Source: Armatimonadota bacterium (GTDB taxonomy: Bacteria; Armatimonadota; HRBIN16). Taken from it: a stretch of DNA of 64,000 nt. The stretch covers positions 496,001 through 560,000 of the forward strand of contig BPGT01000002.1 of the NCBI GenBank assembly GCA_026003175.1, written 5' to 3'. A program made the position numbers and the translations under genes. Positions 1 through 64,000 of this stretch are shown in pieces (positions within the stretch are counted from its first letter, which is position 1; every line of letters begins with the position of its first letter). The notes beneath the pieces are model-generated. The model had not been told where the DNA came from. It saw only the letters and a list, made by a program, of their open reading frames with translations, and did no database searches.

Positions 1-197
1 GCATCCCAGCCCTCACGAGAGCTCTGCACTGATCTGTTATCCTGCAGTGCCGCCGGTGTCGTGGGCACGGGCGGCGAGGGGCGATGCAGACTAGGAGCGC
101 CGGAGGCTGGCGGCGAGAAGGCGGACGTGGGCGGTGAAGCCGTTGCCTGCATCGCCGCCAGCGCGCAGAGCATGAACACGAAAGCAGCCTTCCTCAT
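1..197 (-). CDS. Partial secreted or membrane protein, probable FliO-like flagellar export protein (N-terminus only)
   Basis: An open frame starts with ATG at 197 and runs off the left edge, giving about 65 residues. Its ATG overlaps the stop codon of the FliN/FliY gene in an ATGA arrangement, the usual sign of translational coupling. The first 20 residues form a signal peptide or anchor (MRKAAF, a hydrophobic stretch, then Ala-Thr-Ala), followed by a long Pro/Ser/Ala-rich linker. FliO follows fliN/fliY in many flagellar operons and often has a cleavable signal and a low-complexity region before its membrane helix. The name therefore rests on position and architecture, because no conserved FliO core falls inside the window. 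The coding status is better supported than the name. Confidence 0.6.
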   Translation of the reverse strand, partial: MRKAAFVFMLCALAAMQATASPPTSAFSPPASGAPSLHRPSPPVPTTPAALQDNRSVQSSREGWD

Positions 198-1162
198 GCT
201 ACCGCTCTCCGGCTAATCTCCACCAACTGCTCCTGCGGATTGATAATCTCCGTGATGCGGATACCGAAGTTATCCTCGATAACCACCACCTCCCCGCGTG
301 CCATGATGCGTCCGTTCACCAGCACATCCACCGGCTCGCCTGCCACACGATCCAGCTCCACAATCGAGCCGATGGTCAGTTCCAGTACGTCCTTGATAAA
401 CATCCGCTTCCGCCCCAGTTCGACGGTAAGCTCTAGGGGAACGTCCAGTATCAGCTCGATGCCCGTGGGCAGAGGTTGCGAAGCCGCCTGCGCCAGCGGA
501 ACAAACGGCTGAGCGGAAGCCTCTACAGCATCCATCGTCTGGAAAGGACTTCCTGTAACGGAATCGGTTTCATCCTGCTCAGACGAAGCCTTCGACTCTT
601 CTCCTGCCAGCCACAAGCCGAACCGCTCGTCGCCTATCACCGTCAATGCACCGATAGGATTGCTGTCCACATGCAATACCGCATCCATGCGCACGAGGTT
701 GTCCTGAGTAAGCCATTCTATAGGGGATTGAAGAGTATCGTAATGAGCCTCGACCTGCAGTACGTTGCACTCCACACCGTTGATGTTGACTATCGCCTGT
801 GCCAGTCCGGTTGCGATAACGAACAGCACCTGTTGCAGCACCTGCAATGTACCTTCGTCAATCTCCCCAGGCGGATTAGAACCGTCGCCTCCTGCGGCGA
901 TATCCGCCAGCGTCGCCGCCGAGGCAGTCTCCAGCGCGATAATCAGGGTGTAGGCGGTTGTGGTTTGAAGGGTGGCTATTCCGTAAACGCGCTTGCCGGC
1001 GAAGGTGTTCTCCAGCTCAGAAAGGGGCAGCAGGGTCACAAGGGGAGACGAAAGATTCGCTTGCCGGTTGATAGCCTCCGACAGGGAGACCGATACGGTG
1101 CCCCACAGGCTTTCCTGTTTGGCAGTGATGGTATTAATATGGTCAAAGTTCAATGATGCCAT
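194..1162 (-). CDS. fliN: Flagellar motor switch protein FliN/FliY
   Basis: Component of the flagellar C-ring that sets rotation direction and helps dock export substrates. The 322-residue protein is much longer than a minimal FliN (about 100-140). Residues 1-180 resemble the CheC-like domain of Bacillus FliY, a Ser/Pro/Gln-rich linker follows, and a SpoA/FliN domain occupies about 235-312 (ILDVPLELTVELG, LNGR-type core, EDNFGIRITEI). I do not see a convincing CheC/FliY phosphatase motif in the N-terminal domain, so CheY-P phosphatase activity is doubtful. The start follows an AGGAGGGG ribosome-binding site at a somewhat long spacing. It lies 16 bases after fliM and overlaps the next gene by four bases, so it belongs to the flagellar operon. 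Confidence 0.93.
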   Translation of the reverse strand: MASLNFDHINTITAKQESLWGTVSVSLSEAINRQANLSSPLVTLLPLSELENTFAGKRVYGIATLQTTTAYTLIIALETASAATLADIAAGGDGSNPPGEIDEGTLQVLQQVLFVIATGLAQAIVNINGVECNVLQVEAHYDTLQSPIEWLTQDNLVRMDAVLHVDSNPIGALTVIGDERFGLWLAGEESKASSEQDETDSVTGSPFQTMDAVEASAQPFVPLAQAASQPLPTGIELILDVPLELTVELGRKRMFIKDVLELTIGSIVELDRVAGEPVDVLVNGRIMARGEVVVIEDNFGIRITEIINPQEQLVEISRRAVA

Positions 1163-1178
1163 CGGCTACAACCCCTCC

Positions 1179-2240
1179 TCACGTAGATGATGGCGATGGA
1201 TTCGGCTTCGTAAGCGGTTTGTTGGCGACAATACTCTCTATCTGCACGACCACCTGCTTGCCACGCAGCCCGGGTCGTGCCCGGAATTTCACCCTGTTAC
1301 CCACCATAATATCAATGGGCTCACTGGTGCGACGGGTCAACAGGATGACGTCACCTTCCTTCAGGTCCAGTATCTGGCGCAACGTCAGGCGGGTGCTGCC
1401 AAGCACCGCTACGAGCGGCACCCGAGTGTGCTGAATCTGTTGGGCGATGATCACGGCGTGCTGCGAAGGCGCACGTTTGCTACCGGAGAACCAGCGTTGC
1501 GCGCTGAGCTTGGACAGGATAGGCTTGAGCAACAGGTAAGGGATACACAGGCTCATTGCTCCATGCGTTTCACCCACACGGATTTCAAACAGAATGGAGA
1601 CCACGATATCGTTTGGCGGCACAATCTGCACGAACTGCGCGCTGGTCTCCATGCCCTCGCGGATGGGGGTGAAGCTGACGATACCTTCCCATGCCGTGCG
1701 TAGCGCGCCCAGAGCGCGGTCCACCACGTTCTCCACCAGCGGTCGCTCGATATCGGTCAACGCAGGTTGGGGACGTTTGACTACTGTGCCCGGACCGCCC
1801 AGCAGACGGTCTATCATGCTGATCACTATATCGAACTCTATCTCCAACAGCGCCTGTCCGGACAGCGGCTGCATACTGAAGATGTTGATCAGGCTGCTGG
1901 TGATAGCGCGGATATATTCGTCGTAGGGGATCTGCTCTACCGAGATGAGGTCTATGTGCACCGGTGCGCGCAGGTAGGCGGAGAGAGTGGAGGAGAACAG
2001 CCGTGCGAAGGTCTCGTGCAGCATCTGCATGGTGCGCAGCTGGTCTTTAGAGAACTTATCAGGGCGACGGAAGTCGTACACCTCATAGGCGATAGGCGTG
2101 CGTCGGTCGGCTTTTGCCGTGCCGCTCGCCGGAGTTGCGGGACCAGCCGCGCCCACTGCAGCGGGTTGCGCTATCTCCTCCGAACCGCTTAGGGAAGCCA
2201 GTAACGCCTCTATCTCTTCCTGCGATAATATCTCCACCAT
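1179..2240 (-). CDS. fliM: Flagellar motor switch protein FliM
   Basis: C-ring protein that binds phosphorylated CheY and links the rotor (FliG) to FliN. At 353 residues it has normal family length. It begins with the conserved CheY-binding segment (EILSQEEIEALLASL), then an Ala/Pro linker, a CheC-like middle domain (about 45-240; it includes RTMQMLHETFARLFSSTLSAYLR in the source, a typical FliM stretch), and a C-terminal SpoA domain (about 265-335, ending in a GNRVKFRARPGLRGKQVVVQI-type strand). It lies between fliL and fliN/fliY with short gaps, as in Bacillus-type operons. The ATG is preceded by GGGCAGGT. Confidence 0.97.
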   Translation of the reverse strand: MVEILSQEEIEALLASLSGSEEIAQPAAVGAAGPATPASGTAKADRRTPIAYEVYDFRRPDKFSKDQLRTMQMLHETFARLFSSTLSAYLRAPVHIDLISVEQIPYDEYIRAITSSLINIFSMQPLSGQALLEIEFDIVISMIDRLLGGPGTVVKRPQPALTDIERPLVENVVDRALGALRTAWEGIVSFTPIREGMETSAQFVQIVPPNDIVVSILFEIRVGETHGAMSLCIPYLLLKPILSKLSAQRWFSGSKRAPSQHAVIIAQQIQHTRVPLVAVLGSTRLTLRQILDLKEGDVILLTRRTSEPIDIMVGNRVKFRARPGLRGKQVVVQIESIVANKPLTKPNPSPSST

Positions 2241-2261
2241 GCGTACCTGCCCGTTAATGTG

Positions 2262-2735
2262 TTACTGCAGGGTCAACGAGGTGAAGTACACTTCCTTCAC
2301 TGCTTCGTCCCCCAGCAGCGCGTTCAACTTCTCTTTCAGCTCCTTTTTCAAATTCTCTTTGCCTTCACTGCTGACCAGCTGGCTCATGCTCTTGCTGGAC
2401 AGCACGGTGATGACCGTATCGCGAATTGGGGCGAGCAGTTTGGGTTCTACTTTGCCCTCTTCGCCTCCGCCCAGAGGCTTCTCGAGACCAAGCGCGAGCG
2501 TTGCCTTCGCATAGTGCGAGCCATCGGCAAGATTGACCACGAACTCGTCCAGCTCGATGGTGTGTTCGGGCAGTGTCTTTTCCTCTTTTTTCTGCTCCTT
2601 GTTTTTGCCGAAAATGACCTTGCTGGCGCCGAACGCCACCACCGCGCCGAGCAGAACACCTACCACCAGAAAGATAATCGTCTTGTTTTTACCGCCACCG
2701 GAGGCACCTTCTGCGCCTGCTTTCTTTGCTGCCAT
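2262..2735 (-). CDS. fliL: Flagellar basal body-associated protein FliL
   Basis: Single-pass inner-membrane protein that surrounds the stator and supports torque generation. It has 157 residues: a short Lys/Gly-rich cytoplasmic tail, a transmembrane helix at about 18-40 (TIIFLVVGVLLGAVVAFGAS), and a periplasmic domain with the LDEFVVNLADG strand and the ALGLEKPL segment typical of FliL. The C-terminal GKENLKKELKEKLN helix is also standard. The start is fixed by AGGAGGTCATT directly before ATG. It lies between motB and fliM. Confidence 0.95.
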   Translation of the reverse strand: MAAKKAGAEGASGGGKNKTIIFLVVGVLLGAVVAFGASKVIFGKNKEQKKEEKTLPEHTIELDEFVVNLADGSHYAKATLALGLEKPLGGGEEGKVEPKLLAPIRDTVITVLSSKSMSQLVSSEGKENLKKELKEKLNALLGDEAVKEVYFTSLTLQ

Positions 2736-2796
2736 AATGACCTCCTGAAAGAAGTTATGCGGAGATGTTGGGCGTTTCCCACCTTCTATTGTCGGC

Positions 2797-3504
2797 TTAG
2801 CGTGAGCCGAATCTTAGAGCGTTCTGCGAGGTTTTGAGGATGGCGATATCCACCCGCCGGTTCTGCGCGCGGTTGACTGGCGAGTTGTTCGGCACCAGAG
2901 GGCGTGTGTCTGCGTAACCAACGGCAATGAGGCGGTGAGATGGGATACCGCCTTTTTGCACCAGATAGCGTAGTACCCGTGCCGCACGCGCCGCCGAAAG
3001 CTCCCAGTTGGACGGATACTGGGGAGTGCGGATAGGCAGATTATCGGTGTGCCCTTCGATAAGCACGGGATTCGGCACGGCGCGAAGCAGCTGAGCTACC
3101 CGATCCAGCACCTGTCGGGCGGAGGGCTTCAGATCCGCGCTGCCGAGGTCGAACAGGGTACCGTCGCTGAGCAGTGAGATGACCAGCCCTCGCTCTTCAT
3201 GCCGGACACGCACCTGTGCCTGCAGCCCGCTCTGCTGCAGGAACTGCTGCAGTTGCGACGCCTGCTGTTCCAGAGGGTCTACAAGCTGCCCGGTGCTGAG
3301 GATTTTGCCTCCGTTGTGTTCGGGTAAAGCCTGAAACTCACGCCGCATGGATTGAGCCAGCGCGCCGAACTTCTCCTGATTGACCGCCGACATCGAGTAG
3401 AGCATGATAAACAACGCCACAAGCAGGGTAATCATATCGGCGTAGGTGATAAGCCAGCGGTCTATGTTTTCATGCCGCCTCGTGCTCCTGCGTGCTCTGG
3501 TCAT
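2797..3504 (-). CDS. motB: Flagellar motor stator protein MotB
   Basis: Proton- (or cation-) channel stator subunit that anchors MotA to peptidoglycan. In its 235 residues the plug and transmembrane segment contain RWLITYADMITLL, with the channel aspartate at Asp23. The C-terminal OmpA-like peptidoglycan-binding domain (about 115-225) carries EGHTDNLPI and NWELSAARAARVLRYL. The gene overlaps the end of motA by 35 bases. The start follows AAGGTGG at eight bases, which supports translational coupling of the two stator subunits. It is somewhat shorter than enterobacterial MotB. Confidence 0.96.
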   Translation of the reverse strand: MTRARRSTRRHENIDRWLITYADMITLLVALFIMLYSMSAVNQEKFGALAQSMRREFQALPEHNGGKILSTGQLVDPLEQQASQLQQFLQQSGLQAQVRVRHEERGLVISLLSDGTLFDLGSADLKPSARQVLDRVAQLLRAVPNPVLIEGHTDNLPIRTPQYPSNWELSAARAARVLRYLVQKGGIPSHRLIAVGYADTRPLVPNNSPVNRAQNRRVDIAILKTSQNALRFGSR

Positions 3505-4330
3505 CGTGTGTGCGCCACCTTAACGCGGGTAGGGCACGCTTCTGTCGCTGCGAGAGAAACGCCCGTAAACGTTGTTCCACAATACGCGGGTTTTCTCCCG
3601 ATTGAATTGCCAGAATGCCCTCCACGATGACCTCGCGCAGGAGCACCTCTTCCGCATGGCGAGCGCGCAGCTTGCTGGCGATGGGCAGGAAGAGCAGATT
3701 CGCGAAGCTCACACCGTACAGGGTCGCCACGAAAGCGGTGGCGATAGCAGGACCCATCTGACTGGGGTTCTCGATACGCGACATCATGTGTATCAGCCCC
3801 ATGACAGTGCCCAGAACACCCATAGTGGGGGCATACCCACCCATGCTGGTGAAGATCTGCTCGCCCTGGCGGTGCCGCTCTTCCAGAAAGGTAATCTCCA
3901 GCTGCAGGATGTCACGCACCAGTTCGGGGTCGGTGCCATCTATTGCCAGCTGCAGGGCACGTTTGAGAAACTCGTCGGATGTGGCGTTGGCATCGGATTC
4001 CAGCGCAAGCAGCCCTTCGCGACGTGCCTTGTCCGATAGCGCTACCAGCCAGCGGATAATCTGCGGGATATCTATGGACGGGCTGACCAGAGCCTGACGT
4101 AGGATTCGTGGCAGGTCGCGCAACTGCTGTATGCTGATACCGATCAGGGTGGCACCGAAGGTACCGCCGAGAACGACTATCGCCGCAGGCACGTTCACCA
4201 GCTGTTGCAGATGCCCTCCTTCCAGCCAAAGAGCGATGAGCAAGCAACCAATGCCGATAAACAGTCCGCCAACGGTAGCAGCGTCTGTTCGGCTGCCGGA
4301 AGGTTTATGCCTGGTGTAACCGGTAAGCAT
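3470..4330 (-). CDS. motA: Flagellar motor stator protein MotA
   Basis: Membrane subunit of the ion-driven stator. At 286 residues it has four predicted membrane helices: two near the N-terminus (GGLFIGIGCLLIALWL and VPAAIVVLGGTFGATLIG) and two after the cytoplasmic loop (GGYAPTMGVLGTVMGLIHMM and AIATAFVATLYGVSFANLLFLP). The GTVMGL and TLYG motifs are those of the MotA/TolQ/ExbB family. The start overlaps flbD by 26 bases and motB overlaps its end. Whether protons or sodium drive it cannot be told from the sequence. Confidence 0.96.
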   Translation of the reverse strand: MLTGYTRHKPSGSRTDAATVGGLFIGIGCLLIALWLEGGHLQQLVNVPAAIVVLGGTFGATLIGISIQQLRDLPRILRQALVSPSIDIPQIIRWLVALSDKARREGLLALESDANATSDEFLKRALQLAIDGTDPELVRDILQLEITFLEERHRQGEQIFTSMGGYAPTMGVLGTVMGLIHMMSRIENPSQMGPAIATAFVATLYGVSFANLLFLPIASKLRARHAEEVLLREVIVEGILAIQSGENPRIVEQRLRAFLSQRQKRALPALRWRTHDDQSTQEHEAA

Positions 4331-4499
4331 GGCGTCGATACTCTAGCACACGACGGACGATTTCCTCCACATCTTCACTCACCACCAGCTTCTTGCCGCT
4401 GGTCAGCGTGATAACGGTGTCCGGCGTGGCTTCTATGGTCTCTATCAGCTCGGCGTTGACCACCAGTTCGGAGTGGTCGAGCCTTGTCACTTTAATCAT
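4305..4499 (-). CDS. flbD: FlbD/SwrD-family flagellar protein
   Basis: Small 64-residue protein found between flgE and motA in many flagellar operons. In Bacillus its homologue SwrD raises motor power. The sequence MIKVTRLDHSELVVNAELIE, then a Thr-rich strand and a VSEDVEEIVRRVLEYR helix, is typical. It overlaps the motA start by 26 bases, so the two are probably co-translated. Confidence 0.9.
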   Translation of the reverse strand: MIKVTRLDHSELVVNAELIETIEATPDTVITLTSGKKLVVSEDVEEIVRRVLEYRRHAYRLHQA

Positions 4500-4530
4500 G
4501 GCTTTTCATCGTCCTTTGTGTATACCCTCA

Positions 4531-4560
4531 TCCCCTCTCCCGAAGATTCGGGAGAGGGGA
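4531..4560. repeat. Perfect 14-bp palindrome, copy of the dispersed intergenic family A
   Basis: Arms TCCCCTCTCCCGAA (4531-4544) and its exact complement (4547-4560) are separated by GA. It lies between flgE and flbD inside the flagellar operon. Related palindromes occur at 15171, 16490, 47394, 50519, 50548 and 62784. No U-tract follows, so it is not an obvious Rho-independent terminator, but the RNA would fold very stably. Confidence 0.8.
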
Positions 4561-4574
4561 GAGGTAAGTGGAAG

Positions 4575-5813
4575 TTACCGTTTCATCTGCAGCACGTCTT
4601 GCAGCAGCTCATCCACTGTACTGACGATACGGGTGTTTGCCTGAAACCCACGCTGGGTGATAATCAGGTTGGTAAACTCGTTACCGATGTCGGCGTTGGA
4701 CATCTCCAGATAGCCCGCGCTGATAGTTCCTCGACCACCGGTTTGCGCTGTACCGATGTTCGCTACGCCCGAGTTGGCGGATTCGCGGAAAAGGTTGTTG
4801 CCTGTGCGTTCCAAGCCAGCTGGGTTGTTGAACACCGCCAGTGCCACTCGCGCAATGGGCAAGTTCAATCCGTTGCTGAATACCCCGTTAATCACACCAT
4901 CGGGCGAGATGGTGAGCTGTTCCAGCGTGCCCGGCGGATAGCCGTTCTGCGAAATGGGTTCTACGGTGGAGTAGGTAGCCAGCTGGGTGATGCGGGACAG
5001 GTCCAGGTTTATGCTCACATCGGGCGCGCCCGTTCCCGGCGGTGTAAAAGTGATTGTCTGATTGGCTCCGTTGATGATGCGCCCGCTGGTGTCGAATTCC
5101 ACGTTGCCAACCAGTGTCCACGAGGTGCCTCCGTCCAGAGAGTACTGCAGCTGCCATGGGGTGTTTGGCGGGTCGGCGGTTGGGCGAGAAAATCGCAGTC
5201 TCAGTTCGTGCGACGCGCCTACCGCATCATACACCATCACGCTGGTAGTCCAACTGGTGCCGCTTAGCTCCAGATTGCCCTTGAACAGAGCACTGGTAGT
5301 TGCTTGTCCGGCAACGGTCTTACCGACGGGTATAGTGATGAACGAATGGGGACCCAGCGGCTCCGTAACATCGATGGTGCCGTCGGCTTTTGGCATCCAT
5401 CCGACTAATTTCTCGCCAGTCGCCTTGTGTACCAGCGTGCCGTTGGCATCGATGTCGAAGTTCCCATCGCGTGTAAAGGCGACGCGCCTGTTGTTGCTCA
5501 CCACGAAGAAACCGTTACCCTGTATAGCCATATCGGTGACGCGGTTGGTGGCTTGCAGGCTTCCCTGTTCCAGAATGGTGTCGATGCTACCTACCTGTGT
5601 GCCCAGACCTATCTGCATCGGGTTGGTACCGCCCATGCCACCTTCCACCGGTCTGGTGGCACCGCGCAGTGTTTGGGACAGCATCTCCTGAAAATTGACC
5701 CGCCCGGATTTGAATCCGGTGGTGTTGATGTTGGCGATATTGTTGCCGACCACGCCCATGCGCACCTGATGTGCCTTGATGCTTGAGATACTCGAGAACA
5801 TCGCCTGAAGCAT
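4575..5813 (-). CDS. flgE: Flagellar hook protein FlgE
   Basis: Structural subunit of the flagellar hook, exported by the type III system. Its 412 residues are normal length. The N-terminal rod/hook motif (MGVVGNNIANINTTGFKSG, about 19-37) and the C-terminal helix (EFTNLIITQRGFQANTRIV near the end) form the D0/D1 coiled core. The middle is the variable outer domain. A strong AGGAGGAGGT site precedes the ATG. It sits downstream of flgD and a TIGR02530-type gene, the usual order. Confidence 0.96.
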   Translation of the reverse strand: MLQAMFSSISSIKAHQVRMGVVGNNIANINTTGFKSGRVNFQEMLSQTLRGATRPVEGGMGGTNPMQIGLGTQVGSIDTILEQGSLQATNRVTDMAIQGNGFFVVSNNRRVAFTRDGNFDIDANGTLVHKATGEKLVGWMPKADGTIDVTEPLGPHSFITIPVGKTVAGQATTSALFKGNLELSGTSWTTSVMVYDAVGASHELRLRFSRPTADPPNTPWQLQYSLDGGTSWTLVGNVEFDTSGRIINGANQTITFTPPGTGAPDVSINLDLSRITQLATYSTVEPISQNGYPPGTLEQLTISPDGVINGVFSNGLNLPIARVALAVFNNPAGLERTGNNLFRESANSGVANIGTAQTGGRGTISAGYLEMSNADIGNEFTNLIITQRGFQANTRIVSTVDELLQDVLQMKR

Positions 5814-5931
5814 CTCTCTGACCTCCTCCTTGCAACTGTTGACGTAATTGTAACGGTTGGCTCCCTCAGTCGGTCGGGAGTAGGGGGCGTCCCCGTCGCG
5901 CAGAGGGGGTCCCGCCCCTGCGGCGTGTCCG

Positions 5932-6297
5932 TTACAACACCACCGCGCTATCGATATTGGTAAACACGTTCTCTTTCAGGTTCTCCTTGTCGATAGCGGT
6001 AATCACTGTGCGGTTGCGCACGCTCACGATCAATGCCACATCGTCCATCAGTAACAAGGACTCGCGCGAGCCTTTTTCCGCCGCTTTGTCTACTGCGCTT
6101 TCCACCCGTCGCAACGCTTCCGCGTCCAACTGGATATGGCGGGATTGCAATCTCGCCTGCGCATGTGCGGAAAACTTTACTCCTTCCTGCGCCTGCTGCA
6201 GCGCAGTGCGGAACGCTTCGCCGTCTTGTACCGTGCGTTGCACGGGTGTTGCGGTTGTGGGCTGAGAAACGTTTCCTATCTGGCGAACCTCCGGCAT
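5932..6297 (-). CDS. Flagellar operon protein, TIGR02530 family
   Basis: A 121-residue protein of a small family found almost only between flgD and flgE. The core FSAHAQARLQSRHIQLD, then DKAAEKGSRESLLL and the C-terminal VRNRTVITAID...NVFTNIDSAVVL, match the pattern I know for this family. Its molecular role is not established. It is thought to help hook assembly because of its constant location. The start is fixed by AGGAGGTGCAAC before ATG. The 118-base gap to flgE carries a G/C-rich hairpin near 5899-5922. Confidence 0.88.
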   Translation of the reverse strand: MPEVRQIGNVSQPTTATPVQRTVQDGEAFRTALQQAQEGVKFSAHAQARLQSRHIQLDAEALRRVESAVDKAAEKGSRESLLLMDDVALIVSVRNRTVITAIDKENLKENVFTNIDSAVVL

Positions 6298-6312
6298 GTT
6301 GCACCTCCTGAA

Positions 6313-6708
6313 CTATCCGTCCACCTGCGTGATGTTTTGCACACGCACCTGTTTGCCTGCCACCAGCAGCCACACGCCATCGGCGGTGAAGCGTACTGCG
6401 CTCACTTTGCCCTCCACAGGTGACGTCTCGCCTTCCGGCATAGCGGTCACCTGCTTGCCCAGTAAAGCGGTGGCTTGTGTGGAGGTAATCAGCGTTTGCA
6501 GATTCTGCAAGGTGCTCACCGTCTCTTCGGCGTTTTCCACCTGCGTGAACTGCGCCAGCTGCATCAGAAAGTCCTTGTCCTGCATCGGCTCCAGAGGGTT
6601 CTGGTTCTGCAGCTGTGTTAGAAACAGCTTCAGGAACTGGTCCTTGCCGGTGCTTTTTACTGTACTTGTGGATGCAGTTGTTGTGCTGCTCACGCCACTG
6701 ACCGTCAT
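6313..6708 (-). CDS. flgD: Flagellar hook assembly scaffold FlgD (short form)
   Basis: Hook-cap protein needed to assemble FlgE. The N-terminal motif KDQFLKLFLTQLQNQNPLEPMQDKDF-type segment (about 22-47) with LMQLAQFTQVE is diagnostic. At 131 residues it is shorter than enterobacterial FlgD (about 230) and lacks most of the Ig/tudor C-terminal part, as is common in Bacillus-like operons. GGAGGTGG lies seven to eight bases before the ATG. It is followed 15 bases later by the TIGR02530 gene. Confidence 0.94.
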   Translation of the reverse strand: MTVSGVSSTTTASTSTVKSTGKDQFLKLFLTQLQNQNPLEPMQDKDFLMQLAQFTQVENAEETVSTLQNLQTLITSTQATALLGKQVTAMPEGETSPVEGKVSAVRFTADGVWLLVAGKQVRVQNITQVDG

Positions 6709-6729
6709 GAGATTTCCACCTCCTTCGCG

Positions 6730-8103
6730 CTACGCCAGCAGATTAATACCTCGTGCAGTAGCGTGTCCGAAACTTGCTTCGTTTGTTGCATGTATAGGCG
6801 CCTCCGCTTCCAGCCAGTCTCTAGCCGGAGGCGGTGAGGGATAGGGCTGATGCAATAGGAACTGCCGCCCATCTCCCTGCACAGATACCTGCAGCGCGCC
6901 CAGCTGCAGCCCCCGCTCCTGTAATGCTTGCTGGAGCAGGCTGGAATTGCCCTCCAGCATCTGCCTCACCGCGTGGTTGTCCGCCACGATGTGGGTGTGG
7001 ATAGCACCGTCGCTGAGGGAGATGGTCACACGCAGTCTGCCCAGATGTTCCGGCTCCAGCTGCAGAGTCACGCTGCTGGTGCTGCGCTGGCTTGTCATCG
7101 TTTCTATCTGCCGGGCGACCTGCCGAACTACCTCAGCAGGCGACACTTCAGAAGGTGGGGTAATCCTCTCCAGCGTCCGGTGCACCGCCGATGCTGTTTC
7201 CGTTCCGTGTATGCCCTGCAGATGCGCTTCTGTCAAGCGCGGGGACGATGGTTTTTCGCCCGTCTCGAGTGCCGTCGGCTTCTTCGTTTGACTGCGCGTG
7301 CCTCTGGATACTGCCGGCGTGCTGGCTTGACGCTCGTGCCTTTCCTCGCTCTGCATCTGGCCAGGGTTGCCTGTCTGCACCTGAGTGACTGCCGGGTTCT
7401 GCGATGCCGGCGCTGCGGCTGAATCCTCAGAGAGCAGGTGAGGCGTTTCTCTATGGCCTTCTGGCACTGCCTGAGCTTCTGATGCGCGCGGAGCCGCCGG
7501 CGCAGAGTTCGTGGTGTCACCTGAGGCGAGATCGTACAGTGGTAACGCTGACGCCATAGACGGTATCTCTTGGGTCGGCTGAGCAGGCTTCGCCGCGCGG
7601 CTTACCCCTTGTGCCGTTAAAGCAGATGTATTGTCACTGGCAGCCGAGAGCGTTTGGTATATCACCTCCCCATCGGGCTCTGCAGAAGCCTCTGCTGAGA
7701 CATCTGCTGCGGTCGGCGCGTCGGTGACAACCTGTGGAAGGAGCGCGACCTGCTGCACCGATGGATTGGGTGTTCCGGCACCTGGAGAGTGCGCCTCCGG
7801 CAGAGGGATGCTCTGCACCAACGGTGTGCCCACTACCGACAACGGCAATCCCAACAAAGCGACCGCTTGTTCTATCTCTCTTGCCGAAAGAGGCTTTTGC
7901 TGTTCTGGCAGTAGACCATCCGCCGGCGCAGTAACCGCTTGCTGTTCCCCTTCCACAATCGCGAGGTTCTGCGCTATCGCCAGCAGTGAAGCGAACAGGG
8001 TATCCTTCGCCACCGTGCTCGGCAAATGGCTCTGCTGTGGTGAGAGCTTGCTTGTCGCTGGCGAAGAAGCGGCAACGGTTTCCACCTGTATCGTTTGCGT
8101 CAC
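6730..8103 (-). CDS. fliK: Flagellar hook-length control protein FliK
   Basis: Exported molecular ruler that measures hook length and switches export specificity. I place the start at GTG 8103 because AAAGGAGGTGATAGA lies immediately upstream. A longer frame from an upstream ATG at 8142 has no such site. The 457-residue product has a long Ala/Pro/Ser/Gln-rich disordered N-terminus and a C-terminal FliK domain (about 350-440) with VTLQLEPEHLGRLRVTISL, the family signature for substrate switching. It is the first gene of the flagellar operon visible here. Confidence 0.93.
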   Translation of the reverse strand: MTQTIQVETVAASSPATSKLSPQQSHLPSTVAKDTLFASLLAIAQNLAIVEGEQQAVTAPADGLLPEQQKPLSAREIEQAVALLGLPLSVVGTPLVQSIPLPEAHSPGAGTPNPSVQQVALLPQVVTDAPTAADVSAEASAEPDGEVIYQTLSAASDNTSALTAQGVSRAAKPAQPTQEIPSMASALPLYDLASGDTTNSAPAAPRASEAQAVPEGHRETPHLLSEDSAAAPASQNPAVTQVQTGNPGQMQSEERHERQASTPAVSRGTRSQTKKPTALETGEKPSSPRLTEAHLQGIHGTETASAVHRTLERITPPSEVSPAEVVRQVARQIETMTSQRSTSSVTLQLEPEHLGRLRVTISLSDGAIHTHIVADNHAVRQMLEGNSSLLQQALQERGLQLGALQVSVQGDGRQFLLHQPYPSPPPARDWLEAEAPIHATNEASFGHATARGINLLA

Positions 8104-8153
8104 TCTATCACCTCCTTTCCGGTGTAGTTTTGTGCGGCGCAAAGCCGGTAATA

Positions 8154-8181
8154 TTGTCGGCAGGTGTGAGGGTGAATCTTA
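8154..8181 (-). promoter_or_regulatory. Possible sigma-28-type promoter upstream of fliK
   Basis: On the minus strand TAAGATTC (8181-8174) and GCCGACAA (8161-8154) are separated by 12 bases. The flagellar sigma-28 consensus is TAAAGTTT, about 11 bases, GCCGATAA. The -10-like part matches in seven of eight positions and the -35-like part only partly. It would start transcription roughly 40-50 bases before the fliK GTG. Tentative: an early flagellar operon is more often driven by another sigma factor. Confidence 0.3.
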
Positions 8182-8335
8182 GAGCGGAAGTTGAGGTTAA
8201 ATAGCCTGTTCAAGATGAGTGCTGGTGAATTTGAAACTGCAATCTTTATGTGTTGAGACTGCGTATTCGAAGAAGGAGCTGTTGGTGGCGGGTAGAAGTG
8301 TGGGTGGTGATAGGGACTCCGGAAACCTGTAGTAG

Positions 8336-8355
8336 CCGCAGGCTTTAGCCTGCGG
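8336..8355. repeat. Perfect palindrome of the GGCTTTAGCC type
   Basis: Nine-base arms CCGCAGGCT and AGCCTGCGG are separated by TT. A shorter palindrome with the same GGCTAAAGCC core (read from the other strand, GGCTTTAGCC) occurs at 56149-56162. It may be part of a third dispersed palindrome type. It lies about 95 bases before the start of the downstream gene. Confidence 0.6.
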
Positions 8356-8449
8356 AGAGGGAACATGCCCTGAAGATTGCGACTACATGCTGTTTTATCC
8401 CGACTTCTGTGCAGTACTACTTTGTCGGTGCGAGGGCTTCAGACAAGTT

Positions 8450-11400
8450 ATGGAGGAGATGGTATTCTACGACCCGTACCGCAGGCGCAAGCGGTGGCTC
8501 ACGCGAGTGGGCGGTTTGTTGACGCTGGTTCTTGTTGTGCTGACCACGGTCTTTGTGCTGAGCCTGCTGCTTGTGCCTGTTTTGCCTCGGCTGGGAGGGG
8601 AGGCTTCCGGTACACGCCATGCGATGTATACCGCAGCGGTTCGTTTGCCGAGCCGCCAGAGCAGGCTGCGACGACACTTACTCTTACGTACTCGCGAAGC
8701 GCTCTTTCGGCAAATAGTTCAGGACGAGCGACGCTTTCAGGCGGTTAAACCGCCCGCGCTGCATGTGCCCCGAATAATCGCCGCCTTTTATACCACATGG
8801 CAGGAAACAGGACTGCACTCGTTGCGAGCCAATGCGGACCGGATAACGCACCTGCTGCCCGAGTGGTTGCACCTCAGTCGGGATGGTGGCGGCCTGGACA
8901 TGTACGATTGGGACCCCACCATTGTGCCGCATAACCGCGATGTACTGCGGATAGCTCGCCAGCACGGTATAGAAGTGATGCCGGTGCTTAACAACGCGGA
9001 AGAGGGACGTTTTGACCCTCGGCGCGTGCACCATCTGCTAACCAGTTCATTCGCCCAGCAGTCTCTTGCCCTGCAAATCCGCGACTGGCTGCTGCAGAAC
9101 GGCTTTCAGGGCGTGAATATAGACTTCGAAAACCTCTACCCTGAGGACTATGTACGTCTGGCACAATGGCTCAGGCTACTGCACGACACATTGCATCCCG
9201 TCGGGCTGCGCGTCAGCGTGGACATAGAAGCCGGAGGTAACCCGGCGCACTGGAAGAACATTGCCGCGTCTTCTGATTTCGTGGTGCTCATGGCGTATGA
9301 TGAGCACTATGCAGGCGGCGCGCCTGGACCGGTAGCGTCGATTGAGTGGACGCAGCGTATCATAAAGCAGGCGTTGAGGTTTATACCGGTCGAGAAGCTG
9401 GTACTGGGTATCGGCAATTACGCTTACGACTGGCGCAGCTCCGCCAGCACAGCGGAGACACTGACCTTTCAAGAGGCCATTCTGAGAGCCCGGGATAATC
9501 GTTCGGACGAACCGCCTCAGCAGGTGATAGACTTTGATCCACAGGCGTTGAACCCAACTTTTACCTATACCGATGACGATGGAGTGTTTCATGAGGTCTG
9601 GCTGCTCGATGCGGTAACCGCTGCCAACCAGTGGCTGTTGGGCAATCGGTTGGGATTGCGTGGCGCGGCGCTGTGGGTGCTGGGCTCCGAGGACCCATCG
9701 ATATGGGACGTTCTACACAAGGACCATATAGCACCGTCGCCGGATTGGCAGGCGTTGAAGCATATCACCTACCCGTACGATATCGAGTTCAGCGGGCAGG
9801 GCGAGATTCTATCGGTGGCGACAATGCCTCAAAGCGGTGAGCGCACTGTCGATATCGACACGAGGAGCGGTCTATGCATCGACGAGGAATATGTTCGTTT
9901 TCCCTCTACCTTCGTTCTGCAGCGAAGCGGCTATCATCCCAAATGGCTGGTACTGACCTTTGATGACGGACCCTCTGAGCCATATACGGGGCAAATTCTG
10001 GATGAGTTGAAGCGCTTTGGAGTGCGGGCAACCTTCTTTGTGATCGGCGAAAACGCAGAGCACCATCCCGACCTCGTGCGGCGTATATGGGAGGAAGGAC
10101 ACGAGATAGGCAGTCACACCTTCACGCACCCCAATATGGGGGCGGTGTCTATCCGAAGAGCAAGACTGGAGCTCAACGCCACGCAGCGCGCTATCCAGAG
10201 CATTACAGGACGGTCCACCCTGTTGTTTCGTCCACCATACAACGCCGACGCCGAACCTACCAGCGCGGAAGAGGTACGTCCCATCATCATCGCTTCGCAG
10301 ATGGGCTACCTCACAGTGGGTGAATTCATCGACCCGCAGGACTGGAACCTTCAGCCTCGCGGCTCTGGGCATGTGATCTACAAGCGTACGGCAGAAGATA
10401 TTGCCCAACAGATTATCCAGCAGGTGCAGACGGGAGCAGGCAATATCATTTTGCTGCACGATGGCGGAGGCGACCGCTCGCAAACGGTAAAGGCGTTGAG
10501 TATTATCATCCCTGAACTGCAACGACGGGGGTATCGGTTCGTCACAGTATCGGACCTGCTGGGCACCTCTCGTGAAAGTGTCATGCCGCCGCTATCGCCC
10601 AAGGATATAGTGCTGATAGGGGTGGACAAGGTCGTCTTTGAGGTGAACTACTGGACAGACGTCTTTCTGCGTCTTGCGTTTCTGCTCGCTATTGCGCTGG
10701 CGATTGTGCGCGTAGGGACGGTGATACCTTTGGCGCTGCTTGGGGCATTACGCGAGCGCCGTCAGCAAGCAATGCCGAATTATCGTCCGTCGGTCAGTGT
10801 GCTTATCGCCGCGTATAACGAGCAGAAGGTGATCGGACGCACCATTCAAGCCGTTCTGAACAGTGGATACAGCCCGCTGGAAGTAATCGTTGTGGACGAC
10901 GGTTCCACCGACGGCACCGCACAGGAGGTGCAGCGGTCGTTCGCATCGCATCCGCAGGTGAGGCTGATATGTCAGCCCAATCAGGGTAAGGCAGCTGCCC
11001 TGAACAATGCTATCCAGCACGCTACCGGCGAGATACTGATTGCTCTCGATGCGGACACCATCTTCCTGCCCAGCACGATTCCTAATCTGGTACGGCGATT
11101 TGCAGACCCGCGGGTCGGGGCGGTCGCCGGTAATGTAAAGGTAGGCAACCGTATCAATGTGCTGACACGGTGGCAGGCAATAGAGTACATCACCAGTCAG
11201 AATCTAGATCGGCGTGCTTATGCACTGCTGAACGCGGTTACGGTGGTGCCGGGGGCAGTGGGGGCATGGAGGCGCGAGGCGGTGCTGCAAGCAGGCGGCT
11301 ACGAACGCGACACGATGGCAGAGGATATGGACCTCACTTGGCGACTGCGCCGTGCAGGCTGGCGTATCGAGACTGCAAACGACGCCGTCGGGCTGACGGA

Positions 11401-11935
11401 AGCCCCGGATAATCTGAGAGGCTTGTTCCGCCAACGCTTCCGCTGGGCATATGGCACGCTGCAATGCCTATGGAAGCACCGTGACGCGCTCGGTCACTAC
11501 GGATGGTTCGGCTGGGTGATGCTGCCCTCCCTATGGCTGTTTCAGGTGCTTTTTCAGGTTCTGTCGCCTCTGGTGGATTTGCAGGTGGCATGGACACTTA
11601 TCAACGTTGGCGAGGCGTGGCTTACGCGAGGACTATTGCGTCAGGACTGGCAACCTCTGCCCCAGGCGGTTGCCGCGCTCTCGCAAATCGGTTTCCTTTA
11701 CGCCCTCTTCTTTGCGATAGAGCTGGTGGCAAGCATTGTGGCTTTCCGGCTGGACCGTGAGCGAATGCGATTGCTATGGTGGCTATTCTGGCAGCGGTTT
11801 GTCTATCGTCAGCTGATGTACGCGGTGATGGTAAAATCGGTACTCACTGCCCTGCAGGGTGCACGCGCCGGCTGGAGCAAGCTGGAGCGCAAAGGAACCG
11901 TGCGCATGTCCGACGGAGTGGAGGAGTCACCATGA
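8450..11935 (+). CDS. Trimodular membrane protein: GH18-like hydrolase, polysaccharide deacetylase and GT2 glycosyltransferase
   Basis: Probably makes and modifies an N-acetylhexosamine polymer at the cell surface (PNAG- or chitin-like). Modules of the 1161-residue product in order: membrane anchor about 20-45; YaaH-like GH18 domain with VNIDFE (Asp225, Glu227) retained although the earlier acidic position of the motif is Gln; NodB deacetylase with TFDDGP (Asp505, Asp506) and His556-x3-His560; a membrane helix near 725-755; a processive GT2 domain with VDDGSTDGT (Asp816/817), DAD (867-869), AED (957-959) and Gln995-x2-Arg-Trp; then C-terminal membrane segments. ATG 8450 is preferred to the frame start at 8387, which has no clear ribosome-binding site, but the SD is weak for both. 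The next gene overlaps by four bases. Confidence 0.88.
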   Translation: MEEMVFYDPYRRRKRWLTRVGGLLTLVLVVLTTVFVLSLLLVPVLPRLGGEASGTRHAMYTAAVRLPSRQSRLRRHLLLRTREALFRQIVQDERRFQAVKPPALHVPRIIAAFYTTWQETGLHSLRANADRITHLLPEWLHLSRDGGGLDMYDWDPTIVPHNRDVLRIARQHGIEVMPVLNNAEEGRFDPRRVHHLLTSSFAQQSLALQIRDWLLQNGFQGVNIDFENLYPEDYVRLAQWLRLLHDTLHPVGLRVSVDIEAGGNPAHWKNIAASSDFVVLMAYDEHYAGGAPGPVASIEWTQRIIKQALRFIPVEKLVLGIGNYAYDWRSSASTAETLTFQEAILRARDNRSDEPPQQVIDFDPQALNPTFTYTDDDGVFHEVWLLDAVTAANQWLLGNRLGLRGAALWVLGSEDPSIWDVLHKDHIAPSPDWQALKHITYPYDIEFSGQGEILSVATMPQSGERTVDIDTRSGLCIDEEYVRFPSTFVLQRSGYHPKWLVLTFDDGPSEPYTGQILDELKRFGVRATFFVIGENAEHHPDLVRRIWEEGHEIGSHTFTHPNMGAVSIRRARLELNATQRAIQSITGRSTLLFRPPYNADAEPTSAEEVRPIIIASQMGYLTVGEFIDPQDWNLQPRGSGHVIYKRTAEDIAQQIIQQVQTGAGNIILLHDGGGDRSQTVKALSIIIPELQRRGYRFVTVSDLLGTSRESVMPPLSPKDIVLIGVDKVVFEVNYWTDVFLRLAFLLAIALAIVRVGTVIPLALLGALRERRQQAMPNYRPSVSVLIAAYNEQKVIGRTIQAVLNSGYSPLEVIVVDDGSTDGTAQEVQRSFASHPQVRLICQPNQGKAAALNNAIQHATGEILIALDADTIFLPSTIPNLVRRFADPRVGAVAGNVKVGNRINVLTRWQAIEYITSQNLDRRAYALLNAVTVVPGAVGAWRREAVLQAGGYERDTMAEDMDLTWRLRRAGWRIETANDAVGLTEAPDNLRGLFRQRFRWAYGTLQCLWKHRDALGHYGWFGWVMLPSLWLFQVLFQVLSPLVDLQVAWTLINVGEAWLTRGLLRQDWQPLPQAVAALSQIGFLYALFFAIELVASIVAFRLDRERMRLLWWLFWQRFVYRQLMYAVMVKSVLTALQGARAGWSKLERKGTVRMSDGVEESP

Positions 11936-13881
11936 GGAGATTAATGTGGATAGTGCTGGTGGTGTGGCTGAACCCGCTTGTGTTCGCGCAGTCTGGGCAG
12001 TGCGTGAGCAAACTGAGCATTCACCTGATAGGCGACTACACCGAAGGCGCGAAACGTATCATCGCCGCTAAGCCCAGGGTGATTAAGGTGTTAGACCCGC
12101 AGGCGTCGGCAGGGATGCGTGAAGCAATGCGTGATTACAAGCGACGCCACCCCAAAGGGCTGGTGGTGATGCGGGTGTGGGAGCGCACGCCGGATGTGCA
12201 CTATCGGCTGGAAGATGACCCGGTGCAGAGCGCAGATGATTTCTGGAACAGGGTACTGCAGCCCGCGGTGCAGGCGCTGCCTCTGAAGGATCGCAATCTG
12301 ATAGACTATCTGGAAGGTCCGAACGAGTGCGAGAATACACCTTGCTGGGGAAGCGTGGAAGAAGCGCGATGGTTCGGGCGATTCTGGGAGCGGCTGGCGG
12401 AGCATATCGCGCAGGCTGGATTTCGCCCGTGTGTGGGTAGCATTCCCGTTGGCAATCCACCCGGCAATATCAGCGAGATCCGCGCGAAGCTGGACGCCTT
12501 CGTACCCGCCCTGCGCGCGGCAAAGCGGTGGAACGGAGCGTGGAGCTACCATTCTTACTCTATTGAATACACCACCGATGTCGCTGTAGAATACTGGTAC
12601 AGCCTGCGCTATCGCATCTTCTACGAGTTTCTGCGCGAGCGCTATCCCGACCTGGCGAATCTGCCGATGATCCTGACCGAAGCAGGCATTGACCGCGCGG
12701 GCAATCCCAACACCGACGGCTGGCGTGCCAGGGGCGACGCCACAAAATTTCAGAAGTGGCTGTTGTGGTACGACAGCGAACTGAAGAAAGACCCCTACGT
12801 GGTTGGCGCCACACTGTTCCAGATTGGCAATCCGGGCGGGTGGTGGTCGTTCGACGTGGAACCCGTCGCGCAGTGGCTGGCGGATGTGATTGCCAACCGT
12901 CCGCGTGCCCTGCGTAACCCGGTGCTCAACGGCGATTTCGAACTGGGCTTTACGAATATCTCGGGGGAGACGGTCGCCAGCGGGTGGACAACGTGGGACG
13001 GAGGCATCGTGAATCCCCTCTGGCCCGGTAGCGCACACTTCTGGCAGACAAGCGGTTTGCCGGGTAGCGCGCAACGGATTATCGGCGGGCAGATAGCAGG
13101 ACAGTCCTTTCGGGGAGGGGTGTATCAGGTGGTGCCTGTGGTGCCCGGAGTACCCTATCGGTTAACGTTCGACTATCTGTCCGCCGGTACGAACGACCCG
13201 GGCGCGGGGCAGGAGTTTCGGATAGGCTACGACCTCACCGGCGGCACCGACCCGACGAACCCGGATATCGTGTGGCTGGTTTCTACGAATATGCCTTCCG
13301 GTGAATGGCAACGCGTGGACGCGACGATTACTCCAATCGGCGAACGGCTTACGTTATGGACGTGGTGTGGGCTCTACTGGCCCGTTGCAACCACCTTTTT
13401 GGATGTGGATAACTTTGCTCTGTGGGCGAAGCCGATGCTCTTAGGGAGGGTGGTGTTGGATGATTATATGGGCGAATACCGGTGCCAGGAAGCACAGGTT
13501 GAGATACGTGATGGCTCCGGCAGTACAGTTTGGCAAGGAAGGTTGCCGCTCTCGGTGGATGGAGAGTTTGAGGTTTTGTACGAAGTGAATGTGCCTGTGG
13601 GCGTTTATGATGTAGCGATACGTGGAACGCACTGGCTGCAGCGCGTGGTGGCTGGAGTCTCGCTACCTGGGGGAGTAGTGGACGTGACACTGCTCAACGG
13701 TGACATTGACGGTGATAACGAGGTGACGTTGTTTGATTTTGGCGCGCTGGTCCAGGCTTTCGGCAGTGTGCCCGGTGATGCAGGATGGAACCCCAGTGCG
13801 GATTTGGACGGGGATGAAGAGGTGAATCTGTTTGACTTTGGGATACTGGTGAGAAACTTTGGGGTGGTGGGGGAGGAATAA
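11932..13881 (+). CDS. Secreted GH-A-like glycosidase with carbohydrate-binding region and dockerin-like tail
   Basis: The ATG at 11932 overlaps the stop of the GT2 fusion (ATGA). A longer frame starts at 11776 inside that gene and is rejected because 11932 opens a clear signal peptide (MRRLMW, hydrophobic core, VFAQ). The 649-residue protein has a TIM-barrel-like half (about 25-320) in which Glu132 (GPNECEN) and Glu250 (ILTEAGID) sit where clan GH-A enzymes have acid/base and nucleophile. A beta-rich module (about 325-520) resembles a carbohydrate-binding domain. A short beta domain follows, then two EF-hand-like repeats (DIDGDNEVTLFDFG and DLDGDEEVNLFDFG) at about 590-645. The substrate is unknown. 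Coupling to the polysaccharide synthase suggests a role in processing that polymer. Confidence 0.8.
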   Translation: MRRLMWIVLVVWLNPLVFAQSGQCVSKLSIHLIGDYTEGAKRIIAAKPRVIKVLDPQASAGMREAMRDYKRRHPKGLVVMRVWERTPDVHYRLEDDPVQSADDFWNRVLQPAVQALPLKDRNLIDYLEGPNECENTPCWGSVEEARWFGRFWERLAEHIAQAGFRPCVGSIPVGNPPGNISEIRAKLDAFVPALRAAKRWNGAWSYHSYSIEYTTDVAVEYWYSLRYRIFYEFLRERYPDLANLPMILTEAGIDRAGNPNTDGWRARGDATKFQKWLLWYDSELKKDPYVVGATLFQIGNPGGWWSFDVEPVAQWLADVIANRPRALRNPVLNGDFELGFTNISGETVASGWTTWDGGIVNPLWPGSAHFWQTSGLPGSAQRIIGGQIAGQSFRGGVYQVVPVVPGVPYRLTFDYLSAGTNDPGAGQEFRIGYDLTGGTDPTNPDIVWLVSTNMPSGEWQRVDATITPIGERLTLWTWCGLYWPVATTFLDVDNFALWAKPMLLGRVVLDDYMGEYRCQEAQVEIRDGSGSTVWQGRLPLSVDGEFEVLYEVNVPVGVYDVAIRGTHWLQRVVAGVSLPGGVVDVTLLNGDIDGDNEVTLFDFGALVQAFGSVPGDAGWNPSADLDGDEEVNLFDFGILVRNFGVVGEE

Positions 13882-13898
13882 AGGAAAGGCTCAACCCC

Positions 13899-13927
13899 TT
13901 GCGTGACGACAACAGTTGTGCTATAAT
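13899..13927 (+). promoter_or_regulatory. Promoter of tRNA-Ser
   Basis: TTGCGT (13899-13904), 17 bases, TATAAT (13922-13927). The tRNA begins 11 bases after the -10 box, as expected for a transcript starting at or just before the mature 5' end. Confidence 0.75.
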
Positions 13928-13937
13928 AGCACCGTGC

Positions 13938-14034
13938 GGAGAGTTGGCTGAGTGGTCGAAAGCGGCCGCCTGCTAAGCGGTTGTAGGGGCATTTAAAGCC
14001 TCTACCCCGGGTTCGAATCCCGGACTCTCCGCCA
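13938..14034 (+). tRNA. tRNA-Ser, anticodon GCT
   Basis: Acceptor GGAGAGT (13938-13944) pairs with ACTCTCC (14024-14030), followed by G discriminator and an encoded CCA (14032-14034). The D arm (GGCTGAGTGG), anticodon arm with loop CTGCTAA (anticodon GCT at 13972-13974), a long class II variable arm and a T arm with GGTTCGAATCC are all present. It reads AGC/AGT codons. A T-rich stretch follows the CCA. Confidence 0.97.
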
Positions 14035-14064
14035 TTTTTATTGGGTTCAGCTATGTGTTCGGAC

Positions 14065-14084
14065 GGAGCCTCGCCCTCCACGTG
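14065..14084. repeat. Copy of dispersed element family B (partial)
   Basis: GGAGCCTCGCCCTCCACGTG matches the right half of longer copies at 15115 and 32870. GACGGAGC at 14063 and GCTCCGTC about 40 bases later form an inverted pair around it. It lies between tRNA-Ser and the PhyH gene. Confidence 0.55.
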
Positions 14085-14143
14085 TCCGTAACGGAAGAGC
14101 GTGCTCCGTCGCGACTGTAATCTGCATCCATCCGAAGGTCAAG

Positions 14144-14965
14144 CTACCCCGGCGGCGGTGGCGGGGTGACGGGCCCGTTTTGCCACACCAGCGGGAAGTA
14201 GTCTCCCTGCAGAATCTCACCCGGTTTCACGGTGATTCGGTGTTCAATCAGGTGCCCTGCACGTGGTTCGTAACGGGTGTGCCCAGGCATGAAGTGTACC
14301 GCGAAACCCGGACGCCCTCGCGAGCTGCGGTTGGGCGGCGTGCCGTGCCAGGTGAGGCAGTGATGGAACATCACCTCGCCTGCCTTAACGGGGCAGGGTA
14401 CCACTTCCACCGTTTCACCCTCGGGGACAAAAGCGGGGTCATGCGCCGGTCCCCAGTCGTCTTCGCGGATGCCTACGGTGCCCTCGTCGTACTTGCCCCA
14501 CAAGTGACTGCGAGGCACCACGTGCATACAGCCATTCTCCACGTCGGCGTCTTCTAACGCAAGCCATGCGCTGATTAAGTCGGGCGGTTGCAGCACGGGC
14601 CAGTAGGGATGGTCCTGATGCCAAATAGTGGGTCCACCCTTGAAGGGAGGTTTGTACTGAATCTGGTCGTGCCACACGCGCACCGTGTCGGTGCTCATCA
14701 GTCTGGCAACCGCCTCGGTGAGCCGGGGGTGGAAGAGGTAGCGGTAAAACTCTTCGTCCGCTTCCCAGGCGTTGACTATCTGAATCACCACGCGCTCTTC
14801 ATCGCCGTAGAGGTTGCGCATGGCTTCTGGCTTTTTGGACGATCTGCCCTCTAGTAGGGCGTAGAACCGCTCGCGCAGGCGGGCTACCTCCTCGTCGCTC
14901 AGCAGACGGCGTGCGGGCAGGTAGCCATTCTCACGAAAGAACTGCACATCTTGTTCGGACAGCAT
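14144..14965 (-). CDS. Phytanoyl-CoA dioxygenase (PhyH) family protein
   Basis: Fe(II)/2-oxoglutarate oxygenase-fold protein of 273 residues. The iron-binding triad is visible: His-x-Asp in IWHQDHPYW and the distal His in CLTWHGTPPN, followed by the Arg of RPGFAVHFMPG that would bind 2-oxoglutarate. I choose ATG 14965 because the upstream GTG at 14977 abuts the GGAGG and cannot be used efficiently. The spacing to the ATG is about 11 bases. Bacterial PhyH proteins near glycosidases and Gfo/Idh/MocA enzymes usually have unknown small-molecule substrates. It is followed by a C-terminal run of prolines. Confidence 0.87.
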   Translation of the reverse strand: MLSEQDVQFFRENGYLPARRLLSDEEVARLRERFYALLEGRSSKKPEAMRNLYGDEERVVIQIVNAWEADEEFYRYLFHPRLTEAVARLMSTDTVRVWHDQIQYKPPFKGGPTIWHQDHPYWPVLQPPDLISAWLALEDADVENGCMHVVPRSHLWGKYDEGTVGIREDDWGPAHDPAFVPEGETVEVVPCPVKAGEVMFHHCLTWHGTPPNRSSRGRPGFAVHFMPGHTRYEPRAGHLIEHRITVKPGEILQGDYFPLVWQNGPVTPPPPPG

Positions 14966-15114
14966 TTTGGGTGGCACCCTCCACGAAAGAGTTTGCTTTA
15001 TTTTACCATGCTAAGGAGTAAAATGCTATCTGGGAACCTCAAAGAATCTTGCTTCTTTGGGTGCATACGATGGAGATCGCCTTGGGTGCTGGCGCAGTAT
15101 CGCAATGACACAGA

Positions 15115-15142
15115 GGCTCGGCAGGAGCCTCGTCCTCCGCAC
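15115..15142. repeat. Copy of dispersed element family B
   Basis: GGCTCGGCAGGAGCCTCG followed by TCCTCCGCACG. Similar copies are at 14065, 32870 and, inverted, at 56205. It sits in the gap between the fucosidase and PhyH genes, next to a family A palindrome. Confidence 0.6.
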
Positions 15143-15170
15143 GGTGAGCGCAAGAGCCACCTTCGAAAAA

Positions 15171-15197
15171 CTCCCCTCTCCACGTTGGAGAGGGGAG
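15171..15197. repeat. Family A palindrome
   Basis: CTCCCCTCTCCA (15171-15182) and its exact complement (15186-15197) are separated by CGT. It lies 16 bases downstream of the fucosidase stop codon (minus strand) and could act as a transcript 3' structure. Confidence 0.75.
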
Positions 15198-15212
15198 CGA
15201 TGAGGTTTTGCG

Positions 15213-16445
15213 TTACCGCCACGGGTCGTTTTCTATCAGCACGTAGCCTGCGCCCAACACCTGCTTCGGCTCGCCATCCACTTCCATCTCAATCACCGTG
15301 CATATCGGGTTGGGTGGAGTTTCGGGCAAGCCGTGCAGCACCAGGCGGTTTTCCGTCTGCGTGAAAGCCACCTCAGGACCGTTCATCAGACGGGCGCGAA
15401 GCACCTTGCACTGCAGACCGCCTATCGCCAGCTCACTGCCGGGCCAGCGATTGCAGTGGTAGTACAGCGTCTGCCCCTTGCGGGTGAACGCGCCGGTAAT
15501 CATCCACTCCTGCTGCATCGGGTCGGTGGCATCGTACACAGAGGGTCCGTACTCCTGCAACCACTTACCCACCTTCAGCAGCTCCTGCTCGCACACTTCG
15601 GGCACACTGCCATCGGGGGCGGGACCGATGTTCAACAGCAGGTTGCCGCCACCTGCTGCCACCTGGCGCAGCATCCCCACAATTTGCCAGGCGTCCTTCC
15701 AACGCGTATCTATCGGCGTATAGCCCCAGCTTTCGTTGAAGGTCATACACGCCTCCCACATGCGCCCCCCCTTTTCAGGAGTGATGTGCTGTTCCGGCGT
15801 ACCAAAGTCTTCGGGCAGACCGGAGCGGTTGTTGATGATGATGTGCGGTTGCAGTTCGCGCACCATGCGGTTCATCTTCTCCGCTTCCCACTCTTCAGGG
15901 GTGAGTGGCCAGTTCACATCGTACCACATGATGTCGATCTTGCCGTAGTTGGTCATCAGCTCGCGCACGATGCCATGAGTGAACTCCACAAACCGCTTAC
16001 GTGCGGCTTCGTCGTGTTTACAGCGCGCGCCGTCGGGGTGATGCCAGTCCATGAGTGAGTAATAGAATCCCACTTTCAGCCCTTCCGCGCGGGCGGCTTC
16101 TACAAACTCCGCCACCAGATCGCGTTTAGGACCGCGCTTGACGGCGTTGTAATCGGTATACTGGGTATCGAACAGGCAGAAGCCCTCATGGTGCTTGGTG
16201 GTCATGACCATGTAGCGCATTCCCGCCAGTTTCGCCAATCGCGCCCACCAGCGGGCGGGGTATGGCTTGGGCTTCCACGTGTCTGCCAGTTTCTCATACT
16301 CCTCAATCGGGATGCGCTCACGGTTCATCACCCATTCGTGCCTGCCCAGCTGCGAGTATAGTCCCCAGTGGATGAACATGCCGAATCGCGCCTCGCGGAA
16401 CCACTTCAGGCGCTGTTCTCTTTGTTCGGATGTCTCTTCTGGCAT
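15213..16445 (-). CDS. Alpha-L-fucosidase family protein (GH29)
   Basis: Retaining exo-fucosidase-type protein of 410 residues. Characteristic segments are RFGMFIHWGLYSQLGRHEW (about 17-35), KHHEGFCLFDT, GFYYSLMDWHHPDG and the nucleophile region KIDIMWYDVNW, where Asp of WYD is the expected nucleophile. A C-terminal beta-sandwich follows. I see no signal peptide, so it is probably cytoplasmic. GAGGAG precedes the ATG. It is flanked by PhyH and Gfo/Idh/MocA genes on the same strand, a likely carbohydrate-catabolic group. Confidence 0.92.
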   Translation of the reverse strand: MPEETSEQREQRLKWFREARFGMFIHWGLYSQLGRHEWVMNRERIPIEEYEKLADTWKPKPYPARWWARLAKLAGMRYMVMTTKHHEGFCLFDTQYTDYNAVKRGPKRDLVAEFVEAARAEGLKVGFYYSLMDWHHPDGARCKHDEAARKRFVEFTHGIVRELMTNYGKIDIMWYDVNWPLTPEEWEAEKMNRMVRELQPHIIINNRSGLPEDFGTPEQHITPEKGGRMWEACMTFNESWGYTPIDTRWKDAWQIVGMLRQVAAGGGNLLLNIGPAPDGSVPEVCEQELLKVGKWLQEYGPSVYDATDPMQQEWMITGAFTRKGQTLYYHCNRWPGSELAIGGLQCKVLRARLMNGPEVAFTQTENRLVLHGLPETPPNPICTVIEMEVDGEPKQVLGAGYVLIENDPWR

Positions 16446-16475
16446 GGTTCGAACTCCTCGTTTTGTTCTCCTGTT

Positions 16476-16530
16476 AACCTAACCCCCCTTGCTCCCTTCC
16501 CTACAAGGGAAGGGGGGTGGGGGGGAGGTT
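16476..16530. repeat. Family A palindrome, extended copy
   Basis: An inner palindrome CCCTTCCCT/AGGGAAGGG with loop ACA is framed by AACCTAACCCCCC on the left and a G-rich stretch ending GAGGTT on the right, so the outer ends are also complementary. It runs up to and slightly into the last codons of the Gfo/Idh/MocA gene on the minus strand. Confidence 0.7.
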
Positions 16531-17500
16531 ACAACCCCACCTTCACCGGTTGTCCGGTTTGCACCGACTCATTTGCCGCGAGAGTGACCGCCAGCGTCTT
16601 CACCGCGTCCGCGTACGTGCTGCGAATCGCCGAGCGGTCGTCTGTCACAATAGCGTTGACGAACACTTTGTCCTCTTCCAGATACGGGTTGCTGCTAAGC
16701 TGGTAGGTGGTCACTTTGCCGGGCTCGGTAGCTTTGACGCTACCCCAGTCGGTTTCCACAATCAGGTCAGGGGTCACGATATCCAGCCCCACGCGCCACC
16801 CCATGTTGAGCAGGCAGGTGTTGTGAATCGCGCCGATGACACCGTTCGCAAACTTCACCGCTACCGCGCCCACATCGTACACGCTGTAGTTTTCCACCTC
16901 TTTGTGCAGTTTGCGGTTGGCCATCAGAGCATATACTTCCGTAATATCGCCGACGAGGTAGCGGGCAAGGTCCACGATGTGCGTGGTCTGTTCCACGAAC
17001 TGACCACCCGACTGCTCCATCACGCGCCACCACGCCACACCGGGCATTCCCCCCATCCACCAGCCGGTGACCATGCCGACCGTCTTGCCTTCCAGCAGTT
17101 CGCGCGCTTTCTGGGTGGTTGCCATATAGCGGAAGTGGTAGCCCACGCTGCTGATGATGCCTGCTTTGGCAATCGCTGCCTCAATCGCCTTTGCCTTCTC
17201 CAGCGTTCGCGCTACCGGCTTCTCCACAAACAGATGGATGCCTCGTTCGGCGGCAGCCTCTTCCGCTCCCACATGCGCGTGGGGCGGTACGCACACGTAC
17301 AGCGCGTCCAGTTTTTCGCTATCCAGCATCTGCTTCCAGTCGGTATAAGCCCTTCCTCCGAAACGTTGCGCCGCCGCTTCGGCGCGAGATAGGTCAATAT
17401 CACAGAACGCTACCGGTTGTGCTTCGGGTATTTGCGCGAGGGCGTTGAAGTGCGCACCGGCAATACCACCACACCCGAAAAAGCCGATTCGAACAGCCAT
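16529..17500 (-). CDS. Gfo/Idh/MocA family oxidoreductase
   Basis: NAD(P)-dependent sugar or cyclitol dehydrogenase-type protein of 323 residues. The Rossmann motif GFFGCGGIAGAHF is at the N-terminus, the family EKP motif (LFVEKPVARTLEKA) is near 93-106, and the C-terminal alpha/beta dimer domain follows. GGAGGAGAGAG precedes the ATG. Position next to the fucosidase suggests oxidation of a sugar released from glycans, but the substrate cannot be read from sequence. Confidence 0.9.
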   Translation of the reverse strand: MAVRIGFFGCGGIAGAHFNALAQIPEAQPVAFCDIDLSRAEAAAQRFGGRAYTDWKQMLDSEKLDALYVCVPPHAHVGAEEAAAERGIHLFVEKPVARTLEKAKAIEAAIAKAGIISSVGYHFRYMATTQKARELLEGKTVGMVTGWWMGGMPGVAWWRVMEQSGGQFVEQTTHIVDLARYLVGDITEVYALMANRKLHKEVENYSVYDVGAVAVKFANGVIGAIHNTCLLNMGWRVGLDIVTPDLIVETDWGSVKATEPGKVTTYQLSSNPYLEEDKVFVNAIVTDDRSAIRSTYADAVKTLAVTLAANESVQTGQPVKVGL

Positions 17501-17610
17501 CTCTCTCCTCCAGAACAGGATTGTTAATTCTGCCTTCGCGAGGGGAAGCCCGTGTTCCTTCCTGTAAACGACGAACAGAAGTTTCCTGCTGTGAAGGCAA
17601 CCAACACGCT

Positions 17611-18420
17611 TTACCGACAGATTTCCTGCTGCAGAGTCTTTTGCCTGACCGCCTCGAACAGGATTATCCCCGTCGCCACCGCCACGTTCAGCGAGTGTGC
17701 GCCGCCGCCCATGGGGATGCGTATCAGCGCGTCCATCGCCTCGCGCGTTTCGGAAAGCAATCCCGTTTCTTCATTGCCCACCCACAGGCAAAAGGGAGCC
17801 GATAGGTGTTCCTCCCACAGCAAGCGTTGAGCGTGTGCACTGGAGCCAATCTGCCGCCAGCCGTGTTGGCGAAAGGTCTCTATCACCTCCTGACTCTGCG
17901 CGCAGGAAACGACGGGTAGGAAAGCGATACTGCCGGTAGTAGAGCGCACACAGGCGCGGCTGTACGGATCAGCGAGGGGTGCAGCCAGCACGAGGGCGCG
18001 TGCCTGCGCGGCGTCGGCGGTGCGGATGAGCATTCCCAAATTGCGTGGGTCCTGAATGCGCTCCGCCACCAGCACGATGCCCCCGCGGCAGGCGCAGATT
18101 TCGTCCATTGTGGTATTCCACCAGGGCATCACGGCGACGGCAGTGGTGTTGGTCTCGTAACTGCTCACCAGCAAACGGTGAAATAACCCCTTGCTCACGG
18201 AGTAGACCGGGATGCCCGCCTGCTCACACGCGGTAGCCAGTTCGGGTTCGGTTTCCTCTTTGATGTACACCTCCAGCGGGCGCAGGGGAGCGTGCAGTGC
18301 CTTGGCAATTGGCAGCGCGCCTTCCATTAGGAAGCGCCGTTCCGCCTCGCGTGGTGCGGATTCGGTCAGCCGACATGCTGCACGGAAGGCAGGGTGTTTA
18401 AGGTGGGTAACTGGTTGCAT
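17611..18420 (-). CDS. TrmH/SpoU-family RNA methyltransferase
   Basis: SAM-dependent 2'-O-ribose methyltransferase of the SPOUT class, 269 residues. The N-terminal substrate-binding domain (LKHPAFRAACRL, then RRFLMEGALPIAKAL) is followed by the knotted catalytic domain with ERIQDPRNLGMLIRTADAA, LWVGNEETGL and IPMGGGAHSLNVAVATGIILFE, all SpoU motifs. Target could be rRNA or tRNA. It lies six bases after the DUF2227-like gene and probably shares the dnaG-rpoD transcript. Confidence 0.92.
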   Translation of the reverse strand: MQPVTHLKHPAFRAACRLTESAPREAERRFLMEGALPIAKALHAPLRPLEVYIKEETEPELATACEQAGIPVYSVSKGLFHRLLVSSYETNTTAVAVMPWWNTTMDEICACRGGIVLVAERIQDPRNLGMLIRTADAAQARALVLAAPLADPYSRACVRSTTGSIAFLPVVSCAQSQEVIETFRQHGWRQIGSSAHAQRLLWEEHLSAPFCLWVGNEETGLLSETREAMDALIRIPMGGGAHSLNVAVATGIILFEAVRQKTLQQEICR

Positions 18421-18425
18421 TTGCC

Positions 18426-18941
18426 TTACAACGTCCTCTTAAACCATGTCACAAAACCATCGGTGAGCGAGTGCACCACTCCACCTGCGATCAAACCGAT
18501 AAGCGCGGACTGCGCCCACGTCACATGATATTGCAGGCTCAGGCGCAGTTCCCGTTCCAGCGCGCGCAGTATCTCCGACTGGTTAATGGGCACGATCCAC
18601 AGGTCTATCGCGTTCATACCCAGCCTGAGCAGCAAGTACAGCATGAAGAAGAAGTAGAGCGCCCGTAACAGCGGACCCAGCAGCCAGCTGTGCGACAGCC
18701 AGTGACGATGGGGGATCAACATCTGATAGGGGAGCCAGAAGAAGCGAAAGATACCCCAGCGGCGGTAAGCACGCGAGTTTACATCCAGGTCGGGGGATAA
18801 CGCCAACCCGGAGAACAAATACGCACCGATACCTACTCCCGCTGAAGCCCAGTCGGGCGAGGGATGCATTCGAGCGATAACCGGCACCGAAGCTGCAGCG
18901 GTCAAAACCGTGATGGCATCATGAACCCGTCCCGAAGGCAT
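18426..18941 (-). CDS. DUF2227-like (YmdB/metal-binding-type) membrane protein
   Basis: A 171-residue protein with an N-terminal MPSGRVHDAIT, two or three hydrophobic segments (GVGIGAYLFSGLALSPDLD, LLRALYFFFMLYLLLRLG, ALIGLIAGGVVHSLTDG) and conserved His/Asp clusters (SPDLDVNSR, PHRHWLSHS, HSLTDG). The pattern of His/Asp in a small membrane protein is that of the DUF2227 'metal-binding protein' family and resembles the YdjM/PAP2-like hydrolases in layout. Function is unknown. Its ATG overlaps or abuts the end of rpoD. Confidence 0.75.
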   Translation of the reverse strand: MPSGRVHDAITVLTAAASVPVIARMHPSPDWASAGVGIGAYLFSGLALSPDLDVNSRAYRRWGIFRFFWLPYQMLIPHRHWLSHSWLLGPLLRALYFFFMLYLLLRLGMNAIDLWIVPINQSEILRALERELRLSLQYHVTWAQSALIGLIAGGVVHSLTDGFVTWFKRTL

Positions 18942-18943
18942 CC

Positions 18944-20067
<1,124 letters not shown>

Positions 20068-20071
<4 letters not shown>

Positions 20072-21876
20072 TCCCTTCGGTCGCGTCGCGCGTCGGAGTG
20101 TAGCTCATTGATAAGCCTTTGGTACTCTTGATAATTCACGCTATCCGGCGAGAAATCCTGCGCCAGCTGTGCAGAAATCTGCACCTGTCGCGTGCGCTTG
20201 TGCCATCGCTGCAGGAAGGTTGCCGAGTCGCGCAACACCTGTTCGTTCAACGGTTCCTCCAACGACAGCCGCGTCGAAACCACCTCTCGCAGGCGCGGGT
20301 CGCTCAGCGCAGAGAGAAGCGACGGGAGATGCAGTTCCATACCCGCGTCCCACGCACGCCGTACCAACTCAAAAAACTGTCTGGCAGCATCACTGACCAT
20401 ACTGTCCGCCTGGGCGATTTGCAGTACCAGCGTTCGCCATTCCTCTGAGAGTATACCCCGAAGCAACGCGCTTTCTGCACGCACCACCCCGGACGGAAGC
20501 TGCTCGCCAACATCCACAGGCGGAGCCGAATCCGGCGCGGACTGCTCCTTTTTCTTTTCCACTTCTTTATAACGCAAGAATCGTTCCACTTCCCGCCGAA
20601 TCTGCGCCTCGGGTATACTGGGATTTGTAAAATAGGCGGGATGGAGTGGCGCCAGCTGCGTGATATACCTGTCTCGCTCGATGCCCGATGGTATCGCCGC
20701 TAGTATGGGAATGGCCGCTTTCAACACTTTAATTCTACCCTCTGCCGTGTTCGTATTGTATCGCCGGTGGAGGTCGTCCAGCAGAAAGGCAGGGAGAGGT
20801 TGCGCTTTGTCCAGGCACTCCTGCAGGGCGGGGGCACCCAGCCGACGCAACAGGCTGTCGGGGTCTTCGCCATCGGGCAGGCGTGCGATGAGAACCTCTA
20901 TTTCGTGTTGTTGCAATACCTCTGCAGCGCGTTTTGCCGCTTCCACGCCCGCGCTGTCCGAATCGTAAACCACAATCACGCGCGACACAAGGCGCGAAAG
21001 GACACCTACCTGTTCCTCGGTCAGGGCGGTGCCCATCGTGGCAATGGCATGGGTGAAGCCTGCCTGATGCGCTGCTACCACATCCATATAGCCTTCCAGC
21101 AGCAGGGCGGTGTGCTCGATCATCATGCGTTCCTTCGCGAGGTGCAGGGCGTAGATGGTGCGACTCTTGCGGAACAGGGGGGTTTCAGGGCTGTTCAGGT
21201 ACTTCGGTTGCGCATCGCCCAGGGCGCGTCCCCCGAAGGCAACTACCCGTCCTTGTCTGTCCCATATCGGGAACATGAGGCGGTCGCGGAAACGGTCATA
21301 GTATTCGCCGCTCTGTCCCTGCACCACCAACCCTGCTTCCGCCGCGATGGTCAGCGGTATCTTTTTCGCCCTGATGAGGTTGGTGAGCGCGGACCAGTCG
21401 GGGGGGGCGTAACCAATGCCGAAGCGCTCCTGTGTCTCGGGTGTGACCCCGCGCTGTTGCAGCACACGCTGGGGCAGGGGATAGCGTTTAAGCATATCAC
21501 GGAAGAACTGCGTGGCGAGCTGGTTCACCTGCAGTATCTGTTCGCGACGGTCTTTCTGTTGCCGGGCAGAGGCTGAGCCTGTGGTGCGGAAATCCAACCC
21601 CAGGCGCTCAGCAAGCATTCGGGCTGCATCCAGAAAGGTAACGTTTTCGATTCGCATGATGAAATCGAACACATCGCCGTACTGTCCACAGCCAAAGCAC
21701 CGCCATCGCTGCAGCGAGGGGTTAACGGTAAAGGAAGGTGTCTTCTCGGCATGGAACGGGCATAAACCTTTGAAGTTTTTGCCTGTTCGCTTCAGCGCCA
21801 CGTACTGCGAGACCACCTCTACGATGTCGCTGCGCGCACGGATTTCGTCCAGGTCTGCGTCGGCGCGTGATGCCAC
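20068..21876 (-). CDS. dnaG: DNA primase DnaG
   Basis: Synthesises RNA primers at the replication fork. The roughly 602-residue protein has the CHC2 zinc ribbon (CPFH ... CFGC, about 38-62), the DnaG catalytic N-terminal domain, a Toprim domain ([16 protein letters not shown] and VVYDSDSAG) and a C-terminal helicase-binding region. I favour GTG 21876: the GGAGG lies nine bases upstream, whereas another in-frame GTG at 21882 is only three bases from it. It is translationally coupled to rpoD. Confidence 0.96.
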
Positions 21877-21938
21877 AGACACCTTCCTCCATCAGGCTGG
21901 CTCCTGTGTAGTTTGGATAGCGGAGCACTGGTTACCGG

Positions 21939-22988
21939 CTACTGCTCCATAGCCGCTACGATGATAGAGACCACCTTGTTATCGTAGAACTGGAACGCTA
22001 CGTGATGGTTAGGGTAGCTCACGTACACGGTGGCTCCCATGTTCTGGTGTTCCTTGGGCCAGCCGTATGTTTGGACCACCTTCTGATAGGTGTCGCCGAG
22101 TTTGATGCCGCGCGAAGTGCGCGCCAACCCGGACTTGTCCTCGTAGCCAATCGCCTTCGCCTGTACCACGTAACCGTCCTTGTTGACCAGAAACTCGTAG
22201 ATGACGCCACCCGGTCGCTCGTAGATGAGGGTGGTCTCCTGCTCATACATCATACCGCCCGGCGTAGTGCGCAGACCAACGGAAGGCAAGCCAATGCCTG
22301 CGGGCGTGCCGCCCATCCCTGCCATGCCGGGCATTCCGGGCATCGCGGGCGTACCGGGCATCGAGGGCATACCGGGTCGCGCAGGAGCCCCGATACCTCC
22401 GGGCAGACCGGGCAAGCCGGGAGCACCTGCCATCGGCGCACCGAAGGTAGGCGCGCCCATCATGGGAGCACCACCCGCCATCGGCGCACCGAAGGTAGGC
22501 GCGCCCATCATGGGAGCACCACCTGCCATCGCCGCACCTTCTTCCTCTTCCAATCCACCACCGAAGCGTCCTCTGCCTGCCATCATGCCTGCTCTACCGC
22601 CTACTGCTGCACCAACGCCAGCCATAGGGGGCATTCCACCATACGCACCATACGGAGGCATCCCGGGCGTCGGTCCTGTGCCCATGTAGCCGGAGACGCC
22701 GGGCATCCCAGGCATTCCGGGTGCGCCTGCCAATCCCGCGCGTCCGGGCATACCTGCCATGCCTGCCACACCCGCCTGCGCGCCTGGCAGGTTGTATGCA
22801 ACTTGTCCTACCGTGACCTGTGTGGGGTTACCGAACCGCGCCAGCACGGTCTGTACTTTGGACAACATGCGAATGCCCAGAAACTGGCGTTCGATAGCGT
22901 GCGCCGGGTTAACCCACCCGAGCAAGCAAGCGGCGACCACCATGCCTGTCACTCCGCCTTTTCGGAGCAAGCCTGCCATGCTCTTCAT
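21939..22988 (-). CDS. Secreted collagen-like Gly-x-y repeat protein
   Basis: The start at ATG 22988 follows GGGGAGGAAACCAG. The 12-residue longer frame is discarded. The 349-residue product has a signal peptide (MKSMAGLLRKGG, hydrophobic core, AHA), a short globular stretch (IERQFLGIRMLSKVQTVLARFGNPT), a low-complexity region of GMP/GAP/GLP-type triplets (about 75-250, interrupted), and a C-terminal globular domain with Tyr-rich strands (KLGDTYQKVVQTYGWPKEHQ, YPNHHVAFQFYDNKVVSIIVAAME). A 48-base unit coding for a 16-residue repeat is duplicated at 22429-22523. The flanking globular halves look like one domain that recognises a sequence-curve relation (similar to 'FGNPT ... YGWP' halves) split by the collagen-like insert. 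Function unknown. Confidence 0.8.
   Translation of the reverse strand: MKSMAGLLRKGGVTGMVVAACLLGWVNPAHAIERQFLGIRMLSKVQTVLARFGNPTQVTVGQVAYNLPGAQAGVAGMAGMPGRAGLAGAPGMPGMPGVSGYMGTGPTPGMPPYGAYGGMPPMAGVGAAVGGRAGMMAGRGRFGGGLEEEEGAAMAGGAPMMGAPTFGAPMAGGAPMMGAPTFGAPMAGAPGLPGLPGGIGAPARPGMPSMPGTPAMPGMPGMAGMGGTPAGIGLPSVGLRTTPGGMMYEQETTLIYERPGGVIYEFLVNKDGYVVQAKAIGYEDKSGLARTSRGIKLGDTYQKVVQTYGWPKEHQNMGATVYVSYPNHHVAFQFYDNKVVSIIVAAMEQ
22429..22523. repeat. 48-bp tandem duplication inside the collagen-like gene
   Basis: Two nearly identical units begin at 22429 and 22477 and code for 16 residues each (APMAGGAPMMGAPTFG). They are in frame, so they change only the length of the repeat region. Confidence 0.85.
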
Positions 22989-23100
22989 CTGGTTTCCTCC
23001 CCTTCGTTCTTCGTTTCGCGCCAAAAGAGCTTACTGGAGTGCACTCTTCGGCAAGGGCGAACGGTTTTCCTGCCTGAGACTGGCACCTGTTTCTATTATT

Positions 23101-23130
23101 AGTGTACCGTTCGTCTATTGTTAGACGCAA
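23101..23130 (-). promoter_or_regulatory. Candidate promoter of the collagen-like gene with a palindrome in its spacer
   Basis: Minus strand: TTGCGT (23130-23125), 18 bases, TACACT (23106-23101). The spacer contains GTCTA-TTGT-TAGAC (23113-23126), a perfect five-base inverted repeat that could be a repressor or activator site. The -35 equals that of the tRNA-Ser promoter. Confidence 0.45.
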
Positions 23131-23185
23131 CAGACACGCCAAAGGTAACGGGGGCGAAGCAAATTGTCTTGCAGGTTGTCGTCGG

Positions 23186-23214
23186 TTGCGGCTTGCCGAT
23201 GAAAATGCTATACT
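23186..23214 (+). promoter_or_regulatory. Promoter of the putative lipoprotein gene
   Basis: TTGCGG (23186-23191), 17 bases, TATACT (23209-23214). The expected transcript start is near 23221, about 30 bases before the chosen ATG. Confidence 0.6.
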
Positions 23215-23252
23215 GACCGTGATGCCACATCACCCGGAAAAAGGTGGTCGCG

Positions 23253-23930
23253 ATGCGAAAAGACGGTATGCAGCGGTGGAATCACCGTGATAAAATCACA
23301 CGGAGGGAGTTTCTGCAGCTGTCTTTTGCTCTTGCTCCTGTTCTTGCCGGCTGTAGTGGATCGAGCAACACCCGGTACCAGCCTCCTCCACCAGACTTCT
23401 GGTTGCTCGGTAGTGAGGAAGAGATCGCTGAGCAAACGCGGAGGGCGGTGCAGTTTGCTACCGGCAACGGGCAGGGGGCTCGCCCTGTGACGCTTGGAGT
23501 GGCGGGGCAGGTTTTCCGAATCGAACCCACTGAGAGGGCAAACGTGGTGCAAATCACTCGATGGGCGGCTGGGGAGATGGAGCAGGTTGCCATTCGCTGG
23601 GCACTGGACGGCATGAGCTTTGACGATCAACGCAGGATTCGCCTGAACTCTCGGGGCGTTACGGACTGGATAAACTGGGGAGTGAGGGCGATCGTGCTGC
23701 TGCTGATAGTCTGGTTGGGAGCGAGTGTAGCCAAGTTCATCATGGCGGCAATCGCTACTGTGGCTTTCTACCTTCTTCTGGCTGCCATCCTCGCAACCGC
23801 AGTCGGAGTGGCTCTGGAACTGCTAAAGCTCACAGGGCTTACATGGAACGACGTGACGGCGTTTGTGCAGACGACCGTTACCACACTGGTCCAGTTCCTG
23901 AGGGAGATAGTAGGTTCTGTCTCTCCTTGA
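23253..23930 (+). CDS. Putative lipoprotein with two membrane helices, unknown function
   Basis: ATG 23253 follows AAGGTGG at five to six bases; a GTG three codons upstream is less likely. The 225-residue protein starts with a twin-arginine-like motif (TRREFLQLSF) and a lipobox-like LAGC at about 29-32, then Ser/Gly. A soluble stretch (35-145) has no family I recognise. The C-terminal part has two strongly hydrophobic segments (AIVLLLIVWLGASVAKFIM and AFYLLLAAILATAVGVALELL), then an amphipathic end. It may be a Tat-exported lipoprotein, or an ordinary membrane protein. It is followed 48 bases later by the DUF4380-like gene. Confidence 0.65.
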   Translation: MRKDGMQRWNHRDKITRREFLQLSFALAPVLAGCSGSSNTRYQPPPPDFWLLGSEEEIAEQTRRAVQFATGNGQGARPVTLGVAGQVFRIEPTERANVVQITRWAAGEMEQVAIRWALDGMSFDDQRRIRLNSRGVTDWINWGVRAIVLLLIVWLGASVAKFIMAAIATVAFYLLLAAILATAVGVALELLKLTGLTWNDVTAFVQTTVTTLVQFLREIVGSVSP

Positions 23931-23978
23931 GGAGGCGTGTGTGGAGCCTGCAGCAAGGTTCGTTATGGAGGGTAGCGT

Positions 23979-24944
23979 ATGTGGCGATGGATTCTTTGTG
24001 TGTGCTCTATCATCCCGTGCGTGGCGGCATGGGCGCAGCAAGTAGAGCGTGTTTCTTACAAAGGCTGGCAGGATTGCTACCGCCTGACGAACGGTACGGT
24101 GGAGCTGGTGGTCGTTCCCTCTATCGCCCGCATCATGCACTATGGCTTCGTGGGTGAGCCAAACATGCTATGGGTCAACCCGGCAACTGAGGGCAGGCCG
24201 GTCAAGCCGGGTGAGTGGCCGAACCACGGCGGGGATAAGGCGTGGGTGTGGCCTCAGGACGAGTGGGAGATGCGCACCGGCAGGGGATGGCCACCTCCCT
24301 CAGCGACAGACCAGGTGCCTCATCAAGCGGAGATTATCGCAGGTAACGTTATTCGGTTGACCTCGCCGCTGGTGGCAGGATATGGAGTGCGTATTGTGCG
24401 CGAGATTCGTCTGGAGCCGTCAGGCACGCGCGTACACATCCTGACACGACTGGAAAAGGTACGCGAGGGGGCGGATTTTGCGGTTGCTGCATGGGTGGTA
24501 GCACAGCTGCCTGTACCGGAACTGTTGCTGATTCGGCTACATTCCGGTTCTGCGTTGAGCGACGGATACAAGCTGTTCAGCCCAGACCCGTGGAAGGCTG
24601 TGCGTCGGCTGGGGGCGGATATTCTACTACCGGAGCGTCGCACCGATGTGGCGGTGAAGCTGGGCTGCGATGCGGACATTCTGGCGTGGTTCAAGCCGCC
24701 CTATCTGGTGGTGCATCACTCACCCATTGCGAGTTTGTCAGATTTCAAGCCGGGCGACCACGCGCAGATTTTCTCGAATTCAGACACACTGCCGTACATC
24801 GAGCTGGAGTTCACTTCACCGTTGAAGGTGTTGCGTAATGGGGAGAGTGTATCCCTGGAGGTCACCTGGGATCTGTATCGCATCTCGCCTGAGAAAGGGA
24901 CACCTGAGGCACTGGCAGAGTTTTTGCGGGCATACGGGCGTTAG
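23979..24944 (+). CDS. Secreted DUF4380-like (aldose-epimerase-fold-like) protein
   Basis: Start fixed by GGAGGGTAGCGT before ATG. The 321-residue product has a signal peptide (MWRWILCVCSII ... AAWAQ). The early region NGTVELVVVPSIARIMHYGF and the GEPNMLWVN segment are typical of DUF4380 and related galactose-mutarotase-like beta sandwiches, as is VRIVREIRLEPSGTRVHILTRLE. Such proteins probably bind or modify carbohydrates. No catalytic residues can be assigned here. Confidence 0.72.
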   Translation: MWRWILCVCSIIPCVAAWAQQVERVSYKGWQDCYRLTNGTVELVVVPSIARIMHYGFVGEPNMLWVNPATEGRPVKPGEWPNHGGDKAWVWPQDEWEMRTGRGWPPPSATDQVPHQAEIIAGNVIRLTSPLVAGYGVRIVREIRLEPSGTRVHILTRLEKVREGADFAVAAWVVAQLPVPELLLIRLHSGSALSDGYKLFSPDPWKAVRRLGADILLPERRTDVAVKLGCDADILAWFKPPYLVVHHSPIASLSDFKPGDHAQIFSNSDTLPYIELEFTSPLKVLRNGESVSLEVTWDLYRISPEKGTPEALAEFLRAYGR

Positions 24945-24948
24945 GGGT

Positions 24949-24970
24949 AAACCTAACCCCCTTGCCCCCC
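24949..24970. repeat. Partial family A element
   Basis: AAACCTAACCCCCTTGCCCCCC, the left part of the extended family A copies at 16476 and 50505, without the matching right half. It lies in the 31-base gap between the convergent DUF4380-like gene and secA. Confidence 0.5.
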
Positions 24971-24975
24971 GACTA

Positions 24976-27990
<3,015 letters not shown>

Positions 27991-28087
27991 GACGTACTCC
28001 TTCGGCGCGTGCGAGGTATTCCCCAACCGATTACGGTGTTATTTTCGGCTTTCTCCTCGTAGGTGAATACGGTGTATCCACAGATAG

Positions 28088-28117
28088 ATGTTACCAGTCT
28101 AAACCAGTGATTGTCAA
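28088..28117 (-). promoter_or_regulatory. Promoter of secA
   Basis: Minus strand: TTGACA (28117-28112), 18 bases, TAACAT (28093-28088). This predicts a leader of about 90 bases before the secA ATG. Confidence 0.6.
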
Positions 28118-28255
28118 TCTGCACAGCAGGAGGGGATTGCTTCGCCCGAAGTTCTGCAGGGAGGTGGCACAGCCCCAAAGGACGAAGGCGGCTCGGCTGG
28201 TACCTTGCCTCCAGGCGGTTGTGGGACAAGAATCACGAAATCCTCCCCAAAATGC

Positions 28256-28285
28256 TTGATTTTGGTGTACGCAGGTTGGTATAAT
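28256..28285 (+). promoter_or_regulatory. Promoter of the HAF-repeat gene
   Basis: TTGATT (28256-28261), 18 bases, TATAAT (28280-28285). The transcript would start near 28292 and have a leader of about 130 bases. Confidence 0.6.
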
Positions 28286-28425
28286 CGGTGCATATATGGT
28301 GTTATACCTGACACTTTCTGAACCAATTTCCCAGATGGGTCTGAATGCGGAGGAGGGGGCGACACTGCCAGCTTCCGCGTCCAGATAGACAAGCCAAACA
28401 CTTGCAGAAAGGAGGTCTGTACGGA

Positions 28426-29550
28426 GTGAAAGCATTTTGGGTTTACCGGATGTTGCTCGCGTTTCTCGTGTTCAGCGTATGGGGGCGGAACGAGGCACAG
28501 ACGTTAACCTGGCTGGGTACGCTGCCAGGCAATAACCCGAGCTATGCGTTCGCCCTCTCTACTGACGGCTCGGTGGTGGTCGGTATGGCACACAATTCCA
28601 GTAATCATTGGCGTGCCTTTCGCTGGACTTCCGGTGGCGGGATGCAAGATCTGGGCACGCTGGGTGGTATGCACAGTTATGGGTTAGGTGTTTCAGCAGA
28701 CGGCTCAGTGGTGGTCGGCTGGTCAAACGACATCAGTGGGAGACAACGTGCTATTCGCTGGACTTCCGGTGGCGGGATGCAGGATCTGGGCACACTGGGC
28801 GGTGCGCATAGTTACGCGGCTGCCGTTTCCGCGAATGGTTTGACGGTGGTCGGTGGGGCGAACAACGCCAGTGGAGCGTGGCGCGCTTTTCGTTGGACCT
28901 CTGGTGGCGGGATGCAGGATCTGGGCACGCTGCCAGGTGGCCCGGAGAGCTATGCGTATGGTGTCTCCGCAGATGGCTCGGTGGTTGCTGGCAGGGCAAC
29001 CAATGCGAGCGGGAAACTCCGTGCCTTTCGCTGGACTTCCGGTGGCGGGATGCAGGATCTGGGCACGCTGTCGGGCGGTTCGTGGAGCTATGCATATGGT
29101 GTCTCTGCGGACGGCTCAGCGGTGGTCGGCTGGGCAGACACAACCGGTGGGCAACAGCGTGCCTTTCGCTGGACTTCCGGTGGCGGGATGCAAGATCTGG
29201 GCACGCTACCCGGATACAATTCGTTCTTGGGCATAGGTGTCTCTGCGAGTGGTTCGGTGGTGGTCGGTAGGGCAGACAATGCCCTTTATACAGCTGCCTT
29301 TCGCTGGACGGCGATTGGCGGCATGGAAGACCTGAACTCCAGCTACGCCAGCTTGCTCGCCAACGGCTCGTGGCTTTATGGAGCCTACTCCATCTCGCCC
29401 GATGGACGCTATATTGTGGGCAATGGCTGGAACGCCGCCACCCAACGTTATGAAGCCTACCTGCTGGATACGCTGACGATACCGGAGCCGGCGAGCTGGC
29501 TGTTGTTTGGTGTGGGATTGACTTGCTTCATGCGCCGCAGGCGCAGGTAA
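28426..29550 (+). CDS. Secreted HAF-repeat beta-propeller-like protein with PEP-CTERM sorting signal
   Basis: GTG 28426 lies ten bases after AAAGGAGG and opens a signal peptide (VKAFWVYRMLLAFLVFSVWG). The 374-residue protein consists of about six HAF repeats of 45-46 residues: AFRWTSGGGMQDLGTLGG, then a SYAYGVSADGSVVVG strand. The family is expected to fold as a beta-propeller or beta-solenoid. The C-terminus TIPEPASWLLFGVG ... MRRRRR is a PEP-CTERM signal (PEP motif, hydrophobic helix, Arg tail) for processing by an exosortase, which is not in the window. It is likely an exported surface protein of unknown role. Confidence 0.88.
   Translation: MKAFWVYRMLLAFLVFSVWGRNEAQTLTWLGTLPGNNPSYAFALSTDGSVVVGMAHNSSNHWRAFRWTSGGGMQDLGTLGGMHSYGLGVSADGSVVVGWSNDISGRQRAIRWTSGGGMQDLGTLGGAHSYAAAVSANGLTVVGGANNASGAWRAFRWTSGGGMQDLGTLPGGPESYAYGVSADGSVVAGRATNASGKLRAFRWTSGGGMQDLGTLSGGSWSYAYGVSADGSAVVGWADTTGGQQRAFRWTSGGGMQDLGTLPGYNSFLGIGVSASGSVVVGRADNALYTAAFRWTAIGGMEDLNSSYASLLANGSWLYGAYSISPDGRYIVGNGWNAATQRYEAYLLDTLTIPEPASWLLFGVGLTCFMRRRRR
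28621..29343 (+). repeat. Tandem 135/138-bp repeats within the HAF gene
   Basis: A nearly invariant block beginning CGCTGGACTTCCGGTGGCGG starts at 28621, 28756, 28891, 29029 and 29167, with a more diverged sixth copy at 29302. Spacings are 135, 135, 138, 138 and 135 bases, always whole codons. The high DNA identity in the block suggests recent duplication or gene conversion. Confidence 0.9.
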
Positions 29551-29590
29551 GCCTTCGCTTTTGTTGCCTGCTCTCGGTTGTGGAGAGCGT

Positions 29591-29618
29591 GGGGTGCACG
29601 CACCGGTGCGTGCGCCCC
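29591..29618 (+). terminator. Strong hairpin after the PEP-CTERM gene, possible terminator
   Basis: GGGGTGCACGCAC (29591-29603) pairs with GTGCGTGCGCCCC (29606-29618) with one G-T wobble, followed by GGTTTCGGTTT. The stem is very stable but the T-tract is broken, so termination is plausible, not certain. It lies 41 bases after the HAF stop codon, just before the orphan dockerin-like sequence. Confidence 0.5.
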
Positions 29619-29629
29619 GGTTTCGGTTT

Positions 29630-29776
29630 GACTTGGGCGTGTTAGTGGCGGCGTTTGGGAGTATGCCGGGCGATGCGAACTGGAACCCTGAGGCGGATTT
29701 GGATGGTGACGAGGAGGTGACGCTGTTTGATTTCGGGGTGCTGGTGAGCAACTTCGGCGCGGTCGGGGATGATTAG
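29630..29776 (+). pseudogene. Orphan dockerin-like C-terminal fragment
   Basis: An open stretch codes for DLGVLVAAFGSMPGDANW, then DLDGDEEVTLFDFGVLV and a short acidic end with a stop at 29774-29776. It is closely similar, at DNA and protein level, to the last 45-48 residues of the secreted glycosidase-like protein ending at 13881. The first EF-hand loop and everything upstream are missing, and there is no start codon with a ribosome-binding site. It looks like the 3' stub of a lost dockerin-tailed gene, now fused to intergenic DNA behind the HAF gene. Its stop overlaps the stop of the convergent nuclease gene. Confidence 0.7.
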
Positions 29777-30564
29777 GGCAGTGATTCCCCTTGCTGTTGC
29801 CAGATACGCTGGCACAACGGCAGGAAATCACACTGCTGACAGTAGGGGATGCGTTTCGGCTGCAGGTACTCGAAGTCGCGGGCGATTATCTCTTCACCAA
29901 GTTGACGGATATCCTCACGAAACTCTGCCAGCTCGGCGTCGGTAAGGCTCGCGCTGGCGAACGCGCCCGTCTGCAGAGCGACGATGGTGGCGATGATATG
30001 ACGGTCGGGGTAAAGGTGCTTCAGCAGCAGCTGGTAACAACACATCGCCAGGTCATCGTGCACCTCTTCGGGGGTCACGTCGGCACGCCAGCTCTTGTAG
30101 TCGATAATCTCCAGCGTGCCGTCGGGATGCTCATCCACCCGGTCCACGCGCCCTACCAGCGTGAACATGCCCATGTCCATGCGCAACATGCGTTCCTGCA
30201 TCAGGATGCGCGGTCGTTGCTCCGGCGCGATCTGCTGCATCATCTCCTGCACCCGCGCGTGGTACTGCTCTAGCAACACCGCTGCCATGTGCTGGAACTG
30301 CTGCTCCTCGTGGGGCGACTCATAGCCCGCCGCTACCCATTGCTGCTGCATCACCTGCTGTAGCTGTTCTACCGAAACCTCCTCGGCGCCGCCAGATGCG
30401 TGCAGGTGCTGTAACACCGCGTGCATCGTGGTGCCAAACGCGTACTCGCGCTTTGCCCGCATGTAGAACTTCCCACGCGGGTTGAGGTAGGTATGGTAAT
30501 ACTTCACCTCGCACAGCAGGTAGGTTCGGATACGACTGGGACTGAGCACGGGCTTGCGTGGCAT
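29773..30564 (-). CDS. PD-(D/E)XK nuclease family protein (RecB/Cas4-like) with Fe-S cysteines
   Basis: Single-domain exonuclease-type protein of 263 residues. The core has GRVDRVDEHPDG and LEIIDYKSW, giving the Asp ... Asp-Tyr-Lys active site. An N-terminal Cys (YLLCEVKYYHTY) and the C-terminal CQQCDFLPLC cluster match the four-cysteine Fe-S arrangement of AddB/Cas4-type nucleases. No CRISPR array or cas gene is near, so a housekeeping DNA-repair role is more likely than CRISPR adaptation. It lies two bases after the ACT-domain gene. Confidence 0.87.
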   Translation of the reverse strand: MPRKPVLSPSRIRTYLLCEVKYYHTYLNPRGKFYMRAKREYAFGTTMHAVLQHLHASGGAEEVSVEQLQQVMQQQWVAAGYESPHEEQQFQHMAAVLLEQYHARVQEMMQQIAPEQRPRILMQERMLRMDMGMFTLVGRVDRVDEHPDGTLEIIDYKSWRADVTPEEVHDDLAMCCYQLLLKHLYPDRHIIATIVALQTGAFASASLTDAELAEFREDIRQLGEEIIARDFEYLQPKRIPYCQQCDFLPLCQRIWQQQGESLP

Positions 30565-30566
30565 CG

Positions 30567-31034
30567 TTATACCGCCATCACGGTGGTTACTGTGTCCAGC
30601 AGTGTACCGCGTTCGCGTAGCATCTCCACTGCCTTATCTACCGCCTGCGTGCTGCCGGTGATGAGCAGCGTTTTGCTGTCGCCGCGCTCGGAGATAATCT
30701 CCGTTTGTAGCCCCTTTGTCGGGAGGTCCATCTTTTCGTCGGGGGCGACACGCACGATGGCGATGCTGCGCAGTTCACGTGAACCGTATGGATACGCCTG
30801 CACCTGCAGCACCTGCTGCAGGCGGGATAGGGTGCGCCAGAGCGTTTCCTTCTTGCGTTCGGTAGCGTGGAAGCTGAGCACGATGGTGCTGGGTGCGCCC
30901 AGCATACTGGCTGCACTACTGCCAAGTGTAGTTTCCAGCGACACTCCGCGACTAGAGAACGCCGAAGCGATGGCGGTCAGTGCACCCGGCTTATCCTGTA
31001 CCTTTATCACAAACACCCAGTGTTCATTCCCCAT
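30567..31034 (-). CDS. ACT-domain protein resembling the acetolactate synthase small subunit
   Basis: A 155-residue protein. Residues 5-75 form an ACT domain (VFVIKVQDKPGALTAIASAF), a regulatory amino-acid-binding fold. The second half (ELRSIAIVRVAPDEKMDLPT and SKTLLITGSTQAVDKAVEML) resembles the C-terminal half of IlvN/IlvH. No large subunit (IlvB) is adjacent, so it may be a divergent paralogue and not the true regulatory subunit. Its ATG overlaps the end of the dehydrogenase gene by 11 bases, so the two are coupled. Confidence 0.75.
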   Translation of the reverse strand: MGNEHWVFVIKVQDKPGALTAIASAFSSRGVSLETTLGSSAASMLGAPSTIVLSFHATERKKETLWRTLSRLQQVLQVQAYPYGSRELRSIAIVRVAPDEKMDLPTKGLQTEIISERGDSKTLLITGSTQAVDKAVEMLRERGTLLDTVTTVMAV

Positions 31035-32091
31035 ATTTGGTCCACTCTCGTAGCTTGCGTTGAATCTGGCTGGCGGATTGCATCAGCAACCGTGCTTCGT
31101 CCTCCCAGAGCTGTACTGTCACCACCTGCGACCATCCATTATTGCCCACCACAATCGGCGCGCCGATGGCGGTGTGGATGCCGTAAAACTCTCCGTCCAG
31201 CCGAACCTGTCCTGCCACCACAATCTCGCGCCCATCCATCAGCGTGCGCACGAGGTCTACGGTCACGTTGGCGGTTGCCACCGCCGTTTTCGCGCCCGAA
31301 AGGTGTGTGAGGTATGGCTTTAATACCACGCGCAGGTCAGGCGGGAGGCGGTCTACGTGCTCGAACGCCTCGCGGATCAACCCCTGCTGCAGATATGCGA
31401 CCACGCTCAGCTTCTCGCGTTGCACCTCCTGCGGAAAGTCCAGCACACTGCGGTTTCCGCGCAGCCGCCCGCTAATTGTCAGCATCTCTTCCATGTCCAT
31501 CCCGTAGATACGCACACTGCTCCAGAGGGGAACCATCTGCTCGCCGTGCTCGCCCACCACGAAGGCGTGTACCATCTGACGGCGCACACCTACGTCGGCG
31601 GCGATTTCGCGGCGGAAACGCAGTGAATCCGAGTACGCGCCGATACCGATAACCCGGTGCCTGCCCAGATAGCGGCTAAAAATCTCCACGCCCAGTTCCA
31701 CCGGATTGGTAACGATAATGACCACCTCGTTGCCGTGGCCGTACTTCTCGATGGCACGGGCGTAGGCATGGAACACCGGCAGGTTAGTATGCGCCAGTGT
31801 ATCGCGGGAAGGCGCGCTGGTAGCATCGGTAGGTACAGCTTGTCCCGCCGCCATCACAATAATATCGCCCACCACCTCTTCGGGATGCAGCGCCACATCC
31901 AGCTCCGGGGCGATTTCAGCGTAGGCGTCGGAGAGGTCGCTGCGCAAGCCGAAGAGCACGCGCTCGCTCCTGCCGCCTCGCCTGCCCACCAGCTGCAGGC
32001 GTTCGGTGGGGGAGAGTACTCGCTCTGCTACCAGTTGTATCGCGATTTCGCGCCCGCAGTCGCCGCTGGCGCCGATAACTGATACATCCAT
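31024..32091 (-). CDS. Malate/lactate dehydrogenase family protein with atypical substrate loop
   Basis: NAD-dependent 2-hydroxyacid dehydrogenase fold, 355 residues. The Rossmann motif is GASGDCGREIA. VTNPVELGVEIFSR and FVVGEHGEQMVPLWSSV correspond to the conserved NPVD and catalytic GEHGDS regions. The specificity loop normally reading RKPGMSR in malate dehydrogenase is replaced by QAVPTDATSAPSRDTL, so the first substrate-binding Arg is missing while the later one is kept. Substrate therefore cannot be assumed to be malate. It is followed by the overlapping ACT gene. Confidence 0.83.
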   Translation of the reverse strand: MDVSVIGASGDCGREIAIQLVAERVLSPTERLQLVGRRGGRSERVLFGLRSDLSDAYAEIAPELDVALHPEEVVGDIIVMAAGQAVPTDATSAPSRDTLAHTNLPVFHAYARAIEKYGHGNEVVIIVTNPVELGVEIFSRYLGRHRVIGIGAYSDSLRFRREIAADVGVRRQMVHAFVVGEHGEQMVPLWSSVRIYGMDMEEMLTISGRLRGNRSVLDFPQEVQREKLSVVAYLQQGLIREAFEHVDRLPPDLRVVLKPYLTHLSGAKTAVATANVTVDLVRTLMDGREIVVAGQVRLDGEFYGIHTAIGAPIVVGNNGWSQVVTVQLWEDEARLLMQSASQIQRKLREWTKYGE

Positions 32092-32095
32092 CGCT

Positions 32096-32638
32096 TCAAC
32101 CGTCCCAGATAACGTCTTGCACGCCTTCCGCTGCGTTGACCACCCTTGCCATCACAAACAGCAGGTCGCCCAGACGGTTGAGATAGGTGATGAGGTGCAG
32201 GTTGCCGGGCTCAACATGGTAAAGCGACACCACACGCCGTTCCGCCCGACGGCATACTGTGCGCGCGACATGCAGTGTTGCCGCGCCTGCGGTTCCGCCC
32301 GGCAGGATGAAATGCCGCAGGGCTGGCAGGTTTTGCTCTAGCTCATCGATCCAGTTCTCCAGCCTCTGTACATGCGCCTCACCAATCGGCTCTACCGGCA
32401 CCTTGTGACCGGCGGGCGTTGCCAGCTCCGCACCGGCGACAAACAGTTCGTTCTGTATCTGCTGTAACATTTCACAAAGACGCGGATGTGGACGCACATG
32501 TGCCATCGCCAATCCCAGGTACGCATTGAGCTCGTCGACGCTTCCGTACGCCTCCACGCGAGGGCAATCCTTGCTTACCCGTTGTCCACCCAGTAAGCCT
32601 GTTGTGCCGTTGTCGCCCGTTCTGGTATAGATGCGCAT
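32096..32638 (-). CDS. Cob(I)alamin adenosyltransferase, PduO type
   Basis: Transfers the adenosyl group of ATP to cob(I)alamin to make coenzyme B12. The 180 residues show the N-terminal ATP motif YTRTGDNGTTGLLGG, VEAYGSVDELNAYLG and the C-terminal ILPGGTAGAATLHVARTVCRRAERRV helix motif, all signatures of the trimeric PduO/MMAB family. It lies four bases upstream of the dehydrogenase gene on the same strand. Confidence 0.95.
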   Translation of the reverse strand: MRIYTRTGDNGTTGLLGGQRVSKDCPRVEAYGSVDELNAYLGLAMAHVRPHPRLCEMLQQIQNELFVAGAELATPAGHKVPVEPIGEAHVQRLENWIDELEQNLPALRHFILPGGTAGAATLHVARTVCRRAERRVVSLYHVEPGNLHLITYLNRLGDLLFVMARVVNAAEGVQDVIWDG

Positions 32639-32869
32639 GACAAACCTCGTTCGCGAAGTACGCTCTCATTTTGGCGCATTCGGCGAGCGATGTCAAGGCG
32701 TTTAATACGAAGAGGAACTGGTGCGCTGTGTTCTGCCTCACGTCAGCGGCTGTGATGGACTTCAATCACGGTAGATCGCCTTCCTGAAGAGGCGGACCGA
32801 TGATATTGTCTGCTCTGCGCGGACGGCTCCAGCCGAAACAGGTTGATATGCTATCAATATGGTGCCGAC

Positions 32870-32896
32870 GGCTTGGCGGGAGCCTTGCCCTCCACG
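32870..32896. repeat. Copy of dispersed element family B
   Basis: GGCTTGGCGGGAGCCTTGCC followed by CTCCACG, the most complete match to the copy at 15115. It ends 18 bases before the tandem 11-base repeats. Confidence 0.6.
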
Positions 32897-32913
32897 TACT
32901 CGTGAGAAAAATA

Positions 32914-32937
32914 TCGAGAATTTTTCGAGAATTTTTT
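32914..32937. promoter_or_regulatory. Tandem 11-bp direct repeat upstream of the nar-like promoter
   Basis: TCGAGAATTTT is repeated head to tail (32914-32924 and 32925-32937 with extra T). The unit length is about one helical turn, so two proteins could bind the same face of the DNA. It ends 21 bases before the -35 box, a usual position for an activator site or an UP element. Confidence 0.5.
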
Positions 32938-32958
32938 CCCCCAATACCTAGAAAGACC

Positions 32959-32987
32959 TTGACACCCACAAGGATTGTGCATATAAT
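32959..32987 (+). promoter_or_regulatory. Near-consensus promoter of the NarK/nar-like operon
   Basis: TTGACA (32959-32964), 17 bases, TATAAT (32982-32987): both hexamers are perfect. Transcription would start near 32994, about 64 bases before the transporter ATG. A short inverted repeat (32994-33005) lies at the start site. Confidence 0.8.
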
Positions 32988-33057
32988 ATCAAATAGATAT
33001 TCATATCCGATTATTTAGTTTTGCTGAATCCATCTAACAACTAGCTGGGGGTGCTTT

Positions 33058-34254
33058 ATGGACAATCGTGAGCCTGTCAAGGCACTAACTCTTTCCACGC
33101 TGGCTTTTGCCATCGCCTTTGCGGTGTGGGGCGTGATTGCCCCGATGGCGAAGACCTTCCAGACGAACCTGAACCTGACCGAAAAGCAGGCGTGGCTCCT
33201 TATCGCTGTGCCGGTGTTGCTGGGTTCTGTTGGGCGCATCCCGATGGGCATGTTAGCCGACCGGTTTGGGGGCAGGATAGTGTTCAGCGCGCTGTTGATT
33301 TTCGTCGCCATTCCTGCCTTCATGCTCAGCTTTGCCAGAAGCTACACCGACTTTCTGGTGTGGGCGTTGTTGCTGGGCACTGCTGGCACGTCGTTTTCCA
33401 TCGGTATCGCCTTCACTTCGAAGTGGTTTCCACCGCAGAAGCAGGGGCTCGCGCTGGGAATCTACGGGGCGGGCAACATCGGGCAGAGTTTTGCCCTGTT
33501 TGGCGTGCCTCTACTGGCAGGGCTATGGGGCTGGCAAACCACCTACCGCTTTTTTGGAGCGGTCGCGCTGCTATGGGGGTTGGTTTTCTTGCTCTTTGCC
33601 CGCAACGCGCCGGTTAAAGTGCAGCCCAAGTCCTTTGGCGCGATGGTGAAAGTGCTGACAAGCGAGCCGTTGTCGTGGTTGTTATCGTTGTTCTACTTCG
33701 TGACCTTTGGCGGATTTGTCGCACTCAGCATCGGCTTGCCCAAATTGCTCCAGGAGATTTTCCACCTGACGAAAGAGGACGCGGGCTTGCGCACCGCAGG
33801 TTTTGTGGTGCTTGCCACCGCTATGCGTCCGATAGGGGGATGGCTCAGCGATCGTTTTGGTGGAGCTCAGGTGCTGGTAGCGGTGTTCGCGGCAGCTGCA
33901 GCGTTCGCTTGGGGATTAACCTTCGAGCACATCGTGCCCTTCACCATCGGTGCGCTGGGTATCGCTGCCGCCATCGGCACGGGCAACGGCGCAGTGTTCA
34001 AACTGGTGCCCCAGTACTTCCCCAAAGATGTGGGCACGGTAACCGGTCTGGTGGGCGCAATGGGTGGATTAGGGGGCTTTTTCCCACCGATTGTACTGGG
34101 CTACATCAAGACCTACACGGGCGTCTACGATTTGGGGTTCGCGTTGTTATCGGCGTTCTGCGTTGCTTGCCTGCTGTTGAACTACCGGGTGTTCCTGCTG
34201 CCCGTGCGCAGAGCGCAGGCTGAGCAAGTGACCGCAGTGGCTTCTGGTGGGTAA
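33058..34254 (+). CDS. MFS transporter, nitrate/nitrite (NarK/NasA) type
   Basis: Twelve-helix major facilitator of 398 residues. GRIPMGMLADRFGGR is the MFS loop motif. GAGNIGQSFALFGVPLLAG and GAMGGLGGFFPPIVLG match the two nitrate-signature regions of the NarK/NRT2 family. It starts after GGGGGTGCTTT. As the first gene of the cluster it points to nitrate (or nitrite) as the substrate or product of the downstream reductase, though related oxyanions are not excluded. Confidence 0.88.
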   Translation: MDNREPVKALTLSTLAFAIAFAVWGVIAPMAKTFQTNLNLTEKQAWLLIAVPVLLGSVGRIPMGMLADRFGGRIVFSALLIFVAIPAFMLSFARSYTDFLVWALLLGTAGTSFSIGIAFTSKWFPPQKQGLALGIYGAGNIGQSFALFGVPLLAGLWGWQTTYRFFGAVALLWGLVFLLFARNAPVKVQPKSFGAMVKVLTSEPLSWLLSLFYFVTFGGFVALSIGLPKLLQEIFHLTKEDAGLRTAGFVVLATAMRPIGGWLSDRFGGAQVLVAVFAAAAAFAWGLTFEHIVPFTIGALGIAAAIGTGNGAVFKLVPQYFPKDVGTVTGLVGAMGGLGGFFPPIVLGYIKTYTGVYDLGFALLSAFCVACLLLNYRVFLLPVRRAQAEQVTAVASGG

Positions 34255-34270
34255 AAGGAGGTATCTGTGT

Positions 34271-36736
34271 ATGGCGACACGACACGCAGTTCCGGGGCGC
34301 ATCCCCAAGCCGGCTCCGCAGGAAGCAGTGCGTGTGGTGCGTACCACTGATAGTCCGAACTGTACAGGGGCGTGTGGCTGGCTGGCGACAGTAGTCAACG
34401 ATGTTATCGTGGACCTGAAGCCCGCTGCCGATTACCCCTGCGAGGAGTACAACCCGCGCGGATGCCTGCGCGGGATGTCCATGACACATATCATTTACGG
34501 TCCCGACCGCATCAGGACACCGCTCATCCGCACCGGAGAGCGCGGCGAAGGCAAATGGAAGGAAGCCTCCTGGGATGAAGCGCTGGACTACATCGCCCAG
34601 AAGATGAAACACATCATCGAAAACTACGGCGCGGACAGCATGTTGCTGTTCAATCAGGTGGTGGGAACCAGCTACGTGCAGAAAGGTGCGCAAATCCGCA
34701 TGGCGGCACTGCTGGGCATGTCCTTTGCCACCGCGTACGACTACAACGGCGACATCTCCATGGGCTTCACGCAAACACTGGGTATCGACAGCGTGGAGTG
34801 CGAGAGCAAGAGCTGGGGCTATGCTAAGTACGCTATCTTGTGGTCCTCCAACGTGTTGCAAACACGCATTCCCGACGCGCAGTTCCTGACGAGGTTTGCC
34901 AAGCAGCGTAACAACTGCAAAATCGTGGCGATAGACCCTCGCTGCAACCAGACCGTTAAGGCAGCAGACCTCTGGCTGCCCATTAACCCGGGCACTGATG
35001 GTGCGCTTGCGCTGGCGATGTGTCGGGTGCTGATAGAGGAAGGTCTGGTGGACTGGCAGTTCTTACGCACCTACACCGACTGCGCCACGCTGATTCGGCA
35101 AGACAACGGGATGCGCCTGCGTGCCAGCGACCTGGGAATAGGCAGCGAAAACGAGTTTCTGGTGTGGGACCAGACCCGACAGGACTTCTACAAGCTGCCT
35201 GCAGACACGTTGGAGCTGCCGGAGGATGTGACCCCCGCTTTCAAAGGCGAGTGGACGGTGCAAATCGAGGGCGAAGCAGTAAAGGTAGTACCCGTCTATC
35301 AACTGCTGGAGACGATGGTGATGCAGGACGAATATCGCCCCGAGCGCGTGGCGGAAATCACCGACATCCCGGCAGAGACCATTCGCCAGGTAGCGCGAGA
35401 ATACGCTACCACGAAGCCAGCGATTATCATTATCGGCATGGGCATTAACCACCGCTATCACGGCGACCTGACCATCCGCGCCATTCTGCTGTTGAGCGCG
35501 CTGGCGGGTAACTACGGTACGCCTGGCTCCGGCGTATCCATCTATTCGGGGCAGCATCACTTCCGCATCGACATCAGCGGATTCTGGTTCCCGGAAGGCA
35601 AACGCCCCAACGTGGTGCCGATGCATTACTTCGTGCTGGGCAAACCTACCGAGACCATCAACCCGAAGATTAAATACCCGAAGCACGGCTTCAAGGCGTT
35701 GTTCGTGTCGCATGGTAACCCGCTGGTGACCGAGTTCTCCAGCCTGATGAAGAAGGCGATAGACGACCTCGAGCTGTTCGTGGTGATAGACTTCTCCATG
35801 ACGCCTACCTGCGAGTACGCCGATGTGGTGTTGCCTGCGCCCACGTTCTGGGAAAAATATGACCTGGTAGCGACGGGCTGTCATCCCTATCTACAGATAC
35901 AACAACCGGTCATCCCCCCTCAATATGAGAGCAGGACAGAGCTGTGGATGGTGCAGCAACTTATCAAGCGCGTGGCTCCAGAGTTATATCCCTACTTCGA
36001 CCTCACCGAATTGGACGCCATCCGCATCCTGCTGGAAACGGCGGGCAAAGAGACTGAGGGCATCACCGTAGAGCAGCTTTTGCAGGGTCCCGTACGCCTC
36101 AACGTGCCAGACCCCGAAATCGGGTTGGACGAGCAGCTACTGCACAAGAAGCCCTTCCCTCCTCGTGCCTATCCGTTCAGGCTGGAGCAGCAGAAGGAGT
36201 ACCACAAGACGGGGCGCATGGAGTTCTACAAGGAGGAACCGATTTACCAGCGAATGGGCGAGGCGCTACCCGTTTTCAAGCCCGCGTTCAGTCATCTGCC
36301 CGAGGAGGACCAGAGGTTGCCCCTGTGCATCGTCACGCCGCACTCCAAGTGGCGGGTGCACTCTACCCACAGCAACAACCCGCTGTTGCTTAACGTGAAT
36401 CGCAAGCCGGTGGTGGAGATAAACCCGCTGGATGCCGCCGCGCGCGGTATCCAGGACGGCGACCTCGTGGAGGTTTTCAGCAACTACGGCTCTTATCGCC
36501 TATGGGCGCTGGTGACCGAAACCATCAAGCCCGGTGTGGTATGTGTGGACCACGGATGGTGGGACCGCTATCTCGCCGGAGGCAAATACCACAGCGTGCA
36601 TACACACCAGAAGATTAAGCCCACGCATGAGGCGTACTTCCTTCCGGCGGTGTACGCGCCCGGACAACACTGGAAGGACACCCGCGTGGACGTGAGAAAG
36701 GTGGGGAACAATGGCGCGACTGGCAATGTTGATTGA
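34271..36736 (+). CDS. NarG-like molybdopterin oxidoreductase, catalytic subunit (short form)
   Basis: Mo-bisPGD enzyme of the DMSO reductase superfamily, type II branch. ATG 34271 follows AAAGGAGG at eight bases. In the 821-residue protein the FS0 region reads Asp27-x3-Cys31-x3-Cys35-x29-Cys65 (PNCTGACGW ... NPRGCLRG), closely like NarG except that the first ligand, His in NarG, is Asp. AYDYNGD gives Asp161 at the position of the NarG molybdenum ligand, and WSSNVLQTRIPDAQF is also NarG-like. NarG has about 1,240 residues, so this is much shorter. I see no Tat signal, so the site is probably cytoplasmic. It overlaps the next gene by 26 bases. Nitrate is the likely substrate, from context. Confidence 0.86.
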   Translation: MATRHAVPGRIPKPAPQEAVRVVRTTDSPNCTGACGWLATVVNDVIVDLKPAADYPCEEYNPRGCLRGMSMTHIIYGPDRIRTPLIRTGERGEGKWKEASWDEALDYIAQKMKHIIENYGADSMLLFNQVVGTSYVQKGAQIRMAALLGMSFATAYDYNGDISMGFTQTLGIDSVECESKSWGYAKYAILWSSNVLQTRIPDAQFLTRFAKQRNNCKIVAIDPRCNQTVKAADLWLPINPGTDGALALAMCRVLIEEGLVDWQFLRTYTDCATLIRQDNGMRLRASDLGIGSENEFLVWDQTRQDFYKLPADTLELPEDVTPAFKGEWTVQIEGEAVKVVPVYQLLETMVMQDEYRPERVAEITDIPAETIRQVAREYATTKPAIIIIGMGINHRYHGDLTIRAILLLSALAGNYGTPGSGVSIYSGQHHFRIDISGFWFPEGKRPNVVPMHYFVLGKPTETINPKIKYPKHGFKALFVSHGNPLVTEFSSLMKKAIDDLELFVVIDFSMTPTCEYADVVLPAPTFWEKYDLVATGCHPYLQIQQPVIPPQYESRTELWMVQQLIKRVAPELYPYFDLTELDAIRILLETAGKETEGITVEQLLQGPVRLNVPDPEIGLDEQLLHKKPFPPRAYPFRLEQQKEYHKTGRMEFYKEEPIYQRMGEALPVFKPAFSHLPEEDQRLPLCIVTPHSKWRVHSTHSNNPLLLNVNRKPVVEINPLDAAARGIQDGDLVEVFSNYGSYRLWALVTETIKPGVVCVDHGWWDRYLAGGKYHSVHTHQKIKPTHEAYFLPAVYAPGQHWKDTRVDVRKVGNNGATGNVD

Positions 36737-38597
36737 CCTCACGCGGTGCATCGGTTGCGATTCCTGCACCCTTGCCTGCAAACAGGAGAACGGCACGCCG
36801 ATGGATGTGTTCTTCGCGCGTGTACTGAACGTGGAGGCGGGGACCTATCCCCTCGTGAAGCGCATTTACATTCCGGTTCTATGTAACCATTGTGAAAACC
36901 CGGCGTGCCTCAAAGCCTGTCCCAACAAGGCGATTTTCCGCCGCGAGGACGGCATTGTGCTGATAGACCAGGACAGATGTCGTGGTGCGGGAGCCTGCGT
37001 GTCCGCATGCCCCTACGGCAACATCATTTTGACTGACCGCGACCGCTGGTACCTGCCCGATGACCGGGCATACGAGCGCGATTACGTCCGACCGCGCCTG
37101 AAGGAGCAGGTTGCTCGTAAATGCACTTTTTGCGCGCACCGCGTAGACGAGGGACTGGAACCCGCGTGTGTGGTGGCGTGCCCGACTACTGCCCGCATCT
37201 TCGGCGATGTGGAAGACCCGAACAGTAGGATTTCGCAGTACATCGCTGAGCAACGACAGACAACGGGACGTGAGCCGTTCAAGCTGCTTCCCGAAGCGCA
37301 AACGCAGCCCGCCAACATGTATCTGGGCACGATGGCAAAGCAGGAGGTGAGCACGCTGAGCGCGCCTTCCGCGCCTTCGGAGCATCGGGTGGAGATGGGA
37401 CAACAGCGCGAACCGGAACGTGCAGGTGTAATGGCGGGCGCAGCGCGGCTGTTCGCCAAACTTACCGCCCTGTGGCTGTTTATCATGGTGCTCCTGTTCG
37501 TCTTGCAGGTAGTTGCTCAGCAAAACGACTCGGCTCCCACCCCGGCAGAACTATACTCCGATTCTTCCTGCGCGGGTTGCCACGGACCGACTGCGATGGG
37601 TGGCCTGGGACCGCCTCTGGCGGAGACGAAGCGTTCACTGGAGGAGTTTAAAAAGATAGTGCGAGAAGGGCGAGGCATGATGCCCGCCACACCACCTTCG
37701 GAGATGCCCGACGAGGAGATAGCGGTCATCCACGATTTTGTGCAGAAGACAAAGCTTGACCCTTCGCAAGTTCCAGTCTCCTACAAAATCGGGCAGTGGC
37801 TGAGCACTACCCACGTCACAGTGATATTTGCCGTCATCAGCCTTGTGTGGCTGGTGCTGACCCTGCGTGTGCTGTGGTACTGGGTGGACTGCGCGGGCTG
37901 GAAGAACCTGAAGCCCTATCTGCGCAAATTCGGCTACGGCAGGGCGCTGGGGGTGTTCCTGCGATCCCTTATCGTGGACGGATTGCTCGTCGCGCACCTG
38001 TGGCGCAGGGACAGATTCCGCTGGATGATGCACGCGTTCATGCTTTACGGTTTCCTTGCGCTGGGATTGTCGGATATCCTGATGAGCATCTTCAATCCCA
38101 CGCGCGGAACCCTGCCCATCACGCATCCGCTAAAGCTGCTGCCCAATCTGGCGGGGTTGGCGATACTGGCAGGTATTGTATATGTGCGCTATCGCTACAG
38201 CGAGGACCCCTATATCGATAACGGACTCACCCTGAGCAGAGACTACACCTTCCTGAGCCTGCTCACGTGGACGATACTGACGGGCTTTCTGGTGGAGGGG
38301 CTGGGCTATGCGGGAGCGTATGTGTTCATCCAGCCCGCCTATATCCTGCATCTGTCTCTGGTAGCGGCGTTGTTCCTGACCGCGCCCTTCACGCGCTTCC
38401 AGCACGCCTTTCTCGTGCCCGTGCTAATGGCGCTCACGAAGGTCACCTCGCAGGTAGCGTACAGCGGTGTGGAACTGGGCTTTCTGAGCGAGCCTTCGCC
38501 GGGGCGACATCACAAGTCGGAGCGAATAGCGCAGGATGTCCTGCAGCATGTCGCACCGGATCTCGCCGGCAAATTCCGATTGCGATACTATCCGTAG
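36711..38597 (+). CDS. Fusion of NarH-like Fe-S subunit, cytochrome c domain and NarI-like membrane anchor
   Basis: One 628-residue chain that seems to join three electron carriers. Residues 1-210: four-cluster ferredoxin domain (CIGCDSCTLAC, CNHCENPACLKACP, CTFCAHRVDEG). The third motif reads Cys90-Arg-Gly-Ala-Gly-Ala-Cys96, lacking one Cys exactly where NarH has Trp, so one cluster is probably [3Fe-4S]. About 243-264: a membrane helix. About 275-355: a c-type cytochrome with Cys287-Ala-Gly-Cys290-His291 and likely Met ligands (GRGMMPA). 365-600: several membrane helices with paired His (MMHAFMLYG, LHLSLVAALFL, RFQHAFL) like NarI/HdrE. This topology puts the clusters inside and the heme c outside. 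Ribosome-binding site GGTGGGG, overlapping the Mo subunit. Confidence 0.85.
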   Translation: MARLAMLIDLTRCIGCDSCTLACKQENGTPMDVFFARVLNVEAGTYPLVKRIYIPVLCNHCENPACLKACPNKAIFRREDGIVLIDQDRCRGAGACVSACPYGNIILTDRDRWYLPDDRAYERDYVRPRLKEQVARKCTFCAHRVDEGLEPACVVACPTTARIFGDVEDPNSRISQYIAEQRQTTGREPFKLLPEAQTQPANMYLGTMAKQEVSTLSAPSAPSEHRVEMGQQREPERAGVMAGAARLFAKLTALWLFIMVLLFVLQVVAQQNDSAPTPAELYSDSSCAGCHGPTAMGGLGPPLAETKRSLEEFKKIVREGRGMMPATPPSEMPDEEIAVIHDFVQKTKLDPSQVPVSYKIGQWLSTTHVTVIFAVISLVWLVLTLRVLWYWVDCAGWKNLKPYLRKFGYGRALGVFLRSLIVDGLLVAHLWRRDRFRWMMHAFMLYGFLALGLSDILMSIFNPTRGTLPITHPLKLLPNLAGLAILAGIVYVRYRYSEDPYIDNGLTLSRDYTFLSLLTWTILTGFLVEGLGYAGAYVFIQPAYILHLSLVAALFLTAPFTRFQHAFLVPVLMALTKVTSQVAYSGVELGFLSEPSPGRHHKSERIAQDVLQHVAPDLAGKFRLRYYP

Positions 38598-38608
38598 GAG
38601 GCAAGCCG

Positions 38609-39115
38609 ATGAGAAGTAATGGTCTGGAATATCAGGAACAGCAACCGGATTCCCCCATCCGGCGCAGGGTACTGAGCTGGCTGGTGGGGTTGATCAATCT
38701 AGGGGTAATAGCGGGCTTTATTGCGCCGGTGCTGGGGTTCATCAGCTCGCCTACCCGCCGACGACGAGAGCAGGGAGAGTGGGTGCCGGTACTGAACGCC
38801 CATGAACTGAAGCCCGGCGAAACCAGAGCGGTGACGTACTCGTTGATGGTGAAAGACGGCTACATGACCGCCGAGCACCGCTACAGTGTTTACCTGTACC
38901 ACCGAAGCGACGGCACTATCCTAGCGTTTGACCCTTCCTGCCCGCATCTAGGTTGCCGGGTGGAGTTCAAAGAGCGCAAGCAGCGCTATGTGTGTCCTTG
39001 TCACGGTGGAGTATTTGACACCGAAGGCAATCTGGTCTCCGGTCCGCCTCCAACCGGATTAACGAAGTTGCCTGCGCGTGTGGATGGAGGCAAAATCTGG
39101 ATACAGAGGGTGTAG
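38609..39115 (+). CDS. Rieske [2Fe-2S] protein
   Basis: Quinol-oxidising iron-sulfur protein of a bc-type complex, 168 residues. The start is set by TAGGAGG nine bases before ATG; a longer in-frame stretch upstream lies inside the previous gene. A membrane anchor at about 22-45 (WLVGLINLGVIAGFIAPVLGF) precedes the Rieske fold with Cys111-Pro-His113-Leu-Gly-Cys116 and Cys129-Pro-Cys131-His132-Gly-Gly, so both cluster His and the disulfide pair are present. It lies 11 bases after the fusion gene. Confidence 0.95.
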   Translation: MRSNGLEYQEQQPDSPIRRRVLSWLVGLINLGVIAGFIAPVLGFISSPTRRRREQGEWVPVLNAHELKPGETRAVTYSLMVKDGYMTAEHRYSVYLYHRSDGTILAFDPSCPHLGCRVEFKERKQRYVCPCHGGVFDTEGNLVSGPPPTGLTKLPARVDGGKIWIQRV

Positions 39116-39119
39116 GACA

Positions 39120-40307
39120 ATGGCGCACCTGATAGAGAAAACTACCGAGAAACCGACGCCTCGCTCGGATGGCAAGCCTGAGACAGGCGTGGAACTGTCC
39201 CGCCAGACGGGGTGGGTTGGTGCAGTGCGCGACTGGATAGAAGAGCGCACCGGATTGTTCGGCTTTATCAAACACCATCTGGACGAGCCGATGCCTCCAG
39301 GCGTGGGGTGGTGGCAAACGCTGGGCAATCTACTGCTCACGCTACTCATTTTCCAGTTCATTACCGGTTTCGCGCTGGCGATGTTCTACGCGCCCACACC
39401 CGACCACGCGCACGAGAGCGTGAAGCACATCACCGAGAACGTGCCACTGGGAGCGTTCATTCGCGGATTGCACCACTGGGGATCTTCGTTCATTATGCTG
39501 GTAGTGGTGCTGCACATCCTGCGCGTGTTCTTCTGGGGGGCTTATAAGAAGCCGCGCGAACTCACGTGGCTGGTCGGCGTTGCCATCTTTCAGGTGATAC
39601 TGGCGTTCGCCTTCACCGGCTACCTGCTGATTTGGGACCAGAAGGCGTACTGGGCGACGGTAGTAGGCACGCGATTCGCCAGCACCGTGCCCATTATCGG
39701 CGAGTGGCTAATGCGATTCCTGCGTGGCGGTAAAGAGGTAGGAGCGCTGACGCTCACCCGTTTCTACGCCATCCACATCATGCTATTACCGGTGGCGCTG
39801 GTGCTGCTGACCGCGGCGCATCTGTATCTGGTTCGGCGGTTGCACATCTCCGGTCCGGTGATTCCTCAGAAGGGTACCCCGCAGCCGTTCTATCCATACC
39901 AGCTGTTCCGTGACGCGGTGGTGGTGCTGGTGGGCATGGGGTTGTTGATGACCTGTGCTCTGCTGTTCAAGCCGCCACTGTACCCTGTCGCCGACCCATC
40001 GGGCACGGCGTTCACCCCACGTCCAGAATGGTACTTTCTGGGCTTGTATGAACTGTTGAAGCTAATGCCGCCCAAACTCGAAGTTCTTGGCACGGTGGTA
40101 ATACCCGGTCTGGTGGCAATCGGCATGATATTGCTGCCGTGGCTGGACCGCTCGCCGTCGCGTCACCCTGCGTATCGTAAGTGGGTGATTGACGTAGGGC
40201 TGATTATTATCTTCCTGATAGGCACGCTCACGTTGAAGGGCATCCTGTCCGAGCCGCCAACGCCGCCGCCTGCGCAGGTTTCTTCCACGACATCGGGTTC
40301 GCGATAG
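39120..40307 (+). CDS. Cytochrome b of a bc-type quinol-oxidising complex
   Basis: Membrane diheme subunit, 395 residues. ATG 39120 comes four bases after the Rieske stop. The two heme-b ligand pairs are visible as HHWGSSFIMLVVVLHILR and AIHIMLLPVALVLLTAAHLY. TPRPEWYFLGLYELLK contains the PEWY motif of the Qo site. N-terminal (b6-like) and C-terminal (subunit IV-like) parts are in one chain. No separate cytochrome c1 gene follows; the heme c domain of the fusion two genes upstream could accept the Rieske electron. Pro-rich C-terminal tail. Confidence 0.95.
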   Translation: MAHLIEKTTEKPTPRSDGKPETGVELSRQTGWVGAVRDWIEERTGLFGFIKHHLDEPMPPGVGWWQTLGNLLLTLLIFQFITGFALAMFYAPTPDHAHESVKHITENVPLGAFIRGLHHWGSSFIMLVVVLHILRVFFWGAYKKPRELTWLVGVAIFQVILAFAFTGYLLIWDQKAYWATVVGTRFASTVPIIGEWLMRFLRGGKEVGALTLTRFYAIHIMLLPVALVLLTAAHLYLVRRLHISGPVIPQKGTPQPFYPYQLFRDAVVVLVGMGLLMTCALLFKPPLYPVADPSGTAFTPRPEWYFLGLYELLKLMPPKLEVLGTVVIPGLVAIGMILLPWLDRSPSRHPAYRKWVIDVGLIIIFLIGTLTLKGILSEPPTPPPAQVSSTTSGSR

Positions 40308-40317
40308 TCGGTTCCTT

Positions 40318-40336
40318 CGTGGAGGGCACGGCTCCA
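40318..40336. repeat. Degenerate family B element
   Basis: CGTGGAGGGCACGGCTCC resembles the complement of the right half of family B (GGAGCCTCGCCCTCCACG). Weak but in the expected intergenic position between cytochrome b and the nuclease gene. Confidence 0.35.
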
Positions 40337-40430
40337 TTCGAGGATGAGAAGGAGGTACGGTCGCGGCGGAGTGCGTCCATCCGGTAGTCTTGCAGGATAC
40401 CGTTTCCCCAACCGCTAACTATCAACCACT

Positions 40431-40976
40431 ATGCGCAAAAGCCGAGCATTCCGAACAACCATTCCCCTCGCGGCGGTGGTGCTGGTGATCATCGCATCCG
40501 CGCTGTGGCAGCGGTGGATGCCCGCGCGTGGGGATTTCACTGGCAGGGTGGTGGGCGTCTCCGACGGCGACACGATAGAGGTGATGCGTGCGGGAAGGGC
40601 GGTACGCGTGCGCCTGCAAGGTATCGATTGCCCTGAAAGTCATCAGGCGTACGGTAGTCGGGCGAAACAGTTTACCGCTGAGCTGGCGTTTGGCAAGACG
40701 GTGGCGGTACAGGTTCATGGAACCGACCAGTACGGTCGCATCCTTGGCGAAGTCATCCTGCCCGATGGGCGCAGCCTGAATCGTGAGCTGGTGCGCAACG
40801 GTTATGCGTGGTGGTATCGGCGTTATTCCGATGACCCGGTGCTGCAGCAATTAGAGGAGGAAGCGCGCCGCGAACGGCGCGGCTTGTGGCGTGATAAGAA
40901 CCCTGTACCTCCTTGGGAGTTTCGGAGGGGGCGCAGGAGGGAGACGGAAAGTTATACCGCGTCACCGTTCCGCTGA
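40431..40976 (+). CDS. Membrane-anchored or secreted thermonuclease-family (SNc) nuclease
   Basis: Staphylococcal-nuclease-like protein of 181 residues. An N-terminal hydrophobic anchor (TIPLAAVVLVIIASALW) is followed by the SNc domain: VSDGDTIEV, RVRLQGIDCPE (catalytic Arg and Glu) and QYGRILGEV (second Arg). The C-terminus RRERRGLWRDKNPVPPWEFR is typical of the family. The start has only a weak ribosome-binding site. It probably degrades extracellular or periplasmic nucleic acid. Confidence 0.9.
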   Translation: MRKSRAFRTTIPLAAVVLVIIASALWQRWMPARGDFTGRVVGVSDGDTIEVMRAGRAVRVRLQGIDCPESHQAYGSRAKQFTAELAFGKTVAVQVHGTDQYGRILGEVILPDGRSLNRELVRNGYAWWYRRYSDDPVLQQLEEEARRERRGLWRDKNPVPPWEFRRGRRRETESYTASPFR

Positions 40977-41061
40977 AGTAGCCTGGCTTGCAGGAATCTC
41001 CCTGTTCGTCCCCGAAAGCGTACCCTGACACTGTCAGCACAGAGAAAGGAGCGTATAACGT

Positions 41062-41898
41062 ATGGAAATCGGCATATTGACCGCGCCGTTTGGTGGGGAA
41101 CCGCTGGAGGTAGTGGCAGCTTTCGCGGGCGAGCACGGCTTCGCCGCGCTAGAGGTTGCTTCGGGACCGGGTTCCAAGCATATCGACATCACGAACTTCA
41201 CGCAGGCGGACGCCGAGCGTATTTTAGAACTGATGGAGCGACGCGCCCTGCGCATCAGCAGTGTGGCGATGTACACCAATACCACCCCAGCTGACCCGCA
41301 GGAGCGCGCGAAGGTGGTTGATCTGCTGAAGAAGGCGGTAGACGCCGCACATCTGCTGGGTGTGGATGTGGTGTGTACTCTCGGTGGAATGCCTGTGCCC
41401 GGCAAGGATAAGTTCAAGACCATTCAGGAAGACTGCACGCAGGTTTTTCCACCGCTGCTGGATTACGCCGGCGAACGGGGCATCAAGATTGCTTTAGAGA
41501 ACTGGTACGCCACCAACATGCAGGGCTTGGAGCACTGGAAGTGCATGTTCGACGCCATTCCGCATGAGAACTTCGGCTTGAACTTCGACCCCTCGCACCT
41601 GATATGGCAGGGCATCGACTACATCGCAGCGGTGCATTATTTCGGCAAACGCATCTTCCACACGCACGCCAAAGACACCGAGATTCGCGAGGACAAGCTG
41701 CGCTGGCTGGGCAATCAGGTGCATGGCTGGTGGCGGTACGTGATACCCGGCTTCGGCGCGGTGCGTTGGGGCGAGTATATCGGTGCGTTGAGGGCTGTCG
41801 GCTACGACGGCGTGCTCTCCATCGAGCATGAAGATAGCGCGTTTGGGCGCGAAGAGGGCTTCCTCGCCGGTAAGCGATACCTGAGCCAGTTCGTATAG
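41062..41898 (+). CDS. Sugar phosphate isomerase/epimerase family protein (xylose-isomerase-like TIM barrel)
   Basis: A 278-residue protein beginning after AAAGGAG. MEIGILTAPFGGEPLEVVAAFAGE, then ALENW, NFGLNFDPSHLIWQG, HTHAKDTEI and VLSIEHEDSAFG carry the metal-binding Glu, Asp and His residues of the AP_endonuc_2 barrel. It is followed ten bases later by an FGGY kinase gene, so the pair may isomerise and then phosphorylate a pentose or polyol. Confidence 0.88.
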   Translation: MEIGILTAPFGGEPLEVVAAFAGEHGFAALEVASGPGSKHIDITNFTQADAERILELMERRALRISSVAMYTNTTPADPQERAKVVDLLKKAVDAAHLLGVDVVCTLGGMPVPGKDKFKTIQEDCTQVFPPLLDYAGERGIKIALENWYATNMQGLEHWKCMFDAIPHENFGLNFDPSHLIWQGIDYIAAVHYFGKRIFHTHAKDTEIREDKLRWLGNQVHGWWRYVIPGFGAVRWGEYIGALRAVGYDGVLSIEHEDSAFGREEGFLAGKRYLSQFV

Positions 41899-41908
41899 GA
41901 GGTGCGCA

Positions 41909-43439
41909 ATGGCATACCTGCTGGGCATCGACGTGGGTACCAGCGGCACCAAAGCGTTGCTCATCGACGAAAGCGGGAAGGTAGTCGCTCGTGCGGTGAG
42001 CGAATATCCGCTGTATACCCCGAAGCCCCTTTGGGCGGAACAGGACCCCGCCGACTGGTGGCGGGCGACCTGCGAAAGCATCCGCGAAGTGCTGCGCCAG
42101 GCGGGTATCACCGGCGAGCAGGTGCGGGGCGTGGGACTGTCCGGGCAGATGCACGGCTCGGTGTTCCTCGACGAAAACAATCAGGTCATTCGCCCAGCCA
42201 TTCTTTGGTGTGACCAGCGCACGGCGGCAGAGTGCGCATGGATTACTGAGACCGTCGGGCGCGAGCGCGTGGTGGAGCTGACCTCCAACCCGGTGCTCAC
42301 GGGCTTTCAGGCGGGTAAGATTATCTGGCTGCGTAACAACGAGCCGGAGGCGTACGCCCGCGTGCGCAGGGTGCTGCTGCCAAAGGACTATATCCGTTTT
42401 CTGCTCACTGGCGAGTACGCCACAGAGGTTTCGGACGCCTCTGGTACGTCGCTGTTCAACGTACGCAAGCGCGCTTGGGCGGATGAGGTACTGGACGCCA
42501 TCGGCATCCCCCGCGAATGGATGCCCAGAGTGTACGAGTCGCCGGAAGTCACTGGGCGTATCACTGCCGAAGCGGCGACGGCAACCGGGCTGAAAGAGGG
42601 TACGCCCGTTGTCGGTGGCGGCGGCGACCAGGCGGCAGGCGCGGTAGGCAACGGCATTGTGGAGACGGGCGTGGTGTCGGTGTCGGTGGGCACGTCGGGG
42701 GTGGTGTTTGCCTTCGCTGACGAGCCAGTGGTGGACCCCGGTTTGCGCACACATACCTTCTGCCACGCAGTGCCTGGCAAGTGGCACGTCATGGGCGTGA
42801 TGCTATCGGCAGGGGGTAGCCTGCGCTGGTGGCGTGATGCCTTTGCCACCGAGGAGAAAAGCGTCGCGACCGCAATGGGCGTGGACCCCTACGAGCTTAT
42901 CACCGCCGAGGCGGCGCAGGCTCCACTGGGCGCGGAGGGCTTGATTTTCCTGCCATACCTCACGGGCGAGCGTACCCCACACGCCGATCCCCATGCACGA
43001 GGTGTCTTCTTTGGTGTCACCCTGCGTTCCGACCGCTCGCATTTTGCCCGCGCGATACTGGAGGGGGGTGGCGTTCGGCTTGCGCGACTCCTTTGAAATC
43101 CTGCGCGAGATGGGCTTGCCGATTACGCAGGTGCGGGCGTCCGGCGGGGGGGCACGCAGTGCGGTGTGGCGACAGATTCTCGCTGACGTATCGGGCTACG
43201 ACCACGTGACCATCAACGTAGACGAGGGACCGGCGTTTGGTGTAGCATTACTGGCAGGTGTAGGCACAGGCGTATGGCAGAGCGTTGCTGAAGCCTGTCA
43301 TGCCACTATCCAGGTGGTGAGCAACACGCCTGCCGACCCAGGTGCCCACCATGCCTACAAACCGTACTACGTGCTTTATCGCAAGCTGTACCAGCACTTG
43401 AAGGCGGATTTCGCGGAGGTAGCAGGGTTGATGGAGTAG
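41909..43439 (+). CDS. FGGY-family carbohydrate kinase (xylulokinase-like), interrupted by a frameshift in a G run
   Basis: The first 385 residues read as a normal FGGY kinase: GIDVGTSGTKALLIDESG (ATP site), GLSGQMHGSVFLDE, LWCDQRTAAE, GGGGDQAAGAVGNG and TGERTPHADPHARG. At 43063-43068 a run of six G shifts the frame, so the first frame stops at 43096. Reading with five G would give RAILEGVAFGLRDSFEILRE and continue through VRASGGGARSAVWRQILADV to a stop at 43439, about 509 residues, the usual size. It is either a real inactivating mutation, a sequencing error or slippage. AGGAGGTGCGCA precedes the ATG. Confidence 0.88.
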
Positions 43440-43477
43440 CCTGCAGTCTGTTCATCCGGCTGGGGGAATAGCACCTC

Positions 43478-43507
43478 TTGCACTGTGGTTTCCCTTTTGT
43501 GTAACAT
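43478..43507 (+). promoter_or_regulatory. Candidate promoter of the DnaJ-domain gene
   Basis: TTGCAC (43478-43483), 18 bases, TAACAT (43502-43507), about 37 bases before the chosen ATG. Confidence 0.45.
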
Positions 43508-43544
43508 AGGGTGGTGCGCCCGGCAAGAGGTGGGGAAGGGTGAA

Positions 43545-43937
43545 ATGTGTCTGGTGGCATTGATTTCGTTCATTCTGGCGTGGAGGTTTCCGTTCTTCTG
43601 GCTGGTGTTTATCTGGTCACTGTGGGCAATGTCGCGACAGCCCAGGGCGACGTATCACTACCAGCACACGACCTATCAGCCTCCACGCACGGAGCCGCCT
43701 CGCCCGCGGAGCACGCTGTACGACCTGCTAGAAGTCAGTCCAAACGCCTCGCCGGAGGTGATTAAGGCCGCTTACCGCCAGCTTGCGCTCAAGTACCATC
43801 CTGACAAACAGCCGGATGTGCGGATGCGACGGCAGGCGGAAGAGCGTATGAAGCAAATCAACGCCGCCTACCACATCCTTTCCGACCCCGCGCGGCGGGC
43901 GGAGTACGACCGTCGGTTGCGCGAGGAGTTGATTTAA
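43545..43937 (+). CDS. Small membrane-anchored DnaJ-domain protein
   Basis: ATG 43545 follows GGGAAGGGTGAA; the frame is open further upstream but those starts overlap the promoter. The 130-residue protein has one or two N-terminal hydrophobic segments ([26 protein letters not shown]), a Tyr/Pro/Arg linker and a C-terminal J domain (about 60-125) with [20 protein letters not shown] and the HPD tripeptide in LKYHPDK. It lacks the Gly/Phe and zinc domains, so it would recruit DnaK to a membrane site instead of acting as a general DnaJ. Confidence 0.88.
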
Positions 43938-43958
43938 TCCACAAGGAGGGACATTGCC

Positions 43959-44606
43959 ATGAAGTGCCCAAAGTGCGGTGCGGAAGTCAAAGAGGGATTA
44001 GCCGCCTGCAGCGTGTGCTTTGCCCCCTTGACAGGTGAGGAGGCAGAGCGCGTAGCGAAGCTGGCGAAAGAGGCTCCTCAGCCAGCGCCTCAAGCGCGAT
44101 ATACGCCAGAAACCACGTTCCGCAGATCTGGCGGTAGAGGCGGAAAGGCGGCTGCGGTGATACTGGTTATCATCCTGCTGGCGGCGGTGGGCGTAGCGGG
44201 ATGGTATTACTTGATCTACCTGCGTTCGCCACAGTACGCCGCGCGCCAATTCCTGGACGGTATCAAAACCAAGAACTATCAGCAGGTGTACGACTACGGA
44301 CTCTGGACTGGCGTGCTGGGATATATTCAAAGCGCCGATGATGTTCGCAGAGCTTTTGAGATCGCTGCCCAGTTGGGTATGAACCAAACCTTCGATACTT
44401 ACACAATCAAGAAGGTCGCCGTCAATGGTGACAAAGCCACAGTCAGCGTCGAGATTAGTCGGGCGGGCAAGACAGGCGATAAGGACTTCGTTTTCGTGAG
44501 GACAAGCGATGGGAAGTGGAAGTGCGACCTGATGAACACTGTCAAGTCGGATCTCGAGAGGCTCATGCGCAACATGCGGATACCACAGTTCAACATGGGC
44601 AGATAA
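43959..44606 (+). CDS. Zinc-ribbon membrane protein with C-terminal DUF4878-like domain
   Basis: A 215-residue protein after AAGGAGGG. The N-terminus has a four-cysteine zinc ribbon (CPKCGAEVKEGLAACSVC). A Pro-rich linker, a membrane helix (AAAVILVIILLAAVGVAGWYYL) and an extracellular domain follow. The outer part (AARQFLDGIKTKNYQQVYDY, then VNGDKATVSVEISRAG and DGKWKCDL) resembles DUF4878/NTF2-like lipoprotein domains. The role is unknown. Confidence 0.72.
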   Translation: MKCPKCGAEVKEGLAACSVCFAPLTGEEAERVAKLAKEAPQPAPQARYTPETTFRRSGGRGGKAAAVILVIILLAAVGVAGWYYLIYLRSPQYAARQFLDGIKTKNYQQVYDYGLWTGVLGYIQSADDVRRAFEIAAQLGMNQTFDTYTIKKVAVNGDKATVSVEISRAGKTGDKDFVFVRTSDGKWKCDLMNTVKSDLERLMRNMRIPQFNMGR

Positions 44607-44625
44607 TGCTTCGCGGAGGACGACA

Positions 44626-47328
44626 ATGCAGCGTGTGGCATGGTTGCTCTGGGTCTGGAGCCTGTGTTTACTTCTGCCTGGTGTGAGAATATCACAGGCG
44701 CAGGATAACCTCTTCCCCTTTGTGGTGCCGTGGGACATCGCTCCGTCGGGCGTTGCGGATATGAGCAGCTTGTTGCACCGTCCTGCGGGCAAGTTTGGGT
44801 ACGTGCATGTGGGTGCAGATGGGCATCTCTATGTGGGTAACCAGCGCATCCGCTTCTGGGGCGTGAATATGACCGCCGACGCCTGTTTCCAGCACAAGGC
44901 TAACGCGCCAAAGATTGCCCTCCGCCTGGCGAAAGCGGGGGTCAACGTCGTCCGTTTCCATCACATGGATGCCCCCTGGGCAAACCCTTCGCTGATTAAC
45001 TATGCGGCGGGTGGCTCCCGCCAGCTGAATGCGCAAGCACTGGACAATCTGGACTACTTCTTCGCACAGCTGAAGAAAGTGGGAGTGTACGCCAACCTGA
45101 ATCTGGTGGTGCACCGTCAGTTCTCTTCAGGCGATGGACTGCCCGCGGAGATAGACAGCGTAACCGACATGAAGGACCAGCACGTTATCGGCTTCTTCTA
45201 CCAACCGATGCTGGAGCTGCAGAAGGAGTATGCGCGGTTGCTGCTCACCCACCGTAACCCCTACACCGGCTTAACGTATGCGCAGGACCCAGCCGTCGCT
45301 TTTGTGGAGATAAACAACGAGAACGGACTGGTGCACGGCTTTCTGGGCGGCGTAACCGACCGTATTCCGGCGGTGTTCCAGGCAGACCTGCAACGGCAAT
45401 GGAACGAATGGCTTATCGCCAAATACGCAAACACTCAGGCGTTGCGCCAGGCTTGGGGCGAGCGTAATGAACCACTGGGGCAGGAGATGATTACTAACGG
45501 CAGCTATACTGGCGGCACGAGGGGCTGGTATCTGGAACAGTTTGAAGGTGCTCAGGCAACGGCGACGGTGGCAACCGACGCTCCATCGGGGTACACCCGT
45601 TCTGTTCGCATACAGGTCACCCGTACAGGCACGCAAGGGTGGCATGTTCAGTGGTCGCAATCGGGGCTGTCGGTGAGCGGTAACGGATTATACACTCTCT
45701 CCTTCTGGGCAAAGGCGAACAGCAATCGCAATTTTACTGTAGCAGTTGCGATGGCGCATGAACCGTGGGCTGGTCTGGGTCCGTGGATATCGGTTCCGCT
45801 TACGACCTCATGGCAGCGTTACGAGTACACCTTTGTGGTAAGCCAGAACGACGATAACGCCCGTGTGCTTTTTACCAACATGGGTTTACAGACCGGCACA
45901 TACTGGATAACAGGGGTATCTCTGCGTCCGGGTGGCACTTTGCGCGTGCTGCCGGAGGGGCAAACGCTAGAAGCGAAGACAGTTGCCAATGTGTTGCGCA
46001 GTAACTGGGGAGCTACGCCCGAACCCATTCAAAAGGACTGGTTGCGCTTCTTGCGGGACACGGAGGAGCGATACTGGACCAGCGTCTACCGCTACTTGAA
46101 GAACGATATCGGCGTGCGCGCGCTGGTAACGGGCACCATCGTGGGTTGCACCACCCCCAATCTGATGGCTCAGATGGACCTGGTGGACACACACGCCTAC
46201 TGGCAACATCCTGAGTTCCCGAGCGGAGTCTGGGACAACCGCAACTGGTACATCCGCAATATCCCGATGGTGAACGAACGTGGGGGCACCCTCACCTGGC
46301 TCGCCCCGAAGCGGGTGCTGGGCAAACCTCACACGCTCAGCGAGTACAACCATCCCGCACCGAATACCTTTACCGCAGAGGGACTGCTCATTATGGCGGC
46401 GTACGGATTGCTACAGGACTGGGACGCAATTTACTTTTACACCTATGCACACCGCCGTGATAACCTGAACGCCCGCAGGATTACCGGTTTCTTTGACATC
46501 GACCAACATCCTGTGCAGTGGGTAAGTTTAGTATCGGCAGGGGCAATGTTCTTGCGAGGGGACGTGTTGCCGGCGCAACAGCTGGTGGCGGTGTCGCTGA
46601 GCCGCGAACAGGAGATAGAGGCACTGCGCAACAGCTGGGCGTGGCGACTAGTGGACGGTTCGGATGCGGGATTGCGTGGGGAGATAGCCCTGAAACACCG
46701 CGTGGCAGTGGCGGTGGAAGGGCAGACGCTGCCTCCCAACACCCTCCGTCCTGATCAGGTGGACACCTCGGGCAATGCGCTCGTTTCCGATACGGGGCAG
46801 CTGAAATGGGACTGGAGCGTATCCGGCAAGGGTGTGCTGACCATCTCTACCCCGCGCACGAAAGCGGTTATCGGTTTTGGCGCAGGCAGGCAGTTCGATC
46901 TGGGGGATGGGATCGTGATAGAACCCGGGAGTACGCGCCAGAACGGTTTCGGCGTCATCGCCCTCACCGTCAAACAGGGTGCGCTTGCCGCGCAGGTGAA
47001 TCAAACCGTCCAGATGCTTATCACCGCTACCGGTCACGTGCAGAACACCGGCTGGGGCTGGGAGGATCTGGGTGATAACCGTGTGACGGTGCGCGACAAC
47101 TGGGGAACCGCGCCCACGCTGGTAGAGGGCATTCCTGCTCGCATCACTCTGCCGATGCCCGCCGGTTCGGTGCAGGCGTATGCCCTAGACGAGCGCGGCG
47201 CACGTAAGACAAAGCTGCCCATTACTCGTGATTCCAGCGGTCACGCGGTCATCCAGATTGGAGCACAATACCAGACGCTGTGGTATGAGGTAGTTGCGAC
47301 GGCGCGCCGTCCGATCACGACAAAATAA
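44626..47328 (+). CDS. Secreted GH-A-clan-like glycoside hydrolase with inserted carbohydrate-binding module
   Basis: 900-residue protein with a signal peptide (VAWLLWVWSLCLLLPGV). The barrel begins with RIRFWGVNMTADACF and LAKAGVNVVRFHHMD. Glu232 (FVEINNENG) fits the acid/base of GH5-like enzymes and Glu573 (HTLSEYNHP) the nucleophile. A beta-sandwich of about 290-435 (EMITNGSYTGGTRGWYLEQF, TLSFWAKANSNRNFTVAV) resembles CBM4/9-type modules and lies between the two, an internal insertion. C-terminal beta domains follow after 640. GGAGGACGACA precedes ATG. Substrate is not assignable. Confidence 0.8.
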   Translation: MQRVAWLLWVWSLCLLLPGVRISQAQDNLFPFVVPWDIAPSGVADMSSLLHRPAGKFGYVHVGADGHLYVGNQRIRFWGVNMTADACFQHKANAPKIALRLAKAGVNVVRFHHMDAPWANPSLINYAAGGSRQLNAQALDNLDYFFAQLKKVGVYANLNLVVHRQFSSGDGLPAEIDSVTDMKDQHVIGFFYQPMLELQKEYARLLLTHRNPYTGLTYAQDPAVAFVEINNENGLVHGFLGGVTDRIPAVFQADLQRQWNEWLIAKYANTQALRQAWGERNEPLGQEMITNGSYTGGTRGWYLEQFEGAQATATVATDAPSGYTRSVRIQVTRTGTQGWHVQWSQSGLSVSGNGLYTLSFWAKANSNRNFTVAVAMAHEPWAGLGPWISVPLTTSWQRYEYTFVVSQNDDNARVLFTNMGLQTGTYWITGVSLRPGGTLRVLPEGQTLEAKTVANVLRSNWGATPEPIQKDWLRFLRDTEERYWTSVYRYLKNDIGVRALVTGTIVGCTTPNLMAQMDLVDTHAYWQHPEFPSGVWDNRNWYIRNIPMVNERGGTLTWLAPKRVLGKPHTLSEYNHPAPNTFTAEGLLIMAAYGLLQDWDAIYFYTYAHRRDNLNARRITGFFDIDQHPVQWVSLVSAGAMFLRGDVLPAQQLVAVSLSREQEIEALRNSWAWRLVDGSDAGLRGEIALKHRVAVAVEGQTLPPNTLRPDQVDTSGNALVSDTGQLKWDWSVSGKGVLTISTPRTKAVIGFGAGRQFDLGDGIVIEPGSTRQNGFGVIALTVKQGALAAQVNQTVQMLITATGHVQNTGWGWEDLGDNRVTVRDNWGTAPTLVEGIPARITLPMPAGSVQAYALDERGARKTKLPITRDSSGHAVIQIGAQYQTLWYEVVATARRPITTK

Positions 47329-47393
47329 GAGAATAGTGGCGTCGATGGAGGTGGTTCGGAAGCGGAGACGTCCGCGCACCTTAAAGCAGTCGG

Positions 47394-47420
47394 CCCCCTT
47401 CTCCTTGCAGGAGAAGGGGG
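47394..47420. repeat. Family A palindrome between convergent genes
   Basis: CCCCCTTCTCC (47394-47404) and GGAGAAGGGGG (47410-47420), perfect 11-base arms, loop TTGCA. Located between the glycosidase (plus) and the DUF2961 gene (minus), where it could help end both transcripts. Confidence 0.75.
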
Positions 47421-47435
47421 CAAGGGGATAACTGT

Positions 47436-48491
47436 CTACCTCGACCACCGCTCGTGAATCGGGGGCAGAGCAGGGAAGGGCGCGTGCGGTTCCGCCTGAT
47501 ACCAGTATGCCACCGAAGCGATGTCGTCGGTGAGCGGCTGGAACTTGCCGTTGGGCCACCATCCCAACGCCTGAATGGTTACCTTCAGGCTCTGTTTGAA
47601 GCGGATGGGGTCGTAGATATGCCAGCGGTACAAACCGTGTCGGGGCACTTCTCCCGGTTCCTTGCGCCACAGCGGGTAGCCTGTGAAGGGCGCGTTGAAA
47701 GTTTCCCCAAAGCCCCACGCCCCGCAGAAGTAATCCTCTGTACCCGTTCCGCAGATGGTGGGGTATTCGGCATCGCCGTCCATGTAGAACTTGATTTCGC
47801 CCTCGCCCCACCAGCCGTTAGAGAGCTGCGTCCATGCCAGAAAAGTGCCTATGTAATGTCCTTGTCCTTTCACACCATCAAGAATGACATGTTCCGGGCA
47901 TTCGCGTGTGGTCATGGAACGACGCCACTGCGCATGCAGATAAGCCGCGTTGTCGGGAATGTCGGTAAGGGCGTACGTGATTTGGTAGAAGAAACCGTGA
48001 ATGGGTTCCCACCGCTGGTTCTCGATGGTGATTCTCGCTCGCTTGCGGAAAGGCATGGGCAAGTAACAGTTGAAACCACCTGAGGGATTGACTGCTATCG
48101 GCAGCGACACCACGTTGTAACGCAGTCCATGCCCGTTGCAGAAAAAGTCTCCCAGAGGCACTTCTACCGACGGGGTGCTTTCATCGTCCCAGTACATGCG
48201 CAGTATCGTATCGCGATATGCCTTCACATCTACGGTAATCCAGACATGCTGGATGATACCCGGTCCCTGAATGTCTGCCAGCGTGGTGGTGGTTCCAGGC
48301 TCCAGCGTGATACAGGGGCGCACTTTCCAGCCTTTGCCTAGCATCGAGGCAGCGTTGTGTTCATCGGGTTCCGCTTTCGCGCCGCCACCTCGCTCACCAT
48401 TCGGGTTCTCGGCGGAGATGGAGCGCGTCTCTGCCTGAGACAACAGCGGAAGGCTTCCCAATCCTAGGTTCAGCAGGTGTAAATCGTTCAT
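47436..48491 (-). CDS. DUF2961 family protein (GH172-like)
   Basis: Start chosen at ATG 48491, five bases after CGGAGGAG; a longer frame to 48650 would enter ksgA and has no site. The 351-residue product shows the DUF2961 hallmarks: GPGIIQHVWITV, LRMYWDDESTPSVEVPLGDFF and GGFNCYLPMPFRKRARITIENQ, and the later TICGTGTEDYFCGAWGF. This family is now known to include the GH172 enzymes acting on fructofuranose and arabinofuranose glycans. No signal peptide is evident. It lies 64 bases downstream of ksgA on the same strand. Confidence 0.88.
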   Translation of the reverse strand: MNDLHLLNLGLGSLPLLSQAETRSISAENPNGERGGGAKAEPDEHNAASMLGKGWKVRPCITLEPGTTTTLADIQGPGIIQHVWITVDVKAYRDTILRMYWDDESTPSVEVPLGDFFCNGHGLRYNVVSLPIAVNPSGGFNCYLPMPFRKRARITIENQRWEPIHGFFYQITYALTDIPDNAAYLHAQWRRSMTTRECPEHVILDGVKGQGHYIGTFLAWTQLSNGWWGEGEIKFYMDGDAEYPTICGTGTEDYFCGAWGFGETFNAPFTGYPLWRKEPGEVPRHGLYRWHIYDPIRFKQSLKVTIQALGWWPNGKFQPLTDDIASVAYWYQAEPHAPFPALPPIHERWSR

Positions 48492-48555
48492 CCGACTCCT
48501 CCGTATAGGGTTTGTCTCCGGGTCGTACAAAGTCTGTTTCGCAACGCAAGGCAGA

Positions 48556-49443
48556 CTATCCTTCCACAGACGCCTGCTCCCGTGTTGTTCTTGCATCGCC
48601 CAACAGCCGTTGCGACAGCATGATAAACTCTTCCAGTGAAAGCGTCTCACCTCGTCGCTGGGGGTCTATGCCGGTCTCTTGCAGCACGTTTTCCACCCGT
48701 TCGCGCGGCAAGCCCAGCCCGCCACTGAGGGCGTTCAGCAGGGTTTTACGTCTCTGCCCGAAGGCTGCACGCACCACACGGAACAGCCGCTTCGCCTCTT
48801 CAGGGGGAAGGCGTTTGGGCAGCGGCGTAAAACGCACAATTGCGCTATCGACCTCTGGCGGGGGATAGAACACGGTGCGTGATACTCGCTGTACGATTTC
48901 CACCCGGGAGTGGTACTGCGCGAAGACGCTAATCGCGCTGTATGCAGGTGTGCCCGGTTCGGCAATCAGGCGTTCGGCGACCTCACGTTGAATCATCAGC
49001 ACCGCTCGTGTCCAGCCGCTGGCAATGCCAAACAGGCGGTCCAGAATGGGGCTGGTGATACCGTAGGGGATGTTTGCTACCACCTTGAAGGGGCTATTGC
49101 CAAAGGTCTCGCGTATCAGCTCGGGCAGGTTCTGGCGCAGGAAGTCGCCGTGTATCAGGCGCACGTTGCCGAAACCCTGCAGGTTGTGCTGGATGACGGG
49201 AATGAGTTTGGCGTCCACTTCAAAGGTGAGCACCTGTTTGGCGCGTTCCGCCAGTGCACGGGTGAGCGTGCCGATGCCGCTGCCGATTTCCATCGCGCCC
49301 TCATCAGGTGCAAGGTCGGCGGCTTGCAGGATTTTCTCCAGAATGTTGTGGTCGCCCAGAAAGTGCTGCCCCTTGCGTTTGTCTGGGGTTAGCCCAAACT
49401 GCAACAGCACCAGGCGTATTTGCGACGGCGAGGTAAGCTTCAC
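48556..49443 (-). CDS. ksgA: 16S rRNA dimethyladenosine methyltransferase KsgA (RsmA)
   Basis: Dimethylates the two adjacent adenosines near the 3' end of 16S rRNA. GTG 49443 follows CGGAGG at seven bases; the upstream ATG of the frame has no site. The 295 residues contain KGQHFLGDHNILEKIL, MEIGSGIGTLTRAL (SAM site), IHGDFL, VANIPYGITSPIL (the NIPY catalytic motif) and the C-terminal helical domain (AAFGQRRKTLLNALSGGLG). Adjacency to a YabE-like G5/3D gene recalls the yabE-rnmV-ksgA order of Bacillus. Confidence 0.96.
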   Translation of the reverse strand: MKLTSPSQIRLVLLQFGLTPDKRKGQHFLGDHNILEKILQAADLAPDEGAMEIGSGIGTLTRALAERAKQVLTFEVDAKLIPVIQHNLQGFGNVRLIHGDFLRQNLPELIRETFGNSPFKVVANIPYGITSPILDRLFGIASGWTRAVLMIQREVAERLIAEPGTPAYSAISVFAQYHSRVEIVQRVSRTVFYPPPEVDSAIVRFTPLPKRLPPEEAKRLFRVVRAAFGQRRKTLLNALSGGLGLPRERVENVLQETGIDPQRRGETLSLEEFIMLSQRLLGDARTTREQASVEG

Positions 49444-49471
49444 GTAGCGTCCTCCGCGAGCAAGAGAATGG

Positions 49472-49497
49472 AAAAGGCGGAGCGCAAAGGCTCCGCC
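49472..49497 (-). terminator. Rho-independent terminator of the G5/3D gene
   Basis: Minus strand: GGCGGAGC (49497-49490), loop of six, GCTCCGCC (49483-49476), then TTTT (49475-49472). The stem is a perfect eight base pairs. It starts 13 bases after the stop codon at 49510 and just before ksgA, so ksgA either is read through or has its own start point. Confidence 0.75.
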
Positions 49498-49509
49498 CAC
49501 GTTCAGGTG

Positions 49510-50322
49510 TTAGTCCAGTATATACACTTTGACCTTGCGCATACCGAACCGCTTCGCTTGGTGATAAGTGTCGTGCCCAAGGTCGATGCGATTGCCTTTA
49601 ATGTCTCTACCGGTATCGGCTGCAATCGCATAGCCATATCCTTCGATATACAGGCGCGTGCCAAGCGGGATGTAGCGAGGGTCTACGGCAACGGTTCCGT
49701 AGCCTGCCTTGATCCCGGTTGCGGTGCGTCCCGTACGGCTGCCGCCACAGGCATAAGGTGCGTAGCCCGTAGCGATCATGGTAAGCACACGCCGTCCGCT
49801 GAAGAAACCTCGCGCGGGCAGCGAGCCGCCCGCCCCGTACCGCTCGATGCGCGGTTTGGGTTGCGAGATTACTTTGGACGCTAACACCTTTCGGGACACC
49901 TCTTGTCCGTTTTTGAAAGTGATCAGCCACTGGATGCGCTTTTTCCCGTCTTGCCCTTCCTGCACCACGCGCTTGACGCCCGCCCGCAGAGCGGGGTCGG
50001 CGAAACGCTTGACGGGTGCGGGAATCGTCTGCTCTTCGGTAACCACTTGCTGGCGCACCCGGGTGACCACCACCTCCATATCATCGGCAAGAGGCGTTGC
50101 CGGAGGCGGTTGGACGCGGTCCAACTTCTCCAGGCGTATCTCCGCTTCGCGCAAGAGTTCTGCGACGGTTGCGGCTTGTGTGTCCAATGTACGCACCGTG
50201 CCACCTTCGCGCAGGCGCACCGAAAGTCGGCGGCCTGCGTCCGCGGTCACGAACGCACACAGGGTTGCAGCTATCAGCAAAGACGCAATCAGCGCCCTGC
50301 CGTACGCTTCACGCAAGTGCAC
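49510..50322 (-). CDS. Cell-wall-active G5/3D domain protein (YabE/RpfB-like)
   Basis: GTG 50322 follows AAAGGAGGTACCGAC; the longer frame would include the leader. The 270-residue product starts with a membrane anchor or signal (ALIASLLIAATLCAF), then a DUF348 repeat (SVRLREGGTVRTLDTQAATV), a G5 domain (VTEEQTIPAPVKRF ... NGQEVSRKVLASKVI) and a C-terminal 3D domain (ATGYAPYACGG, IPLGTRLYIEGYG, AADTGRDIKGNRIDLG) whose three Asp and barrel fold are those of MltA-type lytic transglycosylases. It probably acts on peptidoglycan. Confidence 0.9.
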   Translation of the reverse strand: MHLREAYGRALIASLLIAATLCAFVTADAGRRLSVRLREGGTVRTLDTQAATVAELLREAEIRLEKLDRVQPPPATPLADDMEVVVTRVRQQVVTEEQTIPAPVKRFADPALRAGVKRVVQEGQDGKKRIQWLITFKNGQEVSRKVLASKVISQPKPRIERYGAGGSLPARGFFSGRRVLTMIATGYAPYACGGSRTGRTATGIKAGYGTVAVDPRYIPLGTRLYIEGYGYAIAADTGRDIKGNRIDLGHDTYHQAKRFGMRKVKVYILD

Positions 50323-50430
50323 GTCGGTACCTCCTTTCGGGCACCCCAACAGTTGGGGCTTTTTCGGTGCCGTCGGGACGCAGATTGTCAAGTTACTCCC
50401 GCCCTTTTGCGGGCGTTGTAACACTCGTGC
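50323..50430 (-). promoter_or_regulatory. Structured 5' leader of the G5/3D gene, possible riboswitch or attenuator
   Basis: About 105 bases between the promoter and the GTG. On the minus strand it contains CGCCCGC-AAAA-GGGCGG, then GGCACC ... GGTGCC enclosing CCCCAA-CTG-TTGGGG, and ends with the ribosome-binding site directly behind the last stem, so folding could control translation. Genes of this family are often controlled by c-di-AMP riboswitches, but I cannot match the conserved core of that class here. Confidence 0.4.
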
Positions 50431-50460
50431 ATTTTACCACGATTCAGCGGCAGCAGTCAA
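50431..50460 (-). promoter_or_regulatory. Promoter of the G5/3D gene
   Basis: Minus strand: TTGACT (50460-50455), 18 bases, TAAAAT (50436-50431). Both boxes are close to the sigma-70 consensus. Confidence 0.65.
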
Positions 50461-50504
50461 CCTCTTGCGAGGGTGTTCGAAATTGCTGGTTGAATGGATA
50501 GATA

Positions 50505-50570
50505 ACCTAACCCCCTTGCCCCCTTCCCTGCAAGGGAAGGGGGAACGCCCCTCTCCTCGTAGGAGAGGGG
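50505..50570. repeat. Double family A palindrome
   Basis: AACCTAACCCCCTTG is followed by CCCCCTTCCCT/AGGGAAGGGGG (50519-50529 and 50533-50543, loop GCA) and then CCCCTCTCCT/AGGAGAGGGG (50548-50557 and 50561-50570, loop CGT). This copy shows that the two palindrome subtypes seen singly elsewhere belong to one composite element. It fills most of the gap between the G5/3D promoter and the hypF stop. Confidence 0.8.
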
Positions 50571-50618
50571 ACGGGGGTGAGGTAAGGCAGGGATAGCAAG
50601 AACGCCTCTCTCCTTGCG

Positions 50619-52913
50619 CTACAACCAACTTCTCAACAATTCTCGAACACCCTCACCTCTTGCCGCACCTATCATTTGTCCCAAGGCAATCCCCCCATCA
50701 TTAGGAGGCACACGCTGGTGCCAGTAGGGACGGAAACCTTCCTCACTGAGCCGGCGCACCGCCCGCTCGGTCAGGTAGGCGTTTTGGAAGCAGCCGCCGC
50801 TCAGTGCTACCCGTTGGATGCCAGTTGCTCGCGCCACGGCAACCATCATCTCCACCAGCGTGTTGTGAAAGCGTGCGGCAATGAGAGAAGGGGAGACGCG
50901 GTGACGTACATCCTGCAGCATCGCCTGTATCATCGGCGACCAGTCCAGCACGCGCGGCGAACCGCCTTCGGAGAGGGAGAAGGGATAGTTTTCGTCGGTA
51001 TGCACGCCGTGGGTGAGGAACTCCAGCTCCATCGCTGCCTGTCCCTCGAAGTTCACCACCTGTCGCAGCCCTGCCAGCGAAGCCACCGCATCGAAGAGCC
51101 TGCCTGCACTGGAGGTGATGGGTACATTGACCCCTTGCCGAAGCATTTGCCCGAGCAGGCGCCGCTCGCCTTCGGTGAACATCTCTTCCAGCAGGTGCAG
51201 AGCACCGTCGCCCAACAGCTCATACAGCACGCCCAGTGCGGAACGGCGAGGTTCCTTGATGGCACGGTCTCCCCCCGGCAGACGGAAGGGACGCAAGTGG
51301 GCGAACCTCTCCCAGCCCAGCTCGCGGAGTATTAGGAACTCGCCACCCCATATCGTGCCGTCCGTGCCGTAGCCCGTGCCGTCCCACGAGACGCCTAACA
51401 CAGGCGGTTCCAGCTCGTTCTCCGCCATGCACGACAGGATGTGCGCTACGTGATGTTGCACCTCAATCACCGGCAACCCCATCCCGTGTGCCGCCTGCGT
51501 GGAGAGGTAATCGGGATGCATATCGCATACCACCGCCTGCGGCTGGTGTTCCCAGAGCTCCTTCACATCCGCAATCACGCGACGGAACGCCTCCAGTGCC
51601 TGCGGCGTCTCCAGGTCGCCGATGTGCTGGCTGATGAACACTTGCCTGTCTACGCTCAGCGCGACGGTGTTCTTGAGGTGTGCTCCTACCGCCAGCAGAG
51701 GGGGAAGAGGCTTCTTCACGAGGACGGGCAGGGGAGCGTAACCTCGTGCCCGCCTCAGCACCAACTCACGTCCCAGCAACACACGCACCACCGAATCGTC
51801 CACATGGCGCGCGATGGGACGGTTATGCACGAGGAACAGGTCGGCAACGCCAGCCAGACGGTGTAGCGCCTCATGCTCGTCTGTGCAGATAGGCTCATCG
51901 GAAAGGTTGCCGCTGGTGGCGACAATGGGGAAGCCCAGCTCGCGCGTCAACAGGTGGTGCAGGGGAGTGTAGGGCAACATCACACCCAGATATGGGTTAT
52001 TCGGCGCGACGGAGGGGGCGACCGCCCCGTCCTTTCTGCGCAGCAGCACAATGGGCGATTCGGGCGAGCATAGCACGCGTTCTTCTACCTCGTTCACCTC
52101 GCAGTGCGCTTTCACTGTCTCCAGCGAGGGGTACATTAGCGCGAAAGGCTTCTCCTCGCGACGTTTGCGCTCGCGCAGGCGGCGTACGGCGGCGTCGTTG
52201 CGTGCGTCCACTATCAGGTGAAAGCCTCCCAGCCCCTTGACCGCCACAATGCATCCCTCGCCAATTGCCTCTACTGCCCGAAGCAACGCTTCGTGATGCA
52301 TGGCAAGAAGCACACCTTTCTCATCCCACAGCTCCAGATGCGGTCCGCACTCCGGGCAGGCGTTGGGCTGAGCGTGGAACCGACGGTCTAACGGGTTTTC
52401 GTACTCCTCGCGGCATTTCGGGCACATGGTAAACGCCTTCATAGTCGTGTTCGGGCGGTCGTATGGCAGTGCCTCGATGATGCTATAGCGCGGACCGCAG
52501 TTGGTGCAGTTGGTGAAGGGATAGAGGTATCGGCGGTCGTTGGGGTCAAACAGTTCGCGCAGGCAGTCGGGACAGGTGGCAATATCGGGTAGAATCAGCG
52601 CGCTCTTTTCGCCTCCTTCCTCGCTGTGGCGGATTTCAAAGGTAGTGTAGCCCACAGGGTCTAACACCGACTGTTCGAGACTCTGGATGAAGGCTCTGGG
52701 AGGTTTCTCCGTCTCCACGCGCCGTACGAACTGCTGGAGGGTTTGCTGTTCACCCTCCACCTCGATGAACACGCCCTGCGCGGAGTTGACCACCCAGCCC
52801 TTCAAGCCGATCTCGGTTGCCAGGCGGTAGATGAAGGGGCGAAAACCGACACCCTGTACCGCGCCGCGAATGACCAGACGGATGCGTGTGCGATCTTTCC
52901 GCAAAGGTAACAT
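50619..52913 (-). CDS. hypF: Hydrogenase maturation carbamoyltransferase HypF
   Basis: Makes the cyanide ligand precursor of [NiFe] hydrogenase by transferring a carbamoyl group to HypE. The 764 residues have all domains: acylphosphatase (RLVIRGAVQGVGFRPFIYRLA), paired zinc fingers (CPDCLRELFDP, CTNCGPRY, CPKCREEYE, CPECGP), YrdC-like (GCIVAVKGLGGFHLIVDARN, SPIVLLRR) and the Kae1-like domain (VEVQHHVAHILSCMAEN, GVSWDGTGYGTDGTIWGGEF, ALSGGCFQNAYL). No strong ribosome-binding site precedes the ATG. It is separated from hypA/hypB by a plus-strand methyltransferase. Confidence 0.96.
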   Translation of the reverse strand: MLPLRKDRTRIRLVIRGAVQGVGFRPFIYRLATEIGLKGWVVNSAQGVFIEVEGEQQTLQQFVRRVETEKPPRAFIQSLEQSVLDPVGYTTFEIRHSEEGGEKSALILPDIATCPDCLRELFDPNDRRYLYPFTNCTNCGPRYSIIEALPYDRPNTTMKAFTMCPKCREEYENPLDRRFHAQPNACPECGPHLELWDEKGVLLAMHHEALLRAVEAIGEGCIVAVKGLGGFHLIVDARNDAAVRRLRERKRREEKPFALMYPSLETVKAHCEVNEVEERVLCSPESPIVLLRRKDGAVAPSVAPNNPYLGVMLPYTPLHHLLTRELGFPIVATSGNLSDEPICTDEHEALHRLAGVADLFLVHNRPIARHVDDSVVRVLLGRELVLRRARGYAPLPVLVKKPLPPLLAVGAHLKNTVALSVDRQVFISQHIGDLETPQALEAFRRVIADVKELWEHQPQAVVCDMHPDYLSTQAAHGMGLPVIEVQHHVAHILSCMAENELEPPVLGVSWDGTGYGTDGTIWGGEFLILRELGWERFAHLRPFRLPGGDRAIKEPRRSALGVLYELLGDGALHLLEEMFTEGERRLLGQMLRQGVNVPITSSAGRLFDAVASLAGLRQVVNFEGQAAMELEFLTHGVHTDENYPFSLSEGGSPRVLDWSPMIQAMLQDVRHRVSPSLIAARFHNTLVEMMVAVARATGIQRVALSGGCFQNAYLTERAVRRLSEEGFRPYWHQRVPPNDGGIALGQMIGAARGEGVRELLRSWL

Positions 52914-52977
52914 GGTATTTCAGAGTTGGTTTGCTTCTACCGATGATAAATAGTACCATCTTCTGGAGGAAAGAAGT

Positions 52978-54537
52978 ATGCGGGGAACGGGTGTAGCAGG
53001 AATCTCCGGGTTGTATACTTCTGGTGACGTGGAGCGATTTCTACAGGCGCCAGGAGAGATAGCGCTCGAATCCTTCCGCTTCCACGCCTCAGGCAACGGT
53101 TCTGTTACAGGCTGCTTGGCAGTGAAAAAGCTGGCTTCGCACAAAAGGCTGGTCATCCCCTCCGTGCAGGTTTGCCGGGAAGGTAGCAACTGGATGGTTA
53201 CTACCGACCCACTGTTCAATCCGGTATGGGTAGCGGGTGGTCAATCACTGGCGACATCCCTTCTTGCAATACTGCAGGCGACGGAAGAGAATCTGCACCG
53301 TAGCGGCGAGTGCACAGGACATCTCTCGGTGCGTACGCGTTTCCCGACCGTTCCTTCGGAGGAACAGCGTGTCGTTTTCAATGAGACAAGCCTTTCTTCT
53401 ATAGAGCAGATTATCCGCTGGTCCCAACAGGCGCAGCGGTTTGTGGAAGGCAAAAGGGTGCTGGACCTTGCCGGTGGCGGGGGTATCAGCAGCAAGCTGC
53501 TTTCCTGCTGCGCGCAGGAATGTTTGTGTGTGGACTGGGATCCGATCAGTTTGCAGATAGCCTTTGAAACCTTCTCCGCGCCAAACATTCTGCATTACTG
53601 GTTGCCCTCTCTTCCTGACCTGCCCACCTTGCTGCGGGAACAGCGTCCCGATGTGGTCTGCTGGTTTCAGGCACTGGAGCCTGAGAGAATGTCGTACATC
53701 GCTTTGGCGATGACAGAGGAGATGCAGCTCGTTATGCCCAGAGAGTTTTCCCTTGCCACTATGGCAGAGTCGCTGTTTGAAAGTGTGCGTGCGTTTGCAG
53801 ACCTGTTAGTCTGCCGTCTCCCCAAACGAGATGCATTTCCGAAGAACCTTGCACCCACCCAACCTCGCGAGCAGACACAGCGCTGGCATTCCTCTAACTG
53901 GCAGATGCGTCTGTCGCGTAATACCTTGCCGATTGCGGTGAACGACGTGTTAGGGTATGCGACGCCAGAAGATGTATTCACCCTCCACAACGCGGTCGTG
54001 CATATTCCATCGGACGAACCAACCGTTGTGGAAATAGGCAGCTTTACCGGGTTGTCTGCCTGCATCTTTTCGCACAGCCTTCGGCGGCACGGTCTCAGGG
54101 GAAAGGTGTACTGTGTAGACCTCTGGGATACATACGTCGAGATGAACCCCAGCGCACGGGAGACAGGCTTCTTTGCCTACAAGAGCGGGCAACTGCGCCA
54201 GCTTTTTGACCACTACATCAGCACGGCAGGTGCAACACAGGTGACCCCAATCTGCGAAGACAGTACCCGCGCTTGGAAAAACTTTGCCGACGGGAGTATC
54301 GACCTGCTGTTCGTAGACGGCGACCATTCGTATGAGGGATGCTTTGCTGACCTGAGCCATTGGTACTCCAAGGTGAAACCAGACGGGTTTATCCTTGGGC
54401 ACGATTACGACTGGGATACGGTACGTGCCGCCGCACAAGACTTCTCTCGCCAGCACGGGTTAAGGCTGCAAGAGATGGCAGGGGGGTACCGTTTTTCTGC
54501 TACTGATGCCGCAGGCATCTGCGTACCCGCAGCGTGA
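52978..54537 (+). CDS. Protein with two class I methyltransferase-like domains
   Basis: 519 residues, start after GGAGGAAAGAAGT. The N-terminal part (1-145) is unrecognised. A first Rossmann-like domain (about 150-290) has VLDLAGGGGISSKLL and CVDWDPISLQ, a SAM-binding pattern. A second, at about 345-500, has VVEIGSFTGLSACIFSHSL, KVYCVDLW, IDLLFVDGDHSYEGCFADL and the GHDYDW end of the Methyltransf_24 family. The substrate is unknown; such domains often act on sugars or nonribosomal products. It lies between hypF and hypB but on the opposite strand, so it is probably an unrelated insertion. Confidence 0.78.
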   Translation: MRGTGVAGISGLYTSGDVERFLQAPGEIALESFRFHASGNGSVTGCLAVKKLASHKRLVIPSVQVCREGSNWMVTTDPLFNPVWVAGGQSLATSLLAILQATEENLHRSGECTGHLSVRTRFPTVPSEEQRVVFNETSLSSIEQIIRWSQQAQRFVEGKRVLDLAGGGGISSKLLSCCAQECLCVDWDPISLQIAFETFSAPNILHYWLPSLPDLPTLLREQRPDVVCWFQALEPERMSYIALAMTEEMQLVMPREFSLATMAESLFESVRAFADLLVCRLPKRDAFPKNLAPTQPREQTQRWHSSNWQMRLSRNTLPIAVNDVLGYATPEDVFTLHNAVVHIPSDEPTVVEIGSFTGLSACIFSHSLRRHGLRGKVYCVDLWDTYVEMNPSARETGFFAYKSGQLRQLFDHYISTAGATQVTPICEDSTRAWKNFADGSIDLLFVDGDHSYEGCFADLSHWYSKVKPDGFILGHDYDWDTVRAAAQDFSRQHGLRLQEMAGGYRFSATDAAGICVPAA

Positions 54538-54629
54538 GTTGGTGCCTTTAGATCTGATTGTGGCATCTTGCGTGTAAAACAAAATGTTTGATGGGCTAGC
54601 CCCTCCTTCAATGAAGACGTATATAGCCC

Positions 54630-55271
54630 TTAGAGCCTGCCCAATAACCACTCCACCCACTCGCGCACTCCCTCACCGGTGCGACAGGAGACGCGCAGAA
54701 TGGGAATCTCCGGGTTGAGCCGCCGCACGTCTGAGGTAAACTGCTCCTCATCGAAATCCAGATAGGGTATCAGGTCTACCTTGTTCAACACGGTGACCTG
54801 CGCGGTGCGGAAGAGGGCAGGGTACTTGGCGGGTTTATCATGCCCTTCTGCCGCACTCACTACCGCCACGCGATAGGTCTCGCCCAGGTCGAACACGACA
54901 GGGCATACCAGATTGCCTACGTTCTCGATGAAAAGCAGCTGTAGACCGTCTATGTGGATCTCCTCCAGCGCGCGCAGTACCATGGTGGCTTCCAGATGGC
55001 ATCCGCCTTCGGTATTAATCTGTACCACGGGCACGTCCAGCCGGGCGATGCGCTCGGCGTCGCGGGTGGTATCGGGGTCGCCTTCGATGACACCAATGCG
55101 CACTCTGCCCTTCAGTTCGCGAATGGCAGATTCAATCAGAGAGGTTTTGCCCGAGCCGGGTGCGCTGATGAGGTTGAGCGCAACCACTCCTGCCTCGCGC
55201 AGGCGCTGACGCACTGTCTCCGCGTGCTGTTCGTTCGCTTCCATGATGCGCTTGACCACTTTAATCTCCAT
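54630..55271 (-). CDS. hypB: Hydrogenase nickel incorporation GTPase HypB
   Basis: Delivers nickel to the large subunit of [NiFe] hydrogenase together with HypA. The 213 residues have a P-loop (SAPGSGKTSLIESAI), IEGDPDTTRDAERI, INTEGGCHLEATMV (metal-site Cys/His) and NKVDLIPYLDF. The N-terminal His-rich and CxxCGC nickel-storage regions of E. coli HypB are absent, as in many bacteria. GGAGGGTTCCA precedes ATG. The start overlaps the end of hypA by 11 bases. Confidence 0.95.
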   Translation of the reverse strand: MEIKVVKRIMEANEQHAETVRQRLREAGVVALNLISAPGSGKTSLIESAIRELKGRVRIGVIEGDPDTTRDAERIARLDVPVVQINTEGGCHLEATMVLRALEEIHIDGLQLLFIENVGNLVCPVVFDLGETYRVAVVSAAEGHDKPAKYPALFRTAQVTVLNKVDLIPYLDFDEEQFTSDVRRLNPEIPILRVSCRTGEGVREWVEWLLGRL

Positions 55272-55620
55272 TGGAACCCTCCAGCAGCGTAATGGCGACT
55301 ATCTCCAGCTCCTCGCCTGCCGCTACCTCTGCACCTATCGCCTGGCAAGAGGGGCATTCCCAAAAGACATCCTGTGGGTGGTACTCGGTGCTGCAGGTTT
55401 TGCACCGCACCTGTGCTGGAACCATTTCCCACTCCAGCGAAGCCTCTGACAAGGGGGTATCCTGCTTCAGGATGTCGAAAGCGAAGAGAAGGGCGTCGGG
55501 CACCACCTGCCGCAGTTCGCCGAGGCGCAGATGTATCCGCTCGACCTTTCCCCCTCCGTTTGCCTGAACGACCTCTTGCGTGGCGCGCACGATGGCGTCG
55601 GCTATGGAAAACTCATGCAT
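55261..55620 (-). CDS. hypA: Hydrogenase maturation nickel metallochaperone HypA
   Basis: Start at ATG 55620 gives the obligatory Met-His-Glu N-terminus (MHEFSIADAIV) whose His2 binds nickel; the 15-residue longer frame would bury it. The 119-residue product has the zinc site CKTCSTEYHP ... CPSCQA near 73-95. AAGGAG lies upstream. It overlaps the protease gene by eight bases and hypB by 11, so the three are one translational unit. Confidence 0.95.
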   Translation of the reverse strand: MHEFSIADAIVRATQEVVQANGGGKVERIHLRLGELRQVVPDALLFAFDILKQDTPLSEASLEWEMVPAQVRCKTCSTEYHPQDVFWECPSCQAIGAEVAAGEELEIVAITLLEGSNGD

Positions 55621-56086
55621 CTCCTTCGCCTTTCGTGAGATCTTCCAGGATATAGCGTACCACATCCTCTACCGCTTTTGCGACTTCTGGCGACAACCCT
55701 TCGCCCTCGCCAAAGTGTTGCCCTTCGATGCCGTAGATGACCAGTTCAGGGGGCACTTGATTCAGCGCGTGTGCCAGAGCCAGCATTTCGTTCAAGCCCA
55801 TCGCGTGCGTGGACGAGAAGCGGGTGTTTGCGGGAAGGGGCTGTCGCGAAACCTCAAAGTGCACCACCTCGCCCGCCGCGCGCCCCGAATGCATCGCGTC
55901 TATCAGGATGACCCGCTCGTACCCCTGCCACGCATCCAGCAGGGTGGTGAGATCACCCGTGCATTCCAGACACTGTATCGTTTCGGGGAGCAGGTAGCGA
56001 AGGCGGCGTACGGCTGCAATGCCCGCGCCGTCATCCTGGCGATACGGATTTCCTATGCCAATGAGTAACGTGCCGCGCCTTTTCAT
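55613..56086 (-). CDS. Hydrogenase maturation protease (HyaD/HycI type)
   Basis: Endopeptidase that removes the C-terminal tail of the hydrogenase large subunit after nickel insertion. From ATG 56086 the product has 157 residues: LLIGIGNPYRQDDGAGIAAV with a nickel-sensing Asp, VILIDAMHSG and THAMGLNEMLALAHAL, the family core. A longer frame begins at 56146, but its first 20 residues do not fit the family. The ribosome-binding site is weak. Large and small hydrogenase subunits are not in this window. Confidence 0.88.
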   Translation of the reverse strand: MKRRGTLLIGIGNPYRQDDGAGIAAVRRLRYLLPETIQCLECTGDLTTLLDAWQGYERVILIDAMHSGRAAGEVVHFEVSRQPLPANTRFSSTHAMGLNEMLALAHALNQVPPELVIYGIEGQHFGEGEGLSPEVAKAVEDVVRYILEDLTKGEGDA

Positions 56087-56146
56087 CGCATCGTCTATTT
56101 CGGAGGGGAGGGGGAAGCTCCCTCTATGGTAGAGGTCAGGGAGCAT

Positions 56147-56489
56147 TTACGGCTAAAGCCGTTCCCTTTCAAACGAAGCCAACCTGCGCTGGCCATCAAC
56201 GCTCCGGAGGGTGAGGCTCCTGCCGAGCCGTCCGTTTCGGACTCCAAAGACGCATCTCAGGTTGTCCACGGAACAGCCCAAATTCATCGTTTTCCGATTG
56301 TAATGCGCCGATAGATCGTTACCAGTCTCCACAGGCTGTAATACGCTTGCCAACCTGATGCCGCCACCAGAAAAGAACCCACATCCTCTATTGGTGTATA
56401 TCAGGGACGCCAGCTTTTTTCAACCAGTAGAATAGCAATGTGTCGCTTTGCACCTGATAACAATCTCCTGGCGCGTTTACTGGTCCCCC
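56147..56489. other. Intergenic region between the hydrogenase protease and the TetR operon
   Basis: Includes a hairpin pair near 56117-56144, the palindrome ACGGCT-AA-AGCCGT (56149-56162) and an inverted family B copy (56205-56229). I find no supported gene. The TetR promoter follows at 56490. Confidence 0.55.
56205..56229. repeat. Inverted copy of dispersed element family B
   Basis: CGGAGGGTGAGGCTCCTGCC followed by GAGCC is the complement of GGCTCGGCAGGAGCCTCACC, the core shared with 15115 and 32870. Confidence 0.6.
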
Positions 56490-56518
56490 TTGACCTCGGC
56501 TGATTTCGATGGTATGAT
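56490..56518 (+). promoter_or_regulatory. Promoter of the TetR-efflux operon
   Basis: TTGACC (56490-56495), 17 bases, TATGAT (56513-56518). The transcript would begin inside the palindrome at 56521-56538. Confidence 0.75.
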
Positions 56519-56520
56519 AA

Positions 56521-56538
56521 TGAGTGAGTGCTCACTCA
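56521..56538 (+). promoter_or_regulatory. Probable TetR operator
   Basis: TGAGTGAG-TG-CTCACTCA: perfect eight-base arms around TG, starting three bases after the -10 box and covering the expected start point. A regulator bound here would block the promoter. TGAGTGA-type palindromes are common operators of TetR/AcrR regulators, so auto-repression by the first gene is likely. Confidence 0.75.
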
Positions 56539-56550
56539 AAATGGAGGTCT

Positions 56551-57189
56551 ATGGTGCAACCACCTTCACCCAGACAGAGGAGGCGCAGGAAAACTGCCGA
56601 CGCCAGGGCAGCCATTCTGCAGGCGGCGACGCAGCTGTTTGCCCAGCATGGTTACGATGCCACCACCACCCGCGTGATTGCGAAGGAGGCGGGCGTTGCG
56701 GAGGGAACCATCTACGTATACTTCCCTTCCAAGCGCCATATCCTGCTCTCGCTGATTCAGCAGGCAAGCGTTCCCGTTGTGACCAGCCGATTGGCATCTG
56801 CCGAAGGGCAGAGTGATGAGGAGATTTTGCGCACTCTCTTCACGGAGCGGATAGAGTTCGGCAGGCAGTACGCTCCTTTGCTCAAGACGCTCCTTTCGGA
56901 GGCGATGCATGACGCGGAACTGGCTCAACAGCTGATTCAAGAGGTCATCCAACCCTTGTCTGCACTGCTCAAGGAGCATATTGCGAGAAGGATAGAGAGG
57001 GGCGACTTTCGAGAAGTGCCCGTCGACATCGCGGTGCGTGCACTGGTGGGCGCGTTCTGGTTTACCATCGTGTACGACCACTTGCTGGCATGCGACCCGA
57101 CAACGAAAGCAGAGGTACTGGGTTCCTATACTCCTGAGGAGTACGCACGGTGGTTTGTGAATCTGCTGCTTGGAGGCATTACCCGATGA
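56551..57189 (+). CDS. TetR/AcrR family transcriptional regulator
   Basis: ATG 56551 follows GGAGG at three to four bases; an earlier in-frame ATG at 56524 lies inside the operator. The 212-residue protein has an Arg-rich N-terminal arm (PRQRRRRKTADARAAIL), the HTH (LFAQHGYDATTTRVIAKEAGVAEGTIYVYFPSKRHIL) in two parts no longer than usual, and a helical ligand-binding C-domain. It precedes a HlyD/ABC export system with which it overlaps by four bases, so it most likely represses that operon and responds to an exported compound. Confidence 0.92.
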   Translation: MVQPPSPRQRRRRKTADARAAILQAATQLFAQHGYDATTTRVIAKEAGVAEGTIYVYFPSKRHILLSLIQQASVPVVTSRLASAEGQSDEEILRTLFTERIEFGRQYAPLLKTLLSEAMHDAELAQQLIQEVIQPLSALLKEHIARRIERGDFREVPVDIAVRALVGAFWFTIVYDHLLACDPTTKAEVLGSYTPEEYARWFVNLLLGGITR

Positions 57190-58619
57190 GGGCACATCGG
57201 CGGATACGTGCTGTTGTACTGGCGTTCATGGTGCTGGCAGCTGGCGTGGTCTTATGGCGCTGGTGGGGAATGCGTTCGACGGAGCCGCCAAACGTCGTGC
57301 TCGCCAGCGGTACGATTGAAGCCACTGAGGTAGATGTAAGCGCGAAGGTTTCGGGCAGAATCCTCAAACTGCTAGTAGACGAAGGAGACACGGTACGGGC
57401 AGGACAGGTTATCGCCGTGCTGGACGGCGAGGAGATTCAGGCGCAGGTGGTGCAGGCGCGTGGGGCGTATGAGGCGGCGCGGGCACGGCTAGAGGAGCTG
57501 TTGCGTGGAGCGCGTGAGGAAGAGATACGTCAGGCACAGGCGAACCTCGCACAGGCGCAAGCGGCGGCAGAAGGGGCACGCCGTACGCTGGAAACGGTTC
57601 AGCAGATGTATGCCAAGGCAACGGAGCTGAAGGCGCAGCTGGTCAACGCGCAAACCGCTTACGAGTCCGCCGAAAACGCCTACCGACAGGCGAAGGCGAA
57701 GCTGGAACTGGTGGAGGCGGGAGCGCGCTCCGAGCAGATAGACCAGGCACGTGCAGCGGTGGAGCAGGCAAAAGCGCAGGCACTGAACGCTCAGCAAGAC
57801 GCCGAGCGCGCGCAGAGCCTGTATGCCACCGGAGCCATTTCTAAACAGCAACTGGACGCAGCCGTCGCCCGACGCGACAGTGCACAGGCAGCTGTTGCCG
57901 CTGCGGAGGCGAAGCTGGCGGAGCTGCTCGCGGGGGCGCGGAGAGAGGAGCGCGAACAGGCACGCGCGGCGGAGGCGCAGGCAATGGCGCAGCTGGAAGG
58001 CGCAAGACGCAACCTGCAGGTGGTCAAGGAGCTGTATACCGACCGCCTGCCCACGAAACAGCAACTGGAGCTCGCGCGCACCCAGTACCGTACCGCGCTC
58101 GAACAGGTTGCCGCGGCGAGGGCGCGTCTGGACCTGTTGCTGGCGGGTGCACGGGAAGAGACCATTCAGGCAGCGCGAGCACAGGTGGAACAGGCACGTG
58201 GCGCGCTGAAAGCAGCGAAGGCGATGACTGAATATCTAACCATTAAGGCACCCGTGTCCGGCAGAGTGATTCTGAAAATCGCTGAGCAAGGTGAGATGGT
58301 CACGCCGGGCATGCCCATTGTGCGCATCGCCGATCTAGATACCGTCTGGCTGAAGGTGTATGTGCCCGAGCCGAACATGCGCGTCCGGCTGGGCGACAGG
58401 GCAGAGGTTGTTGTGGATGCTTACCCCAACAAACGCTTTGAAGGCAGGGTCACCGAAATCGCGGACAAGCCCGAGTTCACTCCCAAAAACGTGCAAACGA
58501 AAGAGGAACGGGTGAAGCTGGTGTTCGGAGTGAAAATCACGCTGTCGAACCCGCACGGAGAGCTCAAGCCGGGTATGCCAGCGGATGCCTGTATCTTCCT
58601 GTCCGAGGCGTCGCCATGA
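57186..58619 (+). CDS. HlyD-family periplasmic adaptor with extended coiled coil
   Basis: The ATG overlaps the TetR stop (ATGA). The 477-residue membrane-fusion protein has an N-terminal anchor (IRAVVLAFMVLAAGVVLWRWW), a first lipoyl half-motif (VSAKVSGRILKLLVDEGDTVRAGQVIAVLD), a very long Ala/Gln/Glu/Arg coiled-coil hairpin (about 85-345), the second half-motif (IKAPVSGRVILKIAEQGEMV) and a beta-barrel domain. The hairpin holds several copies of an LLAGAREEEIRQA-like unit, so it grew by internal duplication. It resembles the YbhG adaptor of the YbhFSR exporter. Confidence 0.93.
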   Translation: MRAHRRIRAVVLAFMVLAAGVVLWRWWGMRSTEPPNVVLASGTIEATEVDVSAKVSGRILKLLVDEGDTVRAGQVIAVLDGEEIQAQVVQARGAYEAARARLEELLRGAREEEIRQAQANLAQAQAAAEGARRTLETVQQMYAKATELKAQLVNAQTAYESAENAYRQAKAKLELVEAGARSEQIDQARAAVEQAKAQALNAQQDAERAQSLYATGAISKQQLDAAVARRDSAQAAVAAAEAKLAELLAGARREEREQARAAEAQAMAQLEGARRNLQVVKELYTDRLPTKQQLELARTQYRTALEQVAAARARLDLLLAGAREETIQAARAQVEQARGALKAAKAMTEYLTIKAPVSGRVILKIAEQGEMVTPGMPIVRIADLDTVWLKVYVPEPNMRVRLGDRAEVVVDAYPNKRFEGRVTEIADKPEFTPKNVQTKEERVKLVFGVKITLSNPHGELKPGMPADACIFLSEASP

Positions 58620-59548
58620 GCGAGTGGGCGGTGGAGGCAAGGGGGCTTCGCAAGACTTTCGGGCATATCGTCGCAGTAGACACAGTGCATTTGCAGGTGC
58701 GTCCGGGAGAGGTTTTTGGCATCGTCGGCCCCGACGGTGCAGGCAAAACGACCACGTTCCGTATGCTGGTAGGAGCCATCGAGGCGGACGCTGGAGAAGC
58801 CTTCGTCGCCGGGTTTAACGTGCGCACGCACCCCGAAGAGGTCAAACGACGCATCGGCTACATGTCACAACGGTTCAGCCTGTATGGTGACCTGACGGTA
58901 CAGGAGAACCTGGACTTCTTCGCCGATATCTATCAGGTGCCCAAAGAGGAGCGCATAGTCCGACAGAAGGAACTGCTGGAGTTCAGCCGCCTGGCTCCCT
59001 TTACGAAGCGACTGGCTCAGAACCTGTCGGGCGGAATGAAACAGAAGCTTGCGCTGGCTTGCACGCTGATCCACACCCCAGAAATCCTCTTTCTCGATGA
59101 ACCCACAACAGGAGTGGACCCTGTATCGCGCCGCGATTTCTGGAGGATACTCTACACGCTGGTGGGCAGGGGCATGACGCTAGTGGTGAGTACACCCTAC
59201 ATGGATGAAGCTGAGCGGTGCAACCGCATCGCCTTGATGCATCGCGGGCGCATCATCGAGTGCGACAGCCCTGATCACTTGCGCAGCCGGATGAGCGGCA
59301 ATCTGTGGGAGGTCATCTGCCACCCGCAACGGCAAGCGAGACAGATTCTGACGCAACTGCCTGAGGTAAAGGGCGTGCAGGTATTTGGAGAACGTCTGCA
59401 CGTCTGGCTGGAGGATACAAGCAGTCATTCCTTGCAGCAGATTCTGACGCAATCCGGCATCCATGTGGAGCACATCCGCCAGATTGTGCCCGGGCTGGAG
59501 GATGTGTTTGTATCCATCATCGAGAGGCAGAGGCAGGAAGCGCGATGA
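58616..59548 (+). CDS. ABC transporter ATP-binding protein, YbhF N-half-like
   Basis: 310 residues. Walker A is GPDGAGKTT (about 38-46), the signature LSGGMKQKLALA is canonical and Walker B is ILFLDEPTTGVDP. The switch histidine is replaced by Pro194 (VVSTPYMDEAE), so this subunit's own ATP site is probably inactive or slow. It overlaps both neighbours by four bases. In E. coli YbhF the two ATPase halves are one chain; here they are two genes. Confidence 0.93.
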   Translation: MSEWAVEARGLRKTFGHIVAVDTVHLQVRPGEVFGIVGPDGAGKTTTFRMLVGAIEADAGEAFVAGFNVRTHPEEVKRRIGYMSQRFSLYGDLTVQENLDFFADIYQVPKEERIVRQKELLEFSRLAPFTKRLAQNLSGGMKQKLALACTLIHTPEILFLDEPTTGVDPVSRRDFWRILYTLVGRGMTLVVSTPYMDEAERCNRIALMHRGRIIECDSPDHLRSRMSGNLWEVICHPQRQARQILTQLPEVKGVQVFGERLHVWLEDTSSHSLQQILTQSGIHVEHIRQIVPGLEDVFVSIIERQRQEAR

Positions 59549-60498
59549 GCGAATGGGCGGTGGAGGTTCATGGGCTGACCAAACGCTTCGGCAGCTTTAC
59601 GGCGGTGGATGGCATCAGCTTCGCGGTAAAGCGCGGCGAGATTTTCGGCTTTCTGGGACCCAACGGCGCGGGGAAGTCCACCACCATCCGGATGCTGTGC
59701 GGCATCCTCTCGCCGACCTCCGGCACAGGAACTGTTGCTGGACTGGATATCCGCGCGCAGTCCGAGCAGATTAAGGCACGCATCGGTTACATGTCCCAGA
59801 AGTTCTCGCTGTATGAAGACCTGACCGTTTCGGAAAACATCGAGTTCTACGCGGGCGTTTACGGGGTGCCCGCTGAACGGCTGGCGGAGCGGAAGCAGTG
59901 GGTGTTGCGGGTGGCTGGCTTGGAGGGGCGTGAGCACAGCCTGACCGGCGAGCTGGCGATGGGATGGAAGCAAAGGCTGGCTTTGGGGTGCGCCGTTGTG
60001 CATGAGCCGGAGATACTCTTTCTGGACGAACCCACCTCGGGAGTAGACCCCATCTCGCGACGACAGTTCTGGGACCTGATTGACGTGCTGGCGGGGGAAG
60101 GTGTGACCGTGTTTGTCACCACGCACTACATGGACGAAGCAGAGCATTGCGACCGGATTTGCCTCATCTACCGGGGCAGAATCGTGGCGATGGGCACTCC
60201 CGCCGAATTGAAAACACACTACTCGTCAGGAACGCTGATTGAGGTGGAGGTGGAACCGCAGATGCCCGCACTGGAGCGCCTGCTGACCGACCCTGCGGTG
60301 TACGATGCGGCGGTGTTCGGCAGGCGCCTGCATGTGGTATTGCCGACAGATGTAGATGCTACAGAGTACGTCAAACAGCGCCTGGAAGAGCGAGGCTTTC
60401 GTGTAATCTACCTGGAGCCGGTGGTGCCCTCTCTGGAAGATGTGTTTGTTTCGCTGGTAGAGCAGACCGACAGAGAACTGGGGGAGGGTGGCGCGTAG
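59545..60498 (+). CDS. ABC transporter ATP-binding protein, YbhF C-half-like
   Basis: 317 residues. Walker A is GPNGAGKST, Walker B is ILFLDEPTSGVDP and the switch His194 (VTTHYMDEAE) is present, but the signature is degenerate (TGELAMGWKQRL instead of LSGGxxQ). In a heterodimer with the previous protein one composite site (this Walker A/B/His plus the partner's LSGGM) is canonical and the other is degenerate. Overlaps the previous gene by four bases and precedes the permeases by two. Confidence 0.93.
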   Translation: MSEWAVEVHGLTKRFGSFTAVDGISFAVKRGEIFGFLGPNGAGKSTTIRMLCGILSPTSGTGTVAGLDIRAQSEQIKARIGYMSQKFSLYEDLTVSENIEFYAGVYGVPAERLAERKQWVLRVAGLEGREHSLTGELAMGWKQRLALGCAVVHEPEILFLDEPTSGVDPISRRQFWDLIDVLAGEGVTVFVTTHYMDEAEHCDRICLIYRGRIVAMGTPAELKTHYSSGTLIEVEVEPQMPALERLLTDPAVYDAAVFGRRLHVVLPTDVDATEYVKQRLEERGFRVIYLEPVVPSLEDVFVSLVEQTDRELGEGGA

Positions 60499-60500
60499 CC

Positions 60501-61634
60501 ATGTGGAGGCGAATGCGCGCAGTCATGCGCAAAGAGTTTATTCACATCTTCCGCGACATACGCACGCTGGCGGTGGTGATTGTGCTGCCTGTGTTGATGC
60601 TCATACTTTATGGTTATGCCATCAATCTGGACGTGCGTCATCTGCGCACAGCGGTTCTGGATGAGAACAAAACCCCCGCCTCGCGCGAGTTCATCCGTTC
60701 CCTTCAGCATAACGAGTACTTCGACGTCGTGCAGTATCTGGATAGACCAGCGCAGGTGGACACGCTGTTCGCGCGCGGCGGGGCGAAACTGGTGTTCGTG
60801 ATTCCGCGAGGGTTCGGGCGGGACGTGGCGAGCGGACGGTCGCCGCAGGTGCAGGCACTGATTGACGGCTCCGATTCCACTACAGCCACGATTGCCCAGA
60901 GCTATGTATCCGGGTTCATCCAGGCGTTATCCGTCGAGTACGCACGGCGGCATGCGTCTCGCGCGGGGTTACCTGCGGAGCGGCTGTCCGTGCCCATCGA
61001 TTTCCAGCCTCGCGTGTGGTACAACCCGGAGATGAAAAGTACCTACTTCATCGTTCCGGGGCTCATCGCGGTTATCCTAATGCAGATTTCGGCACTGCTG
61101 ACCTCGCTAACCATCGTGCGCGAGCGCGAACGCGGGACGATAGAGCAGCTGGTGGTCTCACCCATCATGCCTCATGAGCTGATGATTGGCAAAATCGTGC
61201 CGTATGTGCTCATCGCTTTCGCGGACGTGTTGCTGGTGCTGGCGTCGGGACGGTTGCTGTTCGGCGTGCCGCTGAGGGGCAGTGTGGTGCTGCTTCTGGT
61301 GCATTCGGCAGTCTTTCTGTTCGCCTCGATGGGTATCGGCTTGCTGATTTCGGTGGTAGCGCGTACGCAACTAGTGGCATTTATCGCCGCGATGCTGGGC
61401 ACGATGCTGCCATCGGTGTTGCTTTCCGGTTTCATGTTCCCTATCAGCGCGATGCCGCAGGCTCTGCAGTATCTAACCTATCTGATACCGGCGCGTTATT
61501 TCATCGTGATTCTGCGCGGGATTTTCCTCAAGGGAGTGGGGCCCGAGGTGCTCTGGAAGCCCGCGCTCTCGCTGATTGTCTTTGGTCTGGTTGCTATCGC
61601 TGTAAGCACCCGTCGATTCCGCAAGAGGCTGTGA
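60501..61634 (+). CDS. ABC-2 type permease (YbhS-like)
   Basis: 377 residues. An N-terminal cytoplasmic helix (MRKEFIHIFRDIRTLAVVI) enters the first membrane span, a large extracellular domain follows (about 45-180), and five further spans lie in the C-terminal half, including TSLTIVRERERGTIEQLVVSP, LLISVVARTQLVAFIAAML and the end LVAIAVSTRRFRKRL. These are features of ABC2_membrane_3. With the next gene it forms the membrane pore of the exporter. Confidence 0.92.
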   Translation: MWRRMRAVMRKEFIHIFRDIRTLAVVIVLPVLMLILYGYAINLDVRHLRTAVLDENKTPASREFIRSLQHNEYFDVVQYLDRPAQVDTLFARGGAKLVFVIPRGFGRDVASGRSPQVQALIDGSDSTTATIAQSYVSGFIQALSVEYARRHASRAGLPAERLSVPIDFQPRVWYNPEMKSTYFIVPGLIAVILMQISALLTSLTIVRERERGTIEQLVVSPIMPHELMIGKIVPYVLIAFADVLLVLASGRLLFGVPLRGSVVLLLVHSAVFLFASMGIGLLISVVARTQLVAFIAAMLGTMLPSVLLSGFMFPISAMPQALQYLTYLIPARYFIVILRGIFLKGVGPEVLWKPALSLIVFGLVAIAVSTRRFRKRL

Positions 61635-61642
61635 GGTGAAGC

Positions 61643-62776
61643 ATGTCGTGGCAGCGGATTCGGCATCTGATACGCAAGGAGTTCATCCAGTTACGGCGCG
61701 ACCCAAGGATGCTGCGGCTGGTTATCGTTGCGCCCATTGTCCAGCTCATTATCTTCGGTTATGCGGTCACTACCGACATCAAGCATATCCCGACCGCCGT
61801 GATCGACGCCGACCGAAGCCGCGAGAGCAGGGATCTGGTTGCCCGCTTCAGCAACACTGGCTATTTCGAGGTGGTTGTCGTACTGGAGCGTCCTCAAGAT
61901 CTTGCGCCCCTCATGGATAACGGCAGAGTGCAGGCGGGCGTGCATATCCCTCACGGCTTTGCGAAGAGTCTGGCACGCGGCGAGAGCGTACCACTGCAGA
62001 TTATCGTGGACGGCACCGATTCGACAACGGCGAGTATGGTGCTGGGCTATGCTTCTGGTGTGTTGAGGCGGTATGCGGAAGAAATCATGGGTGAGAGGTT
62101 GCAACGGCTCAGGGTGAAGCTGGTACGCCTGCCCGTGATAGAGGAGCGCACACGCGTGTGGTTCAATCCCGAACTCAAAAGCGTGAACTACATGGTGCCA
62201 GGTGTGCTGTGCACCATTCTGCTCATCGTGACGATGGTATTAACCTCTATGGCTATCGTACGGGAGCGCGAGATCGGCACGCTGGAGCAGATTATCGTTA
62301 CCCCTGTTCGGGCGACGGAACTGATGGCAGGTAAGACTATTCCCTTTGTCCTGATTGGGTTCGTGGATATGGTGTTGATTCTGCTGGTAGCCACGCTCTG
62401 GTTCCGTGTCCCATTGAAGGGAAGCCTGTTGCTCCTCTTCGCGCTGGCGGTCGTCTTCCTGCTCACCACGCTGGGCGCAGGGCTGTTTATCTCCACCGTG
62501 TCGCATACGCAACAGCAGGCGATGATGACCGCTTTCTTTATCATGTTGCCATCCATTCTGCTGTCGGGCTTCATGTTTCCTATTGAGAACATGCCTCGAG
62601 TTATCCAGTGGGTAACGTATCTCATCCCCCTGCGCTATTTCCTGAACATCGTTCGCGGTATCTTCCTGAAGGGGGTTGGACTGGAAGTGCTGTGGGGCGA
62701 CGTGCTGGCGCTGCTGGTGACTGGGCTGATACTTTTCAGCCTGGCGAGCTTACGCTTTACAAAGAGGATGGGATAG
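61643..62776 (+). CDS. ABC-2 type permease (YbhR-like)
   Basis: 377 residues, the same length as its upstream neighbour and clearly a paralogue: IRKEFIQLRRDPRMLRLVI, an extracellular domain with VDGTDSTTASMVLGYASG, then TSMAIVREREIGTLEQIIVTP and LFISTVSHTQQQAMMTAFF. The two probably form a heterodimer. The operon ends here, eight bases before a family A palindrome. Confidence 0.92.
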   Translation: MSWQRIRHLIRKEFIQLRRDPRMLRLVIVAPIVQLIIFGYAVTTDIKHIPTAVIDADRSRESRDLVARFSNTGYFEVVVVLERPQDLAPLMDNGRVQAGVHIPHGFAKSLARGESVPLQIIVDGTDSTTASMVLGYASGVLRRYAEEIMGERLQRLRVKLVRLPVIEERTRVWFNPELKSVNYMVPGVLCTILLIVTMVLTSMAIVREREIGTLEQIIVTPVRATELMAGKTIPFVLIGFVDMVLILLVATLWFRVPLKGSLLLLFALAVVFLLTTLGAGLFISTVSHTQQQAMMTAFFIMLPSILLSGFMFPIENMPRVIQWVTYLIPLRYFLNIVRGIFLKGVGLEVLWGDVLALLVTGLILFSLASLRFTKRMG

Positions 62777-62783
62777 CGGTGGC

Positions 62784-62813
62784 TCCCCTCTCCCGAAATG
62801 GCGGGAGAGGGGA
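62784..62813. repeat. Family A palindrome between convergent genes
   Basis: TCCCCTCTCCCG (62784-62795) and CGGGAGAGGGGA (62802-62813), perfect 12-base arms, loop AAATGG. It lies between the stops of the YbhR-like gene and dnaN and shares its CTCTCCCG arm with the copy at 4531. Confidence 0.8.
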
Positions 62814-62824
62814 TAAGGGAGTGC

Positions 62825-63943
62825 CTATGTCAGCGCCATCGGCATTAACACGCACAGATAGTTATCCTGGTCCACCGGACGTATCACGGCAGGGCGCAGT
62901 GATTCGGTCAGTTCGAGGTGCACACCCTCCGAGTCTATCACGTTGAGCACATCGATCAGGTAGCGGGCGTTGAACGCTACCGTGATATCATCTCCTTCGC
63001 GCACCACTTCCACCTCTTCGTGCGCTTTGCCCGACTGTCCGCTTTCCGCCTCGATAATCAGATATTCGCCGTTGGTGCTGAGGATGAGACGATTGCTGAT
63101 GTCCCGGGCGACGAGGCTGGCACGGCGCACAGCGCGCAAGAACTCCTCCGTAGCGAGAGTCAGCCGTTTGGTGTAGGCGGTGGGGATGACGCGTTGGTAG
63201 GCGGGGAACTGACCATCAATCAGGCGGGTGATCAGGAAGGTGCGTCGCGAGTCGTCTACAGGGCGGAAGGCAGCCTGTTGCTTACCGATTTGCACCTCTA
63301 CCTCGCCTTCGTAGTCGCCCACAATACGCCCCAGCTCGTTCATCGCACGAGCAGGGATAACCGCTGCGATAGGTGTTTCCAACGCGTTGACGCCTACCGG
63401 ATGCGAGCGCACGGTCAACCGGTGTGTGTCGGTAGCGACCATACGCAGCGTCACGCCGTCGTACTCCACCAGCACACCCGTCAGGATAGCGCGGGTTTCC
63501 TCCGTGCTCACCGCGAAGATGGTTTGCTTGATCATCTCTTTGAGGGTGTCGGCGGGCACGGTGAAGCTGGTGGCATCGCTGACCTCGGGCAGGGAAGGGT
63601 ACTCTGCCGGCGACAGCCCGAGCAGCTTGTACTCCGAGCGCTCACAGGTGATTTGTACCGCATGGGTGGCGTCATCGCTCATCTTGATTTCCGCGTCGGG
63701 TAGAGAGGAGAGCACCTCCTGCGTCAGGCGAGCGGGCACGGTGGCTTCACCCGGCATCTCTACCGTCGCAGGCACAAAACACTCGATGCCGATTTCGAGG
63801 TCGGTAGCGGTCAGTTTCACACCATCGCCTTCGGCGTTGAGATGGATGTGTTGCAGGATAGGTAGTGAGCTGCGTCCGCTGACAGCATGCGCTACCGTCT
63901 GCACGCCTTCCAGCAGTTCTTTACGAGTGGTGGTGACTTTCAT
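62825..63943 (-). CDS. dnaN: DNA polymerase III beta sliding clamp DnaN
   Basis: Ring-shaped processivity factor. ATG 63943 follows GGGAGG at seven bases; a 17-residue longer frame has no site. The 372-residue product has three clamp domains. Typical features are MKVTTTRKELLEGVQTVAHAV, NAEGDGVKLTATDLEIGIE, ATDTHRLTVRS, and the C-terminal PVDQDNYLCVLMPMAL with the conserved Met-Pro near the end. dnaA often lies upstream, which would be beyond the right edge. Confidence 0.97.
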   Translation of the reverse strand: MKVTTTRKELLEGVQTVAHAVSGRSSLPILQHIHLNAEGDGVKLTATDLEIGIECFVPATVEMPGEATVPARLTQEVLSSLPDAEIKMSDDATHAVQITCERSEYKLLGLSPAEYPSLPEVSDATSFTVPADTLKEMIKQTIFAVSTEETRAILTGVLVEYDGVTLRMVATDTHRLTVRSHPVGVNALETPIAAVIPARAMNELGRIVGDYEGEVEVQIGKQQAAFRPVDDSRRTFLITRLIDGQFPAYQRVIPTAYTKRLTLATEEFLRAVRRASLVARDISNRLILSTNGEYLIIEAESGQSGKAHEEVEVVREGDDITVAFNARYLIDVLNVIDSEGVHLELTESLRPAVIRPVDQDNYLCVLMPMALT

Positions 63944-64000
63944 TAGGAACCTCCCAATCCAGATTTTCCGTTTACGGCAGGTTGAAGCCTGCACACCGAG

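What the first reader, a model, noticed from the sequence alone, without database searches (positions are those of the whole stretch)
32914..40307. Self-contained respiratory module: NarK transporter, short NarG-like enzyme, NarH-cytochrome c-NarI fusion, Rieske and cytochrome b
Seen: five genes in one direction with tiny gaps or overlaps behind one near-perfect promoter. Known: classical NarGHI takes electrons from quinol through NarI, and some haloarchaeal nar clusters contain Rieske and cytochrome b genes. Inference: here a bc-type module with a PEWY Qo site could pass one electron through the Rieske centre to the heme c of the fusion, and onward to the Mo subunit. This would be a Q-cycle-driven oxyanion reductase supercomplex without a separate cytochrome c1 or soluble carrier. 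The transporter's nitrate-signature motifs point to nitrate. No NarJ-like chaperone is in the cluster.
Basis: partly seen in the sequence, partly recalled or inferred. Interest (0 to 1): 0.82.

Follow-up and report, generated by a model that had tools for sequence, protein, structure and literature searches.

The report
Q-cycle wired to nitrate reductase-like enzyme
A bacterium of the phylum Armatimonadota carries a conserved gene module in which the two core proteins of a proton-translocating bc complex appear hard-wired, through a heme c attached to the membrane anchor, to a nitrate-reductase-like molybdenum enzyme, which could double the energy gained per nitrate compared with the textbook enzyme.

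Summary
The five-gene operon is real: NarK-type transporter, Mo subunit, FeS–heme c–NarI-like fusion, Rieske protein and PEWY cytochrome b, behind a 12/12 sigma-70 promoter kept in three species. The order Mo–FeS–cNarI–Rieske–cyt b recurs in about 32 Armatimonadota bins. The Mo subunit is not NarG: with Bacillota and Chloroflexi relatives it forms a separate lineage, sister to classical type II enzymes, with Asp where NarG has the FS0 His. The FeS part is ArrB/PsrB-like, not NarH, and no NarJ/TorD gene was found in this genome. Chloroflexi relatives have Tat signals, so the NarGHI-like layout looks convergent. Strongest new evidence: every module cyt b lacks heme c and every module NarI-like protein has it; eight of nine related cyt b proteins sampled outside the module carry their own heme c; Bacillota relatives without an adjacent Rieske/cyt b pair have a NarI without heme c. 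This supports quinol→Rieske→heme c→NarI-like heme b→FeS→Mo, with nitrate the likely substrate. Function, supercomplex and stoichiometry are untested, and one NarI heme ligand is missing. Haloarchaeal Nar and Streptomyces Nar1 are partial precedents.

The parts
32959..32987 (+). sigma-70-type promoter TTGACA-N17-TATAAT
   Evidence: 12/12 match; both hexamers conserved upstream of the homologous gene in L040 and L041
33058..34254 (+). NarK-type nitrate/nitrite MFS transporter (398 aa)
   Evidence: TIGR00886 244 bits, below its cutoff of 312; E. coli NarK R89 and R305 align with R60 and R257 and both GxGN / GGxGGF motifs are kept; NarK-type MFS genes lie near the module in many other loci
34271..36736 (+). 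Mo-bisPGD catalytic subunit (821 aa from the conserved ATG), FS0 motif D-x3-C-x3-C-x29-C, Mo-ligand Asp, no Tat signal
   Evidence: tree
36711..38597 (+). fusion (628 aa): FeS domain aa 1-~205 (ArrB/PsrB-like, one cluster Cys replaced by Ala93), TM helix ~245-265, heme c CAGCH at 287-291, NarI-like membrane domain ~360-588 with H441, H547, H565
38609..39115 (+). Rieske [2Fe-2S] protein (168 aa) with CPHLGC ... CPCHGG
   Evidence: PF00355; ligands invariant in 11 homologues
39120..40307 (+). cytochrome b (395 aa), b6 + subunit IV in one chain, H-x13-H and H-x14-H, PEWY, no CxxCH

Best explanation
The operon encodes a hard-wired anaerobic respiratory chain segment. Menaquinol is oxidised at the Qo site of the Rieske/cyt b pair. 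One electron returns through the b hemes (Q cycle). The other goes from the Rieske centre to the heme c domain of the fusion protein, which takes the place of cytochrome c1/f. From there it crosses the membrane from the outer to the inner side through the NarI-like heme b domain, passes the fused ArrB/PsrB-like FeS chain, and reaches a cytoplasmic Mo-bisPGD subunit that reduces nitrate to nitrite. NarK moves nitrate and nitrite. Shown by sequence: gene content, order, motifs, absence of export signals on the Mo and FeS parts, heme c complementarity, phylogenetic placements. Inferred: electron path, physical complex, substrate, direction, and roughly 4 charges moved per nitrate (Q cycle plus NarI-type redox arm) against 2 for NarGHI.
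For: Same order Mo-FeS-cNarI-Rieske-cyt b on one strand in 44 loci, ~32 bins. In all of these cyt b has 0 CxxCH and the NarI-like protein has 1-2; of nine cyt b homologues outside the module in the same phylum eight carry a C-terminal heme c (L149 at 65%, L150-L154, L156 and the own second complex L140; L155 at 42% does not); Bacillota orthologues without an adjacent Rieske/cyt b pair have a NarI without heme c. Cyt b tree: module cyt b groups with L149 (98/98) inside heme-c-bearing lineages. The split NarI-like proteins start with a signal-like segment followed by heme c, the fused ones with a TM helix, so heme c is predicted outside, while Mo and FeS lack export signals. NarI fold for the membrane domain (Z 11.9, 180-182 residues aligned) and NarI H56, H187 and H205 positions kept. 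The genome has a second, only 40% identical bc complex, so this pair is not its only complex III. Nitrate: NarK arginines, NarK neighbours, SLAC1-type anion channel, hemerythrin/RIC and Hcp genes near homologues, NrfA-family hits in 18/37 module genomes against 44/254 others, p=6e-5 without phylogenetic correction, no canonical narG in any of the 37 module genomes. Literature precedents: antimycin-sensitive haloarchaeal Nar with Rieske/cyt b (cited in PMC4683180) and Streptomyces Nar1 that depends on and co-purifies with a bcc complex (PMC7931247).
Against: The NarI H66 equivalent (second ligand of the outer heme bD) is missing in every homologue, so the path from heme c to the inner heme needs an unusual heme ligand or a longer jump. 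One locus (L078/L125, G104) has the heme c-NarI part without an adjacent Rieske/cyt b pair. G004 retains an intact Rieske/cyt b pair after losing the reductase. No biochemical or expression data were found for any homologue. The Mo subunit is outside the characterised nitrate reductase clades sampled, so the substrate is inferred from context only. The AlphaFold model of the fusion is poor over the FeS and heme c parts, and complexes could not be modelled.
Confidence: 0.6

Rival explanations
1. Two linked but separable quinol oxidisers: the NarI-like part oxidises quinol itself as in NarGHI, its heme c is a side exit or docking domain (as proposed for Thermus NarC), and the Rieske/cyt b pair serves other c-type acceptors.
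For: Bacillota orthologues lack heme c and an adjacent Rieske/cyt b pair, so the core presumably can take electrons from quinol. Thermus NarC is a periplasmic cytochrome that binds NarI and is proposed to pass electrons to other acceptors (PMC7694296). G004 keeps the pair without the reductase.
Against: Loss of the pair's own heme c together with presence of heme c on NarI in every locus with an adjacent pair is unexpected if the two are independent. The NarI H66 ligand next to the outer quinol site is absent. There is a separate bc complex in the genome.
Confidence: 0.22
2. Same wiring, but the physiological substrate is another oxyanion (chlorate/perchlorate, selenate, iodate, arsenate) and NarK-type carriers move that or its product.
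For: Closest solved relative by profile is perchlorate reductase PcrA (440 bits) rather than NarG (264 bits). A more distant homologue (33%) lies next to a chlorite-dismutase gene (L035). The FeS part is ArrB-like.
Against: NarK-type transporter with both nitrate-binding arginines inside the operon; nitrogen-oxide genes nearby; no chlorite-dismutase-like gene noticed next to the module.
Confidence: 0.11
3. The system runs in reverse: the Mo subunit oxidises nitrite (or another donor) in the cytoplasm, electrons leave via NarI heme b and heme c, and the Rieske/cyt b pair drives reverse electron transport to quinone.
For: Nitrobacter-type NXR uses NarG/NarI homologues with a NarC-like cytochrome that leads to complex III or IV (PMC7694296); the parts list would fit.
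Against: Related enzymes sit in Desulfosporosinus/Peptococcaceae genomes (anaerobes), in two of them next to Hcp; NrfA-family genes are enriched, not depleted, in module genomes; the Mo subunit does not group with NarG, but no NXR sequence was in my tree.
Confidence: 0.07

Closest known systems
Haloarchaeal Nar system (narB Rieske, narC cyt b, narGH; Haloferax mediterranei)
   Same: Mo enzyme of the wider type II group encoded with Rieske and cyt b genes; Q-cycle-driven nitrate reduction proposed (PMC2483277) and antimycin-sensitive (cited in PMC4683180); comparators L037, L038 and L162 show that cluster
   Different: Mo subunit there has a Tat-type leader and faces outside, gamma subunit is ethylbenzene-dehydrogenase-like, TorD-type chaperone gene present; its cyt b has PDWFL and lies on a very long branch from the module's, so the pairing arose independently
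NarGHI (bacterial respiratory nitrate reductase A)
   Same: cytoplasmic Mo subunit, FeS subunit with one cluster Cys replaced, NarI-family membrane anchor, linked NarK
   Different: Mo subunit 821 aa in a separate lineage with Asp at the FS0 His position; ArrB/PsrB-like FeS part; extra heme c; no NarJ; one NarI heme ligand missing
Thermus narCGHJI (NarC diheme cytochrome c as fourth subunit)
   Same: c-type heme on the periplasmic side attached to NarI of a nitrate reductase (PMC7694296)
   Different: NarC is a separate diheme protein, NarJ is present, complex III genes are not in the operon and are reported as inhibited under these conditions
Streptomyces coelicolor Nar1 with the bcc-aa3 supercomplex
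   Same: NarI-type enzyme thought to receive electrons from the heme c of a bcc complex (PMC7931247)
   Different: bcc genes are elsewhere and shared with an oxidase; canonical NarGHJI
Perchlorate reductase PcrAB and other classical type II enzymes
   Same: closest solved structures to the Mo subunit; Mo-ligand Asp conserved
   Different: module lineage is sister to, not within, this group; no Tat signal; NarI-type anchor

Membership tests
NarGHI respiratory nitrate reductase | alpha subunit scores above the narG equivalog cutoff | tested here: not met
   TIGR01580 265.8 bits, cutoff 1084; 821 aa vs ~1230 aa
NarGHI respiratory nitrate reductase | FS0 coordinated by His-x3-Cys-x3-Cys | tested here: not met
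   Asp-x3-Cys-x3-Cys in Armatimonadota and Bacillota, Cys-x3-Cys in Chloroflexi relatives
NarGHI respiratory nitrate reductase | Asp as Mo ligand (NarG D222) | tested here: met
   aligned invariant Asp, residue 161 of the 821-aa protein
NarGHI respiratory nitrate reductase | NarH-type beta subunit | tested here: not met
   NarH 80.6 bits (cutoff 524) against ArrB 180 and TtrB 172; ArrB and PsrB are the best solved matches
NarGHI respiratory nitrate reductase | one FeS cluster motif lacking its second Cys (expected [3Fe-4S]) | tested here: met
   C-x2-A/T-x2-C-x3-C in module and Bacillota, full Cys set in Chloroflexi; cluster type itself not measured
NarGHI respiratory nitrate reductase | NarI-family gamma with four heme-ligand His | tested here: inconclusive
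   fold match Z 11.9 and three of four His conserved; the H66 position is not His
NarGHI respiratory nitrate reductase | NarJ/TorD chaperone | tested here: not met
   no PF02613 match in the own genome or in 8 of 11 other module genomes
NarGHI respiratory nitrate reductase | nitrate reductase activity | not testable with these tools
   needs enzyme assay
type II DMSO reductase family (classical: NarG, PcrA, EbdA, pNar) | TIGR03479 subfamily cutoff | tested here: not met
   best model by far but 505.6 bits against 984.75
type II DMSO reductase family (classical: NarG, PcrA, EbdA, pNar) | phylogenetic placement inside the family | tested here: inconclusive
   sister group to the classical members, 99/97 and 99/96, joined 100/99, DmsA outside; midpoint root, 29 rows, PcrA and EbdA partial
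cytochrome bc1/b6f-type complex | Rieske protein with both Cys-His motifs | tested here: met
   invariant CxHLGC and CPCHGG
cytochrome bc1/b6f-type complex | cyt b with four heme His and PEWY | tested here: met
cytochrome bc1/b6f-type complex | own cytochrome c1/f or fused heme c | tested here: not met
   no CxxCH in cyt b in any module locus; the heme c sits on the NarI-like protein
haloarchaeal periplasmic Nar with NarB/NarC | Rieske and cyt b genes in the reductase cluster | tested here: met
   comparators
haloarchaeal periplasmic Nar with NarB/NarC | Tat-exported Mo subunit and related NarC cyt b | tested here: not met
   no Tat motif at the module Mo N-termini; cyt b on a distant branch

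The most novel reading that the evidence does not exclude
An obligate quinol-nitrate reductase supercomplex in which the cytochrome c1/f function of a bc complex has been moved onto the NarI-type anchor of a Mo enzyme, so that the Q cycle and the NarI redox arm act in series and about four charges are moved per nitrate. The Mo lineage converged on the cytoplasmic NarGHI layout from a Tat-exported, NrfD-anchored ancestor and uses an Asp-ligated FS0.
Probability: 0.4. Interest if true: 0.86.

Novelty: new variant of a known kind. Interest (0 to 1): 0.73.

Why it matters
Textbook NarGHI takes electrons straight from quinol and gains about two charges per nitrate. Coupling of a bc complex to a nitrate reductase has been proposed for haloarchaea, Methanoperedens and Streptomyces, but there the link between the two is unknown, soluble or shared with an oxidase. 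Here the link appears to be covalent and genetically fixed, with evolutionary intermediates still visible (Bacillota without heme c or adjacent pair; G104 with heme c but no adjacent pair; Armatimonadota with both). That makes one idea directly testable: whether a Q cycle and a NarI-type redox arm can be stacked in one complex. It also shows a third residue type at the FS0 His/Cys position and suggests that the NarGHI layout evolved twice.

Tried and rejected
(1) Assignment as NarG/NarH: rejected on model scores and tree. (2) Experimental evidence through Acididesulfobacillus acetoxydans: the paper's NarG (DEACI_1355) is 52% identical to E. coli NarG, so it is the canonical enzyme and not this lineage (PMC10949509). 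(3) FNR-like palindrome at about 32842-32856 upstream of the promoter: not conserved in L040/L041, dropped. (4) Mutual exclusion of module and canonical narG: 0 of 37 overlap, but only 10 genomes have narG, so the test has no power (p=0.62). (5) NirK and NosZ (TIGR02376, TIGR04246): absent from all module genomes, so no support for denitrification beyond nitrite. (6) Common ancestry of the fusion's heme c domain with the C-terminal heme c of related cyt b: only weak similarity (E about 1e-3), so a domain transplant is not shown. (7) Structure of the whole fusion: low confidence outside the membrane part; Foldseek/VIA support only the NarI-like fold. (8) 'This pair is simply the cell's only complex III': rejected, as a second cyt b complex exists. 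(9) Literature searches for this module in Armatimonadota found nothing that describes it; subscription papers were not searchable. (10) The Mo-subunit model was not used for any claim.
Full report
WHAT IS THERE. On the + strand of the window lie five genes: a NarK-type transporter (33058-34254), a Mo-bisPGD subunit (34271-36736), a 628-residue fusion of an FeS domain, one heme c and a NarI-like membrane domain (36711-38597), a Rieske protein (38609-39115) and a cytochrome b (39120-40307). Homologues show that the Mo subunit starts at ATG 34271 with MATRHAVPGR, not at the upstream GTG. TTGACA-17-TATAAT at 32959-32987 is a perfect sigma-70 match, and both boxes are conserved in two related species although much of the upstream region has diverged. 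The flanking genes are a cobalamin adenosyltransferase gene on the other strand and a nuclease gene downstream.

WHERE IT COMES FROM. The window is part of a 4.1-Mb genome. Named relatives identify the phylum as Armatimonadota; the nearest is bin HRbin16 with 97% identity in the Mo subunit. Within the phylum 37 of 291 genomes encode the FeS–cNarI part. In 44 loci, about 32 distinct bins after removing duplicates, the order Mo–FeS–cNarI–Rieske–cyt b is the same and on one strand. The FeS and cNarI parts are one gene in some genomes and two in others. Exceptions: in L083/L104 the Mo gene lies about 9 kb from cyt b; in G104 (L078/L125) no Rieske/cyt b pair is adjacent and a SLAC1-type channel follows instead.

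THE MO SUBUNIT. The best curated model is the type II DMSO reductase alpha family, but at 506 bits against a cutoff of 985; narG gives 266 against 1084. The best solved relatives are PcrA (440 bits), EbdA (273) and NarG (264). A maximum-likelihood tree of 29 sequences places module, Bacillota and Chloroflexi proteins in one clade (99/97), sister to NarG, PcrA, EbdA and haloarchaeal Nar (99/96), with DmsA and NapA outside. The root is by midpoint, PcrA and EbdA were partial sequences, and SerA, ClrA, DdhA and NXR were missing, so 'sister' is provisional. The Mo-ligand Asp (PcrA D170, NarG D222) is invariant. The first FS0 ligand, His in NarG, is Asp in all Armatimonadota and Bacillota sequences and Cys in the Chloroflexi ones. 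The Chloroflexi proteins carry twin-arginine leaders, and in L127 a gene with NrfD-like sequence follows the FeS gene (the NrfD call is by eye). Armatimonadota and Bacillota proteins have no such leader. So the cytoplasmic, NarI-anchored layout seems to have evolved here independently of NarGHI (inference).

THE FUSION. The FeS domain matches ArrB and PsrB best and NarH poorly. One cluster motif lacks its second Cys (C-x2-A-x2-C-x3-C), as in NarH, which predicts a [3Fe-4S] cluster (inference). The membrane part has the NarI fold (Z 11.9 to 1q16_C over 182 residues; the top row is M. smegmatis EtfD, Z 12.7) in the well-predicted region. H441, H547 and H565 correspond to NarI H56, H187 and H205; the position of H66, the other ligand of the outer heme bD, is not His in any homologue. 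In split versions the cNarI protein begins with a signal-like segment and then heme c; in fused versions a TM helix stands there. Heme c is therefore predicted on the outer side and the FeS domain on the inner side.

THE RIESKE/CYT B PAIR. The Rieske ligands, the four heme His of cyt b and PEWY are conserved. No module cyt b has a CxxCH and every module cNarI protein has one or two. Of nine other cyt b loci sampled from the phylum, eight carry their own C-terminal heme c, including an extra copy in G140 that is 65% identical to the window's; L155 (42%) does not. In the tree the module cyt b and that extra copy form one group (98/98) within heme-c-bearing lines. Bacillota relatives have Mo–FeS–NarI without heme c and without an adjacent Rieske/cyt b pair; cyt b genes elsewhere in the Bacillota and Chloroflexi genomes are only 27-51% identical. 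Heme c and the pair thus go together, with G104 as a possible intermediate. Haloarchaeal NarC is only distantly related and has PDW, so the two pairings of Rieske/cyt b with a nitrate-type enzyme are independent.

HOW IT MOST LIKELY WORKS. Quinol is oxidised at Qo; one electron cycles through the b hemes; the other goes Rieske → heme c → NarI-like heme b → FeS chain → Mo, where nitrate is reduced in the cytoplasm. Both arms move negative charge inward, so the expected yield is about four charges per nitrate (inference from the established Q cycle and NarGHI mechanisms). The open point is the missing H66 ligand: either the outer heme is held differently or there is one heme only.

SUBSTRATE. 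Nitrate is inferred from the NarK gene, whose R60 and R257 align with NarK R89 and R305, from NarK-type genes near many other copies, from SLAC1, Hcp, hemerythrin/RIC, HPP and molybdenum-cofactor genes near homologues, and from enrichment of NrfA-family genes (18/37 against 44/254; relatedness not corrected, and the hits in the window's own genus are weaker and also present in members without the module). NirK and NosZ do not co-occur. Other oxyanions are not excluded.

NATURAL DELETION. In G004 of the same genus the NarK, Mo and nearly all of the fusion gene are missing at the same place (window 32698-38437), leaving Rieske and cyt b intact at about 94% DNA identity, while the upstream flank is 81% identical. 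This shows that the pair can outlive the reductase for some time, and hints at exchange of this region between species.

MATURATION. No NarJ/TorD-family gene was found in the own genome or in 8 of 11 other module genomes; control genomes such as E. coli and B. subtilis gave hits.

KNOWN PRECEDENTS. Haloarchaeal Nar operons with Rieske and cyt b (PMC2483277; antimycin sensitivity cited in PMC4683180), Streptomyces Nar1 with bcc-aa3, for which transfer from QcrC heme c to NarI heme bD was proposed (PMC7931247), and Thermus NarC (PMC7694296). I found no paper describing the present module.

VERDICT. It is a conserved, widespread variant of bc-coupled oxyanion reductases built on a separate Mo lineage, and the heme c complementarity makes the proposed wiring well supported by comparison but untested at the bench.

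Noticed in passing
L148 (G004:C1:552000-571000), around 8752-8787: Natural deletion of NarK, Mo and fusion genes at the same chromosomal place, leaving Rieske and cyt b at 94% DNA identity while the upstream flank is only 81% identical to the window.
   Followed up: partly
L140:7859-10629 (G000:C3, own genome): The genome's other bc-type complex: Rieske plus a 755-aa cyt b fused to a region with 15 CxxCH motifs and PDFY instead of PEWY, next to a 686-aa protein with 11 CxxCH and a cytochrome b561-type domain.
   Followed up: partly
L039:221-8883, L096, L110, L120, L126: A second nitrate-type cluster beside the module: NasC-like Mo protein of about 730-750 aa, 4Fe-4S protein, Rieske protein and, in some, a NarK-type MFS.
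   Followed up: partly
L124:9833-13050 and L127:5572-10375: Chloroflexi relatives with Tat leader, Cys at the FS0 first position and, in L127, an apparent NrfD-like anchor: candidate outgroup showing how the lineage changed sides of the membrane.
   Followed up: partly
L109 and L120: Module copies filed under 'Methanoregulaceae archaeon' and 'Acidobacteria' bins with 73-76% identity to the window's Mo subunit, most likely binning errors.
   Followed up: no
L043:4701-8875 and L042:8127-10313 (own genome): Two further Mo enzymes: a TtrAB-like pair (1080-aa Mo subunit) and a 728-aa DmsA/formate-dehydrogenase-like protein shared across the genus.
   Followed up: partly
L106:16136-18019, L079:11619-13559, L082:1655-3607: A tyrosine-decarboxylase-like PLP enzyme gene recurs next to the module in several Armatimonadota; link unexplained.
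   Followed up: no

What the first reader, a model, noticed from the sequence alone, without database searches (positions are those of the whole stretch)
36711..38597. One polypeptide joins four Fe-S clusters, a c-type heme and a NarI-like diheme-type anchor
Ferredoxin, single membrane helix, CAGCH heme domain and NarI-like helices are in one uninterrupted 628-residue frame. In known NarGHI these are separate subunits and heme c is usually a separate gene. The order alternates inside, membrane, outside, membrane, which fits the topology expected for each cofactor. I do not know a described enzyme with this fusion.
Basis: partly seen in the sequence, partly recalled or inferred. Interest (0 to 1): 0.75.

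Follow-up and report, generated by a model that had tools for sequence, protein, structure and literature searches.

The report
Fused nitrate-reductase electron-transfer subunit in Armatimonadota
In a little-studied bacterial phylum, the electron-wiring parts of a likely nitrate-respiring enzyme are joined in one gene next to its own Rieske/cytochrome b pair, which hints at a nitrate reductase wired differently from the textbook one.

Summary
The 628-residue frame at 36711-38597 is real and in the stated order: four-site ferredoxin, hydrophobic segment, c-heme domain (CAGCH), NarI-fold membrane domain. It is not a one-off: 37 of 291 Armatimonadota genomes carry the parts, always with the same molybdenum subunit. 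They share one frame in 13, form two genes in 23 and are cut by a contig end in 1. In 36 of 37 a Rieske protein and cytochrome b follow.

Corrections: one Fe-S site has three cysteines (probably 3Fe-4S); the membrane domain keeps three, not four, conserved helix histidines, so "diheme" is unproven; the "single helix" matches a signal peptide in the two-gene relatives and keeps a signal-peptidase-like site, so the mature protein may be cut in two.

Best reading: a cytoplasm-facing type II DMSO-reductase-family enzyme, most likely a nitrate reductase (NarK neighbour), fed from quinol through Rieske/cytochrome b to heme c, then inward to Fe-S and Mo. The route is inferred, not shown. My paper searches found nitrate-reductase predictions for one relative, but not this architecture. 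A new variant of a known kind.

The parts
32959..32987 (+). perfect sigma-70-type promoter (TTGACA, 17 nt, TATAAT), 70 bases before narK
   Evidence: 12 of 12 matches; the only perfect match in the window on either strand; a perfect match lies at the same place in L044 and L045, and in none of the other 36 fetched stretches
33058..34254 (+). NarK-family nitrate/nitrite transporter-like protein
   Evidence: TIGR00886 is the best NCBIfam hit, E 2.8e-72, 243.9 bits, below the curated cut-off 311.7
34271..36736 (+). molybdenum catalytic subunit, type II DMSO reductase-like, no Tat signal; ATG at 34271 by conservation of MATRHxVPGR (the listed ORF starts at GTG 34247; residue numbers in this report count from that GTG)
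   Evidence: TIGR03479 best, E 2.7e-151 but below its cut-off; best PDB match PcrA; Asp169 Mo-ligand column and Asp35 in 32 of 32
36711..38597 (+). fusion protein: beta ferredoxin + signal-anchor + cytochrome c + NarI-fold membrane domain
36711..37325 (+). beta domain, residues 1-205, 15 invariant Cys: C13/16/19/23, C58/61/66/70, C90/96/100, C138/141/153/157
   Evidence: best PDB ArrB 6cz7_B, PsrB 2vpw_B, PcrB 4ydd_B
37446..37517 (+). hydrophobic segment, residues 246-269, ending in VVA|Q (VVA at 37509-37517), the place of the signal peptide and its cleavage site in two-gene relatives
37533..37760 (+). class I cytochrome c domain, residues 275-350; CAGCH at 37569-37583; Met323/Met324 candidate distal ligand
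   Evidence: Pfam; C, CH and MM invariant in the 29 sequences of A3; fold
37776..38462 (+). NarI-fold membrane domain, residues 356-584; invariant His441, His547, His565
38609..39115 (+). Rieske [2Fe-2S] protein
   Evidence: Pfam Rieske E 4.2e-14 (query began one codon later); ATG and Shine-Dalgarno-like AGGAGG read directly
39120..40307 (+). cytochrome b (b6 plus subunit IV-like), no CxxCH; start uncertain (GTG 39078 or ATG 39120)
   Evidence: Pfam Cytochrome_B E 3.7e-52, Cytochrom_B_C E 1.9e-12

Best explanation
A five-gene unit encodes a membrane respiratory complex and its transporter: NarK-like protein, cytoplasmic type II DMSO-reductase-family Mo subunit (most likely reducing nitrate), the fused beta/cytochrome c/b-type anchor, Rieske protein and cytochrome b. 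Quinol is oxidised at the cytochrome b/Rieske pair; the Rieske centre passes electrons to the periplasmic heme c, which takes the place of cytochrome c1; the NarI-fold b-cytochrome carries them inward to the beta Fe-S clusters and the Mo site. Shown by computation: the gene set, its conservation, domain identity and ligand conservation. Inferred: substrate, direction, partner contacts and heme c as the entry point. Whether the fused product stays in one piece is left open.
For: The same 37 of 291 phylum genomes hold the Mo subunit and the beta/cyt c/membrane parts (a search with the last two parts alone gives the same 37 plus the G184 remnant). Rieske and cytochrome b follow directly in 36 of 37. 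The cytochrome b here has no CxxCH, whereas the genome's other Rieske/cytochrome b pair carries its c hemes in the same chain. Heme c has an invariant CxxCH and MM (29 sequences). No Tat signal on the Mo subunit in 32 of 32, unlike two relatives with a Tat motif, so it should face the cytoplasm like NarG (motif read by eye). NarK-like genes lie in the window and in 19 of 38 fetched stretches; 10 of 10 scanned hit the NarK family best (all below cut-off). The genome also holds an NrfA-family match. [quoted passage not shown]
Against: No biochemistry was found for any member. The substrate is not fixed: the Mo subunit is nearer to PcrA than to NarG in the PDB and scores below every curated NCBIfam cut-off listed. 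Asp replaces the FS0 His of NarG. The distal heme site lacks a clear second ligand, so the b-heme path is uncertain. One genome (G057) has no Rieske/cytochrome b downstream, and one same-genus genome (G184) keeps Rieske and cytochrome b after losing the rest, so the two modules can part. No NarJ/TorD-type (PF02613) chaperone was found in the genome. No complex could be modelled.
Confidence: 0.5

Rival explanations
1. The NarI-fold domain itself oxidises quinol, as in NarGHI, and heme c is an outlet or branch that hands electrons to periplasmic acceptors such as a nitrite reductase, as proposed for NarC of Thermus.
For: Thermus NarC is a c-type fourth subunit that interacts with NarI and can feed nitrite or NO reduction (PMC7694296, passages); the genome holds an NrfA-family match; NarI fold.
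Against: The membrane domain lacks one of the four NarI heme histidines in 37 of 37; a Rieske/cytochrome b pair lies next to it in 36 of 37.
Confidence: 0.25
2. The gene is a polyprotein (a question about the product, not exclusive of the other readings): signal peptidase I cuts after residue 269 (VVA|Q), giving a beta subunit with a membrane tail and a separate cytochrome c/b subunit, as in the two-gene relatives. The cytochrome bc1 polyprotein of Bradyrhizobium (FbcH) is a recalled precedent.
For: In 23 of 23 two-gene relatives the hydrophobic segment stands at the start of the second gene. A small-x-small/Q,N,D,E motif follows the hydrophobic peak in 11 of 11 representative fused proteins (expected 6.2 from shuffles; 18 of 111 control windows from other helices). 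In the by-eye register +1 is Gln in 9 of 11.
Against: The register was chosen by eye, so its low entropy is partly built in; strict AxA is in only 7 of 13 fused proteins; conservation may be inheritance; the motif test is only moderately above shuffles.
Confidence: 0.5
3. The complex runs in reverse as a nitrite oxidoreductase, sending electrons from cytoplasmic nitrite outward to heme c and a cytochrome oxidase.
For: NarG-like NXR with a NarI homologue and a periplasmic NarC homologue is described for Nitrobacter (PMC7694296 passage).
Against: Relatives are predicted organic-carbon-using heterotrophs (PMC7509429 section 19; PMC9671151 passages); a Rieske/cytochrome b pair fits quinol donation better.
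Confidence: 0.07
4. Another oxyanion, such as (per)chlorate, selenate or an arsenic oxyanion, is the substrate.
For: Best PDB match of the Mo subunit is PcrA; the closest plasmid match sits beside a chlorite dismutase (33% identity); best PDB match of beta is ArrB.
Against: NarK-family neighbours in the window and 19 of 38 stretches; no chlorite dismutase noted among the window ORFs (30000-46000; read by eye, not scanned).
Confidence: 0.2

Closest known systems
NarGHI respiratory nitrate reductase (E. coli)
   Same: Mo subunit with Asp Mo-ligand column, four-site Fe-S beta, NarI-fold anchor, NarK neighbour, no Tat signal
   Different: Beta and anchor joined in one gene with a c heme between; Mo subunit about 820 not 1247 aa; FS0 His replaced by Asp; three not four anchor histidines; no PF02613 chaperone found; Rieske/cytochrome b follow
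Haloarchaeal pNar with NarB (Rieske) and NarC (cytochrome b)
   Same: Type II Mo subunit and Fe-S subunit encoded next to Rieske and cytochrome b; Q-cycle coupling proposed (PMC7754194, PMC2483277 passages; L085)
   Different: Those enzymes have a Tat motif and face outward; no NarI-like anchor, no fused c heme
Thermus NarCGHI
   Same: A c-type cytochrome works with a NarI-type anchor (PMC7694296 passages)
   Different: NarC, NarH and NarI are separate proteins; the paper describes work without complex III
EtfD / QmoC / TcuB / TmcC membrane cytochromes
   Same: Membrane domain: QmoC model hits 32 of 32, TcuB 27 of 32, TmcC 20 of 32 members; EtfD is the best fold match
   Different: Hits of the window's domain are far below curated cut-offs; partners are different
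PcrAB and PsrAB/ArrAB molybdoenzymes
   Same: Beta is nearest ArrB, PsrB and PcrB; PcrB shares the CxGAxxC three-cysteine site
   Different: No fused c heme or NarI-fold anchor (recalled)

Membership tests
Type II DMSO reductase family | Asp ligand to Mo at the NarG Asp222 column (number recalled) | tested here: met
   Asp169 in 32 of 32 sequences with the column, aligned with NarG, PcrA-like and haloarchaeal NarG
Type II DMSO reductase family | HxxxCxxxC...C FS0 motif (stated for the family in PMC8301774, passage) | tested here: not met
   Asp35 in place of His in 32 of 32; cysteines kept (NarG alignment)
Type II DMSO reductase family | curated score cut-off of TIGR03479 | tested here: not met
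   505.6 bits against 984.75, though it is the best model
NarGHI nitrate reductase | NarG, NarH, NarI as separate subunits above equivalog cut-offs | tested here: not met
   narG 265.8 of 1084.15, narH 80.6 of 524.05 bits; beta and anchor joined
NarGHI nitrate reductase | nitrate reduction by quinol | not testable with these tools
   needs expression and assay
NarI diheme anchor | NarI fold | tested here: inconclusive
   Z about 10, rmsd about 5 A over about 180 residues, within the range that helical bundles can reach by chance; supported by the aligned His187/His205 pair and weak PF02665 hits in 28 of 32
NarI diheme anchor | four histidines (56, 66, 187, 205 in E. coli numbering; roles recalled) | tested here: not met
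   three invariant in 37 of 37: H547 and H565 match H187 and H205; H441 falls between H56 and H66 in alignment
bc-type quinol:cytochrome c reductase | cytochrome b plus Rieske | tested here: met
   Pfam hits; 36 of 37 loci
bc-type quinol:cytochrome c reductase | own c-type heme (c1 or fused c) | tested here: not met
   no CxxCH in the window's Rieske or cytochrome b translations (read by eye); the only c heme of the unit is in the fusion
signal-peptidase-processed polyprotein | cleavage in vivo | not testable with these tools
   site present; cleavage needs protein work

The most novel reading that the evidence does not exclude
A nitrate reductase whose electrons come through a dedicated Q-cycle: Rieske/cytochrome b oxidise quinol, a fused heme c replaces cytochrome c1 and the NarI-fold domain, having lost its own quinol-oxidising heme, is only a wire across the membrane. 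Inward electron transfer on top of the Q-cycle would move about four charges per nitrate instead of two in NarGHI (inference from recalled bioenergetics). In 13 genomes the wire and the ferredoxin are one gene whose product may be cut by signal peptidase.
Probability: 0.33. Interest if true: 0.78.

Novelty: new variant of a known kind. Interest (0 to 1): 0.57.

Why it matters
If right, it is a bacterial, inward-facing nitrate reductase coupled to a Q-cycle, with up to double the charge movement of textbook NarGHI, and a bacterial counterpart to the unresolved haloarchaeal NarB/NarC question. It also offers a natural series of fused and split versions of the same complex, and a testable case of a respiratory polyprotein cut by signal peptidase. 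It warns that 'narG' calls in Armatimonadota genomes may point to a different machine.

Tried and rejected
Missed stop codon or assembly error: rejected; one frame in 13 genomes, frame kept across the linker. Chance juxtaposition: rejected; the same 37 of 291 genomes hold the Mo subunit.

Fused state as a single clade or its direction: unresolved. The tree needs 3 changes; a single fused clade is not rejected (p-AU 0.208); G057 is a long branch and the root is midpoint only.

Spread outside the phylum: 0 of 30, 0 of 298 and 2 of 57 genomes of three other unnamed phyla matched the cytochrome c plus membrane query at E 1e-8, the 2 only over the cytochrome c domain. In a 397-genome set that reaches beyond the phylum every match (38) was from the own genus or phylum, G184 remnant included. 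The plasmid collection gave no match. These are small samples; other phyla are not excluded. The fold lists show no other multi-domain match; this is no evidence of absence.

Dropped rows: near-copies G136, G179, G115, G131, G141 were left out of the signal-site representatives (11 of 13 fused, 20 of 23 split used, some of the split ones too short at the front to count at every position); G125 was left out of fused/split counts (contig end) and of the site tests; the membrane alignment A2 used 32 and A3 29 of the 37 genomes (for A3: G125, one of each of two near-copy pairs and the five two-heme forms left out), A1 54 rows. G057, G130 and G141 were not in the Mo-subunit alignment and G104 gave none there; G104 has its Mo gene about 12 kb away on the same contig.

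The ferredoxin part of the AlphaFold model is poor (pLDDT mostly under 50), so no fold claim rests on it. Which NarI histidine H441 stands for is unresolved by sequence; its place near the inner end of its helix suggests the proximal heme (inference). Paper searches for this architecture; on the membrane-domain family gave nothing useful; for the FbcH precedent, no paper with that gene name surfaced among the 10 listed.

Full report
Observation. The frame 36711-38597 (+) encodes 628 residues without a stop. Residues 1-205 are a four-site ferredoxin closest to ArrB, PsrB and PcrB. Residues 246-269 are hydrophobic. Residues 275-350 are a class I cytochrome c with CAGCH. Residues 356-584 are a membrane domain whose model matches EtfD (Z 12.7, rmsd 4.0, 240 aligned) and NarI (Z about 10); a separate model of the cytochrome c plus membrane part, with mean pLDDT 85.6, gives the same result. 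The Z values are in the range where helical bundles can match by chance, so I lean on the aligned histidine pair and the weak Pfam NarI hit in 28 of 32 members.

Neighbourhood. Upstream: a perfect sigma-70-type promoter at 32959-32987, also perfect at the same place in two same-genus relatives; a NarK-family protein; a Mo subunit whose last bases overlap the fusion's start. Downstream: a Rieske protein 11 bases after the stop, then cytochrome b. All five lie on the + strand and are close or overlapping, as in an operon.

Conservation. A protein search of 291 phylum genomes, and one with the Mo subunit, picked the same 37 genomes (for this means the matches beyond 1e-90, as its 65 listed genomes include ordinary ferredoxin-type subunits and the G184 remnant). 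Beta and cytochrome c/membrane parts share one frame in 13 genomes (G000, G179, G180, G008, G066, G068, G102, G146, G137, G057, G124, G135, G136), are two overlapping or adjacent genes in 23, and are cut by a contig end in 1. In 21 of 23 split loci the second gene is in the same relative frame. Rieske and cytochrome b follow in 36 of 37.

Cofactor ligands. Beta: 15 cysteines invariant in 37 of 37; the second cysteine of the third site is Thr (33) or Ala (4), Ala also in PcrB, so three 4Fe-4S and one 3Fe-4S cluster are expected (expectation from known relatives, recalled). Heme c: CxGCH and GMMP invariant in 29 sequences, so His/Met ligation is likely. Membrane: three invariant helix histidines; H547 and H565 align with NarI H187 and H205. 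The fourth is missing. In NarI, mutation of His66 is known to remove the distal heme (recalled; entry 1y5l is titled as that mutant), so loss of that ligand would also disable the usual quinol site. H441 is near the inner end of its helix, which suggests that the proximal pair is the one kept; sequence alignment does not settle this.

Catalytic subunit. Type II DMSO reductase-like by best model and best structure match, 31-34% identical to NarG, a perchlorate-reductase-like and a haloarchaeal NarG protein. Mo-ligand Asp169 is kept. FS0 His is Asp in 32 of 32, against a motif that PMC8301774 (passage) says seems conserved in all type II enzymes. No Tat signal in 32 of 32, so a cytoplasmic active site is expected.

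The single helix. In 23 of 23 two-gene relatives the second gene begins with a hydrophobic segment like a Sec signal peptide, placed just before the heme site. The fusion's helix aligns with it and ends in VVA|Q. In 11 of 11 fused representatives a signal-peptidase-like motif follows the hydrophobic peak, against 6.2 expected from shuffles and 18 of 111 control windows from other helices. The register was picked by eye and is not independent. No signal-peptide predictor was on hand. I therefore hold cut and uncut as about equally likely.

Mechanism. The unit has one c-heme protein, a cytochrome b without c heme, and a NarI-fold domain that lacks a NarI heme ligand. The simplest wiring is quinol to cytochrome b/Rieske, to heme c, to heme b, to Fe-S, to Mo. 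The genome's other Rieske/cytochrome b pair carries its own c hemes. The NarK neighbours, an NrfA-family match and the published prediction for Ch118 (PMC7509429: passages, section 19 read whole) point to nitrate. Nothing here was measured.

Known or new. The haloarchaeal Nar operons also pair a type II Mo enzyme with Rieske and cytochrome b, with a Q-cycle proposed and the electron path unproven (PMC7754194, PMC2483277, PMC8301774 passages). Thermus has a c-type subunit on NarI (PMC7694296 passages). The Armatimonadota unit combines both ideas on an enzyme predicted to face inward and, in 13 genomes, fuses three electron-transfer modules in one gene. The searches named in Tried and rejected did not find it described. 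I rate it a new variant of a known kind.

Noticed in passing
L081 (G184), junction near 10752-10787; window 32697-38438: A same-genus genome lacks the promoter, narK, the Mo gene and the fusion up to about residue 576 but keeps Rieske and cytochrome b at 97-98% identity; the left flank is 81% and the right flank 94% identical to the window, an odd step.
   Followed up: partly
L052 5716-9866 (G057): The Mo subunit's end, beta, cytochrome c and membrane domain run on in one frame without a stop between Mo and beta, but the Mo part is interrupted upstream; a TehA/SLAC1-like membrane protein (my reading of the sequence), not Rieske/cytochrome b, follows.
   Followed up: partly
L053, L055, L056 (fused), L065, L066 (split): Five genomes (G124, G135, G136, G140, G141) carry two CxxCH cytochrome c domains in tandem before the membrane domain.
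   Followed up: no
window 34349-34351 (Mo subunit residue 35, counted from GTG 34247): Asp in place of the FS0 histidine in 32 of 32 Mo subunits, an unusual cluster ligand for the family.
   Followed up: partly
G000:C3:434499-435053 (L092): A second Rieske/cytochrome b pair whose cytochrome b runs on into a multi-CxxCH c-type domain.
   Followed up: no
G000 whole genome: No PF02613 (NarJ/TorD-type) chaperone match although a Mo enzyme of this family is present; maturation may use another factor.
   Followed up: no
L059 and G104:C30:20411-22843: In one genome the Mo gene lies about 12 kb from the rest of the unit on the same contig.
   Followed up: no
window 32959-32987: Perfect sigma-70 consensus promoter before the unit, conserved in two same-genus genomes.
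   Followed up: yes
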